DNA of 64,000 nt from NCBI GenBank assembly GCA_014621425.1, contig JAANBB010000045.1, positions 1 to 64,000 on the forward strand. The letters are read 5' to 3'. Below the pieces are notes generated by a model. The model was not told the origin of the DNA. It ran no database searches and worked only from the letters and a program-made list of their open reading frames with translations. Below, piece after piece: positions 1 to 64,000 of the stretch (its first letter is position 1; each line of letters opens with the position of its first letter). Made by a program: the position numbers and the translations under genes. This DNA comes from Cylindrodendrum hubeiense (Eukaryota; Ascomycota; Sordariomycetes; Hypocreales; Nectriaceae).

Positions 1-2640
1 TTGTAATATTCCACCGAAATGAATGAAGCCTGAAAGTCAATTACTGAACTTCCCTATAGCGGAGTCACACTGGAGGGCCAACGCGGAGGAGTGCACAATA
101 CCCTCAAAACGGACCCGCATGGTGAGGATTATTACAAACCAGCTACGCGAGTCGCTTTGCAAGCGATACAGAGAGGGATCAGTCAGCGGTGGTATTTCTT
201 CATTAGTAAAGTATTTCCTGATGTACCATGTTATTTAATGTATCTCCTCACGAAGGAGTCCTCATTTAGATCTGAGATGAACAAGAGCACCACCACCATC
301 TTCTGATGCGCTGCTCAAATTTTATTCAGTGTTGAGAGTTTGGCAGAGCAATTGGGAACTATAAAGAACTCCTCAATTGATCCATATGCATCTCGCGGGC
401 CGCTTAGTTTCAACTCGACGACCCTCTTTCGGTTAGCTTATATCCGACTGAATGCGGACCTAGGACCCTGCCGCCAGCTTGGGATGAGGTACCAATGAGC
501 ATTTGCACGTGCACTTCATAGTGCTCTGGTATTGGAGGATGACGTTAGAATGGTCAAGGGAGTGGCAGTAATTCAGTTATGAGGACAAACCTTCAAAGGA
601 GCTTATGTTTTTAAAATCAAGGCAGTTTTGGAGCTGGTCTAGATCTAGGTGCTATTCTGATGCAATGAGAATTCAACAGTTAGATATGCACCATTACAAG
701 ATGCTATACAAGGACATTGACACCCCCCAATGTCGCCCTTACCACTCTCCAACACAACATATCATTTGTATTGCGTTGCTCTACCCTAAACCTCTTCTCA
801 ATGGTGTGCCATGATAGTTCTCTTCACTCTTGACCCCTATCATGGCATCTTCGTCCATAGATTATTCTCTTACCCTAAAGTCGATTGGACGACAAAGCGA
901 CTATGTCTAACTGAGCCCATGCTTCCGGGGGATCTGCATGACGAGATTTTGCCAACGTCTGATAGTCGGAATTTCTCCGTTTGGGATCCACCTCCTTTGA
1001 GTTCTCATCGTTCTCATCGTTCTGACCTGAAAAGGAAAGCGGGGCAAACGGAGATGTTTACGTAGACCCTTGTCCGGGGAAGATTGTTTCTATTTTCATT
1101 TTCAGGTATGTGAATCTGCCGATCTTTATTGGGCTACCCGCCTTTGGGATCTGTCTTGAAGCTTCGTTATTCTCCTTGAACAGCCGTTGTTTGCCCACTC
1201 TCAGACGATTCTCACGTCTAACACCTCCGGCAGCCTTCCCCTTAGGGCCGATGCGGACATTCCAATTGCGGGGCCGGCGACACATCTGCCGACGGCAGGT
1301 AGAGCATTCCCGGCAGAACGGAAAGCCCATCGTTTAATGCTCAGTCTCTGTCTATAAGAGGAAAGTGGTTGGGGTGTTGGGGGTTGGGGGCATGGCTGGG
1401 ACTCGTCACGGGAGTCTGGACGCTGTTATTCCTCCAAGGAGCTCGCACCGTTCCTCCTAGAACTGGCAAAGCAAGAGCTTATGACAGGCGACTATTACTA
1501 GAGTCTTCAGGCAGCAGGGGTAGAGCTACGGATCCGGCAATACCGACATGGCAGATTCAGTCCTACGGTGAAGCTGCCGGCGGCTGTGCTAACTATTAGT
1601 CGTCCTCGAACCAGCGGAGTCGACGCATTCGCGTCCTGACTTCATCTCAACCCCTTCCCCACACGCGGGAGCTGCGGCCATGGCGTCAAAGCCGAGATGG
1701 CAAGGGTAGGGTTACAACGCACCAGCCGCAAAGAGTACGCGGAGCATCGAGCCCCGGGGCCCGGCTTTTTGCATGTATGCTGTTCGTAAATGGGCCAACC
1801 CCGCTATTCCCGACAGGCCTATCCTTAATTTGGGGACGGTCCGTAGCGGGTGCTGGGACAGGCCCTTTGAATTAGGTCATCTGACCTTGTCTATGCGTTT
1901 TCATCGTAGGTTGCATTAGGGGCGAAATGGGGGCAGATGTCGGGGGCCTCACCTGACAGGGTAGATTAAAGGGCCGCTCTCACGTAGCGTCAGCAACAAC
2001 GCGCGGCCAGGAGCACGTTTCACAGGGCTGCGTTTACTCACCAATTGTGTTGACACGGGCTGGGACTACGTGGGATCTGGGCATTCTATCTGACATTTGA
2101 CAGCGCAAATCATCATTTGCACCGACTTGATAGTGGACGATGCGGAAATCCTGCAACAGATCGACGCATGAGCTCTGTCTTTAGACTTAATGTATTTAGG
2201 CTTATTGCAAACTAAGCTGGGGACGTTTTGTTAGCGGCAAACAAAACTCCCAATGATGATCGATCTCGTACGCCTCTTGGCAGCAGAGGCGAACCACACA
2301 CTCGGTTGCGCGGCACAACCCCTGGCACGACCAAACCGTCCCCTTCGTCACCTGGCCCCTGTCCGTTTCATCCCCTAACCGCTGGCCGACTGTAAGCCAG
2401 AGACTTCTCTCAGCCGCTTCCGTGTGCGCCGTACGCCATGCTACGTACTGGTAGCTTTCGCTCGATCGAGCTATTGCGTCGTCCAGAGCATCCTCGGTGA
2501 AATTTCTCATTTGTGCAACTTCTCTCCCGTCTCATCAGGTACCCCATAATCACAGCTCCAATCAGTCTAAGTCATGCCATCCACCTATCACAGACTCCTT
2601 TCATTCTATTCAGGATCACGACATCTTGGACGACATCTCA
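1..2640. other. Intergenic stretch, no supported gene
   Basis: All frames are broken into short ORFs of 102 codons or fewer, with no recognisable domain and no convincing exon chain. A short direct repeat (ttctcatcg twice) lies near 1004-1021. The last part, from about 2520, is pyrimidine-rich and belongs to the promoter and leader of the downstream pectate lyase gene. Confidence 0.5.
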
Positions 2641-2648
2641 TATATAAG
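2641..2648 (+). promoter_or_regulatory. TATA box of the pectate lyase gene
   Basis: The sequence tatataag lies 160 bases before the chosen ATG and is followed by a CT-rich stretch typical of transcription start regions in filamentous fungi. Position and match support a core promoter; no operator can be named. Confidence 0.5.
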
Positions 2649-2807
2649 TTTCGCATCATGACCGTGTTGTAATTCAATCCTCACCTCCATCTCCGGTTCT
2701 CCATCTCCATCCAGCTTCTCTATCTTCAGGCTCTTTTCTTGTACTTCGATTTACATCAGGACTGGCTCCAGATACATTTGCACCAAAACAATCTTCACAT
2801 CGCAAGG

Positions 2808-3809
2808 ATGAAGTTTACCAACGCCATCCAGTTCGCCCTTATGGGCCTGGCCGCTGCCCGCCCCAGCCCTACTGTTGAGGAGGATGCTACCCACGTTCTG
2901 AACAAGCGCGCAGCCATCACAGAGACGGCCACCCTGGGTTATGCTACCCAGAACGGCGGCACCACTGGCGGAAAGGGTGGCACCACCACCACCGTTTCGA
3001 CTCTGGCCCAGTTCACCAAGGCTGCTACAGCCTCTGGCGCCTATGTCATCTATGTCAAGGGTGCCATCTCAGGCGCCACCCAGGTCAAGGTCACGTCTGA
3101 CAAGACCATTGTTGGCGCCTTTGGCTCATCCATCAAGGGTGTCGGTCTTTACGTCAAGGGCCAGTCCAACGTCATCCTCCGTAACTTGGCCATCTCCAAG
3201 GTCTTGGCTGACAACGGTGATGCCATTGGCATCCAGGCCTCCACCAACGTCTGGGTCGACCACTGTGACCTCTCGTCTGATATGGACAACGGCAAGGACT
3301 ACTACGATGGTCTTCTCGATATCACGCACGCCTCCAACTACATCACCGTCTCCAACACGTTCCTTCACGACCATTACAAGGCTTCGCTTGTTGGCCACTC
3401 TGACAGCAACGCGGATGAGGATACCGGATATCTCAAGGTGACGTATGCCAACAACTACTGGTACAACGTCAACTCTCGCACTCCCTCTGTCCGCTTCGGC
3501 ACTGTTCACATCTACAACAACTACTACCTGACCATCGGCGCCACCGGCATCAACTCCCGCATGGGTGCTCAGGTCCGTGTCGAGTCCACCACCTTCGAGG
3601 ACAGCAGCGATGCTGATGTTATCACCTCGGTTGACTCCGATGAGGATGGCTACGTCACCGTCAGCGATGTTGCTCTTGGTGGCGGCACCAACAACGCCCC
3701 CGCTGGATCTTTCTCTGCCTCTTCCATCCCCTACAGCTACACCAACTACGGCAGCAGCAGCGTCAAGAGCAAGGTCTACGGAACCGCCGGCCAGACTCTT
3801 ACCTTCTAA
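2808..3809 (+). CDS. Secreted pectate lyase, polysaccharide lyase family 1
   Basis: Intronless gene for 333 residues. It should cleave polygalacturonate in plant cell walls by calcium-dependent beta-elimination, outside the cell. The start at 2808 is preferred over an in-frame upstream codon at 2739 because it begins a clean signal peptide (MKFTNAIQFALMGLAAA), followed by a short propeptide ending in Lys-Arg near residue 32, a Kex2-like site. The mature part shows the PL1 beta-helix pattern: an NVWVDHCDLSSD segment, the YYDGLLDIT calcium-site region and the catalytic-arginine region RTPSVRF followed by IYNNYY. The length is usual for fungal PL1 enzymes. A TATA box and CT-rich leader precede it, and a secreted metalloprotease follows on the same strand. 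Family assignment is firm. Pectin lyase activity is less likely because the lyase-type calcium-site acids are present, but only an assay would settle substrate preference. Confidence 0.95.
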   Translation: MKFTNAIQFALMGLAAARPSPTVEEDATHVLNKRAAITETATLGYATQNGGTTGGKGGTTTTVSTLAQFTKAATASGAYVIYVKGAISGATQVKVTSDKTIVGAFGSSIKGVGLYVKGQSNVILRNLAISKVLADNGDAIGIQASTNVWVDHCDLSSDMDNGKDYYDGLLDITHASNYITVSNTFLHDHYKASLVGHSDSNADEDTGYLKVTYANNYWYNVNSRTPSVRFGTVHIYNNYYLTIGATGINSRMGAQVRVESTTFEDSSDADVITSVDSDEDGYVTVSDVALGGGTNNAPAGSFSASSIPYSYTNYGSSSVKSKVYGTAGQTLTF

Positions 3810-5453
3810 GTGCGCAGCGTCTCTGCAGTGGGCTCTTGCGACATGGCTACAGGTAGCGTCCATCTCAAATGCGACCTGATTGTTAAATAGTTGGGCAATG
3901 TTTGCATTTCTTCACTATATTCTTGCGGTGTATATATTCTTCTTTCATAGTTTCGACGCGCATGCCTTGCCGTCTGTCGAATCTGTCGTACCAAATTGAA
4001 ATCCTTGGCCTGCAGGCCCAACCGCTTTTGTTTCAGTGCACACCAGTGATCTTTGAGGCTGTCCGCCATAATTAATATTACTTCGACATGTGAACTGAAA
4101 CTGTATTATTAGCACCTGCCACCATCCGAGTAAAAATATCTTCCTCTCTGACACTAATTCACCACATTTACTGCACTGGCATGCGTGGCAGGGTGTCTTG
4201 TAGTGGTTGCGGACCCTTTGGCGATTGAAAGTAGCCTAGGCCATGCAAAGCTTACAGGGCCCTTGGAGCCTATGAATGGGCGGGCATAAACCCAGTATCC
4301 TGTGGGTGGTGCTCACCTGACTATTTACTAAGACATGCCATCTTCGACTGTTGCCGCTGTCTATGAGCAATTTTGTGATAGGGACTGCGCATTGCCGGCG
4401 GCATAACAGGGTATAGGAGTCTGCGGCGCGACATAGTTGATTATTTGTTTCGTCAATACACCTGGCATTCACTCCGATAGTTGAGCATAGCAGGCCCCAG
4501 CGCGCTTTACCGCCAGTCGCGGCGGTGCAGCAGGTGAGGCGTATGATGGCGTCCAGCCAAGGCGTCAATCAGCCTTGCAGGGTCACGCCAAAGCGGGAGT
4601 TCACCTGGCAGCGGTGCCAGTAGCACTTCGGCAATTGCACATCCGTAGCGCTGTCGGCGACTAGTCGTGTCATGTTGACTACCCCAGTCGCGTAGCCAGT
4701 TCAGTCCCAAGCAGTCCGAAACCAGGTAGATCAGGTCTAAGCAGCGCAAGCGCAGGCCGATCAGGCCTAGGCAGCGCAGGCCCAGGCAGATCAGGCCTAG
4801 GCAGCTCAGGTCCATGCAGCTCAGACCCAGGCAGCTCAAGCCCAAGTCTTACACTCATTGCCGTCGGCTTCGGATACCTGCCGTGAGCAACAACTGTGCG
4901 GGGATGCATGACATTGGGCATTAGGTGGCGTAGCACGAGCGAATGGTTCAGTCCGGCCTGCCACTTACATAATTAGTCCCTAACCGTGGCGCTGGAGGCG
5001 CTGGCTTAGCTCTTGTGCTCAATCACCTAGTGGCTCTCGACAGACGGTGAATGACCCTTGGAAGCCACTCGGAATCCGAATGCCAGCTGTTCGACGGTTT
5101 GTGGTGGCTGGGGCTAATCATGGGCTTGCCACACAACCTAGCATTAGCTTGTGATAGAGTTGGCTAACAGGAGCTAAATTTCTCAGGCGAGTCGAGACCC
5201 TATAAGGCTGCGTATCAAGCTTATATTTGGCGTCTGTAGCTAGAGACGAGGCGCTGAACAGCCTAAATGCCAAGACAATGGACCGCCATCATCTTCAGCT
5301 GAAAGAATCGGTGGAGGGAGCTGAACATGGAGCTATCCATATATGGTAGCTTCTGCTGCGCGCTGTGATTTCGCGTCATCTCCATGGTTTATTCCAATTT
5401 GTTTCGCCATCTGGATTGCTGTTCACCTCCGATCTGTGCCCAACCATTCCAAC
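3810..5453. other. Intergenic region with a minisatellite
   Basis: No gene is supported between the pectate lyase stop and the metalloprotease start. The only structured element is the 15-base minisatellite at about 4690-4850, listed separately. The small minus-strand ORFs here are translations of that repeat and carry no known domain. Confidence 0.5.
4690..4850. repeat. Minisatellite with a unit of about 15 bases
   Basis: Imperfect tandem copies of a unit resembling aggcctaggcagcgc alternate with gatcaggcctaggca-type variants. About ten degenerate copies can be followed. The unit length is a multiple of three, so the minus strand reads as a Leu/Gly/Cys-rich pseudo-repeat (CLGL, DLSC); I treat this as a by-product and not a protein. 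Confidence 0.75.
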
Positions 5454-8002
5454 ATGGTGTGCGTTCGAAATCTATGCCTCGCTGCACTCGTGAGTGTGAG
5501 CTTGGTGTCAGCCCGCGCAGATGAGCGCAGGTTCAGAGATGCTCCTGTCGCGACCACCCTTGACAAGCCGTGGGCATTCAAGAGAGTATTCAGCAACCAC
5601 AATGTGTACGCCAGGCAAGAATCAACGGTTGTGCTAGTCGACCCAGTACCTACCGATGCTCCGCAACCGACCGATGCTGTAGAAGATCCGGTACCCACCG
5701 ACGCCGTGGAAGATCCAGTACCGACCGATGCTGTAGAAGACCCGGTACCTACCGACACTGTGGAAGACCCGGTACCGACCGATGTCGTGGAAGATCCGTC
5801 GCCCACTGATGTCGTGGAGGAACCGTCGCCTACAGATGTCGTGGAAGAACCGTCGCCCACCGACGTCGTGGAAGAACCATCACCCACTGATGTAGAGGAG
5901 CCGTCTGCGACAGACGGTGAGGGGCCTTCAGGAACAGACATTGAAGCAGATCCATCAGTAACCGGCGTTGATCCGTCAAACACCCAAGGTTTGTTGCCTC
6001 CACCGCCATCGGCCACTGAGATTGAAGTCGCTCCAACAACTATAGTCGACGATCCGTCGCCGACAGGCACTCAAGAACCATCGCCAACAGCTGACGAAGA
6101 CCCTTCTACCACAGGGGACGAAGTCCCATTCACAACAGCCGCCGATGTAGCACCATCCGAGACTAATAGCGAAGGTCCGTTACCGACTGATAGTGAAGAG
6201 CCGTCGCCAACTGATGCCGTGGCTTCGTCGCCGACTGACGCCGAGGCTTCCTCGCCAGCCGACACCGACGCCCCGGTATCGACAGACGCACCAGTATCGT
6301 CATCCGCTGACGAGCAAGAACCAACAGCGACCGAGTCTGACAACGATCAAGCGGACAAGACCCAATCCGATGAAGATAGCCCATCGAAGACCGACTCTAA
6401 TGATGAGGCTTCGTCTACTGGCGATGACAGTGATGAGCCTACCTCTAGCGATAAGTCAAGCAATGGTGACGACGATGATAATGGAAACTCGAAGACCTCC
6501 TCTGCATCCGGACCTTCGGAAACTGGAAACACAGGAGGCGGAAACTCAGGGAGCAACTCAGATCACGCCGACACTGGAATTGTTTCTGTCGATAGCACGG
6601 ATGGCGCTGAATCCTCTTACGCAACCCCACCGGACGTCACTTCTCCTGAACAACACATGGCCGAGTTCCAGGCCAACTTGCCCGACACAGCCATCACTGG
6701 CGTGGACGCTCAAGAGGTCGTCGTTATGGAGGCCGTCATGTTCGACTACTTTGTGATCAACGATCCTGCGCCTGCTGATGCCGGTAACATCAAGCTTTCC
6801 TCCAACGTGTCCAATTGTAAGGTTGAGATCGCAAAGCGGAGTCTGAGCGGTATCGTTTCCCGGGATCTGAGAGAGAACTGCAAATATGTCACGTCTCTCG
6901 ACTTCGACGTCTACTTCAACTACATCCGGAATACGACTGATGGTGAACGCCCAAACAACCTGGCGGAACGGGTTGAAACTAGTGTAAGCGCCAAGCTCAC
7001 ATTGTGTAACGAGAATACCACGTTGGAGACTAACTGACGTTTCACAGATCGAACGTCTTAACGATGCTTTCGGCTCCCTTGGAATCACCTTCACCTTCAA
7101 AAGCTACCAGCAGTGGGCACCTCCTGATTCTGGTGAAAACAAAGACTGGTCAAAGGTTAAGCAGTTTGAAGAGCGACTTCAGAAGTGGCAGACTCAAACT
7201 CACACCGGAGACGAGATGACTGTGAATGTGTGGCTGGTAAACGACCTTCGAGGCAGCGACGACAACGAGCTGAACGGGGTATGTATGATCCTCGCCGTCT
7301 CTGGTTCAATCACTGATAGTATTCCGTAGTATGCCTCTTACCCCTGGGACAAGAAGGGCTCTTTGGACGGTATCGTCATGAGGGAAGACCGCATCAACAA
7401 GAAAGACGTCCCCAGCTTCATCCACGAGGTCGGACATTGGCTCGGACTACGACACACCTTCCGCGAGCAAGTAGACAAGACTGTCGACGACTGCAAAGCT
7501 GCAGACGGTTTGGTCGATTCCAGCGTCACAACTGGTCTCAAGGATAAAATGTACTCTTGCAGCCAGTCGACTTGCTTTGGTGCGGAGACCAAGGAAATTC
7601 TCAACTTCATGAGTGTAAGCACTGAGCCTTCCCACTGTATCTCCTATTCATGTGAGCTAACGAATCGCTTTTTGCACTTAGTTCTCCCAATGCCGCGGCA
7701 AAACTCCCGAGCAAGGCTTCACTACCGATCAAAAGTCGGCCATCTACTCTCGAGTCCTCAAATATCGACGTGGCTACCGCGAGGGAGAGTGCACAGCTCA
7801 ATACACCGACTCTGGAGAGGCCAAGAAGATAAAGAAGCGTTCCACTATGCAGGATCTCGTCGATGGGCAGTGTCCCAACATTAACGCCGCAGTACAGGAT
7901 TTGGGGGCCCAGCCAACAGCCACCAACTCAGGTGCGCACTTGGCGTACAGCTCGATTTATGCTCTTGTAGCAATGGGCTGCTCCCTGTTTGTCATGCTGT
8001 AG
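5454..8002 (+). CDS. Secreted M43-type metalloprotease with repeat stalk and GPI-like tail
   Basis: Four exons (5454-6983, 7048-7278, 7330-7614, 7682-8002) joined in frame give about 788 residues. The start at 5454 begins a signal peptide (MVCVRNLCLAALVSVSLVSA); an in-frame upstream ATG at 5343 would bury it. Residues about 65-150 are nine-residue repeats of the type EDPVPTDAV, followed by a Ser/Thr/Pro/Asp-rich stalk to about residue 390, probably O-glycosylated. The C-terminal third is the protease domain: HEVGHWLGLRH is the zinc site HExxHxxGxxH of metzincins, and NFMSFS is the methionine turn, restored only when intron 3 is removed. This fits the cytophagalysin/pappalysin family M43. The protein ends in a hydrophobic segment after small residues (LAYSSIYALVAMGCSLFVML), which suggests GPI anchoring at the cell surface. 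The stalk is far longer than in ordinary fungal M43 enzymes, which are about 300 residues. Confidence 0.88.
5662..5905 (+). repeat. 27-base in-frame tandem repeat inside the protease gene
   Basis: About nine copies of a 27-base unit encode the nonapeptide (V/E)EDP(V/S)PTD(A/V). The first copies are nearly uniform, with alternating ccggta and ccgtcg versions; later copies decay into the general Ser/Thr/Pro stalk. Because the unit is a multiple of three, copy-number change would alter stalk length without breaking the frame. Confidence 0.85.
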
Positions 8003-8857
8003 ATGTTGGGTGCGAGTTAGGGGAGAGAAGCATGTTATGGGGTTTGAGCTGATCGTTTGCGGTTATCATTCTATTGAGAGGAGCTTGAGAATTTGAACAT
8101 GACGATGTCGACACGGCCGTTTACGTTAGCGACATCATATCTAGGTTATTTACGAGGGAGATTTTGACGAATTACTATAGCATCATATAACCAATGGGAT
8201 GAGACAGAAGAAATTGTAGCATTCTTAAATAATAGCTCACCTCTTCATTGTCTCAACTACCAATCGACCTGTGGATTTGTATGTCGCGGCTATATTGGGT
8301 ATTATCTACTCTCGAGAGGAATGAGTATGGGATGGATCCGAATACCTTGCTTAACAACCGCGTCCGACACACGCCTGGAGAGAAAACTCTGTGTGGTGGG
8401 TTCGAACGGTTGGACTATTCTTGTCTGGACCCGGCCCAGGGCCGAGTACACCCTCAGCAAGACCCAGCCTGTGACACTTACATCTGTGGAGAATATTATT
8501 AGATAATCGCGTGAAATTGGAATGTTCTAGTTGTACCTTTGTGAGGAACGTGGCTAATTACATAATCTCAGATAGATCAAGTCAATTCCACTTGCTATCA
8601 CTTGCATGCTCATAATCACCCACAAAACTGAGGGACTTCAAGCTATATTGATCTCTGCATCTCGCATTGGGCAGCGCTGAAATTCTGAGCGACTTCATCT
8701 CCAACTTGAACAATTCCGATTGCTTTCTTCTAACTAAAAGGTGGTCTCGCGCCTATGTCCCATAAATGCCTCAAAGCTGATTTCGGTTTCTTTCAATAGA
8801 AAAAGAGGTTAAACAGAGTCTTGGCGCCAAGAGAAGTAAGAGAGAGAGCATAACCTG
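8003..8857. other. Intergenic region with one copy of a dispersed repeat
   Basis: The first part is the 3' region of the protease gene. Bases of about 8215-8375 match another segment at about 13935-14095 (separate entry). No ORF here has domain content. Confidence 0.5.
8215..8375. repeat. Dispersed repeat, copy A
   Basis: About 160 bases align with 13935-14095. Shared blocks include aaataatagctcac, gagaggaatgagtatgggat with the following ggatccgaa, and ccgacacacgcc. Most differences are C/T or G/A transitions, with copy B the more T-rich. No terminal inverted repeats or coding remnants were seen, so the parent element cannot be named. Confidence 0.7.
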
Positions 8858-10551
8858 ATGGAGGAATCCGAAGGAGTTCGACCCTCCCCTAGACCAAAGG
8901 GGCACGAGGCAATCGGCAGATCTACTGACACGCAGACGTCGTCTTCTGCTAGAGATTTCAAATTCGTCGATTTGTCTCATCCAGAAAGTTTATCTACGAA
9001 TAAAGGCATTCGAACAGAAATCCGTCAGCATGTTATGAAAGATATTGGCCAACAACGGAGGCGGCACCGCCCAAAAACAAAATCTTCGAAGGCAGTTCAC
9101 GCTTCTGCCCATCACCCGGCCGGGGAAACGCCATTAACACGGAATGAAAACAGAAATATCGTGTTACCGCGTCAAACGCTGGTACCGCTTGGCAGTCTCC
9201 CGGTCGAGGCCAATGCCCGTGTACGCGAGCTCCTACATTTTAGTACGTTGAGCGAATTGCTGTCGCCAAACTTCCTGTTTGGCAAGAAACGTGAATTAGT
9301 CTCATCATCTTACATATATCAGTCAATGCAACCGCTCACCTCTATCAACCTCTACGCAGTGCCTGGATTGAGATTGCAATGACGGATCCAGGCGCTTTCC
9401 ATGTGACTCTGGGAAATACTGCTACGTTTTTAGCAATGCTCAATGGAGGCGGTAATCCAATTAAGAGTCCGGAGTTTTTAGGTCACTTTTCCCGCTCAGT
9501 CATGCTTTTAAGACGACGACTTACTAGCGCAACCGAAATCGTGAAAGAAGGAACAATCGCTAATATTTTGGCTCATGTCTGTCTCAGCGTATGTCTTCAC
9601 ACCCACATCATCCTTAATTACTGTACATAACTGTGCACAATAGATACGATATAATGACTGGGAAAGTTGGAGTGTTCATGTGGATGGTTTGAGCCATATC
9701 TCAAATTTGCGAGGCGGACTGGCAGATCTTGGGCATCGCATGCCCACTCTTATTTTTTTGTAAGCATAAGTTGTGATGAAGCTTATTAAGTATGCTACTG
9801 ACAACTTCTTTAAAGCTATGACATATCTGGCAGCATAGTCTTGGATTCATCTCCTCGCTTCCCACCTCCTCCAGATATCCTCGCTGGACGTATGCGATCC
9901 CTCAGGGGTATGCCGTATAGACTACAGACATTGCTTCTTCAAATAGGACAGATGCCTGCTCATATATCTGTAGTGGGTGATGCCTTGGAGATGGTATCAT
10001 CAATTACAGATATAATAAATCTCAACAGCCACTCTGCATCCTTCTGGGAAAAGGACATTGATGCAATCACCTTACTCGGCCCCTGCATTCACTTTTTGTT
10101 ATCTATGCCTAGGCTGCCAAATGGTTTTGGCGCCCTGCCACAGGCTGGTGATTTCATAATTAGGGAGATCTTGCGGTTGGTTAGCCTGCTGATCATGTCA
10201 AAGTTGAAGGGCATGTTCGGTTTGCCTTCAAGTGAGCAAGGAGCCCTTCAGGCCAAGTTGAAGGACTCGGTTGCTCAGCATGCGGGAAGTCTAAATCAGA
10301 AACACTTTGAGTTGAAAGTCTGGTCTCTGGTCACAGCGGCCTTGCTGCAGAACGACGGCGAAAGAGGCGTATACATACAGGAGATCCAGAGAGCGGTGAG
10401 TAGCAACGCCAATCAATCTCCTGAAGAAATGATTAAGCTTGCTGGGGAAATGATTTGGATTAATATTTTAGAATCACCTAACGTTGAAGGTCTACTGCAG
10501 GAAGTTAATTTGTACGCGGTTAACAATGATGATTTTTCAATGGACAATTAG
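8858..10551 (+). CDS. Fungal-specific transcription factor domain protein without zinc cluster
   Basis: The reading is assembled from exons starting at 8858, with clear introns at 9589-9643 and 9760-9815. A further intron ends near 9359; its donor is unclear, with candidates at 9247, 9262 and 9277 that keep frame. The protein opens with a basic, Ser-rich segment (HVMKDIGQQRRRHRPK). It continues into the pattern usual for fungal transcription-factor-like proteins: a WIEIAMTDPGAFHVTL helix, a DGLSHISNLRGGL segment and a YDISGSIVLDSSPRF segment, followed by long helices. No Cys6 DNA-binding cluster is present, so it may act as a cofactor or bind DNA through another partner. The awkward first junction could also mean a damaged allele. 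Family-level call is reasonable; targets are unknown. Confidence 0.65.
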
Positions 10552-10665
10552 GCGGCAGACGAGGAGAATGATTGAGCTTTACTAAGAAATACACACGATA
10601 ATGACAGTGTAACAAACAGACTCTGAGCTACATGGATTTAATCATAACTTTCAAGCAGCTTGATC

Positions 10666-11585
10666 TTATCCTCCATTGATACCACCACTGACTGAGATGA
10701 ACTGGCCAGTAATCCAGCGACTCTTCTCGCTGGTTAAGAGGAGTACGGCATCGGCAATATCCTCGACAGTGCCAACTCTTTCTTCAGCCCGAGTTAAAGA
10801 GACAAGATAGTCCTTTGCTTGCTCAACTTCAGGCACTGGTGGCAACGAGTCCGTCAAAACGGGGCCAGGAGCCACGGTGTTAATAGTGATATGCTTCCCA
10901 TCACGACCAATCTAAGCACCAAAGGTCAGCCAAATTTGGGGTTGGGCACGCGGAAGACTAATCAATTACCTCACGGGCCAATGTGAAAGTCAATTGGTCC
11001 ATAGCAGCCTTTGCGGCAGCATAGATAGGCATTTGAACGAAGCCCATCCTAGAAGCAACGCTTCCAATATTAATGATGCGCCCACCTCGTGGAATGTATG
11101 GATAGGCAGTTTGGAGGAGTAGGACAGGGCCGACAATTGCAACCTCGAATGATCGCATAATATCTTCAGGCTTGCTCGTAAGGATTGTCCCCCCTGCGAC
11201 AAGGCCTGCACAATTCACTGAAGGGAGAGTTGATGAGCCTAGAAATCTAAACGGTTGGGTTTGTAGGAATATTATACTTACCGATGATGTCAATGTGATC
11301 AACACCAAAAGCTTCGAGGGTCTCGTCCACGATCTTCTGGCTTCCCTTTGGGGTAGATACATCGGCCCTCACAGCGTGAACTCGACCCTTGCCCACAGTT
11401 GATTCAATCTTGGCGACGACCTCTGCAGCTCGAGAAACAGAAGACTCAGAGACGTAGTTGATTGTGACGTGCGCACCAGCACGAGCCAGTGTGAGCGCAA
11501 TGGCAGCGCCAATGCCGTTCTCTCGACCAGAGCCAGTGATAATAGCCACCTTGTTGGGGAGAGAGAGGCCTTCAGTTGCCGACAT
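10666..11585 (-). CDS. Short-chain dehydrogenase/reductase
   Basis: Three exons on the minus strand (11585-11282, 11217-10970, 10911-10666) join in frame. It is a classical cytosolic SDR with an NAD(P)-binding Rossmann fold near the N terminus (ITGSGRENGIGAA, the TGxxxGIG pattern), the NCAG structural motif, a catalytic serine in NIGSVAS and the YAAAK catalytic Tyr/Lys pair. The C terminus (WITGQFISVSGGINGG) matches the 3-oxoacyl-reductase/glucose-dehydrogenase-like branch. It is transcribed away from an NmrA-like gene, with about 0.8 kb between their starts, so a shared promoter region is possible. Substrate is unknown; members act on sugars, ketones and secondary-metabolite intermediates. 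Confidence 0.92.
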
Positions 11586-11710
11586 TTTGATGTTTGGATG
11601 AACAAATTGGGATTGAGTTTAGTATTTTGATGATGTTTGGAAGATTGCTTGTTGTTGCAGTGTGTAATAGTGTTGTGAAGGCAGTACGGAAATCACGGCT
11701 GAGGGTAATG

Positions 11711-11720
11711 CTCTTTATAG
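11711..11720 (-). promoter_or_regulatory. TATA box of the SDR gene
   Basis: Reads ctataaagag on the minus strand, about 126 bases before the SDR start codon, in a suitable position for the core promoter. Confidence 0.4.
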
Positions 11721-12258
11721 ACAATTTGACTTGTGCTTCGATTCTCTAAACTTCCAGATTACCAATTGCAGGGGTATCCTATCTTACAAATTGGAATTAT
11801 GCCTCGCTTGTAGTGACAACGATACTAAATTCAACCTCGCGTGCAAAAGTGTTGATGCAATAGCGAGGATACGTCATCCGCATTCCCAAAAGGGACGTTG
11901 GTGTTGAACAGCCCTAACCAAAAATGGATGTTGGTCCCCCTTGTCTTTTTGTGTCAGCTCAACACTAATGCAGTATAGCTGCATCTCGGCAATTCGGCTC
12001 TCCAGATAGGACGACTGATTGGTGTTTTAATAGGCCGATGATGGGAAGCCAGGTCCACTCCCCTCTCACAAACCTCAATTTGTGGGTTGCTTTGCTTACG
12101 GAGAAATGCAATCACCAATTCAAGTCCCATGAGACAGAACATTCTGTTCAGGGCTTACCATGGTCTGATTCGAATTGGTCGCTTGCATGTGGGCTGGATA
12201 TTCAGGAAAAGTGAATTACAAAGCATCTCACCGGCCTCTTACCGGTTCATGTTCCACG

Positions 12259-12266
12259 TATAAGTA
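12259..12266 (+). promoter_or_regulatory. TATA box of the NmrA-like gene
   Basis: The sequence tataagta lies about 142 bases before the start codon at 12408, facing away from the SDR gene. Confidence 0.4.
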
Positions 12267-12407
12267 GGCCGGGTTAAACAGTCTTGAATCACCTCAGAGT
12301 CTTGACACAACGCAAGCACTTTAAGCACACCGTATTTACGCTTGCCTTGGCTATAGAAAGACTCTTCTCAATTTGAATCATCCACAGGCACAAGTCAACA
12401 ACACAAC

Positions 12408-13590
12408 ATGTCGAAGTTACTCGTTGTTCTGGGAATTACCGGTGTTCAGGTAAGTCCCAAATTTTTATCTCATGAAACACGAGACGTGCCGTATAAAACT
12501 TAGTACTAACGCGACCACTTTTAGGGAAGCTCTGTTGCCGGCACGTATCTCCAAGACGCTGGTTGGAAAGTTCGTGGCGTGACCCGTAATCCTGAGTCTG
12601 AAAGTGCCAAGGAATGGGCGGCAAAAGGCGTCGAGATCGTCAAAGGCGACAGTAATAATGTCGAGTCGCTGAAGAGAGCTTTCGTTGGTGCCGATGTCGT
12701 TTTTGGTGTCACAGATTTCTGGACCATTTTCAAAGACCCCGAGAGCAACAAAAACAAGAATCCTGGTCAAGAACTTGTCAAATACTGCTACGAGGTCGAG
12801 TTGCAGCAGGGCAAGAACATTGCTGATGCTGCGGCTACCATCTCAGGGCTTTCTCGATACATTTTCAGCTCCATGGCCCACGCGACAAAGTCGAGCGGCG
12901 GAAAGTATAACACGCTCTTCCATATGGATTCCAAAGCAGAGGCAGCTTCATACGCCCAAAGCCTACCGTCGCTCTATGGCAAGTTCTCGCAGATCCAGGC
13001 GCCTATTTACTTCCAGCTTCCCTGGCAGTGGGGACTGCCTACAACTCCCAAGAAGGTATGTAGAATCTTCATCGTCTTTACACCGTCGCATCGCTTCCTA
13101 TAATACCGCAGCTGACAATTTTCAAGCAAACTGATGGAACCTGGCGCATGAAGGGAATCGGCCCCGGTGACAAAGGCATTCCGTTTGGAGACGTCCAAAA
13201 TGACTTTGGGCCGTCTATCAAGTCAGTTGCTGAGGCCGAGCCTAACGTCAACTTATTTGCTGTTGGGGACTATGTATCCTGGACAGACTATCTAAAAGTA
13301 TTCTGCGACACTCAGGGTCTGAAGTACGGTGGCTACGACGAACTTTCATACGATGAGTTCTGCGAGTTACTTCCCGGAGGTCTTGGTCATGAGTTCAGTC
13401 ACAATGTGCTGTTTTCCCATGAGTTTGGATACGAAGGGACAGACCCATCAGTGGTTAAACCCGAGAAGGTGAGTTTTTACTGACTCTGATGAATCATAAA
13501 AAACGAAGCTAACCCTTATGCCAGTTAAACCTCAAGATGACTTCCTTCCGGGAGTACTGTGAGAAGACCGACTTTTCTACGATACTATAG
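12408..13590 (+). CDS. NmrA-like NAD(P)-binding protein
   Basis: Four exons (12408-12449, 12525-13055, 13127-13468, 13525-13590) give about 320 residues. The first exon encodes only 14 residues and the glycine-rich dinucleotide motif is split by intron 1 (GITGVQ then GSSV), a common arrangement in this family. The N-terminal Rossmann part (VVLGITGVQG, WKVRGVTRNP) and the segment GADVVFGVTDFW are typical of NmrA/HSCARG-like atypical SDRs, which sense the NAD(P) redox state or reduce substrates and often lack the Tyr-x-x-x-Lys pair. The protein should be soluble. It could be a nitrogen or redox regulator or an enzyme; the sequence does not decide. It is divergent from the SDR gene. Confidence 0.9.
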
Positions 13591-14788
13591 ATCAGGGATT
13601 GTGACAAGTTAGATAGAAGAGACCACTTATTCTTTCTTCTATATGGTACGATGTAATTGTGATAAGTCTTGTCAGTCCTGAAGTATAGGGGAGGCAGATT
13701 GTTAGCTTCAGCAATACGTGGACTAGAATATGAAGTTAAGCAGAGAAGTATGTAGTATTTTCGGTAATATTAAATTTTAGGTCTAGGTAATCAAATTATA
13801 TTCATAGTCAAATAGCCTATACCTTAGCCTTGGGGGCTTTGTGAAGATATTTAAGTAAATTGCATGATGCTAGGATCAGTACTGGTCATGTTTCTAATGT
13901 CAATGATTTAGAACAGTGAGCATAATTATAAGTTCTAGCATTTTTAAATAATAGCTCACTTCTTCGTTATTTTAATTACTAATCGACTCGTGAATTCGTG
14001 GGCCGCGCTACCGGTTATCACCTCCCCTAGAGAGGAATGAGTATGGGATGGATCCGAACCCAGCAATTACCAACCATATCCGACACACGCCTTGCTTAAT
14101 ACCTCTAAGGGCATTCCTGGCCGTATGTGTCAGCTAGAATGTAAACCCATTTGATCCGCACTGCCCTTTCTAGGCTATTCCGACCGGCATTGTGGTCATT
14201 GGATAAGGTCAATTAGTCAGTCATCGAGAGCTGCAAGGTAGGATCGAGGGATTGCGATCGGATTTATCTACATCATCGACCTTCAAGCATCGTCATGGGC
14301 ATCCAGCAGCAGATTTTGTAGCAAGCTCAGTTTGAATTATTTTTGGCCTATCTTTGCGGCACCGTGTTGCGACCCGTTTGATCATGTCGCATTGCCGGCT
14401 ACGGCAAAAGGGAATGATCACTCCACCAATGCGTAGTATAAGAATGGTCTATACTGCTTCTGACAGATCAGATAATGCTAATTGATAGCATCGGTCAGGC
14501 TAGTCTATTCTGTTCACTTTGAGAGTTTTTTATCAATGCCCTTACCGATATTGCAGACGCATCGCCTTTGTGCCGGTATCACTGCAGTTACAACACCTGC
14601 ATTGGTGGGTGGGTTGTTGGGTCTTTGACCGTCCCTCGTATCGTTCACCCACACAGTACAGAGACACTTTGATCGCGATATATCGGCAAACTGATTTGAA
14701 AGCATCAAATATGTATCCCTCTCCTAGCAGTCTCATGATCTAATGGAAACCTCTGTATTTCCCATTGTGAGGAGCAAACTTCTTAATA
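13591..14788. other. AT-rich intergenic region with a repeat copy
   Basis: Starts with an AT-rich 3' region, then contains copy B of the dispersed repeat (about 13935-14095). The remaining short ORFs lack any domain, and nothing else is recognised. Confidence 0.5.
13935..14095. repeat. Dispersed repeat, copy B
   Basis: Matches 8215-8375 in the same orientation. It carries more T and A at transition differences than copy A and lies in an AT-rich setting, as expected if one copy has suffered repeat-induced point mutation. Confidence 0.7.
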
Positions 14789-15835
14789 TCAATTTCGTGA
14801 TGGTGACCATGAGGCCGGCGCGTAGCATCCAATCTTCTCAAGAGGTTTGGGTCTCGGCACCCAATGCTCTGTGCTACCGGTATATTGGGTATTCTGAATG
14901 ATTGAACGCCTATGGTATTCTCCCAAGAGCAATTTTGCATCATCGAGGAGCCATTTTAAGTCTCTGTCGTCAGAATGCAAAACGTCTTGGATATTATCCA
15001 TAATAACGGTGTTTTCCAGAACCTCGGGCCACATTGCTGGATCAGGCCACATATAAAGATGTTGGAGAGACTCGAAGAAGAATAAAAAGGTGACGAAATC
15101 TTCTTTAACCGCGAGGTCACTCCCGGATCCGTAGACGATATCCCCGCGTTGTCCCATGTGAGTAAACGCCACATGCTGCGTAGACGCAACTAGGTCGCGG
15201 AATGATTGAAAGTGGCTAGCATTCCAAGGGAATCTCTGATTATCGTCTTGAATGATCTTATAGAGGCTATCATCCTTTGGCAACCCAGAGTGAGGGTGGA
15301 AAACGGGCATATCGAGCACGCCTATGAGATGAAGCACGTCGATCTCTGTGTTGAAACGTACAAGACGAACTTTGACGCCTGTTTTCCACTCGCCCCGGTA
15401 AACACGCAAGACGTCAGGGTATCTCTGGATGACTGCACTGCGGGATTCGTAACAGGCGAGGTTGAGGCTGGCGAGGCGAGAGGCTGACTCTGGGTCTTCA
15501 GGTTCGGGGTATTGGTCGGAAACCGCGAAATAACCGTCGGGCATGCACATCGACGCTTGGCTTACGCCGCGGAAATTCCCAAACCCATCGCATTTTCCAT
15601 GATCGCCGCAGAATCTGCCGTCGGCAATCAGACAGGTATGGTTGACGACATAGAGCAAGCGGTAAACAGTTAGGCGAACCATTCGACCTAGCACGGCGTC
15701 CTCCAAAGCGTAGCGCCATATCTGATTTCGCAACTCCGGTGATAGGTCTGTAAATCGACCAAACGAGTCGCCCAAGACGTCGTTAGAGTTTCGTGAGCCT
15801 GCAACCATGATCAAGCCTTTATTGAGATGCGACAA
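14789..15835 (-). CDS. 2EXR-type fungal protein
   Basis: Single-exon gene of 348 residues. Residues about 26-40 read FGRFTDLSPELRNQIWRYAL, the F-x2-L-x-x-E-x-R-x-x-I-W pattern of the 2EXR domain, an F-box-like motif expanded in Pezizomycotina. The rest is mixed alpha/beta without signal peptide or membrane segment; it includes LNLACYESRSAV, which is also recurrent in this family. The biochemical role is unknown for the family. A link to protein turnover is only an analogy to F-box proteins. Divergent copies are common near accessory genes. Confidence 0.8.
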   Translation of the reverse strand: MSHLNKGLIMVAGSRNSNDVLGDSFGRFTDLSPELRNQIWRYALEDAVLGRMVRLTVYRLLYVVNHTCLIADGRFCGDHGKCDGFGNFRGVSQASMCMPDGYFAVSDQYPEPEDPESASRLASLNLACYESRSAVIQRYPDVLRVYRGEWKTGVKVRLVRFNTEIDVLHLIGVLDMPVFHPHSGLPKDDSLYKIIQDDNQRFPWNASHFQSFRDLVASTQHVAFTHMGQRGDIVYGSGSDLAVKEDFVTFLFFFESLQHLYMWPDPAMWPEVLENTVIMDNIQDVLHSDDRDLKWLLDDAKLLLGEYHRRSIIQNTQYTGSTEHWVPRPKPLEKIGCYAPASWSPSRN

Positions 15836-16256
15836 TAGTGGGTTTCGTTAAGAAACACGATGAAAATGGATGCCGACAGACGAAATGCCAACTTGTTGTG
15901 CGGGGCTGGGCGAAAAGCGATTCCAGCAGATCAGGTGACTGCAGTCAGCACGAGAGCTATTCCTTGGCATCTCTTCCTTGGAATCTGATGTGAAGCGATT
16001 TCATTTCCTCCGACATAAATTTTCCATAGAGAGGCAATGATGTTGACAATTCTAAAATCGGATCAAAACCAGCTTAGGCGAGGCGTCTGAATATGGCAAT
16101 CAATTACTAGAATTAGCTTTTCTTTATCTTCACTGCGGGATTTGAGACTGGAGACTGCATACCGCTTGATAAATAAAACACCATTACGTATCAGAAGCAT
16201 TCGCGAACTTGACAATTAATTATCAAGTCTGGAAGGACTCGTGACAACCCTGCGTA
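15836..16256. other. Intergenic, nothing recognised
   Basis: Lies between the 2EXR start and the 3' end of the rhodopsin-domain gene. No coding potential or repeat was seen. Confidence 0.5.
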
Positions 16257-17613
16257 TTATCTTTTCATCGCATACGAGCGTTCTACCTCTTCCACTTCTA
16301 CTAACATGTCATTTCGCACACGTATCCCGGGAAAGTCGCGTTCGCCGCCACTATAGCTGCGGGAATCGCGCAAGTGACTGGTTATCATGGTCTGGATCGG
16401 ATCTGGACCCTGGTTGAAATCTGACGTGCTCGGGGAACCTCGCTCTGGATCCGCCAGTTGATGTATCGAACTCGACTCATCGGCGTCATTTCTTGTGGTA
16501 CTCGGGATCGTCTTCAGCTTCATAGCATGACTGCGATTAGTTCTGCTGATAGGCTGGCTGCTACCGTAGGAGCTGAGGAATGAATGGGGTAGGAGGCGGC
16601 GGAAAATGGGTCGAAGTAATGGGAAACAGGCTAAGACACGTGAGCAAGCAGAACTCAAGCGAATTTTTTCGAGGAATAGTTAGTTACCAGAGACGATGGC
16701 GACATTCATCTCGACATTTCCCCAGATAAAACTCATTGCCACGTCATGCGGCATCTCCGTAGTTTCAGGGTTATATCGAATCGACTCGACTATGGTAATG
16801 ACGGAGGCGAGACAAACGCTACTTCATTAGTCGCTTGCATGTTTGTCGGGTGAAGTAGAAACCTACATGAAGCCAACCAAGAAAAGACCAATAACGGCAA
16901 TCTTCTGACCGATTGGTAGTCTTAGTTTGCTGATTTCAATAGCCGGCAAGGCCAGAATAATGAGATCCATAACACAATGGGTTAGTATTGTGCCAAAGAA
17001 GAATTGTGCCTCGTTTATAGCACAATGACCATTAATCGATTTATCCCAAAAGTACCGGGTGGGAAGGCATTGGAAGGAGACCATAAAAGTCCGAAGAATG
17101 ATCCACATGACAGATATGACAAACATAATCTGGATGGGAATTCGAATCGACGACAGGTAGAATAATCGCCAGTAGAGTGTCAGGATCGTGAACTTGGTGG
17201 AAGCTATCGAGAAGGCGTAGCAGAACTCGCAGCAAAACATGAGACGTCTTGCGTGCATAAGCGCATCCTCTCTTTGCTCTTCGGTGAGGGATGGGTCGAG
17301 GGTTTGTCCAAGGCTCCAGGTAGCGGCCCCTAGATCGTAGTTAGCATGCGTAGAATAGGTTTGAGGGTCGTATTTACAAGTGATAATGAGGATGTTGTAA
17401 CCGCTCGCAAATACCTCCAGTTTGTAAGTACAGCCCATGGTCAAGGAGCAGGTGGACGTAATGGCTCACAAAGGCAGATACGCAAAAGTAATCATCGACC
17501 CACCAGCGCTGTTTTGTCATGCGCCGCGCGATGACGCGCAGGATCAGCGCCACAAAGGCCGCAACCCAGGTGACGATGGCGGCGACATAGATATTCGTTT
17601 GGAGCCCAGCCAT
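16257..17613 (-). CDS. Integral membrane protein, fungal rhodopsin domain (PTH11-like group)
   Basis: Four exons (17613-17470, 17414-16867, 16821-16688, 16630-16257) give 399 residues. The start is ATG 17613 (MAGLQTNIYVAAI), directly before helix 1. Seven hydrophobic helices are visible, with the family signatures RWWVDDYFC after helix 1, CCEFCYAFSIASTKFTILTLYWR around helix 3, and EMNVAIVSACFPLLRP after helix 7, which becomes continuous only when intron 3 is removed. The cytosolic tail of about 110 residues is hydrophilic and Ser/Arg-rich. Proteins of this fold are retinal-independent and are often compared with the PTH11 receptor of rice blast, which senses surface cues, but most have no tested ligand. 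The protein resides in the plasma or an internal membrane. A second, distinct member lies at 46584-47811. Confidence 0.88.
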
Positions 17614-18870
17614 GGTTGCGACTGCGAGCTCACGGTGCTGTACCCACCAAAAATCCGAACGCTCCGACGTTGCATTTGACAAGAGTACGGCGCTGGTAAT
17701 AGAGGAGCAAAGGCACAATACGAATGAACAAGCAATATGGGCGGTGTGAGCGGGCGGGCATCATCGGCATTTGACCGTTAGCTCTCTCAGCTCATTTTGC
17801 GGGGGAGGGTCGGCTAGCATCAGTGGCGGTATCCCAACGGAGGCATTGGCTTGAACCCATGGGAAAGCGGATTCCCCGCAAAATTCACCCTTGATAGGGG
17901 TCTTTGGCGCGATAGAATCGTCTTGAACGCCCACGTTACATAGCGCTCGGCTGGCTATCATCCGACTAGCACCCATTCAGCTGTGGATATTGCCCGTTAC
18001 ACCACTTGATGAGTACGAAGGACAGGCCCGGAGACGACGGATGGCAGCTCCCAACTGGAGGGGAAAAGGGCACTAGTCGACTAGCTGAAGTTTCTCGGCT
18101 CTGGAACCTGATGCTGACTCGCTGCTCCGCCTGGGCTCGGTGTGGCAACCGAAAAACAGGTTTTGAAACACGGTAGAAGAAGTCCCGTCTCGTCAAGGCT
18201 TTATCAGGGTCTTCCGTGTTGTGTCAGGCAAGCCGGCAAAAGGGCACGCTCCATGTTATAGAGCTGATAACGCCGCTCATTGTCTCAAAATATTGGGCGA
18301 CGACAATTGGACAACAAGCGACAGAAAGCAGCCCAGGGCGAGCAGCGATGTCATGGCGAATACCAGATTGGTTACCGTAACGTCGGGTTGCTTAGCTCTA
18401 ACTCAGCTACATTCAGACCATTTATAATGCGTGGCAGATGGTGTGCAGCGTGAGCGCAGATCAGCGCCTGCCCAATAGTGTAGCGAGCCTGGTGACTCGT
18501 GAGCCTGAGACTTAACAAATTGAGGTAGAAAGGCCTGGCTCCTCTAATAAATGTTGCAAACTGGACCCAACTAAAGTATGGAGTGCCTGCATATTGCAGC
18601 TCCTGGTCGGAAGGTTCCATATAGCTGGAGAGCTTCTAGAACGTAGAATGTGCTCCTCAATCTTTTTAATGTGGTAAGCCACCAGGGGGTACCTGACCCC
18701 ACATAACGCTAACTGGCGGTGATTGATGTAGACAAACATGTGGTAATAAAAGCCGCAGTGTGGTTACGAGGTATCTGGCATAGATCTGCGTAGCACCGGT
18801 CATTGATGGGACCTCTGTTACCACTCAATTGAGATGGGGGCTGATGTACCCTTGCTCTCATTTGCTTTCC
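17614..18870. other. Intergenic, nothing recognised
   Basis: More than 1.2 kb without a supported gene. The short ORFs on both strands have no domain or plausible splice continuation. Confidence 0.45.
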
Positions 18871-19452
18871 CTAATTAAACTTGGCTGGAGTGACTACATT
18901 GGAGGATAACCGCATTTGAAGGGAAAGGGAGAAAAGGTGATTGTCCCTGTGAGCTGAAAAAATATTGTATCTGGTACTAGCTGCTTTAAATGCCAGAACT
19001 CTTGTCGTTATAAACGCTAAAGCCCCTTCATAGGTGCTGAAAACAGGAGCCAACGTGCAGATAAACAGCCCGACCAGCGCTAACCCAACGACACGGAAAC
19101 GGTTCAGTCTCTCAAAGACCTGGATCATTGTTGATGAAAAATGGACCACTTGATTGATGCTTAGTCTTCCAAATTTCTTATTTAGTATAACGTGCATTTT
19201 GCTCAACGAGTTTTTCGGTAACGTTAGTCGAGAGCTATTGCCCGGACGGCTCCTCTGAGTATTTATCCCGTAAGGTGTCGAAAGGTGAATCCAAGATGAG
19301 CGAAGGGTGGAATTTAAGACGCTTGAAGCAGTCAAATCCTTCATTGAAGATGTATAATTGCCAAAATGAATTATCATACTGTTCAGAAGCGCAAATGAGT
19401 ACTGCACCTTCAGATTGTAAGCATAGTACATAATAATATCTTGAACAGCCAT
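18871..19452 (-). CDS. Hypothetical 193-residue protein with one membrane-like segment
   Basis: Open frame of 193 codons just downstream of the HeLo-pseudokinase gene on the same strand. I do not recognise the family. The N-terminal half is Ser/Asn-rich; the second half holds a hydrophobic stretch (VVGLALVGLFICTLAPVF) followed by a second weaker one. A different-frame ORF overlaps its 5' part (19528-19235), so it could also be a fragment of a spliced gene or a decayed 3' gene. It may be chance, but its length and membrane segment beside a cell-death-type gene make it worth recording. Confidence 0.3.
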   Translation of the reverse strand: MAVQDIIMYYAYNLKVQYSFALLNSMIIHFGNYTSSMKDLTASSVLNSTLRSSWIHLSTPYGINTQRSRPGNSSRLTLPKNSLSKMHVILNKKFGRLSINQVVHFSSTMIQVFERLNRFRVVGLALVGLFICTLAPVFSTYEGALAFITTRVLAFKAASTRYNIFSAHRDNHLFSLSLQMRLSSNVVTPAKFN

Positions 19453-19634
19453 GCATCAGAGACCTCCAAACATTTCGGAGGCTATGACTGCTAATACCGG
19501 GTAACTCAGAGACGAAACTCATGTACACCAGGGTCTATTGTCAACTCTAGAACTGAGCTCCTGCCACTCCAAGCTGAGGCCAGCTATCACACATCGGTAG
19601 TGGACACATGAACCGCTGCAAGAATACATCCTTG

Positions 19635-21539
19635 TCAAATAGGATTTTCTATCATACAGACCACCTTTCGCTCAAAGTCTTCCAGAAAACACCGCCTCCG
19701 AAGTTCCTCATCATCCTCAACACCAGAGTTTGACCCGTCATTGTGTGGAAAGCAGTGGTCCTGGCCAAAATTCCCTTCCAGGCAACAGGTAACAACATCT
19801 GCATAGACTTTTCCCATGCGACCTCTGAGCTCCGGGACATATTTAGTCTTTAACCTCTCAGAAACAACTCCAAGGTCGTCCGTCCGACAATCTTTAAAGA
19901 TCCGCTGTATAGGGCACCATAGACCAATTTCTAGGAGAACTACTCCTAGGCTGTAGATATCGAATTCCCTTCGGTACCTCGGTGATGGATGGATGCATTC
20001 CATTGCGCTCCTAGTTGAATCAGGCACTGCCATATTTCTGGAAGGGTGCCAGTAGAGACGCTCATTGGGGGACGGGAAGTCGTTGAGATAGATGGAAGGA
20101 AGCTTCTCACTTGGTTCAAGGTCGTTATCTCGCCGCGTGAGGCTGAACCCGCCCAGGAAAGGGCTCTCAACCGTATGAGAATCCCTGTCGCCCTCGAACA
20201 GCAGTATGTTACTGCTCGAAATACTTTTGTGGAGCCAATTCACAGAAAGCATCTGGTACACCGTTCCAACAAGGCTGCGCGCGGCACGGAGACGATCTTC
20301 CAGGTCTCTGCGGATATGCCGCGGCTGGTCTTGACTGAGTCGATGCTCGAGGGAGGTCGGCGATGCTGCACTGTTCTCCCCGGGGTAGCGGAAGACGATT
20401 CCATAGCGGCAACGCTTTTCATCGTGAAAATAACCCAAACATGGCAAGACGCCGGTATGAGCCAGAGCAGAGAGCTGCTGGAGCTGCATTGCGAGCATGT
20501 GGACACGAGCGTCGACGCCAGAGAGGGTTTCTCGTGTTTCCTCTGACGAGTAGTGGCGCCATTCAATTATCACTGGCGAGGTCTCCCGGAAACCAAATTC
20601 TTGAGTGCGAAAGCCTTCGGCCCCGTGTTTGTCGAATTGAAACTCAGATGCTCGGAGATACAGGGATGCCTGCGATGCGGCAACCCTCGACGCGTACCTG
20701 CTGGCAGTGGAGAGAGCTGCTAGAGCCCTTTGACTGTTTTCTTCCGCCGGCTTGGGAGAATCTGTCTCCAAAGCGTCTGTTTCATGTCTGCTCTCAAGCA
20801 ATCGTGCCATGAGGCTGTACTGTCGACCAACTTCGCCAGCGTCAACATCGCTTGTGGTGTTATTATTTAAGCCGATATCCGCCATGCTAGCGGCCAGCTG
20901 TCGAGTGGTCACCAGCACTCGGCCGATTCGTCGTTCGAATCGAGCCATGCGATAAAAGGGCAGCAAATCGGCCAACTCAGCGTTGTACTTTCGAAGTGTA
21001 TCAACAAGTCGAGACAGCTCTTTTTCATCTCCTGAAGCCCATCGAATCCTGGCCCAGAGGCCAAGCTTCAACTGTTCCGCCTCTGTCTCTCTCAAAACTG
21101 CACCGTTGAGAGCGGTGCTCGGGTTCAAGAAGCGGTCCAATCGCTTTCTCCAGGAACCACTGCTTGACGCCTGGTTTGGAAAGTATCTCTCTAGTGTTGG
21201 TCTTGCTGCTTGTAGGGACATGTTCATGTTCGCCACGGACCTCTGGATGTGAGAGAGAATGTGTCCCCGGTGAAAGTCGTGTGGAAGAAGCGTCATCATA
21301 TCTGAATCCCGCATATCTTGTCTTTCGTCATCCTGGACGATCGCCTCGGTGAAGCCGGTTTCCTGGACCCAACAAGAGAACCGTATGCGTTGCCATTGTA
21401 AATGAACCAACAGATTCTCCAGCTCCATATCAGCACCCCTTGCGGTCGAAATGATGTCGAGCAGGTCTATGCATGTCTTAAGCGCCCCAATAACACCTAT
21501 GATGCTTGCCGCAGCCCCTATGGCTTCCAGGCCGGACAT
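19635..21539 (-). CDS. HeLo domain fused to a pseudokinase
   Basis: Single exon, 634 residues. Residues about 1-225 resemble the HeLo (prion-inhibition and propagation) helical bundle: a hydrophobic N terminus (ASIIGVIGALKTCIDLLDII) followed by LENLLVHLQWQRIRFSCW, the same layout as the HET-S-type membrane-active domain. Residues about 320-630 form a protein kinase fold (FDIYSLGVVLLEIGLW is the alpha-F region). The catalytic residues are replaced: the VAIK position reads IIEW (324-327), HRD reads HKS (437-439) and DFG reads GGF (463-465). It is therefore a pseudokinase. In MLKL of animals a comparable four-helix membrane-killer domain is controlled by a pseudokinase. By analogy this protein may be a cell-death executioner triggered through its kinase-like part. 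It starts 354 bases from the divergent kinase/ankyrin gene. Death activity is inference; the two-domain architecture and the dead motifs are seen directly. Confidence 0.85.
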   Translation of the reverse strand: MSGLEAIGAAASIIGVIGALKTCIDLLDIISTARGADMELENLLVHLQWQRIRFSCWVQETGFTEAIVQDDERQDMRDSDMMTLLPHDFHRGHILSHIQRSVANMNMSLQAARPTLERYFPNQASSSGSWRKRLDRFLNPSTALNGAVLRETEAEQLKLGLWARIRWASGDEKELSRLVDTLRKYNAELADLLPFYRMARFERRIGRVLVTTRQLAASMADIGLNNNTTSDVDAGEVGRQYSLMARLLESRHETDALETDSPKPAEENSQRALAALSTASRYASRVAASQASLYLRASEFQFDKHGAEGFRTQEFGFRETSPVIIEWRHYSSEETRETLSGVDARVHMLAMQLQQLSALAHTGVLPCLGYFHDEKRCRYGIVFRYPGENSAASPTSLEHRLSQDQPRHIRRDLEDRLRAARSLVGTVYQMLSVNWLHKSISSSNILLFEGDRDSHTVESPFLGGFSLTRRDNDLEPSEKLPSIYLNDFPSPNERLYWHPSRNMAVPDSTRSAMECIHPSPRYRREFDIYSLGVVLLEIGLWCPIQRIFKDCRTDDLGVVSERLKTKYVPELRGRMGKVYADVVTCCLEGNFGQDHCFPHNDGSNSGVEDDEELRRRCFLEDFERKVVCMIENPI

Positions 21540-21893
21540 ATCGGTCGCGTCACCCTAGAGAGGGTAGCTTGGTTCTTTTTGCAGGCCGCCAGAGCGATGA
21601 AACAATATGGGAGTGAGTAGGCAAGAGCGCGCATCTAAGATTCATAGAGGAAAATGTAATTCAATTGTTCTTGTGGCTTTGAAATCCCTGCGTACTTAAG
21701 TAGGTATGTGAATATTACTTTATTAGGAGCAAGGCCGGCGCTTACATGTGGCATGCTGCATGTATACGTGCTGCGCGACTGGCCAGGGTTGTATCAATCT
21801 GAGACAAATTTTCCGTCAAGGGCGTTTCAGACCTATATATACATCCTAGACAAAGGGGCAGCATTGTAGAGCCTTACTTACTGGTAGGCACTC
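21540..21893. promoter_or_regulatory. Short divergent promoter between the HeLo and kinase genes
   Basis: 354 bases separate the two start codons. A TATA-like tatatata at 21834-21841 faces the kinase gene. No clear TATA box faces the HeLo gene. The short spacer makes coordinated expression plausible. Confidence 0.5.
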
Positions 21894-24800
21894 ATGAATA
21901 AATGCCGCGAGTGTCTTGCTGATCTCGATAATTCATTTTCGTCATGCACTGGTCCAATACGCTCACTTTCGGCTACTGATAACCTGACAGCTCGCGTCAG
22001 ATTCAAAGACTCCGGCCCCCAGTTCCTTCACGTCCACCACCGCATCTCTTACTTTTCCAGCAGGGTCATGTCCTTCGATCTCACGTTAAACGCTTCAATT
22101 TCCTTCGGGCGACGACAATCAACCAGGTTGGCCCCAGACTCGGGTCGGTCCGATGTGTATGAGCAAGAGAAATATGACTTCCTCGGTCTGATCACCGCAG
22201 TTGCCGACCTTTACTCTCAAGAGGATGTCCTAGAGATGCAATGTCGACGAGAGACGGGAAAGCCGCTCTCTAACGGAGCCGTCTCGGAGGTGTCCACTGT
22301 CTATGCCGCCTTCACACGCCCCAGCACCATCATTTCGCACCAGACCAAGACTCGGAAAACTGTAGTCGTCATCAAGGCTGTTTCTTCCAGACGGCCAACC
22401 CAGCGATGAAGCGTCCCTTAAGAGCTTCATATCGGATTCGGATCCTCAGTCATAGAAGTCTCCGCCAACATCCCAATATCGTCAAGATTCTCGGAGTCCA
22501 CTGGGACTACCTTCACACCGTGCGTACTATCCTATTAACGCTCTAATGGTTTGGCCCTATGTACTAATTGTTCTTGGATCATGCTAGGGATACCCAGAGC
22601 CCTTGATTCTTCTTGAGAAAGCAAACATGGATTTGAGAATGTTTCAAGCCAAGTAAGTTCCCAGGTGGTGCAAAGGAAGTCATTTTGATCAGGAGTAGTA
22701 CAGCTCACCAGCATTATATCCAGGTACAGCTCATTGCCTTTCGCAACAAAGAAAGCCATTGCTCTCAATATCGCTTGTGGCTTATCGGCCCTTCATGAAT
22801 GTGGCGTCATCCATGGTGACATGAAGCCGGCGAACGTCCTCATTTTCTTTAAGCCAGAGCTGCACGCGAAGATAGCGGACTTTAGCCACGCATTTCTCGA
22901 CACTGGGGAGCAACGCCAACTAGTTGGCGGGACCCGTATCTATACGGCCCCGGAATGGAAATCTTCAACCTCCACTAACCAGCTTCGCAAAACCGACATT
23001 TATTCACTCGGCCTAGTCCTCAGTGGCCTAATTATGGGCTTCAGTCTGATTGATTGCGTTAAAAAGAACGAGCCTCAACCATATTTAGATCTCTCCCTCG
23101 CAGACAGGATCCAGAAGCTCAAAGATGATGATCTCATGGCGACTTACCTCTACGAAATGATATGTCTTGCAGATCAAGAAAACCCGGATTTGCACCTTGA
23201 CGGTTTCGCAGTGATCAGATCCATGCTCGACTCTACTCTCCAGCTGGACCCGAGTAAGCGTGACCTCAACCAAATTATCCGGCTGCTCTCTAGCAGGTAG
23301 CCTCTACCCACACCCTCTCAAGAAAATTGCTAATATATGGACAGCGAGCCTCAGGCCACTCCGAGGTTCGAAACACTCCAGAATTCACCAATCTCAAATG
23401 GCGTGGGTAGTCAATCCCTATGTTCCCGCAGAGCTAACAATTCCCCTCAGTTGTCGATTCCGTACGCAGCACTTCAACACCTGAGCCCCGTGGTGATGGA
23501 TCAAGTTGTGAGAGCCTTGCGAATGGTGGCAGATTCTCCAGTTGACAGTAGAAGAGCGGCAGCTTGTATGGAACTGGCAATATGTCACATGTGTGACCTC
23601 GGCAAATCCAATGCACACGAGTTCACACAAAGATCCAACAAGACCGCACTCGACTACCTACTGAAGGCCGCCGCACTCGGTGCCTCGTTTGCCCAAGCGA
23701 TAGCGGAACGAGTCTCTCAAGTCTTGCAAGAAGATATTCCCGACCACTATCCGACGAAGGATTGGCTTTACAATGCTGCAACAGCCGGCTCGATAACAGC
23801 CCTTGAGTCTCTCAAGCATGTCGATTCTTCTCGACACACCGAAGCTCTAGAAGTCTTCCGATCCACCCTCTGCGGCAACCCCGAGAATTGTTTCGAAAAT
23901 GTCCTCATCAATATGACTAGTGATGCGGCGACCATTGTTAATGGCAGGAAAGACACGGTTATTCACTGGCTGGCGTCCACCGGGCAAACAGAAAGACTCA
24001 GATCCTTCGCCCCACAGAGTCATATACTCAATAGTCAGAACCATCAGGGAGACACCCCCTTGCTATGTGCTACCAGAGCGGGACATTACGCCGCTATGGA
24101 GCAGCTTCTCAGCTGTGGAGCGGACGCAAGTGTAACCAATGCTGCAGGCGAGAATGCGCTGCATTTCCTCGGCAGTCTTGACGAACAAGACGTTTATTCA
24201 GCGGCCCATATGTTGCTCGCAGCCGGGGCTGTCCCGGACGCAGAGGCGACATTGTGCACAGGGAATACGAGCTTGCAGACACGACCTACAGGGGCCGGGT
24301 GTCCCAAGCTTCGCGCCGTGCTCTCAGACCAGTCACACGTCTTGCGAGCCCTACTGGAGTTATGTAAGCTGATGGAGCGCTCCGTCACGCTGTCGGAACA
24401 AAGAACCATGTTGGCATGGGCGGTGCGACTGCACCACGCCGAAATCTTGCAAGTACTACACGAATGCTTCGCCTCCTCAGGGCTGTTTTCCGACCTGCAA
24501 CAAATTCGAGTCTGGAGTGACGGCATGCGGCAGTCGTTACCTGAGGTGTGCGTTAGAGGCTGCGTGTCTGGAACCGAAACGGCAGGCTTCGACATGCCCG
24601 AAGGATTCATGCGGCTCGTAAACCACGGGAGCAACGGCTTGCACTGTCTTGAACGCACCATATCATTCATGGAGATGCTCTCGCCCGGGATTATGGAGAT
24701 GGACTGTGGTGGTGCCAGAAATGCCCTCTTCTTTGCCATCAGGGAAGGTAGGAGAGATGCCGCACACCTACTCGCAAGATTTGAAACATTTGAAGGCGAA

Positions 24801-27352
24801 TCACTGTTTGTAGACTCGCCGAAGAAGCTGGAGGAACTAGGACGACGTATCAGCAAAATCCACCCAGGCGAGGGATCTCGAACGCCTCCATATTTCCACA
24901 CAACCCCTACTAAGGGTATGTACTGCAGAGAAGATGAGCAGGCTTACCAGTGTATTTCTAAACCGTCGTCTAAGAAACAGAGGCGACGCAGGATGATGGA
25001 CCGCTATCGTGGTATGCGCAGTCCGATGCGCAGTCCGGTTGGATTCCATCGCACGGATTCCGGCTCTAGCGACGAGTCCCCCGAAGATAGTGATTCTGGA
25101 GATGACGACAGCATACGCCATTCGACGCCAATACGATTGCGGAACGAGGAGGATGAGCGGAAGAAGCTCAGGCCGCCTTTGCCTGCAACAACTCATCAAC
25201 CAACAGACCATTACAGTATAAGCGGCCACGTGGATGCTATTATGCTCGCCGCGCTGCACGGGCAACGGGCCATATTTTATGACCTCATTTCCGGGCCTGG
25301 GGGCCATACCATGCAGACGAATCCACTCTTCCCCTGCTACGTTTATCAAGATCGTTTCGCCGTCCATAGTTTAAAAGGCTGCGATGATTTCCGTGGATAC
25401 TTCCCACGGGGTGCGTGGAGGTACCCGGTTGCCGATGTCAGAAGAAAGGGTAAAGGTGTTACCGAGTTCGATGGTACATTATGCTACCCTCTGGCCTACA
25501 TGACGGCTATAGCGAGATCCGCCCATCGCGATATTTGCCTAGCGTAAGGCACCATTTCCAAGCTCAATGAACGCTTTTGCTAACGCTGAATGCCTTCGAT
25601 CTCAGTCATATCCTTCTCATGGTCATGAAGCAGGGCAATATATCAGAGCCAGCAGGCTGGACGGCGAAGAGTTGGTTCGAGGACGTTTGTCTCTCCCTCG
25701 ACTCATGCTCTGGCCAATCGACTCCGCTTTTCCATGCAGCCGCTCTCAATTGGGATGAGCTGTCTGACCTTCTCTTGGAACACGGCGCATTCCCACAGAG
25801 TACGTGTTTTTGCGAGGCCCAGGCCAGTACCGTGCTCGCACGACTCATCGCTGCCACAAATAATGTCGCAGGACAAGTACAGAATCTTCTTGCTATCGCC
25901 GCGAGCCGAAGCACTACTGAGTCGATAATCACTCTCCAGGATGTGAGTGCCATAATTGGCCAGGGCTCACATGCAGGGAAGAACATTGCGTGGACATACG
26001 GCGCTCTATGTTGGGAGTCGTTTTCCATCTACGACGAGGATCGCAACATGAGGCTTTGGCAGGCCATCGCGGCTGCCAATTCATCGCAGAGACTGAAGCT
26101 TCAGGAAAACAAGGGGGGGTCTTCCGCTCTACTGATCGAGTCTGTTTGCCGCCGGGACTTTTATGCGGTAAATACTTTGCTGGAAATTGGGGTGGACCCG
26201 GAAATGGGCCGGCACGGCTGGTCCATCTTTCCTCCGCGCGTCACCGCTCTAGATATCGTCACCTGGACGGCGTATGTCAGCTTGGATGATTGTTACGACA
26301 GTGGATGCGCCCTCAAGGAGAGAGACGCAAAGCTCTCGGCGTTGCTTCGATCCCATGGAGGCGTTCGAGGAGTCGAATACACGGTCGAATATCAGCTGCT
26401 GATGAACTTTGTGCAGACACTGATAGTTCCGACCGTTGGGACTGCTCTTCTAGCTTACGCACTGTACTGGGTTACTCCCTTCATTTCCGTCCACTGGAAT
26501 CAGTCTTGGCGCATAACAAAGCAATGCGCCGCTGAAGAAGACTCGGGTGGTATCGGTGAGACTGTCGAATTTGTCTTAGGCAAGGCTGCAGCCGTTCTGT
26601 GGGGGTTCTTTGTCGCCAAGTGCGTCATGTTTCTTGCCATTGGGGAACTGAAAACTTCTTCTCACGAGGATAAATATTTTCTTGGAGGAGTATTAGTGGC
26701 CGTCATTGGTTTGATGGGTATAGGAGCCTTTTTCACCACGGTACCGTGCCTCTCTGGGACAGCACCACATTCGAAGGATGCATTCTATTTTGGCTTGCTC
26801 TTTGATGGAACATTGTGTTTATTCCTCGTTGTGGCAGTCATATCTTTCATCCTTTTCTTCCAAATCCTATCTGGCTTCTGGCTCCTCCGCCCTCTCAAAT
26901 CAATAGGAGTAAACCTCCAGGGTGGTTGCCCTCCGAGCGTGGTGTGGAGAGCGACGTATTCGTCACTTTGGAGTCCGGCGATCGGAATAATAAGTGCGCT
27001 CAGAATTTTTTTCGCAGGGGTTAAATCCTGGAGGATTGGAACAATCAACCTTGGCTGGAGAAGGGAAACACCGCTCCAGCTCAACAATGACCTGTAAAAT
27101 CTTGTTCAACCAAGTCACCCAATATGGTTCGACGAGATCGCAGAAGATCACGGGCAAGCTTTGAATCGGGCAGATCGACCATGGCGACGAAACTACCCGC
27201 TATGGCAACCTGGACTGCTCGTAAGAAAGGTGCTGAGACATGTTCGCCTTAGTTCAATTTTCGGCAGTTATGACTGGACGGCAAGGAACGTGGAATTTAT
27301 GAACGATGATTACGGGGAGAGCGATTTGCTCTTGGGGGGGTTCGAAGAATAG
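21894..27352 (+). CDS. Kinase/Sel1/ankyrin/four-helix membrane protein with apparent frame lesions
   Basis: Exons end or start at 22519/22588, 22652/22724, 23296/23345 and 25543/25606, all with good splice sites; about 1650 residues reach the first stop. Order: N-terminal region; kinase domain with VVVIK lysine, HGDMKPANVL catalytic loop, ADFS metal site, TAPEW and DIYSLGLVL; Sel1-like helices; ankyrin repeats around 23950-24230; Arg/Ser-rich linker; further ankyrin-like units; four hydrophobic helices at about 26390-26890. Catalytic Lys, Asp and Asn are present, so the kinase looks active. Start may be ATG 21894 or 22068. Anomalies: between the lysine and the helix reading HRSLRQHPNIVKILG, the conserved segment moves through three frames (two single-base shifts near 22390 and 22437). 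A TAA at 27095 is followed by 84 more open codons with family-like sequence to 27352. Either the allele is damaged or the sequence has errors. Divergent partner of the HeLo-pseudokinase. Confidence 0.75.
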
Positions 27353-28274
27353 GCAGATGTCCAAGCGCTTTGAAACAATACTGAAATTAACACTTCACAA
27401 TAAATTCCTCCAAATTCTATTTTACTTTATATAGCGGACCTATTCAACTGCATATTCCAATGCAACAAAAAGGCAGCCCTCCCCCAATGCCCAACAGAAA
27501 GATTCATCATTTCTTCCAATCTCACTCAACATGACCGTACAATGTCGGCCTGGGATTTGTCCCAAAGCTGGTTATATTGGCCAGAGGATAAAGGGCGGTA
27601 TTATGTCTAAGCCAAAGTCCGCCGAACAGGACCCAAAAATATGGATATCCATATATAAGAACCTGGATCTGAGACAGAAATTTCGGGTTAGTAGTGTGAT
27701 GGTGAGAGAGCTTACCCACCAGTAGCAAAAGCTAGCTTCAGGGTAGCGAGAACGATCTCGACAAGAATCCCAGTAATAGACCAACAACTACATATCAACC
27801 ATGCAAGAAATTGACAATCCGAATTCACATTGTGTGTGATCGTAGAGTAATAAGAATATTCATCAAAGAATGGAGCAAAAGTGTTGAGAATTAAAAGGTG
27901 TGGTAACAGATGAGCTGGAGCCCAGGAAGTAAAGCAGACTGCAGGCACACGTTGGGATGACAAAGGTGCCCTAAAAAAAGAAAAGTTCTGACAACGCCTT
28001 ACACATCTCTGGTAGCTCAAAAGCTTACATGTTATCCCTGGTAAGCTAGTCATAGCCACCCAACACAATATCAGTTGACATCCACGGGTTGTGGCCTCGT
28101 GAAAAATACCATTACCGGACAGTTTAATCAGAATTACTTTTTTATTTGCGCCTTTTGTAGATTATGGGCGAGACCCTCTCCGAAAGAAAATAGTTGCCTA
28201 GCCTGCCAAGTCGTTGCCGCAGACCCAAGGGCGGATCTGTGTTATTATATAAAGCACGGGTATCATATTCTATC
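27353..28274. other. Intergenic between convergent genes, nothing recognised
   Basis: AT-rich spacer between the 3' ends of the kinase gene and the glycosyltransferase gene. Only small ORFs without domains were seen. Confidence 0.5.
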
Positions 28275-29798
28275 TCAAGTGCAGGCCCACTTGTCAAGTC
28301 TCTCTGGTAACCAGCCGCTGGTGTGCATCAGAGATGTTTTCCTTTGAGACATTGCTGGTGCGTAGCCTTGGCCCATTATCATCTTATCGTCCATCTTGCA
28401 CAAGTCCTCCACAAATGTCCATTGGATGCAGTCGGCCCATCCTTTACAGGCTGCTTCGCAAGCCTCGACAGACTCCCAGGCGTTGTTCCAGAGGTCCATG
28501 TTGTACTCTCCTTCTGGGTGTGGAGGCGCGTCCTTGTTGGCAGAGGCGACCGCGTAGAGGTTAGCCATATTGTCCCACCACTGAAGAGGCTCCTTGATGC
28601 TTGGGAGAATCTTCTGTGAAAAGAAGTCACGGTGAAGAAGGGGTTGCTTCAGACGTACGTTAGTTCCATTGACATAAATCTCCAGCTGGACAAGGGTAGA
28701 GCATACCTGAAAGTTCCACGACTTCTCTAACTCATAGTACTCGGAGACATCCCGATTGTGCACCTTGTGCCATGACAACAAGGGGTGACACCAGTTGTGT
28801 TGGCTAAAGGCAAAATCCCAGTGGACGACGGGATTGAATCCCCAAGTAAACTTCTCGTCGCCACCGTTCTCTCCAAACTTGACGCCGTAGTTCTCCAGAG
28901 CGTGGGCGAGAACTTGGTCGCCACAGCAGTGGTCGGCCGTGTACTGATAGTACTCTTCGGTAATGTTGGAGTTTTTACCAAAAGACGTCTCCCAGGCGCC
29001 GCGAGACAGGGCGAAGCCGGCGCCACCATGTGCAAAGACGACGTCGGACTTTGCCGCATAGCTGCCGAGATATTGCGGTTTGCGCCAGTCAAAGGTGGAC
29101 AGGTACGCAAGCACATTGGGCAAGAACAGGTACGAGTCGTCCTCCATGTAGATGTACCACTTCGCAGCTGGCCAATTCTCACCGGCATGCTGCATTAAGG
29201 GCACGAATTTGTACTTGTCAATGATCCAGCCACCTGTCGGACCCCATTCGTCGCCATTCACTCCAGCGGCTTCGGCATAAAAGTTGTTGGCCATGTACTC
29301 GGGCTGCTGGCGGTAGACGTCAAAATCAGGCTTCGCCTTGGCCGACTCCGTCATGTTTGCAAGGACGTCAATGATTTTGAAGCGGCCTATCGTCTCCGCA
29401 TAGTCGGAGTAGATGATGACGTTGTCCGGGCTGATGCGTTCGCTCGCGAGGGTCGTGGCCAAGTGCACAAGCAGTCGCTTCCACATGGTTGTACCGCCCG
29501 TCTTCACTATGAGAAGCACATCGTCCTTGGTAAGTGGCCCGCCAAGGGGAACATCTTTGAACGACTGTGTTGGTGCTGGAGGTTCCTCTGCGACGGCGCT
29601 CCAGGTATCGCTGGCCGTCTCGTTCTGTGCTGGCGTACCCACATGTTGCTCGGGAGATTGACTTGGATCTTCCACAACGTCTGGAAAAACTCGCCCGTAG
29701 CCTCCTACCGGTGGTTCAATGAGATAGTAGAAGAGTCCAATACATGCTGCAATGATGATGGCCGGAACCAGGCGGTTGTTTCGATACGTGACAATCAT
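28275..29798 (-). CDS. Type II membrane glycosyltransferase, DUF604/GT31-like, with PAN-like C terminus
   Basis: Start ATG 29798; an upstream in-frame GTG at 29807 is not needed. A short cytosolic tail and signal anchor (VPAIIIAACIGLFYYLIE) place it in the Golgi. The lumenal domain shows KFVPLMQH, KWYIYMEDDSYLFLPN (the DxD-type metal and nucleotide-sugar site), HGGAGFALSRGA and a Cys-Cys-Gly-Asp segment, the layout of fungal fringe-like family 31 enzymes. The C terminus has a Cys-rich stretch (CEAACKGWADCIQW) resembling an apple/PAN module. A 60-base intron at 28706-28647 (gtatgc donor, ctaac branch, ctgaag acceptor) is in frame and free of stops; splicing joins WNFQ to QPLLHRDFF and gives about 487 residues. 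Acceptor and donor sugars are unknown. A GT2 enzyme gene is transcribed in the opposite direction 1.5 kb away. Confidence 0.85.
   Translation of the reverse strand: MIVTYRNNRLVPAIIIAACIGLFYYLIEPPVGGYGRVFPDVVEDPSQSPEQHVGTPAQNETASDTWSAVAEEPPAPTQSFKDVPLGGPLTKDDVLLIVKTGGTTMWKRLLVHLATTLASERISPDNVIIYSDYAETIGRFKIIDVLANMTESAKAKPDFDVYRQQPEYMANNFYAEAAGVNGDEWGPTGGWIIDKYKFVPLMQHAGENWPAAKWYIYMEDDSYLFLPNVLAYLSTFDWRKPQYLGSYAAKSDVVFAHGGAGFALSRGAWETSFGKNSNITEEYYQYTADHCCGDQVLAHALENYGVKFGENGGDEKFTWGFNPVVHWDFAFSQHNWCHPLLSWHKVHNRDVSEYYELEKSWNFQVCSTLVQLEIYVNGTNVRLKQPLLHRDFFSQKILPSIKEPLQWWDNMANLYAVASANKDAPPHPEGEYNMDLWNNAWESVEACEAACKGWADCIQWTFVEDLCKMDDKMIMGQGYAPAMSQRKTSLMHTSGWLPERLDKWACT
28647..28706 (-). other. Stop-free in-frame intron of 60 bases
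   Basis: It has good 5' and 3' splice signals and a branch point, with a length divisible by three and no stop. If retained it would insert 20 residues into the lumenal domain of the glycosyltransferase. Confidence 0.7.
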
Positions 29799-31298
29799 GA
29801 TTCGCACTTGAATGGCTCATCAAGCAGCTGGATCCGGTTTGCGGAGGAGAAGAAGCAGAAAGGAGCGTGGCCGACGGAGTCAAGTATCATGGAACGGCCT
29901 AGTAGGGCTGATGCATGGATCACAGGGGAAACTCGACCGGAGATGGTTCTCGGCGATTTCCCAAAAAGGTTGACAACGGTTTAGATGCATTCCGGGGTCA
30001 AGTGTATTAATTATGGCCCATGGTCCACAGGAGTCTTGGCAGGGGGGCATGGATCGTCTGGTGGCGCGGTGCCGACGGTGAAATTGTGAGATTGGCTTTC
30101 GTGCTGCATCTACAGATTAGTTTTCGGCAGAGTCGGTCCGGCCCGGATCATCAAAACTCTGCTGTAGACGCCTGCAATGGCGAGCCCGGATCATCATGGC
30201 TCTCCTGACGACACCTGTAATGGCGACATGGCAAGGGGATTTTACAATGAAAAAGGAGCAGTCTAACAGCATTTGAAACACGCCCAGCAGCCACTTTTAA
30301 CGAAATTCACGTCCATCGTACTTTGGCCACTGACTGATTCGGGAATGGGTGGGTATACTGGCCTGTGCTGGAAAATCGGCCGAGTGTAACGTCATCCATC
30401 TCCGGAACACAAGGGTCTCCTATTGCCGTCCCATCCGCCTAAGGGTCTAAGGCATTTGTCAGGAGTGCATTTCTTTTGCGTGCATTGAAAAGATGCACTC
30501 GCACCTAGCGTGGGGCGAAGCCTCTGAGCCGGTTCTTTAACGCGTGCAGATCATCAACAGTTTGGGAAGACCAATTAACGTCTCCGGCCCAATGAAAAGG
30601 TCTTCTCAGAACCAGCTCCATTTCTTCAAATGACTCTTATGGTGTCGACTCACGCAGGTCCTGTTAGGCAGATTTGCTGCAGGGCACGAGAGCAAACCAG
30701 GTACCGTCTTTCTCCACCTATAGCTGCGTGGAGCTATGGTGAAGGGGTGGTATTCTCCTTCTTGGCCATGTGACTCTCATTTCTCCCTACACGCGCATGA
30801 TATACCACCCGGCGGCTCATTCCTAATATTGCAACCGCCGAAGCAGCCGGCGGCCGCTCTCCTTAACGTAGGGCTAAAGAGAAATTTTAACACCTGGTAC
30901 ATGCATACTGCCTGGCGACACCCGGCCGATATCCTGGTAAACAGGGAAGCATCTTGATTGACTCAAGACGCGATCCCCAATGAGGAACAACTAATAGGCA
31001 GCACCCCAGTCTCTCCCCAGTTTCAGCAACCAGCACTTTGGCATGCTGTTACATTTCGAAGCTATGAGGCCATTTAAATACCCAATATTTCCTCCTGACG
31101 CTAATGATGCCGCCTCAGCCGCCCCCGTGCAAATATTTCTAGTGTGAAAGGAGGCTATTTTTGTCTCTGGATCTAATCTTTATCCTTTTACTTCCCCCTA
31201 TTCCCAGCTCGATGCGCGTATACGTACTGCCTCCTCCGTAGAAGCAACACATCGCGGGTGGTGACTACTGTTCAGTGGCAGGCACCAAAGTCTCAATC
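29799..31298. other. Long divergent promoter region of the two glycosyltransferase genes
   Basis: 1.5 kb without a supported gene between two divergent starts. It contains GC-rich and CT-rich blocks, suggesting promoter function for the GT2 gene. No known repeat was found. Confidence 0.5.
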
Positions 31299-33180
31299 AT
31301 GGAGAAATATCCGCAAGAAGATGTCCAGCTTGCCAGCGAGCGCGGTCAACATGTCAGTTGGCTGCGCAAGGCCATCAACATCTTGGGATGCATGATGGCG
31401 TTGCCCATTTACTGGGTGATGACTGTGCATTGTAGGTATCCCGTAACGCTGGATTTGGTCTGCACCATCGCGCTTGCGGAGCTCAATCGGTTCATCAACG
31501 AGGGCCGGCGCATCAGTTTCTACTCGGAGGAATCTCAGCCACGAGGCAAGATGGACTATGAGAAGATGGACTTGGAGAGGCAGTCAGCATCGCCTCGGCT
31601 GGACTGTGTGGCGGCTGTCGTGGGCTGGAGAGAAGACCCGACCTTGTTCACCCATGCCTTGGAGAGCTACAAGATAGCGAAGCACTGCTCGTTCATGCTT
31701 GTTGGCATCGATGGAGATGAAGCAGAAGACCAAGACATGGTCCGAGTTTTCAACAAGGTAAGACTAGTCTCTGAAGTTCATGCCTACGGTTCTAACATTT
31801 ATCTCTCTAGGTGTACCCTCAGCAATCAAGGACCATTCACATCCCTGAGCCGCTGGGCACTGCAGCCGAGCATTTCATGTCCAAGATGATTTCGATGAAG
31901 AAGCAGTACGGAGAGAAAGTTGACATGGATGAGTGTCACGATCTTGCCATGAGCCACTGCATCCAATTGGCGCGTCGCACTCTGGAGCAGGAGAAGATCA
32001 ACTTCAGGGGAGTTGACGAAATCCGGCAGCTGTGCATTCGACAAAAGCACATGCACAAGAAGGGCATCATGTTTACCACCTACGTCTTCTCACTTGTCAT
32101 CGCCGATATGTTGGGCATCGAATTTCTTTGGTCGTCCGACTCGGATACTTTGGTCTTCCCGGACTCACTTCAGCGCACTGTCAACGCCATCGCGGCTGAT
32201 CCTAAGATTGGAGGAGCCAGTTCTGGACTCATTGTTCACAACGAGTCTGACACGGCAATCACCAAACTGTCAGCGACTGTCTACTGGGGCGAATTGTACC
32301 TGACTCGGTCGACCCCAGCGGCTACCGCGACAAGTGACTGCCAGAGTGGACCCAGCACCGTCTTCCGGCTTGCGGCCTTGCCATCAATTCTTGTTCCGTG
32401 GTACCTCCAGACGGTTATGGGCAAACGAATGGTGAGAAATATGAGATTCCTAATTTACTCAGAAAGACTAACGCAATTTACTGCTAGATTATCAATGAGG
32501 ATCGACATTTGACCACCAATCTCCTCTCCCGAGGCTGGGGCGTCGTCTTTGCCTCAGACGTGTTGACCGCGACAGAGACACCCACGACTCTTCCCAGATG
32601 GATCATGCAACAAGTAAGATGGGCGCGTGCAACACATATCGAGTCTCTCCTTCAGCCTAAGGTCTATCTCATGAGCCACCCGCTGCTCTTTTATGGAATG
32701 GCCAAACGCGAGTCCGGCCCGGTCATTGCCGCCTTTGCCGTTTTCTACTACTTTCTCACTTCGCGACAGCTTTTTGTCGTCTGCGTCTTTGACCTCGCTG
32801 TGCGAATGGCAATCAGCACAACTTATAATATTTTCCGAAACCCTCAAAGACTCACTAGGAAGTCATTGGGCTGGGTGATCCCTGGGATATTCTTTTACTA
32901 CATTCCTCTCCCGGCTATCCACGTTTGGAGCATGATGACGCTCACCACCGACGGCTGGGGGACCACTATGCGGGCTGCTTCAGAGCGTCCCCGCGCATCA
33001 AGCACGAGGAAGGCATGGTGGGAGCTAGGGTTTGTGGTAATCTGGATGGGGATCATCACCGGAGCACTTGCGAGATGGCTGGCGACGGATTATGATCTGA
33101 GCCCGGAGTACCGAGCAATTTCGATACTCCTAAGCTCGTTTATCGCATCTTTCAGTGCCTGGATGGTACTAATAAAATAG
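31299..33180 (+). CDS. Family 2 glycosyltransferase, hyaluronan-synthase-like membrane protein
   Basis: Three exons (31299-31757, 31811-32431, 32488-33180) encode 590 residues. ATG 31299 is used; an upstream GTG would add eight residues. An N-terminal membrane segment (AINILGCMMALPIYWVMTVH) is followed by the GT2 catalytic domain: LDCVAAVVGWREDP, the metal-binding WSSDSDTLVFP, the acceptor-site NEDRHLTTNLL and the processivity motif QQVRW. Four or five membrane helices follow (VIAAFAVFYYFLT, LGWVIPGIFFYYIPLPAI, LGFVVIWMGIITGAL and others). The layout matches processive polysaccharide synthases of the plasma membrane. Fungal proteins of this kind include the GT2 reported as required for hyphal growth on solid surfaces in Zymoseptoria and Fusarium. 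Orthology is likely at family level but not proved. The polymer made is unknown. Confidence 0.9.
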
Positions 33181-33863
33181 ACGGCAAAAGGAATAATAAT
33201 AGATAGCAGCTTAGAGGTCGCGGGGGCGCAAACGGATCATGTTGCTTGGTTAAAACTACCAACGGATTTATAGACATTTTCTAAAGTCACAATTGCGCGA
33301 ATCATAGACTTAAAATTTCAGGATATAAAATTCGTCGTGATCTATAATCGCAAAGAACGTCTAGAATTAATGTCACAAGCATTGGACCAAGTCTCGCACC
33401 ACCATGTCATATGGAATCACAGTCACAGTCCCATGTATGGGCAGACATAGCCCAGGAACACCTATGTCTGGGCCTACCTTTTTAACAAGACTGGTTGATG
33501 GCGGCATCGAGACCCTCCACGCGATAGTGGCTAACGGAACTTTGTGGGGGGAACTGACATACAGCAAAACTTGGAATAGCGCCCATTTTTGGTCTGGGGT
33601 TGCCGCGGCCCTTGGCGCGTAGAAACTAGCAGAACCCCGCTCACGAACGACCGAAGCTCCGAATTTTGTCTCGGAAATCCGGTCTCTACTCCAACTAGAC
33701 AGGCCTAATTGGAAATACCGAGTTATCTGCCGTGTCTCGGGACTACCCCTCCGAGAAACCATCGTTTAGGTATCGTGTTATGTCCACATCTCCCACCAGC
33801 TGTTTCGACTCTATCCCCGCATCAACTCGATCGACCCGCGACACAGTTGCATCTTCTTCAGCC
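33181..33863. other. Intergenic and leader of the alcohol dehydrogenase gene
   Basis: No separate gene. In-frame upstream ATGs for the dehydrogenase occur at 33732 and 33780 but encode Ser/Thr-rich sequence unlike the enzyme family. Confidence 0.5.
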
Positions 33864-34955
33864 ATGTCGAGCCATTCAGTACCTTCTGTGCAAAGCGCAA
33901 TTGTTGTCAAGAAGAAGGGCAAAGATTGGAAGGTAGAAATCGACCGCTCTTACGCAGTGCCTAAGCTCGAAGCGGGCCAAGCGCTTGTTCGACTGTCGCA
34001 TACGGGAGTCTGCCACTCAGACCTCTCATTAATCAACGGAGGATGGAACCGACAAATGAGTTGCGATGTACCGGGACACGAGGGAGTGGGAGAGGTGGTG
34101 GCCTATCATAGCGACACGGATCCATCCACAGTTCCGCCGCTGGGCACCAAAGTTGGCGTTCCATTAATTCGACGTCCTTGTGGAACTTGTATGGCCTGCC
34201 AAGTGGTTGACGGCGAGGTTCTTTGTCCCAACAGTGGCTTCAACGGCTTGGAGACCAACGGCACTTATCAACAATACATATCGGTATATACGTCGTACTT
34301 CGTTGTGTTGCCGGAGACACCTACCATCGGGGATGCCCTGTTTGCGCCAGTTCTCTGCGGCGGTGTCACAGCGTACAAGGCATTGAAAAAGAGCGGCGCC
34401 AAAAAGGGAGACTGGGTTGCCATTGCCGGAGCTGGAGGTGGACTGGGAAGTTTCGCTGTGCAATACGGAGTAGCGATGGGCATGCGCATCATTGGGATTG
34501 ACACGGGCGAAGAGAAGAAGCAGGCGACACTGCGACTCGGTGCTACGGCCTTCGTCGACTACCGCGTGGAAAGTGATGTCCCCCAGAGCGTCAATGACAT
34601 CACCGGTGGCGCAGGTGTTCGCGCCACGGTCGTTCTTGCGCCCAGTGAGGTGACATACAACCAAGCTCTGCAGTATGTTGGCTACCAAGGGTGTATTGTG
34701 TGCGTCGGGCTTCCACACGAAGATGTCCGAATGGCTGTGCCACCTGGCCTCGTTATCCATCGCGATATTACTATCCGTGGATCTATGGTCGGCACTCGCA
34801 AGGACATTGCCGAGGCGCTAGACTATGTCGTTCGTGGGCTTGTGAAACCTGATGTGGTTGTACACCATCCCAAAGACATTGGCCAGATCTACCAAATGAT
34901 GGAAAATAATAGTATTGTCGGGCGAGCAGTTTTGGAATTCAGTCGTTTTGATTAG
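33864..34955 (+). CDS. Zinc-dependent alcohol dehydrogenase, MDR superfamily
   Basis: Single exon; ATG 33864 gives 363 residues and the usual family start, while ATGs at 33780 or 33732 would add 28 or 44 residues (possibly a targeting extension). Catalytic zinc ligands are in GVCHSD and GHEGVGEVV. The four structural-zinc cysteines are all present in PCGTCMACQVVDGEVLC. The Rossmann motif is GAGGGLGSFAVQYG. This is a cytosolic NAD-dependent medium-chain dehydrogenase close to yeast ADH1-type enzymes, interconverting primary alcohols and aldehydes. Ethanol is the default guess, but fungi have many paralogues and a secondary-metabolic role cannot be excluded. It has no linked operon-like partner. 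Confidence 0.93.
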   Translation: MSSHSVPSVQSAIVVKKKGKDWKVEIDRSYAVPKLEAGQALVRLSHTGVCHSDLSLINGGWNRQMSCDVPGHEGVGEVVAYHSDTDPSTVPPLGTKVGVPLIRRPCGTCMACQVVDGEVLCPNSGFNGLETNGTYQQYISVYTSYFVVLPETPTIGDALFAPVLCGGVTAYKALKKSGAKKGDWVAIAGAGGGLGSFAVQYGVAMGMRIIGIDTGEEKKQATLRLGATAFVDYRVESDVPQSVNDITGGAGVRATVVLAPSEVTYNQALQYVGYQGCIVCVGLPHEDVRMAVPPGLVIHRDITIRGSMVGTRKDIAEALDYVVRGLVKPDVVVHHPKDIGQIYQMMENNSIVGRAVLEFSRFD

Positions 34956-35344
34956 GTTCTGTACTGGCGGTCAGGTATTCTTTCTGGGGATGGGGTATTT
35001 GTTCTCCTTGATCTTGCATGGGCCACATGAGGTATTAAAAATACTATAAATGTTTGAATTGCTTAAATATGTATAATTTAGTAAATTTACACTACTTTTC
35101 AAGTGTTTGGACAACCCTGGAGTTAGCATAACTACGCGAAAAGCCCCGTAGGGACGGCACGTTACCTCGCGGCGACGTTAATTCGTCTGGATCCCCAGTA
35201 CTTCAAGACTCAAATGACATTGTCGGCCTATCGGACAGTCACGTTATCAAAACTAAATGGAAGATTCTTACATCAAGAATTGCATCTAAACTCGCACACT
35301 ATCTGCTCTCAATGTGACTGTTCACGCGAGGAACTGCAAACAAC
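34956..35344. other. Intergenic between convergent genes
   Basis: AT-rich 3' sequence of the dehydrogenase and of the coiled-coil gene on the other strand. Nothing else is recognised. Confidence 0.5.
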
Positions 35345-37156
35345 CTATTCTACTATTATAATCTCGGCACAAGACACTTCGGCTTTCTGCACTGTAGACA
35401 CGACATCATACCGCAGCCCATCATGATTACCGCTCTTGAACAGCGCCGGCGTCACAAAAATCTCGACAGTCTTCAAGCAATGATCAGCAGATGCCTCCAG
35501 GTCATCGTCGGATTGACTGTCCATGTCTTTCATGGTCGAGGGCTCAAAGACGTTAGAGATAATGTACTCATTCTGCGGGAGCGCGTTAGTGGCTAAGAGA
35601 GATGGGAAGCGAACGCTCCAGCTGGCGCACTGTCGGCGGAGAAGCTGGGAGAACTCCAAGGCAGGCAAAAATATGTTCTCTATCAGCTTGGTTCGCAGCT
35701 CGCCAGTGTCGGCTTGTGTAGCGAGGGGATTAATAATGGCGAGAGCGTCATCCACTTGGTCCTCGACTGTGTTGATAGTATCATGTGTCCATCGATCAGG
35801 AGGGTAGACCTTCCCAAGCAGGGCCATAGTGGTCGTTCTCCACCTGTGGAACGCAGTGAGAGTGATCGCTTCGCCTGCGTTCATATTAACAAATTTTACA
35901 TTTTCTTTCAAGCTTAGTAGCGTACCGGAATTGAGCAGCGTCGTTTCAAGTTCCCTGAAACCTTCGCGGGCTTTTGGGGGCATCCAGTAGTCATGTCCCA
36001 GACCTACGGGAAACGACTTTGCAGGCAGAGAGCGGATGATTGTCTCTGCCAGAATGAGACCAATCCACCCGCGGATGAACTTGCGCCTACGCCGAAGATC
36101 ATTCAGAGGCAAAAACTGAGGTAAATCTTCAGCGTCTGTCAGAGATGGTAGGACGCGACGAATCTGAGGAAAGCATTCTATGTGCGCGTCGGTGATCGTC
36201 ATTGGAGTCTTGGCTGAATTGCAGAACTTGCTCGTCCAACTCTTCAGTTGAAGAAAGAGATCTTCAAAGCTGGCCGAAATTGTCAAGTCTTGTTCCTGCC
36301 GGCCCAGAAGCTCCTCTTGCGCGTCGCGAGAAGATTGCATGGCATCATTGCGCCTCTTCAGCTGGGTGCCGAAATCTTCCTTTACCTTTAGCTCGGTATT
36401 GAGAACTTCAATGTTGGAGCGTGCAGAAGCAAGCTGGAGCTGGAGACTCTCAATGTCACGTATGTACGCTGCTTCCTGGGCCCCAACCCCGCGGTCGAAG
36501 TCATCGACAGCGTGGCCATGAGATGGGCCATGAGACGGACCATGGGACGGATGGTGGTTCGACTCGCGAGTGCGAGGGTCGATGTATCCTTGTTCTGGCG
36601 CAAGAGCCTTTTGGACCTTCTCGTCGAGTGTTAGTAAAAGGATAAAATTGTACTTTCAAATAGTTCTTTACCGATTTGAAACCATTACGGAGGAGGCTTG
36701 TTCCTGACCATGAACTGGTCTCTGGGCGACGATCACGGTCGCGGTCTCGCTGTTCACGGTCTCGATGCCGATGGCGATCGCCTCGCTCTCTGTCGTTTTT
36801 GGGTTTCGGGGCATTTCTCCTAGCTATACGGGGTTAACTAGATGTGTAACAATGAATGTATTCCACTTACGAGGTTCCGCATATTCGGGTGGCGGTGGAA
36901 GGGCCCGATCATCCGGGTAAGTATCAGGATACGATGCACCGTAGGGAGTGCTTATGCTGTTAGATCTCCCAAGGGCAGGCCTTTCATCTTGACGAGGAGG
37001 TTTGGTTACGCGGTTGGGTCTGCGCTCGCCAACGACACCACCGCCAGCGCCAGGACGTCTTGTATGGGGTACAGCGGCTTCATGATCCATCTCGTCATGA
37101 TAAGCGAGGTCGCCCTCGTTCGCATCGAGGAACTGTTCTGGATGCGGTCTCGCCAT
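35345..37156 (-). CDS. Unrecognised coiled-coil protein with Arg/Asp-rich and PPxY segments
   Basis: Exons 37156-36871, 36823-36672, 36619-35926 and 35874-35345 join in frame, giving about 550 residues. I do not recognise the family. The N-terminal third is disordered: a run of Arg/Pro-rich sequence, ALPPPPEY (a PPxY-type WW-ligand motif), then an arginine-aspartate repeat (REQRDRDRDRDRR). The middle is an amphipathic coiled coil (about residues 175-255). The C-terminal domain is helical and conserved-looking: RKFIRGWIGLILAETIIRSLP, HDYWMPPKAREGFRELETTLL and AFHRWRTTTMALLG. The last intron (35925-35875, 51 bases) is in frame and stop-free, so it is easily missed. The next gene, transcribed in the same direction, is a GIMAP-like GTPase, so the two might work together, but nothing in the sequence proves it. 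Confidence 0.7.
35875..35925 (-). other. Stop-free in-frame intron of 51 bases
   Basis: Bounded by gtacgc and aacgcag with a ctaag-type branch region. Removal joins LLNSG to EAITLTAFH. Retention would add 17 residues. Confidence 0.65.
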
Positions 37157-38018
37157 GGCCGTAGTGATTTTCAAGCAAGTTTCAAGCAGTGGAGTGCCGT
37201 TGTGCAACAAAAGTGGTGAGAGAGAGCCGCGCCGCCTAGTTATGGGTAGCTGAGAGTGGAAGAAGCTAGACTCTGCGACTCCAGCGACAAGATAAAGGGG
37301 AACATTGGAGCAAGGCAGATTCCACAGCCGCATTGAACTGGGCTGAGCTAGACGAGACGCGTGTGATGCAACTATCCCTCCCAGTTGCAGATTACGAACG
37401 CGGCTTCATTGAGGCGGAACCTTCGGATGTAGGACTCTCTGACACCTCGGGCAAGCCAAGCTGTAGGTATACGCGACTTCACTGTACCTGGCGCAACCAG
37501 GCTATGGTTTCAGGGGTGAGTGAGTAAGTAGACACAAATATTGGACATGGATCGGGACACTTGTCCAATGACAATGTTCGTGCAACCCCCGGACTTGCAC
37601 ATTGTGCACCCCCATCAATTTGGCGCATGCGTGGCGTGGGGTCCAGAACCACTTAACGAGGCTCTGCGAGTCCTGGGGATGTCAGCTTGTCTCGCCGTGC
37701 CGCAACGGCTCAGGCTACAGAGATCGAGACTCTTCCCCGAGTTTCCGCTGTCCCTTAATGTCTTACACCTCCGGGTCTTAGTGGTGTGAAAGAAGCCACC
37801 CAAGGGTCAGCCGCAGCTCGAGACGCTACAGTTGCACTTTCGTCACCCGAGCATTACCGAGCCTCGTCACTGCTCACATGGAAGCGATCATGCGGTGCCA
37901 GCTCAGAGTCACATCCTTATTGCAACCACTGGTTCGAGAAGCGTCTAACTTTGCTATCCAATCTTGTCTACCGGCTTGATGGCTGAGGCTGGGACAGTTT
38001 CGCCATTGCTACAAGCGA
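37157..38018. other. Intergenic, nothing recognised
   Basis: Separates the coiled-coil gene start from the 3' end of the GTPase gene. No supported gene on either strand. Confidence 0.5.
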
Positions 38019-39132
38019 CTACAGCTCTAAGCCTGAGAACCAATCGGGGATCCCTACTACCCAAGTCCCCAACATTTCCAACGCCCCGGGCGGGATCCCG
38101 ACGAACATTCCCAAGAGGCCCAGCGCCGTCGGGATGAATGGGATAATCTTGCGGAGCCCGCTAGATTTGCGCTTAGCCCCTGTCTTGATCTCTTCTTCCA
38201 CCTCCCCTGCCACGTCGGCGCGTAGACTGACCTGTTGCTTCTCCGTCTCGCGGAGCTGCTCGCGCCCGCGTTCGAGATCCAGCTGAACCTGCCGTCGCAT
38301 GGCCCTGTCTTTCTCCTGCAGCTCTTGGCGCATGGACTCGAGTGACTCGAGTTCCTGCAGGTACTGCTTGCGCAGCTCGCCAAGGTCGTTGTTGACATAG
38401 GACCCCGCATCAGTCTCGTTCAGCTTCTTTCCTTCGTTTATCATCTCGTGTTGGAGACGAAGCACGACAGGCTCCTTGATGACGAGCTGGCTGATGAGGG
38501 CGACTGCCGATGTGCGGTCGCCGTGGAAGCGGCTAACGACCGAGCCGCGACCGACCATGTAGGCCCAGAAGTCGTCCCTGAGTTGGCGCTCTCGGGATGC
38601 TCCCAGAGCCTCATCAACCTCGTGCCAGCGGGTCGTGGTCAACATGACGTTGGAAAGTGCATCTTCGCCGCATATTCTCTTGAAGATCTCAAATGTCTTG
38701 ACCGCGGCACCACAGTATCGAATGTCGGTGATTCGATGGACGTAAATAATGCCCTTGAGCTCAAATCCCAGACCATACTGCGCTGCGAGTATTCTTGCGA
38801 TTTCATTCAAGATCTCAGGATCCGATCGCTTTGTGTCGTCAAATCCTGGGGTGTCGATCAGAAGCACCTTGGTATTTCCGATATCCACCGGGATCATTTG
38901 ACATTCATGTGTGCCTTGTATATCGTTAGTGCCACGGATTTTGGGATATTTGGTTAATGTTTCTTGGATTATACTTACAAGAGTCCAAGTCTGCGCCCTC
39001 TTCGACGACATTTCTTCCTGCCAGCTTGTTGATGAGATAGCTCTTTCCAGAGCCTGTGACCCCCATCACCACCACCATGCTCATGCCATTGGCACGAGGG
39101 GGGCCCGAATTCTGATTCTTCGTAGTGTCCAT
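38019..39132 (-). CDS. AIG1/GIMAP-like GTPase with coiled coil and hydrophobic tail
   Basis: Two exons (39132-38979, 38914-38019) encode 349 residues. ATG 39132 is chosen; one codon group upstream (39144) is also possible. The G1 P-loop is GVTGSGKS, the switch region follows LDSCTHE (a threonine positioned as G2), G3 is DTPGF and the G4 position reads TTRW in place of the usual TKxD, so guanine specificity is not certain. Residues about 215-290 form a charged coiled coil (QELESLESMRQELQEK). The C terminus contains hydrophobic segments (IIPFIPTALGLLGMFVGI), suggesting membrane association like GIMAPs. Related P-loop GTPases are numerous in filamentous fungi, mostly unstudied. The gene is divergent from an Hsp70-like gene. 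Confidence 0.83.
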
Positions 39133-40197
39133 GTTTTGCTGCAAAAGTAGAAAACAGTTGGTTCAGTAACGGGTTGAAGCCGCAAAACTAAATGCGCAGG
39201 AGCTACTCCTTGAAGTATGAGGGAACTGAGTCTTGTGATAATCTCGACTGGGTTGCAGATGAGTGAGATGAGGTCACGGCAAGCCGATCAAAAAGGCTGT
39301 GACTAGAGTATCTCACCAAGCTGGAACTAAACACCATTCCGGTAATCGACTCTCAGCTGGAAATCGAAAAACCCCCAAATCAAGAGACGTCACCCTCCGG
39401 CCTGATTAGGTGTAATGAGCCGTTTGCCTAAAGATGGCGTTCAATAGCGTCGCAGCATCTGACCACCCAAACCATAATCGTAGGGCTCTCAGTCAGGAGC
39501 TGGCGTGACACCGCAGCCTGATTTCGGGGACGAGGCTCTGTAAGTCACCGTACATGCGCGGTACATTGCCCATCAGTTTAGAGTTGTCATACAGCCTTAC
39601 ATTCAGCCCTTGGAACGCGCCACCTGTTCACTATCTACGGTGTGGCTCAGTGCTAAACTGCTTTGATTCGTCTGCTCTCCTTACCCGTTGGCGGATTTTG
39701 CAAGCCGCTCACATTGCGCGTTTCAGGCTCGCTTCGGCTGCAAGACGCTGGGGGCCATGCGGCTGACAAGGCAGACCCGATGCACCAGGATAGCCTCCAT
39801 CACTGACGCAAGGCGCTGAAAAAAGAAACATGGGACGGATTGGTGCATAGAAACGAGGGCTGTGCGCCCTCTGGATCATTCTGGTTCCAGCTGAAGTCTG
39901 TCGGCGCAGCACCTGATCAAAGTCAAATTGATTAGTAGCTCAGCCGTACTTCGCTCCGACTTCATCTTCAACGACGTGGCAGTTCCCTTCCCCGCCAGCT
40001 AGTCCAACCAAGGCCTTTCCCTTTGTCTTGTCCATTTTTTGTGTGTCTATCCAGCCCTCAAGCCGCCTGCACGAGTATTTTGGTCGTTCGGCATCAATCA
40101 TCTCAGCAGTTCTCGGCCAAGTCCACTCCGTGCGCGAGTTCCTGAGATACCCCTCCGAAATACATCATCACGTCTCTGTTCTTTCGACCCTGGCACG
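39133..40197. promoter_or_regulatory. Divergent promoter region of GTPase and Hsp70-like genes
   Basis: About 1.1 kb of non-coding sequence between two divergent starts. CT-rich blocks precede the Hsp70-like gene near 40020-40190. No clear TATA box or heat-shock element array was seen. Confidence 0.45.
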
Positions 40198-42433
40198 ATG
40201 AACTCCCTCAGTTCGGAGATCATGGTGGGGATAGACTTCGGGACAACGTAAGTCGGTGTCGGGATCTGTACTACATGCCACATACTAAATCATTCAACAG
40301 TCATTCCGGTGTCTCGTGGGCGATCAACGAAGGTCAAAAGAAGATACGGCTCATCACAGACTGGCCCAACTTGGGTGATTCGATCGCAAACCAAGACAAG
40401 GTCCCTTCCATTATTTCTTACAAGAATGGGCGTGTCGCAAACTGGGGCTATGAAGTCGGCCCCAAGGAGGAATCATTCAGATGGATCAAGATTCTCCTTG
40501 AGCCGGAGTCCAAGTACGCGAGGACGGTTCAAGAAGTTCGCGACAGCAATGAGCTTCTCCAGAAGCTCAATAAGACAGCCGAAGAAGTCATCCGCGACTA
40601 CCTGCGCGAGATTTGGCGATATACCAAGGAAGATATCCGGAAGCGAGTCGGCGACGATGATTGGGAGGACACATTCACCATTCATGTGGTTCTCACGGTC
40701 CCAGCCATGTGGTCCCACGCAGCGAAGGACAAGACTTTGAAGGCCGCTCGTGATGCGAACTTGCCTCACAATATTAAGCTGGTGACAGAGCCCGAGGCTG
40801 CTGCGTTGGCGACACTTCAAGACAAAGCCGAGGAGAATGCGTTAGTGGTATGTACTACCTTCAACCACCTCTAAGAGATGAAGCTAACGACGATAGCCTG
40901 GTGACACATTTGTAGTCTGCGATGCTGGAGGTGGTACAGTCGTGAGTTTTGCCATCAGCCAGAACAAAACTTACGGTCGCTAACGTTCCCCTAGGACCTG
41001 ATCAGCTACAAAGTCAATAAAATTAATCCTCTCGAAATTGAAGAGTGTGCCATTGGAGACGGTATGGAATCCTTCTTCACATATTATTCTTCGACTACGT
41101 ACTGACAGTGCAACAGGCGGCCTGTGCGGATCCATCTTCCTCGACACATCATTCGAAAAACATATTCGCACACTGGTTGGTGAAAGAGAATACAACGAGA
41201 TCAAGCCCATCCACAAGCGTCGTATGATGAAGATGTTCGAACTTGGTGTCAAAAGATCCTTTACCTTGGAGTCCAACAAAGATTATTCTGTCGACTTGAG
41301 AGGCGTCGAGGACAATTGCGATGAGGGTATTGAGGATGACTGCATCACTCTGAAGAGGTACTTGCCTTTTGCGTTGCTCCTATTATACTGTTTCTAATAT
41401 TCCTTTCATAGGTCAATGCTCCGCACCGTCTTTGATTATGTTTGTGGCCAGATCGACACTTTGGTTCAGGACCAAGTCAATCAAGTTCAAGACCGCGACT
41501 TGAAAGTGAAGGTAAGATACGACGCATATGATTCCAAAGTATCTCACCACTTACTTACATCCTCATGCAGGCTATTCTACTTGTTGGCGGGTTTGGATCC
41601 AGCAAGTACCTACATCAACGCCTCGAGAGCTCGTATTCATCTTTAGGCATCAAAGTTCTGCAGGTGGATGGAGCGTACGTTTTTCCTCAAGACATTCCAC
41701 CTTTTCAAATTCTAATGTCATTTTCAGTTGGTCGGCTATATGCCGAGGTGCTTGCATCTGGGGACTTGAGCACACCCATCGTCCAGGCCTTGGAGTAGAA
41801 GAGCGATCGAAGCCTACCGTCTCGTCACGGATTTCCAAATACAGCTACGGTGTGTCAGTGGCCGTGCCATTTGACCATACTACGCATCTCTGGTCGGACA
41901 GGGTTTTGGATCCCTCAAATAACACCTACATGGCAAACAACCAGATGAGGTGGCTATTGCGAAGAGTTAGTCTTGAGCTACAGCATAAAGATTGTCGTGG
42001 CTAACCTTTTACAGGGCGAAACAGTCACTGAAGAGCGCGTTCTTAACATTAAGATTGTGAGCTCCGTTCATGGCGTTGGATTCTCCAGTAGCGGAGACAG
42101 AAATTTCTCGCATGAGCTCTTGTACTCACAGGAGCCAGAACCTCCATCAAGAACGAATGAGAGTAAGTTACAAACGTATACAATTGTCGCTTGAGCGATT
42201 TGATGCTAATTCCGACGACAGACGTAAAACAGTTATGTTCGGTGGAGTTCTCTGTCCCCGAGTCCAAGATTTGGATGGAGAAGAGTTATAAGAGTGTCGT
42301 GGTTCCAGGAAAATGGCGCGATATGACATTTGATCTGTTTGTGTTACTGGGTAACGCCACTTTAGACTTTGTTGTTGCATACCAGAGAGAACCTGTTGCA
42401 CATGTCGAGGCGAAATACATGGAGGATTTCTAG
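40198..42433 (+). CDS. HSPA12-like divergent Hsp70-family ATPase
   Basis: Ten exons with junctions at 40247/40301, 40847/40897, 40941/40995, 41061/41117, 41357/41412, 41511/41571, 41674/41728, 41965/42015 and 42162/42222, all in frame, giving roughly 580 residues. The actin-fold ATPase motifs are present: phosphate 1 (VGIDFGTTHSGVSWA), phosphate 2 (FVVCDAGGGTVDLISY) and the adenosine motif (LLVGGFGSSKYL). The substrate-binding part is short and unlike canonical Hsp70, with no EEVD end, which is the HSPA12-type arrangement greatly expanded in fungi. Such proteins are cytosolic, of uncertain client range, and may act as ATP-driven regulators instead of general chaperones. Intron density is high for this window. 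The gene is divergent from a GIMAP-like GTPase. Confidence 0.9.
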
Positions 42434-42819
42434 TTTAAGTGGGGTGTCGCAAGTGAGTCTTGACCAGGCCAGGAGGTAATCTAGTTGGTTATGGGAATCA
42501 GTTATAGAATTGTATTTTGAGGTCACACTACGAATCACCCATCAATTTCTAAAGGTACTCAAACGTTGCCATAATTAGTATCACACCGAGATGAGTTGTC
42601 ATAAATGCAAGATAATGGACCCAAGACTCCACTGTTCCACCTGTGGTTGCCAAGACCACATGATGGCGTAGTAACTAGAGGGAACCTATTGCACATGTTG
42701 AGGCGAGATACATGGGTGCATCAAGGCACTGGATACTGATGTTGGTGACAATTATCGCCTCTTCTTTGCACCAAGCGTTAGTTGTTGGGGCACGAACTTA
42801 AAAGATTTGTCGAACTCGC
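42434..42819. other. Intergenic between convergent genes
   Basis: 3' regions of the Hsp70-like gene and the P450 gene. A short piece near 42675-42710 echoes the end of the Hsp70-like coding region (gagggaacctattgcacatg then gaggcgagatacatg), possibly a partial local duplication. Confidence 0.5.
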
Positions 42820-44607
42820 TCAGTAAGCAGCATCCCCCAATTCCCGCCTTCGGAATTCCATATTTAAAGACGGATCATAAGTAGAATCAAACCCAAACAG
42901 CATTCCATCAAGGCTTTCTCCCTGACGAGGCCTGAAATCATACTTCATCACGATGTGAATGAGTATGGTTTTGACCAGATCAGCCGCATAGAATCGGCCT
43001 GGACATGGCTGTCTTCCATAACCAAACCCAAAGTGGTCAACGCTGATTGTCGCCAGCTGATGTTGATTTTCATGCCCGGGCTCCTCTCTCATTTTACAGA
43101 AGCGGTAGCCATCCCATTTCTCGGGATTTCCGTAAAATTCGGAGTCCCACATTCTGTAGGACGGTATAGCGATAGTGCTATCCTTGCTAATTGCAGTTCC
43201 GTCAGACAAGACCATGTCTTCCAGGACAATCCGTCTCAATACTTTTCAACCGCGTCAGCAAGTTACCTGGAATCGTGGGCAGGGAACCAAAACGAACCGA
43301 TAGCCACTGGCTTCATGCGCTGGCTTTCTTTAACGACACTGTCCAACAGTTTCATCATCTGGAGGGAAGACTTTTCCCAGCCGGACTCATCAAGAACAGT
43401 TGCAATCTCTTGTCGAAGAGGTGCCAGAATTTCGGGATTCTGGGCTAGGCGAACTAGTGTCGAGCAGACCAGGTCGGTTGAGGTGTGTATGGCTGCAACC
43501 GAGAGGAAGACCTGGACACCGGTATGATCATACTCTTTCCCGCGAGCCGATTCATCAAACCATTCCAATGAGTCGGAAAAGCCAGTCTTCCCTGCAGCCT
43601 TCTGTTTATTACGCTTCTCCACGGCAGGTTCCACAATTTGCCGGGCTTCGGCCATCATTTTCCGGAGTTTGCTCATACCAGGGATCAACCACTGCACCAC
43701 GGGACGCCAAGATACCGGCCAAAGTCGCAGAAGGAAGCCAACTGGGACTCCTGCCAGTGTATAGTCCCGGGTGATTCTGATCCAGTCTGGATTCCGGGCA
43801 AATTCCTCTCCGAGGAAGACACGTGCGACACACCGCGCGACAATGTTGGGCGTCTGCTCTAAAATGTGGATCGTGTGCCATTCTACTACCATGATTAGTT
43901 TATGGCTATGATAAGTATTTATTGTCACCACTTACCTGTTTGCTCTGTGAAGATATCCGAGACGGCGGTCCTAGCCTCGTCGGTCAATGGTTGCGTAAAT
44001 TTGGCTGGTTAGGAAATACGTTAGCCTTTCAATAACCATCTAGGCCCAATCAATAAACTCAGCTTACCCAGGTTCTTATTTAATTGATTGTTGCAGGTGG
44101 ACTTTAGTATGTCGTGATGATATCCACCTTCCTGAAACCCCTCAAACCCAGGTAAGTGGGCGTGAAAAGCCTGCATGATACATCAGTCAGCGCTCATACT
44201 ATCTCAGCTTCAGTAACAGTGCTAACCTTTCGCAGCCACAGAGACAAGCTGAGGCGCCTCTCATTCTTGACTTCGTGGACCATGTGCGGCGGCACCAGAA
44301 TGACCTCCCCATCCCATGTATTTATCCTAGCGGCCTTCACGGGATTCCCGCTCAGCCATCTCTTGATGATGCCATCTGCCTCGGTGAAGAAGCTCTTTTT
44401 CGGGCCTATGTGTAGGAAGTCAAAGATGCTTTTCTTCGGATTGAGCAGCAGAACATTGGATTGAGTCTTCAGGAGAGGGAAGGCACAAATAACCAGGAGA
44501 ATAAAGGTTGCAGCAAAATAGGGCGCTTGTGTCCACAAAAGGTTCCCTAAGAAGCCTTGGGAGACAGAGGGTGGTAAAATAATTGGTATGCTTAAATTCA
44601 GCGTCAT
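42820..44607 (-). CDS. Cytochrome P450 monooxygenase
   Basis: At least five exons. An N-terminal membrane anchor (APYFAATFILLVICAFPLL) holds it in the endoplasmic reticulum. The ExxR motif of the K helix is ESQR (followed by MKP), and the heme loop FGYGRQPCPGRF contains the thiolate cysteine. Substrate-side helix I reads SVAAIHTSTDLV. The pattern, including ESQRMKP, resembles fungal terpenoid-type P450s such as the ent-kaurene oxidase relatives, but the reaction cannot be named. Clear introns start at 44226, 44067 and after IFTEQT near 43935. The junction near 43300-43244 is less clear; a 56-base intron (gttcgt to gaaaag) restores the frame. There is no terpene synthase or other biosynthetic core gene in the window, so it appears as an isolated tailoring or detoxification enzyme. 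Confidence 0.9.
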
Positions 44608-44817
44608 ATTGAATCGAGATTACAAGTTGTCGATCAGGAAAATCCCATTGGGGCGTGGCAGCTGCTAATATTCCATTCGAGAAACCCACCGTACCCACCG
44701 CATAAGGTATTATTAATGCCACAACTTCTTGTGGCTACTTCAACTTCAGTTGGTTTCAGCCCTCATTTAGTTGCGTCAAACTAGAATACTTGCGGCTCCG
44801 GGCTTGCCGATCCATGT

Positions 44818-44825
44818 ATTATATA
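44818..44825 (-). promoter_or_regulatory. TATA box of the P450 gene
   Basis: Reads tatataat on the minus strand about 210 bases before the P450 start codon. Confidence 0.4.
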
Positions 44826-45193
44826 CGAGCTCCCCCCTGCTGTGATGAGTTCTCTCCAGTTTTATCTGGATCCTTATAGCCACCGGCATGCAGTCCACTG
44901 CCAACGCCGAGCAGTTATAGATACCTGACGAATGCCGTCGTGCCCAATTAAATGTAGATTAGTTATCTGTCCCGTCTCTTTCCTTTGCTATCATACCGCC
45001 ATGATCATTGACGTCTGAGCTCTTTACGCAAAAGTGCCACATCTGGCATCATCAACACATCCTTGACCGGGACATGCCTGAGAAATCCTTTTCGGAATAA
45101 AACGGGGCAATATCATCTAGATCCGACGACCAACAACCAACAACATATCCACATCACATGCATGTCTCCGCCTCGGTGAAACATGGCTTAAAG

Positions 45194-45201
45194 TGACGTC
45201 A
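45194..45201. promoter_or_regulatory. CRE/ATF palindrome
   Basis: Perfect tgacgtca octamer, the target of CREB/ATF bZIP proteins, about 590 bases upstream of the P450 start. A single site may be chance, so regulatory role is tentative. Confidence 0.3.
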
Positions 45202-46583
45202 CAATGAAAATGGCTTAGTGATTAAGCACACAGCTTCGGATAGCTCGGTAGTGGTTAAATGGTCAATTCGTTCAATTCTGACGGTGTCATAACTCAACTA
45301 CTAAGGCCTGCGAGTCCCGAACTGGGGCATTTGCCGATTTAGGCACGCGTAGTCGGAGGAACGGGCGGGGCCGGATTTCCCGAGGCGCACGAGAATAGGG
45401 AGGTTTTTCCGGACATGCTTAAGAGGAGAATCGGCAATCAACATCAGGAACACGCGGGTGGATGAATGAGACGTCCCCAAGTTCCTCACGACTCTCGAAG
45501 ACCCCATTCCATGCTTATAATTTGGGCTAATTCACTTTTCCTCCTCAATTGGCCTTGCCTAAACAACGCCTCTGCGTCCCAACCAAGTCTGTCGCCACGT
45601 GCTGAGGCTGGAATACCACGCGACCGACTCTCGATGCCTTGCCAACGCTAAAGACCGCCATTCAAGCCGCCCAGCACCTCATGACATGATTTCTTTTCCT
45701 TTCTCTTCAAGATTGAATTCAACGGCTGCCCGCCTTAGCAGGATTGCCTCCCTTACCCAAACCCGGGGACCCGCCAACCACCCCTGCCAGTGAAGATTAT
45801 GTGGGAGGACATCAACCTCGGCTTACGTGTGGTTCACCGGAGCTTTTTCGCCGCTTGAGTATATTTCCACGTGCCAATGCTCCAATTCTAAGCCCCCTTC
45901 CTTGTTCTAGACTGGGCCATATCTCATATCTACCAGCTTAGTTAACAACAGGGAATGCTCAGCTGTCTGTGGCTCGAAATGTCAGCGGGCCACGTGGCCC
46001 AAACCGCTAAAAAGAGCCTCAATCTTTGCTGATTAGCCCTTGGTTTTGGCTGGAATCAGATTTACGAGGTTCCAAATTTTGCCAGAAACAGAATAGGCAA
46101 AAGCTAAGACCTCACCATGAATTGGTGCATGCTTCAAGCCGCGGAAAATAATGCCCATGGTGGGTGAGACATACTTTCCCCAACATTCCTTACCACTCCC
46201 AGGGCTATGTTAGAATTCCCAAATATGGGAAAGGCAAGAGGAAGCTCGGGTCTAATAGAGATAGCGCTAGGATAGCTCCAAGTTCAATTACTCCTCGGGC
46301 TTCAAACTTAATACCGGTCCAGCCTACATCATGTCCTCGTCATTAATCTACTGCAACTTTCTTTCTTTCTTCTCATAGTTTGACAGGCGTCGCCAGGCGA
46401 TCCATAAAATGCATTGGACTCGCATGTCGCATGCGACCAGCCAACACCTCTGATCCTCGCGCACCTACTTCACTTCCCGACCGAAACAGGCCTCGAAGAA
46501 TGTATCCAGCCTAGTTGTATCCTTCGCACGGCCCCCACAGACGACACCAAAACAATACCGAGATGATACCAAGAGCCGACACC

Positions 46584-47811
46584 ATGGCCGCCCCTTCAGG
46601 GATTGCGTACACAGACTACAACGCACCCATTGTGCAGCCTCCAGAGGGCGTAACATCAGACTTTAACGCTGGATGGACTTCGATACAGCTGGCAACAGTG
46701 ATAGTGTTTGGGATCATGTTCGCGTTGTCAACGGCAACCATGGTAATTCGGTTCATCACCAGCGCTGTCATCATCAAACGCCTGGAACTCGACGTCGGTG
46801 GGTCTTATTTCGCAGCTGGACTCAGAGCTCGTTGCTTATGATGTTTACAGTATTGATCACGGCGGCCTGGCTTGCAGCTTTGGGTAACTTCGTGTCGGTA
46901 TTCTTCTGCATGGACCGTGGATGGGGCAAACATGTTTGGAATGTTAGAGTGTCTGATGTACCTGGATTCGAAGAAGTAAATTGCACTTCATTGAAGCTGA
47001 CTGGAAATTCCCCCTGCTTACTCTTCGGTAGTCTTTAATTCCAATCACCACGTTAGGTGTCTGGTGCCCAACGCTTACCAAACTGGCCATCCTCTCCGTT
47101 TTATACCGGCTCAACCCATCAATATGGTTCCGCATCTCGACATGCGCCATCGCCTTTTTAGTCATAATTCCTTCCATAATCATGACGGCCTTGGTCGTCG
47201 GTCCTTGCAATCCCGTCAAGGATGGGTCCAATGATTGCTTGATCAGCCTGGGTTTCGCCCAGGTTTTGCTCAGTGTCATTTCAGACATAGCTGTCATAGT
47301 TTTGCCTATCCCTACGCTTTGGAAGCTTCAAATGCCACGCAGGCAGAAGATTGTGGCAGGGGGGATTCTGACTCTTGGGTCTGGGTACGTTACATCTCAT
47401 TTCGTTGGCCGATCCGCTGGCTAATTATCGTCAAGGGTGTTGCTTGCAAGCATTGCTCGCGTTCCGTATATGCGAGTTCTCATTACCAGCGGCGACTTCA
47501 CTTATGCAGTAGGTGAATCGGGCGTCGTAACAATAGTTGAGACAAATATGGGTATTGTCTGCAACAACCTGATGCGCATGAAGCCATGGGTGAGCCGATA
47601 CTTCCCAAAGCTTCGTAAGAAGCTTGGATTGTGCCAAAGTAGTTTGTCAGGATTCCAAAGGGAGACAACTACCAGCAACTGGAAATCAACCCATCCTTCA
47701 AGAGGTTTCCATTTACAGAGCATTGATTCTGAGAAGGCGGAAGTGGACCAACAAGAGAAGGTTCACTCTGGATTAAATAACAAAGGCACAAAGTGGGAGC
47801 ACAAGGGTTGA
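46584..47811 (+). CDS. Second integral membrane protein with fungal rhodopsin domain
   Basis: ATG 46584 sits in a strong context (caccatggccgcc); ATG 46563 is an alternative seven codons earlier. Three introns are inferred: near 46797-46851, after GFEE near 46975, and near 47388-47435, where splicing joins LTLGSG to VLLASIARV. Seven hydrophobic helices are visible, beginning with LATVIVFGIMFALSTATMVI, and the family marks CPTLTKLAILSVLYRL, LLSVISDIAVIVLPIPTLWKLQM and ETNMGIVCNNLMRMKP are present. The cytosolic tail is hydrophilic. It differs clearly from the member at 16257-17613, so it is not a local duplicate. Plasma membrane receptor-like role is a family-level guess without a known ligand. 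Confidence 0.82.
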
Positions 47812-47967
47812 TAGCAGAAGCACAAAAGCATATCGGGATAATGTGGACACAGAGTACATATTTTAATACTATCTATCACATTCATGTGTGGAGAAGTGAA
47901 TCGTCTTCCATGCATTGCGCGCATAGGTTCGCTCTTTGAGTCATCTGAATGTTTTGAGTGACAACGC

Positions 47968-49804
47968 TTATGCCAGAACTTCAAGGACCCGTTTGCCGAT
48001 TGCAATAACCTTTTCCTCTTCTAATCTTCCAGCCACGAGTTGGAGGCTGATTGGCAGCCCATGCATTGTTTCAGCATCAACTAGTTATTGTCAGTCAGAG
48101 AGTGCATATCATCTACATCATATCAAACTCACATTCTTCGTTGATGGCCTTGCAGATTGGCCCCAAGGGTTCGTAACTGGGGTCAGTCTTGTCGACATTT
48201 TTGTCTACCGAGAACCCAGTCGCAAAGGAGATGGCTGAATAGTCGAGGACGTTGTAAACGCCAGTGTAACCGACTGGAACAATTAGCATTAAGCGGCCAA
48301 GTGGTGTGAAAGGTGGACAAACCATGCTGAAATTTGCCGTTTTTGACCGTGTTAAACGGGATAGTTGGGCATAGGAGGGCATCAATGCCGGCCTTGTTCC
48401 AGCGATCTAGGTAGCGATTCTGGAATTCAGTTCGCTCCAGATGCATTTGCCACATTTCGTACGTTCCCAACTCCTTGGCGACCGTGTATGCCTCCATCTC
48501 TGGCCTCCACGGCTCTCCCGTACGTTCCAACTCTTTCTTGATGGCAATGCCTCCATCTGCAACGAACATGCGCGCCAACAAGTCATTTCCCTGCTTTTGA
48601 TCCACGGGGTCCCAGTCGATCAGCTCGTGGCCTGCAGCCTCCAGTTTTCGCGCTGTTTCTCTCAAAGCTCGAGCCACGGGGGCTGTAGGTTTTACCATGC
48701 TATCGTGCCACATTACGGCGATTCTCAGCTTCGTTGGCAGCTCCACAGTTCGCCACGGGATCGGGAGACATTTTGGGTCGCGTAGCCACGGCTTTCCGTC
48801 CACGACGCTCTTACTGTACAGCTCAATATCATGTAGGGTGCTCGCCAACGGCCCGTTGACCGACGCTACGGCCTCCTGGCCGGGCATTCCTGAGCGGCAG
48901 TTACGCACAGGGAATCGGCCAGCAGATGGTCGGAGGGTGAAGATTCCCGTGCATGCTGCAGGGATGCGAAGGGAGCCGCCTATAATTGCGTTAGATCAGT
49001 GTGATTAATGAACGTACTCTGACGACTTACCAATGTCAGATCCCACGCCTAGAGGGCTACCCTTCATAACAATAAGAGCAGACTCTCCACCAGAGCTTCC
49101 ACCACTGGTTGTTTGCCTGTTACGCGGGTTCATGGTTCGCCCAAAGACGTTGTTCACCGTCTCGGCAATCATCATAGCTGTGGGAACATTGGTCTTGACG
49201 TAGAAGACTGCTCCGGCATCTTCGAGCAGCGCCGCGAGCGCAGAGTCAGACTTGGCAGGGTAACCAACGTGGGAAGCAAAGCCGACGGTAGCATCGAGGC
49301 CTTGCAGATTGAAGTTATCCTTGAGTGAGATGGGCAGGCCGTGCAAGGGTCCCACTGGCTTTCCTGTCCGTGCGAAATACGCATCCCGCTCTCGGGCGGT
49401 TGTGAGTGCACGGTCAAAGCAGGTCTCGGCCAGGCAGTTTGTCTTGAGGTGGTATTAGCAGGGATTATCCGGAGCGATTAGAGTCAAGCGTGTCGGAAAC
49501 TCACCAGCTGATGGGCCGCAGCAGCTCGCTTGCAGAAGGCCTTGGTTACATCCTCGGACTTGAGCTGTCCCGAGGCGAGCCGGGGAACCAACTCGGCAGC
49601 AGTCAAACTGGTGATGTCCAGTTCCTCTTGGGTAAACCAGCCTGAGGATTCTGGCCAGGTCGTCACATCGTCCTGAGACTCTGAGGGCAATAGGTCGGCT
49701 GGGATAAGCCACTCCTTCGGAATGGATGAGAGGAGGTCCTGGCGCTTCTTCTCGCCAAGCTGCTTCCATGAGACAGGAGTCCCGTTAGTCTTGGAAATGG
49801 CCAT
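47968..49804 (-). CDS. Amidase-signature hydrolase
   Basis: Five exons, ending with the exon that encodes FDAETMHGLPISLQLVAGRL and the TAA at 47970-47968. The catalytic Ser-cisSer-Lys triad is visible: the lysine in GLPISLKDNF, the cis-serine in TSGGSSGGESALI and the nucleophilic serine in GVGSDIGGSLRIP. Length is about 545 residues, as in fungal acetamidase/general amidase enzymes, cytosolic with no signal peptide. It should release ammonia from amides or related compounds. A Zn2Cys6 regulator and a Dal5-type permease follow within 4 kb, which suggests uptake and hydrolysis of an amide or ureide as a nitrogen source. The true substrate is unknown, and acetamide is only the best-known one for the family. 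Confidence 0.93.
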
Positions 49805-50497
49805 TGTGAATGATTCGCGGATGCTTAGCCTGCTTAACTAAGAGGTGGCCGGCGGTGGTTGTTATAGAGAGTTCATGATTTATACTGCACTTGTTCCCTC
49901 TTATCAAGCATCCACAGCGTCCGATGCCGGGTGGTGGCATTTGTGGACGGCGTGGATTGGCTAGTCCGAGGTCAGCCGATATATGCACGATACGGAGGTG
50001 GAGTGGAGACGGAGGAGGAGAGATTGCCGGGTTCGGGAATAAACAGATCGCCTTCCTATTAAAGTAAGGCGTGTGTTCCCCTCAGCCGTTATCCGACATT
50101 CACCCCGGCAAGATTGCTGTGCTCGGGAATAAATAGGTTGCTTTCCTATCGCGGTAAAGTGCCCGCCGTGTTTCTGCAGCCGAACGGTGCGAGCCCCGGA
50201 GGATCATGCAGTTCAGGCACCATTAGATGGCTTTCTTATCAAGGCAAAGCGCCCGCGGCTTGTGTTCTAGTGGCCGGTGTGAAACGAGCGAGGTTATGGG
50301 GTTGGGCAGTTAGATTGCTTGCCAATCCAGGCAAGGCGGCTCGCCTTGTCTGCCGCTCGCAACGACGCATCATTGCTTGTTCGGGAGCGCTACAGCAGCT
50401 GTTGAGATGCAACGGTTGGAGTTTATCGTCTTGTCTATCGCGCTGAAGATACAGCCGAAAGCTAAAATAGATTAACTACCAGATTCCTGGGCTTCGT
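49805..50497. other. Spacer with degenerate tandem repeat
   Basis: Promoter side of the amidase gene, then the repeat array of about 90-base units at 50021-50380 (separate entry). The 110-codon plus-strand ORF at 50114-50446 lies within the repeat and is not called as a gene. Confidence 0.5.
50021..50380. repeat. Four degenerate tandem units of about 90-95 bases
   Basis: Units begin near 50021, 50111, about 50205 and about 50300. Each carries a core such as cgggaataaacagatcgcc or cgggaataaataggttgct, then a (t/c)ctat(t/c) element and a gtaaagtgcc or gcaaagcgcc element. In one frame three units read as related peptides (NRLLSYRGKVPA, IRWLSYQGKAPA, VRLLANPGKAAR). Confidence 0.65.
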
Positions 50498-51883
50498 CTA
50501 GGCGAGGCCTTTTGCTCTCCATTTGTCTTCGAATCGCCCCAAGCTGCCCAAGTAGCGCGGAACGCCGGCGAGATCGCAGTCCAGCCAGTACGTGCGCACA
50601 GTCGCGCAGTGCTGCCGTGTTGTTGAATTCATGCCTGCAAGGTATACGGGACTAGCCAGGTGCATATGGAATGGCGAGGATCGCGGGGTAGATGCGACCA
50701 CTTCGCATATCCTGTTTACTGCGGATAGGATGGCCAGCCGTCTTGATGTCGTCGTCTCGTCGCTCACCCGTTCAAGCACCGCGAGCGCCGCTGCACAGCG
50801 ATTTGCGTTCGCACATCGTTTCCAGGCTGTGTTATCTGAGTCCAACTGCAGAAGTTGGTCCATGGCCCGAAAACAGCTACCTAAAGGGTCGGAAGCGGCT
50901 TCGCCTTTTGCAACATCGACGAATAGTTGAAAGGTATCAGCTGGGCATCCCACGGCGTCGAAAAAGGTGTCGTTTAGTAACTCGCGATGCCAGTCGTCAA
51001 ATATTAAATCCGTAGTCCCTCTTACCACGGCTCCCATCGTATCAAACCACACAAGCCGTGCCACTATCTCTTTTAATCCTATGACGCTCTCCGAGAGTTG
51101 GTCCAGTTCAGGCCGACTTTGACAATGGCAGTCCAGCAATGACCGCGCGCCGTAAAGATGGCACTGCCACTCTCCAAATGCGCTGTCGGAGACTTCGAAT
51201 ACCGCAAACGCGGCAATGCCCAGGATTGCGAACGGGTTCGCAGTCTGCAGGGCCTCGTTGAGCTCCATCAGGGCTGCCAGGCGGTGCCGCGCCACGTCCA
51301 CGGACTCGGATGTCTCGCCCTCAGTTAGCGCATCCGTGGGGCAGCTCTCGATGCGTGCCTGCATGAAGTCGTAGAGGCGAGAGACGAGTCGGATGGCTTC
51401 CACGGAGAGATACCGGCCGGAGTCAGAGGTGCGCCCTTCGGCGGATTTGATGTGTTGGCAGAACGCTGCGAGGCGCAGGATAAAGCTGTTCTTCTCGGTG
51501 TGCAGCGAGTCATTGCGCCTGTCGTCAATCTGGATGCACGAGGCCCTCTCCACTCGGGTCGGTATTTCGACGACCAGCGTCGCATCCACCTCTGTCGGTA
51601 CCGGCATCTTGGACAACTGGGGTGGGCTCCTCTGCTTTGGCTTTGCGGATGTCGACGTCTCCCCCGTCCAGACGACCCTCTGCGGATACCCTCCGCACGC
51701 TAAACCGGCCTGGACGCAGGGAAGACATCGCGGGCGGTTGAGGTCGCACTTGACGGCTCTGGTCTTGCAGGTGCGACAGTCCCTGTCTCGGCGCATCCCC
51801 CGCGGCTTTCCACGGCGCTGGGTTCTGTCGTCGGTGGTGGACATGGCGGATGCAGCGGTCGGATGTTGGCGATGGTCACTCAA
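50498..51883 (-). CDS. Zn2Cys6 transcriptional regulator
   Basis: Intronless, 461 residues; ATG 51883 is used and a second ATG 13 codons later is also possible. Residues about 36-64 form a binuclear zinc cluster (CRTCKTRAVKC, then CLPCVQAGLAC) with the Cys spacing 2-6-5-2-6 expected of Gal4-type proteins, preceded by a basic arm. The remainder is helical and fits the fungal-specific regulatory region: SVEAIRLVSRLYDFMQARI, LAALMELNEALQTANPFAILGIAAFAVFE and LVWFDTMGAVVRGTTDL. It is nuclear and probably binds CGG-type inverted or direct repeats. It sits between the amidase and the transporter, diverging from the transporter with 541 bases between their starts, so it is the likely pathway-specific regulator of both. 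Confidence 0.93.
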   Translation of the reverse strand: MSDHRQHPTAASAMSTTDDRTQRRGKPRGMRRDRDCRTCKTRAVKCDLNRPRCLPCVQAGLACGGYPQRVVWTGETSTSAKPKQRSPPQLSKMPVPTEVDATLVVEIPTRVERASCIQIDDRRNDSLHTEKNSFILRLAAFCQHIKSAEGRTSDSGRYLSVEAIRLVSRLYDFMQARIESCPTDALTEGETSESVDVARHRLAALMELNEALQTANPFAILGIAAFAVFEVSDSAFGEWQCHLYGARSLLDCHCQSRPELDQLSESVIGLKEIVARLVWFDTMGAVVRGTTDLIFDDWHRELLNDTFFDAVGCPADTFQLFVDVAKGEAASDPLGSCFRAMDQLLQLDSDNTAWKRCANANRCAAALAVLERVSDETTTSRRLAILSAVNRICEVVASTPRSSPFHMHLASPVYLAGMNSTTRQHCATVRTYWLDCDLAGVPRYLGSLGRFEDKWRAKGLA

Positions 51884-52424
51884 GAGTCAGGACTCAGGTC
51901 GCCCGTTAGATGACTCGTTAGGTCGGTTACTCAATAGGGAAGGGAAACAGGGACAACCAGGGACCACGCCGACGACCCAAGGGCGTATGGGGCAATTATA
52001 GACACGACGCTCCGGGGTGCAGACGCGCTGCTGCACGTCGGTCGTCTCCACTGATAAGTTCACCCGGCTTCCCCGCAGATAGGATCTAGTTCTGGTCTGT
52101 GTCGCCTGATGAAGTGAAAATGCGGTATGGAGTATGCCTATCGCCTATCGCTACGACCTATGCCAAGCTAGTATCTCGGCGCTAGCCACACGTCCAGAGG
52201 CCGCGCTATCGCCTGCTGGCGTCGACAACTTCCTCTCGACGTCCCCCGGTTGCGGCAGCGTCTCGCACTTGATAAGCACGCTTCACACGGCATTGATACA
52301 AATACCACCGGTATTTCGCCCTCGAATATGCCGATCCATTGATCACCGCATCTATTCAATCGCCCCCAAACACCTACGCCCATCACATTGTCACGGCACA
52401 CTGCTGCAGTGTTGAGTCATCGCC
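51884..52424. promoter_or_regulatory. Divergent promoter of regulator and transporter
   Basis: 541 bases between the start codons of the Zn2Cys6 regulator and the MFS permease. Several CGG/CCG triplets are present, but no single paired site stands out enough to call. Confidence 0.45.
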
Positions 52425-54040
52425 ATGGCATCCAGGATCCGCGAATACCTCCATGTCGACTACAAGCCCGGCGAGCGCGTGCTGGTTCAGAAGATCGACT
52501 TCTTTATTCTGACCTTCTGCTGTCTCAGCTACTTTGTCAATTACGTACGTCCAATTCGCTGCCAATGCTCCTCCAGGGCCGTCCTAACCATGCGCAGCTC
52601 GATCGCAGCAACCTTGCCAACGCCTATGTCTCTGGCATGAAGGATGAGCTGGGTTTTGTCGGTAACCAGCTCACTGAAATCAACACATGCTTCACCGTCG
52701 GGTATGCAGATCTAGCCCGTCCCCGATGCTGCACCGTACGGCATTGAGTGCTTGCAGTGCTAACTATTCAATCAGCTACGTTATAGGCCAGATCCCCTCC
52801 AACATCTCCCTCCACTATGTCAAGCCGCGCATCTGGTTCCCAATGATGATGATCCTTTGGGGTGCACTCACCATGGTCACCGCCTCAGTCCAGAGCCCCA
52901 AGTCAATCATGGTCATTCGCTTCTTCCAGGGCATCTGCGAGGCTTCGACCTTTGTTGGCACCCACTACATCCTCGGCGCGTGGTATACGGAACGTGAATT
53001 AGGCAAGAGAAGTGGCATCTTCACCGCATCCGGACTTGCAGGCACTTTCATCGGTGGCTTCATCCAGACGGGCATCAACAAAAGCTTGAACGGCCGCCAC
53101 GGTCTCAGCGGATGGCGCTGGCTATTCATCATCGATGGACTCCTCACCGTCCCTGTTGCTCTCTACGGTTTCTTCTTCTTCCCCGACACTCCGAACACTA
53201 CCACAGCCTTCTACTTGAGCGAAGAAGAGCGAAAGCTGGCCGTCTCCCGCGTACCAGTAGTCGAAGAGCGAACCCCAATTACCCTCCGGTTTGCGAAGAA
53301 GGTCCTGACTTCTTGGTACTGGTGGGGATTCGTCGTCCTCTGGATTATTGCTGGCGAAACCGAGTCTTTCAGCACAAACGCCCTTCTCGCCCTCTTCATG
53401 CAGAGCCATCCGACCAACACATACACCGTCACGCAGAAGAACAACTACCCCACTGGTGTCCCTGCAGTCGGCATCGTGTCGACACTCTTCTGGGCCACTC
53501 TTACTGATTTCCTCGGCGGAAAGCGCTATCTTGTCGGATACTGGATCGGCCTCACTGGAATCGCCACATCAATCATGGTTCTCGTGGCATCCCAGAACCC
53601 GACAAACCCCACATCCACCACAATCACCTTTGCCGCCTACTATTGGGCTGGATCCGTCTATGCCTGCCAGGCAACATTCTTCGCGTGGTGCAACGACGCA
53701 ATGCGCTACGAGGACGGTCTCTTCCGCGGCGTGGTGTTGGCCGGTATGAACTTGGGCAGCAACTCCGTCAATGCTTGGTGGAGCATCATTTTCTACGGTG
53801 CCTCCATGGCGCCTTGGTTCAAGGTAATTTAACCGCCCCCACCGCTTTTCTCGAAATATTTCTAACATTTTCATCTAGCGCGGAATGTGGGCTATGATTG
53901 CCAGCTCCATCGCCTTGATTGTGTGGAGTGCGGGTCTGACCTACCTGGCCCAGAAGAACATCAAGAAGCGTGTCATCGAGGCAGAGGCGGAGACTAATGA
54001 AATAGTCCAGAACAAGGTGCATGACAAGGAGGAGATTTAA
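52425..54040 (+). CDS. MFS permease, allantoate/anion:cation symporter (Dal5) type
   Basis: Four exons (52425-52544, 52598-52701, 52776-53823, 53879-54040) encode 477 residues. Twelve hydrophobic helices can be followed. Family marks include the LDRSNLANA segment after helix 1, YVIGQIPSNISLHYVKPRIWFP, MVIRFFQGICEASTFVGTHYILGAWYTERELGKRSG and GWRWLFIIDGLLTVPVALYGFFFFPDTP, the Dal5/Tna1/Seo1 anion:cation symporter pattern. It should import an organic anion such as allantoate, nicotinate, a vitamin or a small peptide across the plasma membrane with protons. Its position beside the regulator and close to an amidase favours a nitrogen-containing substrate. Confidence 0.93.
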
Positions 54041-54778
54041 ACTGGGGGATTAATTATTTTTGCACATTCTGGGGGTGTTATGCACCCAATGACGGAAACT
54101 CTGGCCTCTCCAGGCATTTCCAGGCAATGGAACATCAAGCACAGCCATTGTTAGTTATCAGAGAGTTAATTTTAGCCAAATGCGATTCTTATTCTGAGTC
54201 AGTTGGTTTCGGGGAATAAATCCTATGTTGGTTTTCACGGCCTCATGGCCATCTATAAAAATGCTTCGGTGCTAGCTAAAACTGGTCCTTGTCATAAACT
54301 GGCCTAATGACATCACAGTAGTCTCCGAAAATCATTTCCCCAGTAGACCACTTCCCAGAAATATTTATCCCCACGCTATATCAAAAGCACTTAGGCTGAT
54401 TGGTGATCTAATCACACGGAGTAGCCTGTGACATTGTTGTAAGGCTCGACACTGGCGTCAGGTCTACTTTTTAACAGCCTTGGTATAGGGTAAGGCGCGT
54501 AAAACAGCATACAAGCAGGATACCTTTATTAAATTTTGGAGTAATAAAGTGTTAGGAAAAGTTTCAAGTTTTAGAAATGCTTGCATTTATTATAAACAGT
54601 CTTGACTAATAAAATAAGATATCTTCTTTCTATTTTGCATCCTTGGTAGTTCTAACATACGACCTTTGAGACTCGCTCATTATTTTCACCCGACCCTTGG
54701 CCGCGGGTATAGACACTTGTAAACCTGGCAGCAAATCGTTGCTCTAATGACAAATAAAATACAAATCTAGTGGAAAGC
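54041..54778. other. Intergenic between convergent genes
   Basis: AT-rich 3' sequence between the permease and the ABC transporter. Nothing else is recognised. Confidence 0.5.
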
Positions 54779-57700
54779 TCACTGCAGCATCTGCTGCATT
54801 GCGTTGAGCCTGTAACTCTCTCTCCGCTCCATCAATTCAGCATGTCGTCCGCTGTCGACAATCTGGCCGCCCTCGACAACGAAGATGACGTCGGCCTTCT
54901 GCACAGTGTGCAGTCGGTGGGTAATGGCCAGGACCGTTGTGCCTCGGGACGCCTTTTCGAGACCCTTCTGTAGCGCGGCCTCACTGGCAGCATCCAGGGC
55001 ACTCGTGCTCTCGTCGAGGAGCAACAGGCGCGGGCGACGGACAAGAGCTCGCGCAATGGCGAGACGCTGTCGCTGACCGCCCGACAGACGCGAGGCAGAA
55101 GGACCGCATTCAGTGTCGTAGCCTTCGGGAAGTTCTGCAATTACGTCGTGGATGTTCGCGAGGCGGCAGGCCTCTTCGATCTCGGCATCGGTGGCTTCGT
55201 GGCCTGGCAGAGCGCCCAAGCCGACGTTGAATCGTACACTGCCGTCGAATAGAGCGGGTTCCTGAGGTACCAGGGCAATCGTGTCGCGAAATGAAACAGC
55301 GGCCTTTCCAATATCCCGATCGTCGATCAGGACAGCACCCTCGGTGGGTTCGTACAGTCGCTGCACAATGTTCATGATGGTAGACTTGCCGGCTCCGGAA
55401 GGACCAACAAGACCACAGAACTGGTTAGGCGGAAGTGTGAACGAGACATTGTCGAGGATGGTGACATCCGGGCGACTGGGGTAAGCAAAAGAAACATTCT
55501 TGAAGGACACCTTTGAGCCGCCGCGGCGCTGGTTATCCTTTGGGCTTCCCGACTTTGACTCTACAGCGGCCTCGACATCGTCACCTGCCTTGGAAGGATC
55601 TGAACCAGGCTTGCCGGTATGGGTGCTAGATCCCATATCAACAACTGTCATAACTCGAGACAAGGCGAGACGAGCGCGCGAGAATTCCGGAGCGAGAGAG
55701 AACATGCTGCTCCAGAGCTGGGCACTTGTCAACATGGCCACGAGAATAATGAGGAAGTCTTTCTGCGTGTATTCTCCCTTCATGACAAGCTGCGAACCCC
55801 ACCAGTAGGCGAGAGCGTTGACGAAAGTGCCAGTAGAGTAGGATATAGCGAGCCAGATGTTGGTCGTGGCAGAAGCACGCACTACCTGCTTGCGCGGAGG
55901 CTTCAGAAGACGCTCAAAGGATTCCATGTACTCCTTCTCGAGCGACAGAGTAGCAACGGTCTTGATGGACTGGATGGCCTCGGTAGCAAGCGAAGTGGCC
56001 GTTGAGAAGGCTGAGCGGTGACGCTCCTCGTAGCGTGCCAACATGCGCAGCTGCATGAAGCCAGAGCCAAGAAGCAGAGGGACCGTCACCAGACACACGA
56101 GGGCAATCTTCCAAGCAAAGATGTGCGAGATGATGATGGCAATGACGACGTTGATGCAGATGGCGAAGACGGTACCGAATGTGGATCCGCTAAAGGCACC
56201 GACAGACATGCTGTCCTTGGTGATGATGGAGAGCAGCGTGGTCGGGGTGCGGCCTTCGGACTCGTGCCAGTGGATTCCCTGCTCCAGGAGAGAGCGAAAC
56301 GAGAGGACGCGCAGATTGTAGAGGAGTCGCTCGGCGATGATGCCGAATCCCCACCAGGCGAGGAAGTTGGCGATGAGCTCGATGCCCGCAAGCATGAAGT
56401 AGAGACCGGCAAAGAAACGGCCCATAGACCGAATCTTATCAACAGTGCTCTCGCAAGGGTTGAGAGCGCCAACAGTGAAACCAAAGATCATACCAGCGCC
56501 GGAAAAGGTAGCTCCAACGAAGATGGCAGCGATGATGGCAATAATACACCAGCCGAGAGAAGGTCGGACCAACCAGGCAAGACCCTTCATGACGGAGCTG
56601 AATGGCTTGATGACATCGAGTTCTTGGTCCTTGGGCTCCTCCTTAGCCTCCTCTTTGTCCGAAGAAGACGGAGTCTCGCTATCAATGGCTTGCTTGGTCT
56701 CAGAGATTTCAGCCTTTTCGCTCGGATACACTTCCGTCTTGAGAGTCGACGCGTCGAACGAGTCACCCGAAACAGACCCTGCGTGGGCGCTGCTTGCAGT
56801 GCCCACTGATTGCAGCTTAGCCATGCGGTGGAATTCGCCATCATCCTTAGCCATGAGTTCAGCGTAGGTTCCCTGCTCGACAACCCGGCCAGCCTGCATG
56901 ACAACAATGTTGTCGGCGTTGCGGATAGTTGAGAGACGATGTGCGATAGAGATGATGGTTCGCTGCTCGGCGGCGGCTCGCTCTACGGCTAGTTGAATTC
57001 TCTTCTCACTAGCGGAGTCAAGGGACGCGGTCGCCTCATCGAGAACAAGGATTTCAGGGTCACGGATCAGGGCGCGGGCAAGTGCAATTCGCTGTCGCTG
57101 GCCACCGCTCACGAGGGAGCCACTTGGGCCAGCAGATGTACCGTAGCCAGACTCGAGGCGCTCGATGAAGCTGGCAGCATCAGCCTGCTCTGCAGCGTGG
57201 CGGATCAGGTTGGCGAGTTCAAGAAATTCAGGTCCCAGAGATGCTGCCGAAGAGAGCGCATCCTTACCGCTGAGGGCAAGCTTGGCGAGTTCAGGGCCGC
57301 TAAGCAATGGCTTCAAGTGCTGATGGGCATGCTTGGGCGAGTTGACGAGACCAAGGGCGATGTTCTCCAAGATAGAGCGGTCAAGAAGAGAGGGCTCCTG
57401 CTGGACAAAACTGATGAAACTTCGAGCAGACCTAACGTTGAGCTCCCGCATATCGTGGCCTTCGAGTTCGACGGTACCCTCTGTGGGATCGTGGAGTCGA
57501 GCAATCAGAGCTGCAATGGTGGACTTGCCGCTGCCGGAAAGACCGACGATGGCCGTGTACTTTCCAGCGGGGAATTCCAGGTCCACGTTCTGCAGAACAG
57601 GCTGGCCAGGACGCGATGCGTACTCGAACGAGACGTTGCGGAAGTTGAGTGCCTTTGCCGTGCTCGGCGGGAGGACGGTGCCGGCGTCAGAAGTACCATC

Positions 57701-58966
57701 AATGGCTGAAGGAGCGTCGATGTCTTCCATGAGGCGCTGGTACGCAGCCGTGGCACCTCCGAGGAAAGGGAGGGTGGGAGCAATTCCGCCCAGCATGACA
57801 CACGAGTCGACGAGAAGGTAGACAATGGCGTAGATCTGACCAACGGTGGCGCTGCCGTCGTCGCGTTCTGCCGCATCTGCAATGCGGAGACTACCCTGCC
57901 AAAAGGCCAGCGCGTTACCAGAGTATGCAATGAAGTATAGCATGCCGGTCTGGATGGCGGCAATAGCAGCCTTTGTCGTGGCAAACTTGCGGGCTCGCGC
58001 CATGTGTTGAGCGAACTTTGCCTCGAGACGGGGAGCGGCACCAAAGGCCTGAACAACGGCGACGTGCTCGAGGGCCTCAGACGCAATGGAAGCAGCCAAG
58101 GCCGCCTCCGTGTTCTGGCGCTCGAAGAATTTGCCCAGGTATTTCCCGCCGACGATGCCCGAGATGAGGAACGCGGGCAGCATGCATATCAGGATACCGG
58201 CGAGGCGTGGCTGCTGCGAGAAGGCGATAATGAAGACAGTGATGAAGAAGCTGATGGTGGTAATGATATTACCGACCTTCTCCGAGGTACCAGCCTGAAT
58301 GGCCGTGATGTCGCCATGGAGTCGGCTCGAAACCTGGCCAGACGCGCCACGCGTATCGAAGAAAGCCGGCGGCTGGCGCAGCAAGGCCGAGACATATCGG
58401 GTGCGCAGGCGCTGGGCGAGGCGCTGGCTGATGATGTTCCAGCACGTCAGGTGGCAGTAGATGAGGACGAGGGCGATGCAGCCGATCCAGGCCGTCTTGA
58501 TGACCTTGTCGTTGATGCTCTTCTCGTACTGGAACGGGTCGATGGTGCTGGTGTCGGCCGCGCACGTGGCGCTGTTGAAGTTGTCGACGAGCTGTCCGAA
58601 CAGGACGCCCATCAGGGGGAACGGAACTCCAGCACCAGCGGCACTGACGGTGCCGAGGATGATGAGGCCAATGTCAACCCATGTTGGCTGGGCGGCAAAG
58701 AGGAGCTCGAAGTAGGCGAAAGCGCCCTTCAGTGACTGAAAGGAATGTTAGATTTCGTGGTCTTCCTCTTTTTGATAGTTTTTTGATAGTTCAAGGCAAT
58801 GAATCCAACCAGGAGATGCTGCACTTACAGAAAACACGCCCTCCTTCTCGGCTGGGGTGCCGATGTTGGCGACGGTGTTGATGCCGGCAGCTTGCTCCGA
58901 AGGCTGTTGCTTATCCTCCACGGCCGCCGGCTTCTCAGTGGCCACCTTTTCGGGTTCGGCCGCCAT
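54779..58966 (-). CDS. Full-size ABCB (MDR/P-glycoprotein-type) exporter
   Basis: Two exons (58966-58829, 58735-54779) encode about 1364 residues. Exon 1 gives a short Glu/Lys-rich cytosolic start. Then follow membrane domain 1, NBD1 (Walker A GLSGSGKS, signature VSGGQRQRIALARAL, Walker B EILVLDEATASLD), a charged linker rich in Glu/Lys, membrane domain 2 and NBD2 (GPSGAGKS, LSGGQRQRLAIARALVRRP, LLLLDESTSALD). Both ATP sites look intact. Length and order are those of fungal leptomycin/azole/mycotoxin-type multidrug pumps in the plasma membrane. A local biosynthetic cluster is not evident, so general detoxification is the simplest reading. The 5' region is a long non-coding stretch with repeats. 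Confidence 0.96.
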
Positions 58967-60123
58967 GATGCAGGTTCCTGCTTCAGTTCCCGTCTGAGAA
59001 GGACAGGGGGCGGCAATCTAGCTCGTCTGCCTATCTCTACAGAGATGCAGACACAGCGGAAGGATGCCTTGGGAATAGTGAGGTGACTACTTGTGAAGGC
59101 AATCGGCAAAATCCAATGAGCCGAGGAACGGAAGAAGAGAAGAGGGAAGAAAAAGGGATGTGGAAGTTACCGAGGCGCGTCCCGCGGTATAGTATCACAT
59201 CAGTTATTGGCAAAGTGGCCGATGTAGGAGGCCCCTGGCAAACCTACCCTTACTATGCACGTAATGGAGCCCGGTAGCTAAGGCATGGATCTACGACAGC
59301 TATACGTTGTATTGCTTCTACCAGCAAGTCGGAACCGTACTACGTATGGATGCGGCGTGGGGTGAAGCAGTTTGTCACGTAAATACCGCATTAAGTCGAC
59401 CTTGGCAATGGCCCACCGAGCCCAAACGTCCGAGGGCAGAATAATTAGGCCAAGGAGATCAGGGACGGATCGTCGCATATTAGCAAGTGGCAACTATTTG
59501 GGGGTGGTGGAGTGGAAGAGACAAGAGGGAAGAGGGTCGCATCGCAGTTGGAAAGGGACGGCGCGAACGACAAGGGTAGTTAGACGGACCGAGTATTAGC
59601 CAAAGAAAGTACAAGGAAGTGGATTGACAAACTTTTACACTCCTCGGTAGAAACATGCAGGTGGCTTATGGGGGTGGGCGAATCCCGAGACGTCCCAAGA
59701 TGCTGAAAGAGTCGAGTCCCGGCCGCCTCGCGGGGGCGGGTAAGGCGACGGTGGGGACTCGGATCAAATAAGATGGACTGATTGATAGCAATTATAGATT
59801 GGCGGACGTATGCACCAATCTCAGGATAACTTGCACTGGTGTACGTAGTAGCGGGAGGCAATGAGGGCGCGAGAGGGCCAGGGGTCCTGGGAGTGCCAAG
59901 TCCTTACGCATAAGCGGGGATAGGCAGGGACGAGGTATGTAAAACCAGGATCTGATAAGATTAGCAGGTTGACAGATCATCAAACGCCTACACCAAATCC
60001 AAGTGCCGGCGTGGTGTACTGCTGTTAGTACGAAGCTAAAGAGGGGATGGACGGCCGAGCGCGGCAGCGCCGTGGAGACGATGATCAAATACGGTGCGGT
60101 GATTGTTGCGACAGTCAATAACC

Positions 60124-60160
60124 GCCAAGCACAGCGCCAAGCACAGCGCCAAGCACAGCG
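60124..60160. repeat. 12-base unit repeated three times
   Basis: Three perfect tandem copies of gccaagcacagc followed by the start of a fourth (gccaag). Confidence 0.9.
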
Positions 60161-61462
60161 CCAAGGAATGTCAGCTGTTAGCATGAATTGTATGTAGCAG
60201 CGAGAATGGGGAAGGGATAGGCCACCCAACTGGGCTTCGAGAGCACACCATGAGCAGATACGGTGGGATCGGCCGCCAAGCAGCCGCGCCAAGGCAATGC
60301 TAGAGCCAACGGCGTGTGCACAGGAGGGAACAGGGTGGGATTGTCGGTTTGACCGCCAGATTCGGCGGCCGTGTGGGCACCGTTACCGCCAGCTATCCCG
60401 GCAGAGTTGGGATAGGCCAGCGCGCTGTTTCCACACGACAACGCAGGACCGGATTAGAGTAATAAACAAGGTCGAGCGGACGGTGGGGGCACGCCGGATG
60501 GTGCCCGATCGGGGCGGCGATGGCAGCCGGCCCCGGGCCCGGCGATGGCAGCCAGACGGGGCACATGCTGCTTCTAGAATTAAGCCCGCCTGGGGGCTGC
60601 CGCGGCGGCAGACGCTCGCTAGCCGGCGCCTCGTACGTATTGTATCTGGAAGCTGCTCGTTCCCAATACGCGGCAAACGACCGCCGCCGGATCCGGCATA
60701 GCCTCAGCAGACTCTGCCAGGACGGGACTCGAGCTGTGCTAACGACTGCCGCGGCGGGAGTGGCTTGGGTGGCGGACGAGTGCCGGTCTCAGGGCTGACT
60801 GCGGGCCCCTTTCTGCCATGATTGCTTCTTGTGCGTGTCTCTGCTCTGTGAGTTGGGTGCAGAGAACCTGCGGCCTCGTCTCCCTACTCGATGACAACGT
60901 GGCTGACGAGGACCGGCCTTGTGGCTGCGTAGTCCCTGCTTGCCAAGCGTCGGGCTGTCTCACTTGCAGTGTTGCGTCCTTGTTTTTCACTCTTTGGTAG
61001 AGCCAACGGAGCTAGCGTCTTTGGTCAGACTTGGCGATGGAATTTGCCGTTCGTTCATCCCGTTGCCCTCGTGGTCAAACCCGCAGAGATGTCTCCATGC
61101 CAGACTCAGTCAAGCCATATAAAATTCTCAAAATACCAAATGCCTCTTATTCAATACCCGTTTTAATTTCCTTGACTTTCTCTCCGCGTATTTTACCCCG
61201 AAACCGTATAATTAACTTTTCATCTAGGGTAGGGCCACGTCACGTCAAAAGCGGTAAGAATAGTCGCTCACATGCCATTGTCAAATACCGTAATCCAAGC
61301 AATCCGCGTGTGGGAACTCCACGCTCATCAAACCAAATCCAGCAGCGAGTCCGACAATCCTCCGCCTTGGTTTGTTAGAGCCAGCAAGCGCTGGGATCTT
61401 CAACGGGTCTTGGCGCCCAACAAGGCTGGGGGGTGGTGTTAAGCGACCTAGTCTCCAGCAGG

Positions 61463-61650
61463 GCCGGCATTTGGATTGGACGAACCCTAGCAGTGGATGT
61501 CGAGCGGAGTAGCCCACTCGACAGGTCTGAAGCTGGTTAGTGTCTCCTGCATCCATGAGTCCAATATGTGAGGCCGGCATTTGGATTGGATGATGCTGAG
61601 GATGGATGTGGGGGTGAATGTCAAGTGGATTTACCCACTCAATAGGCCTA
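61463..61650. repeat. Direct duplication about 110 bases apart
   Basis: Units start at 61463 and 61573 with the shared block ggccggcatttggattgga. Downstream, gtcgagcgg and ccactcgaca in the first unit correspond to gtcaagtgg and ccactcaata in the second, consistent with C-to-T/G-to-A change. A weaker third echo follows near 61690-61730. Confidence 0.65.
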
Positions 61651-62531
61651 CACAAAATACACAGTGCACAACGTGGAGGATGGGATGGGATGGGATATCA
61701 CGCGGTTTTATCCGCTCGGTTGGCATCCTCGACAGACCACACTGGAGAACCCCCGATGGCACATCGCGCGGCGTTGCTCCACCAAATAGGCGTTCGTCGA
61801 CGCCCCGAGATGACCGAAACACATGTTACATTAGACAATGCTAATTAACCTTCCAGACATGCTTATCCAACCCTCCACCGGCTGGCCACTTGATTGGGTA
61901 ACTCTGAACACGCGGTGGCCGAGGATGCTACATTGCATAACGAGTGAGGGTGTGCTGTGTATGGTGTAATATACCCGTCACATTATTCTGTCCCTTGGCT
62001 GCATATCTATCTTCTTTTAATTCACAGGCAAGGCAAGGGGTGCATGCTGCTATCGTGTATACATGCGGCAATGCTGCCAATCACAGCAACGCATCCCTCT
62101 CACTGATACATCCAGCGTTACTTGCGGTATGGATCTGCAAACTCCGGTACTAGCCAAGCCGCCGGATGGTCGATGGTGCCAGGCGAACTCATCCACTAAC
62201 AGTGCCCATCTTGTGGCTGTGCCCCCTTGACGACAATAACGTTTTCCTGATCCCAGCGTCATCAGACGGAGCGGGTACTGCTACGTAGTATGTATCGTGC
62301 GGATTCGTGCGGGTTCATGCCGGGTATCTTGCCAGGTAGGTACGGAGTATCGCGCACACATATGCATACCACCAATAGCAACTTGGCGCGTCTCTTATTG
62401 ATACTATCGTTGGATTCTCCGAGATGCTCGTCTCAGACCTAGTCTCAGACCTGGTATCGGATGGAGTTCCTTGCGGGAGAGATCTGCAACACTGAGGTAT
62501 CATCATTGATTACCCTGGTGCCGTGTAGGAG

Positions 62532-62539
62532 TATATAAG
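62532..62539 (+). promoter_or_regulatory. TATA box of the GNAT gene
   Basis: The sequence tatataag lies 86 bases before the start codon at 62625 and just upstream of a plausible short leader. Confidence 0.55.
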
Positions 62540-62624
62540 GGGGGAAGCACCGTGGAAAGGTGCGCAGAAAGAGAGTCTGTACAGCAACACCAAATCCTCA
62601 ATCATTCTCCTTAATTCCGTCACC

Positions 62625-63200
62625 ATGAGCCAGTCAACTTTAAGCACAGCACGCCTCGAGCTGCTGCCGCTATCTGCTGAGCACAAAGAGTTCCTCTACC
62701 TACTAGACTCAAACCCCGAAGTCATGAAGTACATCGGATACGGCAAGCCACTGACGGCCGACGAGTCCGGAATCGTCCTCAACCACCTACTCGAGACCGC
62801 CACGTCCGGGTCTGGACTTGGGACGTGGGCCGGCTTCGCAGACGGCGAGTTTGTCGGCTGGTGGGTGCTCGCCCCCAGCCAAACCGACGACACACCACCC
62901 AAGCTGAACAATGACCGAGCCGTGTTTGGCTTCCGGGTCGCCCCCAACTTCTGGGGACAGGGTTTCGCCAAGGAGGCGTCGCGCGAGCTGCTCAAGCATG
63001 GGTTCCAGGAGTTGGGCGTCAGGGAGGTGCTTGGAGATACCATGGCCATCAATGCGGGTTCCCGGGCGACTATGGCGACGTGTGGGTTGCGGCATATCCG
63101 CACTTTCCACAACCAGTATGACAACCCGCCTCCGGGTATTGAGGAGGGCGAGGTGGAATACCGCATCACTAAAGACGAGTGGTTGGCCCTGCGGAAGTAG
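62625..63200 (+). CDS. GNAT-family N-acetyltransferase, RimJ-like
   Basis: Single exon of 191 residues; ATG in a strong context (caccatgagc). It shows the RimJ/RimL subgroup pattern: TARLELLPLSAEH at the N terminus, FGFRVAPNFWGQGFAKEASREL as the acetyl-CoA pyrophosphate-binding motif A (the GFRVxPxxWGxGxAxEA type), and INAGSRATMATCGLRHIRTFH corresponding to the N-x-x-S-x-x-x-x-x-x-x-G-F segment. It is a soluble enzyme transferring acetyl groups to an amine of a small molecule or protein N terminus; the acceptor is unknown. A TATA box with a short leader precedes it. Confidence 0.92.
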   Translation: MSQSTLSTARLELLPLSAEHKEFLYLLDSNPEVMKYIGYGKPLTADESGIVLNHLLETATSGSGLGTWAGFADGEFVGWWVLAPSQTDDTPPKLNNDRAVFGFRVAPNFWGQGFAKEASRELLKHGFQELGVREVLGDTMAINAGSRATMATCGLRHIRTFHNQYDNPPPGIEEGEVEYRITKDEWLALRK

Positions 63201-64000
63201 TGAGCGGAGATGGTGTACGGATGGAGTGGACAAGTGTATTATAGTTAAGCCTGGCCTTTGTAGAATGCATTCCGTGTCTGAGAATGCTCAAGGATATTTG
63301 AAAAACATTCATAAAATCAAGCACCTGGGTGTATTTTTTCTGTCCAGTGATGTGTTTGACATTGCACTTTGTAAAATCGTCAAGTGAAGAGCCGAGATCG
63401 TCTACTGCGTAGTAAGATGAGCGGCGAAAAGGCCAAGGTTGGGAAGCATCGGGCTACTCCGCCGAAATACTCTTTGGGATTGCGGTTCCCGCGGTACGCG
63501 GCACGCAGCACGAGTATCAAGTGGGTCGCCGATGAAATGGCACATCAAAATGCCAAGCTGGCTACCTTGGGACGCCAAAGTGATCAACAGGATGATCCTT
63601 CTGACGAGGAATTCCCGTTGCGGCAAGGAGCTGTAAGAAAGCTGTATGCCCCTTTCAGCCGGGCCTTGGACGGACCTTGTGGTGTGTAGTCGCCATCTTG
63701 GCTCAAGCGTGTGTCCGTCGCAGAGTCAAAGAGGGGCTTTGGTGTGGCATTTCTTTTTCGGCGACCCGCTTGACTCGACTCTGTACAGATTGCCTGCACA
63801 CGCGACGCTGGCTTCGGACCCGAGTCATGTCCGGGGTTGTGTATATGTAAATCTCTTCTCAATAGGAGCTAGGCTGTCTTGGCCCGAGAATACCACCCTG
63901 TGACTACTCTTGGGGTGAGGTTATCAAAGCGGCGACGATGATCCTTGAGGCGTTCAGGGGTCCTGCAGCCATCCTCCAACCATCCCTGGCATCCTGCGAA
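63201..64000. other. 3' flank, nothing firmly recognised
   Basis: Short ORFs occur at about 63384-63689 and 63646-63903 but have no domain or splice support. A gene running off the window end cannot be excluded. Confidence 0.4.

What the first reader, a model, noticed from the sequence alone, without database searches (positions are those of the whole stretch)
19635..27352. Divergent HeLo-pseudokinase and kinase-ankyrin-membrane gene pair resembling an MLKL/RIP-kinase module
Seen: two genes back to back with 354 bases between starts. One encodes a HeLo-like helical domain plus a kinase fold lacking all catalytic residues; the other encodes a kinase with catalytic residues plus Sel1/ankyrin repeats and four membrane helices. 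Known: HeLo domains (HET-S type) are membrane-active cell-death domains; MLKL combines a four-helix killer bundle with a pseudokinase and is switched by RIP kinases, one of which (RIPK4) carries ankyrin repeats. In fungi, death executioners and their sensors often sit as adjacent gene pairs. Inference: the pair could be a fungal regulated-death or allorecognition unit in which the membrane kinase phosphorylates the pseudokinase.
Basis: partly seen in the sequence, partly recalled or inferred. Interest (0 to 1): 0.85.

Follow-up and report, generated by a model that had tools for sequence, protein, structure and literature searches.

The report
Fungal kinase and HeLo-pseudokinase gene pair
Two back-to-back fungal genes, one coding for a dead kinase joined to a membrane-attacking type of domain and one for a live membrane kinase, turn out to be one of many such pairs, sometimes fused into one protein, which suggests that fungi may have their own version of the kinase switch that triggers necroptotic cell death in animals.

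Summary
Gene A (19635-21539, -) encodes a HeLo domain (PF14479, E 1e-19) plus a kinase fold whose three catalytic residues are lost in all 23 aligned sequences (the window's and 22 relatives). Gene B (ortholog-supported start 22068, +) encodes a kinase, ankyrin repeats and membrane helices; its kinase N-lobe frame is interrupted in this assembly, but full-length relatives keep the catalytic residues. The fungus is Cylindrodendrum hubeiense.

Both refutation tests were passed. In four other species the two orthologs are listed with the same contig. Of 18 loci in this genome homologous to A, 10 have a kinase gene head-to-head, 1 tail-to-tail, 2 are fused to a kinase in one frame, 2 have a same-strand kinase within 4 kb, 3 have none found. 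On one capped kinase list: 11 of 18, against 0 of 28 other HeLo or DUF7580 loci. Kinase and pseudokinase trees mirror each other (Mantel r 0.54, p 6e-4). Kinase-pseudokinase fusions occur in many Pezizomycotina.

Best reading: a kinase-to-HeLo-pseudokinase relay working like RIPK3-MLKL. The partnership is well supported; phosphorylation and cell death are inferred. The HeLo-pseudokinase architecture is noted in print; I found no mention of the kinase pairing.

The parts
19635..21539 (-). Gene A (G7Z17_g3580): HeLo-pseudokinase, 634 aa, single open frame
20928..21518 (-). HeLo domain PF14479 (residues 8-204), preceded by the start of a hydrophobic N-terminal helix (residues 3-31)
19638..20672 (-). 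Pseudokinase domain (residues 290-634); Trp327 at the VAIK Lys position, Ser439 at the HRD Asp position, Gly464 at the DFG Asp position
20088..20153 (-). Pseudo-activation loop, residues 463-484, holding Ser477 and Ser482, which are Ser or Thr in 23 of 23 aligned sequences
21540..22067 (.). 528-bp divergent intergenic region (354 bp if the upstream ATG at 21894 is used)
22068..22519 (+). Gene B exon 1: kinase N-lobe; reading frame interrupted between about 22375 and 22450 in this assembly
22588..22652 (+). Gene B exon 2 (kinase hinge region)
22724..23296 (+). Gene B exon 3: kinase C-lobe with HGD and DFS motifs
23345..25543 (+). Gene B exon 4: ankyrin-repeat region
25606..27094 (+). Gene B exon 5: C-terminal part with five hydrophobic segments, three strong and two borderline
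27095..27352 (+). Probable last exon of B; splice site not resolved; ends in an acidic tail similar to that of Chaetomium P0028

Best explanation
Genes A and B form a two-component signalling module. B is a membrane-anchored kinase whose ankyrin repeats sense or dock something. A is a HeLo (four-helix-bundle, MLKL/HET-S type) effector held in check by a pseudokinase. When B is engaged it phosphorylates or binds A's pseudokinase, most likely at conserved Ser/Thr residues in the pseudo-activation loop. [quoted passage not shown] Shown by computation: domain make-up, loss or retention of catalytic residues, adjacency in this genome and (by contig listing) in others, fusions, co-diversification. 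Inferred: direction of signalling, phosphorylation, membrane attack, biological role. The window's own B copy may be damaged or misassembled in the kinase N-lobe.
For: HeLo in A at E 1e-19 and in 23 of 23 aligned sequences; a profile of A has HET-s (2wvn, E 7e-4, over profile positions 108-199) as its best solved-structure match. Pseudokinase: 0 of 23 keep the Lys, HRD Asp or DFG Asp. Kinase fold. B relatives (14 chosen of 115 hits): HxD Asp, DF(S/G) Asp and alpha-C Glu in 14 of 14, Lys aligned in 13 of 14. Within the genome 13 of 18 loci are adjacent or fused; like for like, 11 of 18 against 0 of 28 control entries. Fusions of a catalytic kinase with the pseudokinase in this genome (C357, C523b) and in other Pezizomycotina; HxD and DFG in 42 of 42 aligned fusions (42 chosen of 58 hits). 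Mirrored trees: Mantel r 0.54, p 6e-4, 13 pairs. Two Ser/Thr columns kept in 23 of 23 in the pseudo-activation loop.
Against: No experiment. No kinase was found near 3 of 18 loci, and 2 have one only in tandem 3-4 kb away. HeLo passes E 0.001 by Pfam in only 6 of the 10 head-to-head loci (not C1, C152, C634, C46), and in the fusions only weakly (4 of 42 at E up to 0.05; hhalign probability 14.6) or not at all (C523b). The window's B frame is interrupted. No MLKL or RIPK3 chain appeared in the sequence search of solved structures. Partner kinases belong to more than one subgroup, and relatives of the C152 kinase lie at places where the search with the C152 pseudokinase found nothing.
Confidence: 0.55

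Rival explanations
1. Pseudokinase as regulator of the kinase. A controls B rather than the reverse: the pseudokinase allosterically switches the neighbouring kinase, as JH2 does in JAKs, and the HeLo bundle is only an oligomerisation or membrane-tethering part. The output is kinase signalling, not pore formation.
Against: HeLo is found in 23 of 23 aligned A sequences, each with a hydrophobic N-terminal stretch, and HeLo domains studied so far are membrane-active (PMC12881547, passages).
Confidence: 0.2
2. Brake rather than trigger. B restrains A, as in a toxin-antidote or allorecognition pair; phosphorylation or binding keeps the HeLo effector inactive, and mismatch or loss of B unleashes it.
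For: Divergent neighbouring genes also suit linked killer/regulator pairs (general knowledge); adjacency, fusion and co-diversification do not tell the sign of control.
Against: The window carries an intact A beside an interrupted B frame; if that interruption is real, a strict antidote role is unlikely.
Confidence: 0.12
3. Linkage by history only. The genes are neighbours because an ancestral pair was duplicated as a block, without a present functional link.
For: The mirrored trees suggest that pairs duplicated as units.
Against: The paralogs of A are only 26-40% identical to it, so linkage outlived deep divergence; shared contigs in other species, fusions and 0 of 28 control entries argue against passive linkage.
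Confidence: 0.07

Closest known systems
MLKL with RIPK3 (animal necroptosis) and plant MLKLs
   Same: N-terminal helical killer-type bundle plus a catalytically dead kinase domain in one protein; a separate live kinase as partner; pseudo-activation loop with conserved Ser/Thr (MLKL side from PMC12881547 section 18, and general knowledge).
   Different: The bundle is of HeLo type; no sequence match to MLKL among solved structures at E up to 1; the partner has ankyrin repeats and hydrophobic segments and is encoded next door or fused.
NWD2/HET-S and other fungal NLR-effector pairs
   Same: HeLo effector encoded next to its sensor (PMC10197012 and PMC9815663, passages).
   Different: The neighbour is a kinase, not an NLR; the effector carries a pseudokinase. 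No shared motif was seen in a plain BLASTP of the Fusarium A and B proteins; no amyloid-motif search was made.
Fungal gasdermin / protease gene pairs
   Same: Executioner clustered with an enzyme that often carries ANK, TPR or WD40 repeats; more than 80% of fungal gasdermin genes are reported protease-linked (PMC12881547 section 20).
   Different: The enzyme is a kinase and the putative executioner a HeLo-pseudokinase.
het-Va / het-Vb of Podospora anserina
   Different: Methyltransferase and TUDOR reader instead of kinase and pseudokinase.
HELL proteins with kinase/pseudokinase domains noted in PMC12881547, Fig. 6 legend
   Same: Same kind of single-protein architecture as gene A.
   Different: The legend and sections 18 and 20 do not mention a partner kinase gene or a fusion with a live kinase.

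Membership tests
HeLo domain (PF14479) | Profile match above the curated cut-off | tested here: met
   71.6 bits against 23.2, E 1e-19; 23 of 23 aligned sequences at E up to 0.001
HeLo domain (PF14479) | Homology to the solved HET-s HeLo domain | tested here: met
   Profile A1 against PDB sequences: 2wvn E 7e-4, 2wvo E 1e-3, the best two of ten hits, over about 90 positions
HeLo domain (PF14479) | N-terminal helix that enters membranes | not testable with these tools
   Hydrophobic N-terminal stretch in 23 of 23 (19-residue mean 1.6-1.9); membrane action needs experiment
Pseudokinase | Protein-kinase fold | tested here: met
Pseudokinase | Loss of VAIK Lys, HRD Asp and DFG Asp | tested here: met
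   0 of 23 keep any of the three at the positions assigned by eye
DUF7580 (PF24476) | Profile match above cut-off | tested here: inconclusive
   Window A 20.7 bits, below 27; 17 of 23 aligned sequences at E up to 0.001
MLKL | Four-helix bundle plus pseudokinase | tested here: inconclusive
   Architecture analogous; MLKL was not among sequence hits nor among the 50 structural rows shown, where only the kinase part was tested
MLKL | Phosphorylated and activated by a RIP-type kinase | not testable with these tools
   Needs biochemistry
RIP kinase | RIPK-type kinase with RHIM, death domain or RIPK4-type ankyrin tail | not tested
   B has kinase, ankyrin repeats and hydrophobic segments; no RIPK-specific profile was run
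Fungal cell-death sensor/executioner gene pair | Effector gene adjacent to a repeat-bearing sensor gene, kept across species | tested here: met
Fungal cell-death sensor/executioner gene pair | Causes regulated cell death | not testable with these tools
   Needs experiment

The most novel reading that the evidence does not exclude
Filamentous ascomycetes run a widespread family of kinase-to-HeLo-pseudokinase switches, encoded as divergent pairs or as single fused proteins: a fungal counterpart of the RIPK3-MLKL relay in which a linked live kinase, rather than an amyloid-signalling NLR, arms the HeLo executioner. Pairs diversified together into about a dozen specificities in one genome.
Probability: 0.42. 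Interest if true: 0.9.

Novelty: new variant of a known kind. Interest (0 to 1): 0.74.

Why it matters
Fungal HeLo executioners are known to be triggered by NLRs through amyloid templating; in mammals the related bundle is triggered by a kinase acting on a pseudokinase. PMC12881547 section 18 (read) calls for clarifying how far necroptosis and fungal necroptotic-like death are conserved. A genome-wide set of kinase / HeLo-pseudokinase pairs and fusions makes this testable with defined partners, gives a ready set of parallel pairs for studying specificity, and would add kinase-gated HeLo units as a class beside NLR-HeLo and protease-gasdermin pairs.

Tried and rejected
Considered and rejected: (1) a pseudokinase that is merely a degenerate copy of its neighbour kinase. 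Profile comparison gives pseudokinase of A to pseudokinase of the fusions probability 100, E 1e-61, against 96, E 3e-9 for pseudokinase of A to B kinase, so the pseudokinases form their own family. (2) A shared motif between A and B: a BLASTP of the Fusarium proteins P0001 and P0026 gave nothing significant; no dedicated amyloid-motif search was made. (3) A larger set of pairs around the C152-type kinases: the C152 pseudokinase hits 15 of the 18 loci already known plus one new fragment, C409 (C523b, C788b and C224 are not in its list), while its kinase has several relatives at places where that pseudokinase search found nothing.

Led nowhere or limited: the single-sequence PDB search of A gave only chance-level hits, HET-s among them at E 0.32. 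The structural look covered only the kinase part of A; the HeLo part was not folded or searched alone, and the fusion model was not searched against structures. PMC4790977 (the 2016 HELLP paper) is not held. The kinase list is capped (124 of 259 candidates scored), so expectations are too low; doubling the number of kinases still gives under 1 expected of 18 within 3 kb. The 28 control entries (C379 appears in both lists) were tested only against that list, whereas three pairs (C500, C401, C46) come from profile scans of fetched loci; the fair comparison is 11 of 18 against 0 of 28. Flanks fetched were about 7 kb upstream but only 1.5-2.5 kb downstream, and intervening genes were not ruled out. 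In one search C1 rests on only 78 aligned pseudokinase columns, and the window's kinase is represented by its Fusarium ortholog P0026 (A by P0001). Rows left out: A1 uses 22 of the 24 hits (P0002, the same gene, and P0009, 523 aa, dropped); A2 uses 42 of 58 hits (mostly shorter, partial or weak hits dropped, some of which may lack the pseudokinase); A3 uses 14 of 115 hits.

Print searches for the pairing: (open-access PubMed Central only; most subscription papers are missing; most listed papers were seen only as title and start of abstract).
Full report
WHAT IS THERE. The window is contig C390 of a 47.5-Mb, 798-contig fungal genome. G7Z17_g3580 of Cylindrodendrum hubeiense is 100% identical to gene A over the 75% of A that it covers, and G7Z17_g3581 corresponds to gene B (P0002, P0025; both listed on a 169,512-bp contig). 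Gene A is one intact frame of 634 aa, 19635-21539 (-). Gene B lies head-to-head on the other strand. Orthologs P0026 and P0028 start at a methionine that corresponds to ATG 22068, so 528 bases lie between the starts, not 354. B has short introns; exons 3-5 join in one frame of 1417 residues without a stop. Its first exon changes frame twice between about 22375 and 22450, and the deposited model starts after that stretch. Full-length relatives exist (P0026 1647 aa, P0028 1733 aa). Whether the window copy is damaged or misassembled is open.

GENE B. Kinase PF00069 9.4e-20 and ankyrin PF12796 1.6e-13. A simple hydropathy scan shows five segments in the window's last long exon (three strong, two borderline) and four near the C terminus of P0026, P0028, P0032 and P0033 (P0034 ends within the first; the scan also flags two stretches inside the P0026 kinase, so it is crude). 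In 14 relatives (chosen from 115 hits, five of them close) the HxD Asp, the DF(S/G) Asp and the alpha-C Glu are in 14 of 14 and the lysine is aligned in 13 of 14. Sel1 does not appear for the window's B; it is weak in paralogs C500 and C1.

OTHER SPECIES. The first two are tight by consecutive tags or contig size. Gene order and orientation were not seen. For other species only one partner surfaced (for example Fusarium proliferatum A; Aspergillus arachidicola B); with 90% clustering and length filters this says little about absence.

THE SAME GENOME. A search with A gives 18 loci, the window included. I fetched the other 17 with flanks and scanned frames with Pfam and with a kinase profile. 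Result for the 18: kinase gene head-to-head at C390 (window), C500, C788, C79, C786, C401, C1, C152, C634, C46 (10); tail-to-tail at C523a (1); in the same open frame at C357 and C523b (2); same strand 3-4 kb downstream at C14 and C712 (2, positions only); none found at C131, C788b, C224 (3). C357 also has a second kinase tail-to-tail. HeLo passes E 0.001 in 6 of the 10 head-to-head loci (C390, C500, C788, C79, C786, C401) and at C523a, but not at C1, C152, C634 or C46. Ankyrin repeats were seen with the kinase in 8 of the 11 split pairs (C390, C500, C788, C786, C401, C1, C523a, C46), not in the frames scanned at C79, C152 and C634. Control on one and the same capped kinase list: kinase within 8 kb at 11 of 18 A-like loci, 0 of 9 other HeLo loci, 0 of 19 other DUF7580 loci (C379 is in both lists); Poisson P between 6e-10 and 2.5e-12 depending on distance. 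The list is incomplete, so the expectation is too low; doubling it does not change the conclusion.

CATALYTIC SPLIT. All 15 partner kinases tabulated (13 pairs of this genome, with C390 represented by P0026, plus Chaetomium and Staphylotrichum) keep the HxD and DFG-type aspartates; the lysine could not be read in several because exons were incomplete. Where the segments align, the pseudokinases of the loci lack both, except that unpaired C788b keeps an HGD-like motif (C224 not readable).

FUSIONS. The C357 protein (G7Z17_g3473, P0140) has 57 further hits; I aligned 42 of the 58, the query included. All 42 match Pkinase and 33 of 42 DUF7580 at E up to 0.05. In the first kinase HxD and DFG are invariant; in the second domain the HRD aspartate is kept in 1 of 42 and the DFG aspartate in 0 of 42. 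Named sources include Ilyonectria, Podospora, Beauveria, Xylaria, Nemania, Rasamsonia and lichen fungi. The model (mean pLDDT 82.4; not compared with known structures) shows a first kinase at about 158-412, a helical bundle at 423-604 and a second kinase-like domain at 616-916. The bundle is HeLo-like only weakly: 4 of 42 at E up to 0.05, hhalign probability 14.6. Thus the kinase-pseudokinase link is firm, the HeLo identity of the fused bundle is not.

CO-DIVERSIFICATION. Kinase and pseudokinase trees of 13 pairs of this genome correlate (Mantel r 0.54, p 6e-4; 0.62, p 4e-4 for 11 without fusions; 0.55, p 0.011 for 8 after also dropping C152, C634, C46; 0.61, p 2e-4 for 15 with Chaetomium and Staphylotrichum), with matching groups {C46, C152, C634}, {C523a, C786, C79}, {C357, C523b}. 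This suggests that pairs duplicated and diverged as units.

HOW IT PROBABLY WORKS. The simplest account of adjacency, fusion and co-diversification is that each live kinase acts with its own pseudokinase. With a HeLo bundle in front of the pseudokinase and a membrane-bound, repeat-bearing kinase as partner, a RIPK3-MLKL-like relay is the most likely mechanism: sensor kinase engaged, pseudokinase modified or bound, HeLo released, membrane permeabilised. Steps from modification onward are inference. The reverse control (pseudokinase regulating kinase) and a brake model remain possible.

WHAT IS KNOWN. PMC12881547 (passages; [quoted passage not shown] it does not, in what I read, mention a kinase partner gene or kinase fusion. 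PMC10197012, PMC9815663, PMC5485727 and PMC9262711 were seen as passages: NLR/HeLo, gasdermin/protease and methyltransferase/HeLo pairs are described. In eight searches of open-access papers no listed title or abstract start names the kinase/HeLo-pseudokinase pair; the listed papers were not read in full and subscription papers are mostly missing, so priority is not proven. RIPK3-MLKL details beyond these passages are from general knowledge.

VERDICT. Observation real with corrections; interpretation strengthened as to partnership, untested as to killing. New variant of a known kind: a fungal sensor/executioner pair with a kinase gate.

Noticed in passing
window 22375-22450: Gene B's reading frame changes twice inside the kinase N-lobe while exons 2-5 are open; damaged gene or assembly error. 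Full-length relatives exist in Fusarium and Chaetomium.
   Followed up: partly
window 27251-27352: B ends in an acidic GESDLLLG-type tail after the hydrophobic segments; a similar tail ends the Chaetomium ortholog P0028.
   Followed up: no
L031:1471-4068 and L033:3239-5797: Single open frames fusing a live kinase to the pseudokinase; the L031 protein has relatives in many Pezizomycotina.
   Followed up: yes
L037, L038, L039: Three loci form a separate pseudokinase subgroup, with FVHK in the catalytic loop and no Pfam HeLo match, each head-to-head with a kinase of its own subgroup.
   Followed up: partly
window 38022-39011: Frame with a weak AIG1 GTPase match (E 2.8e-4, below cut-off), a family tied to immunity in plants and animals by general knowledge.
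   Followed up: no
window 28278-29807: Fringe-like glycosyltransferase frame with a weak PAN domain match next to the pair.
   Followed up: no
window 50501-58612: ABC transporter (54782-58612, two matches each to the membrane and ATPase profiles), MFS transporter (52687-53829) and Zn2Cys6 regulator (50501-51883) close together, resembling a transport or secondary-metabolite neighbourhood.
   Followed up: no
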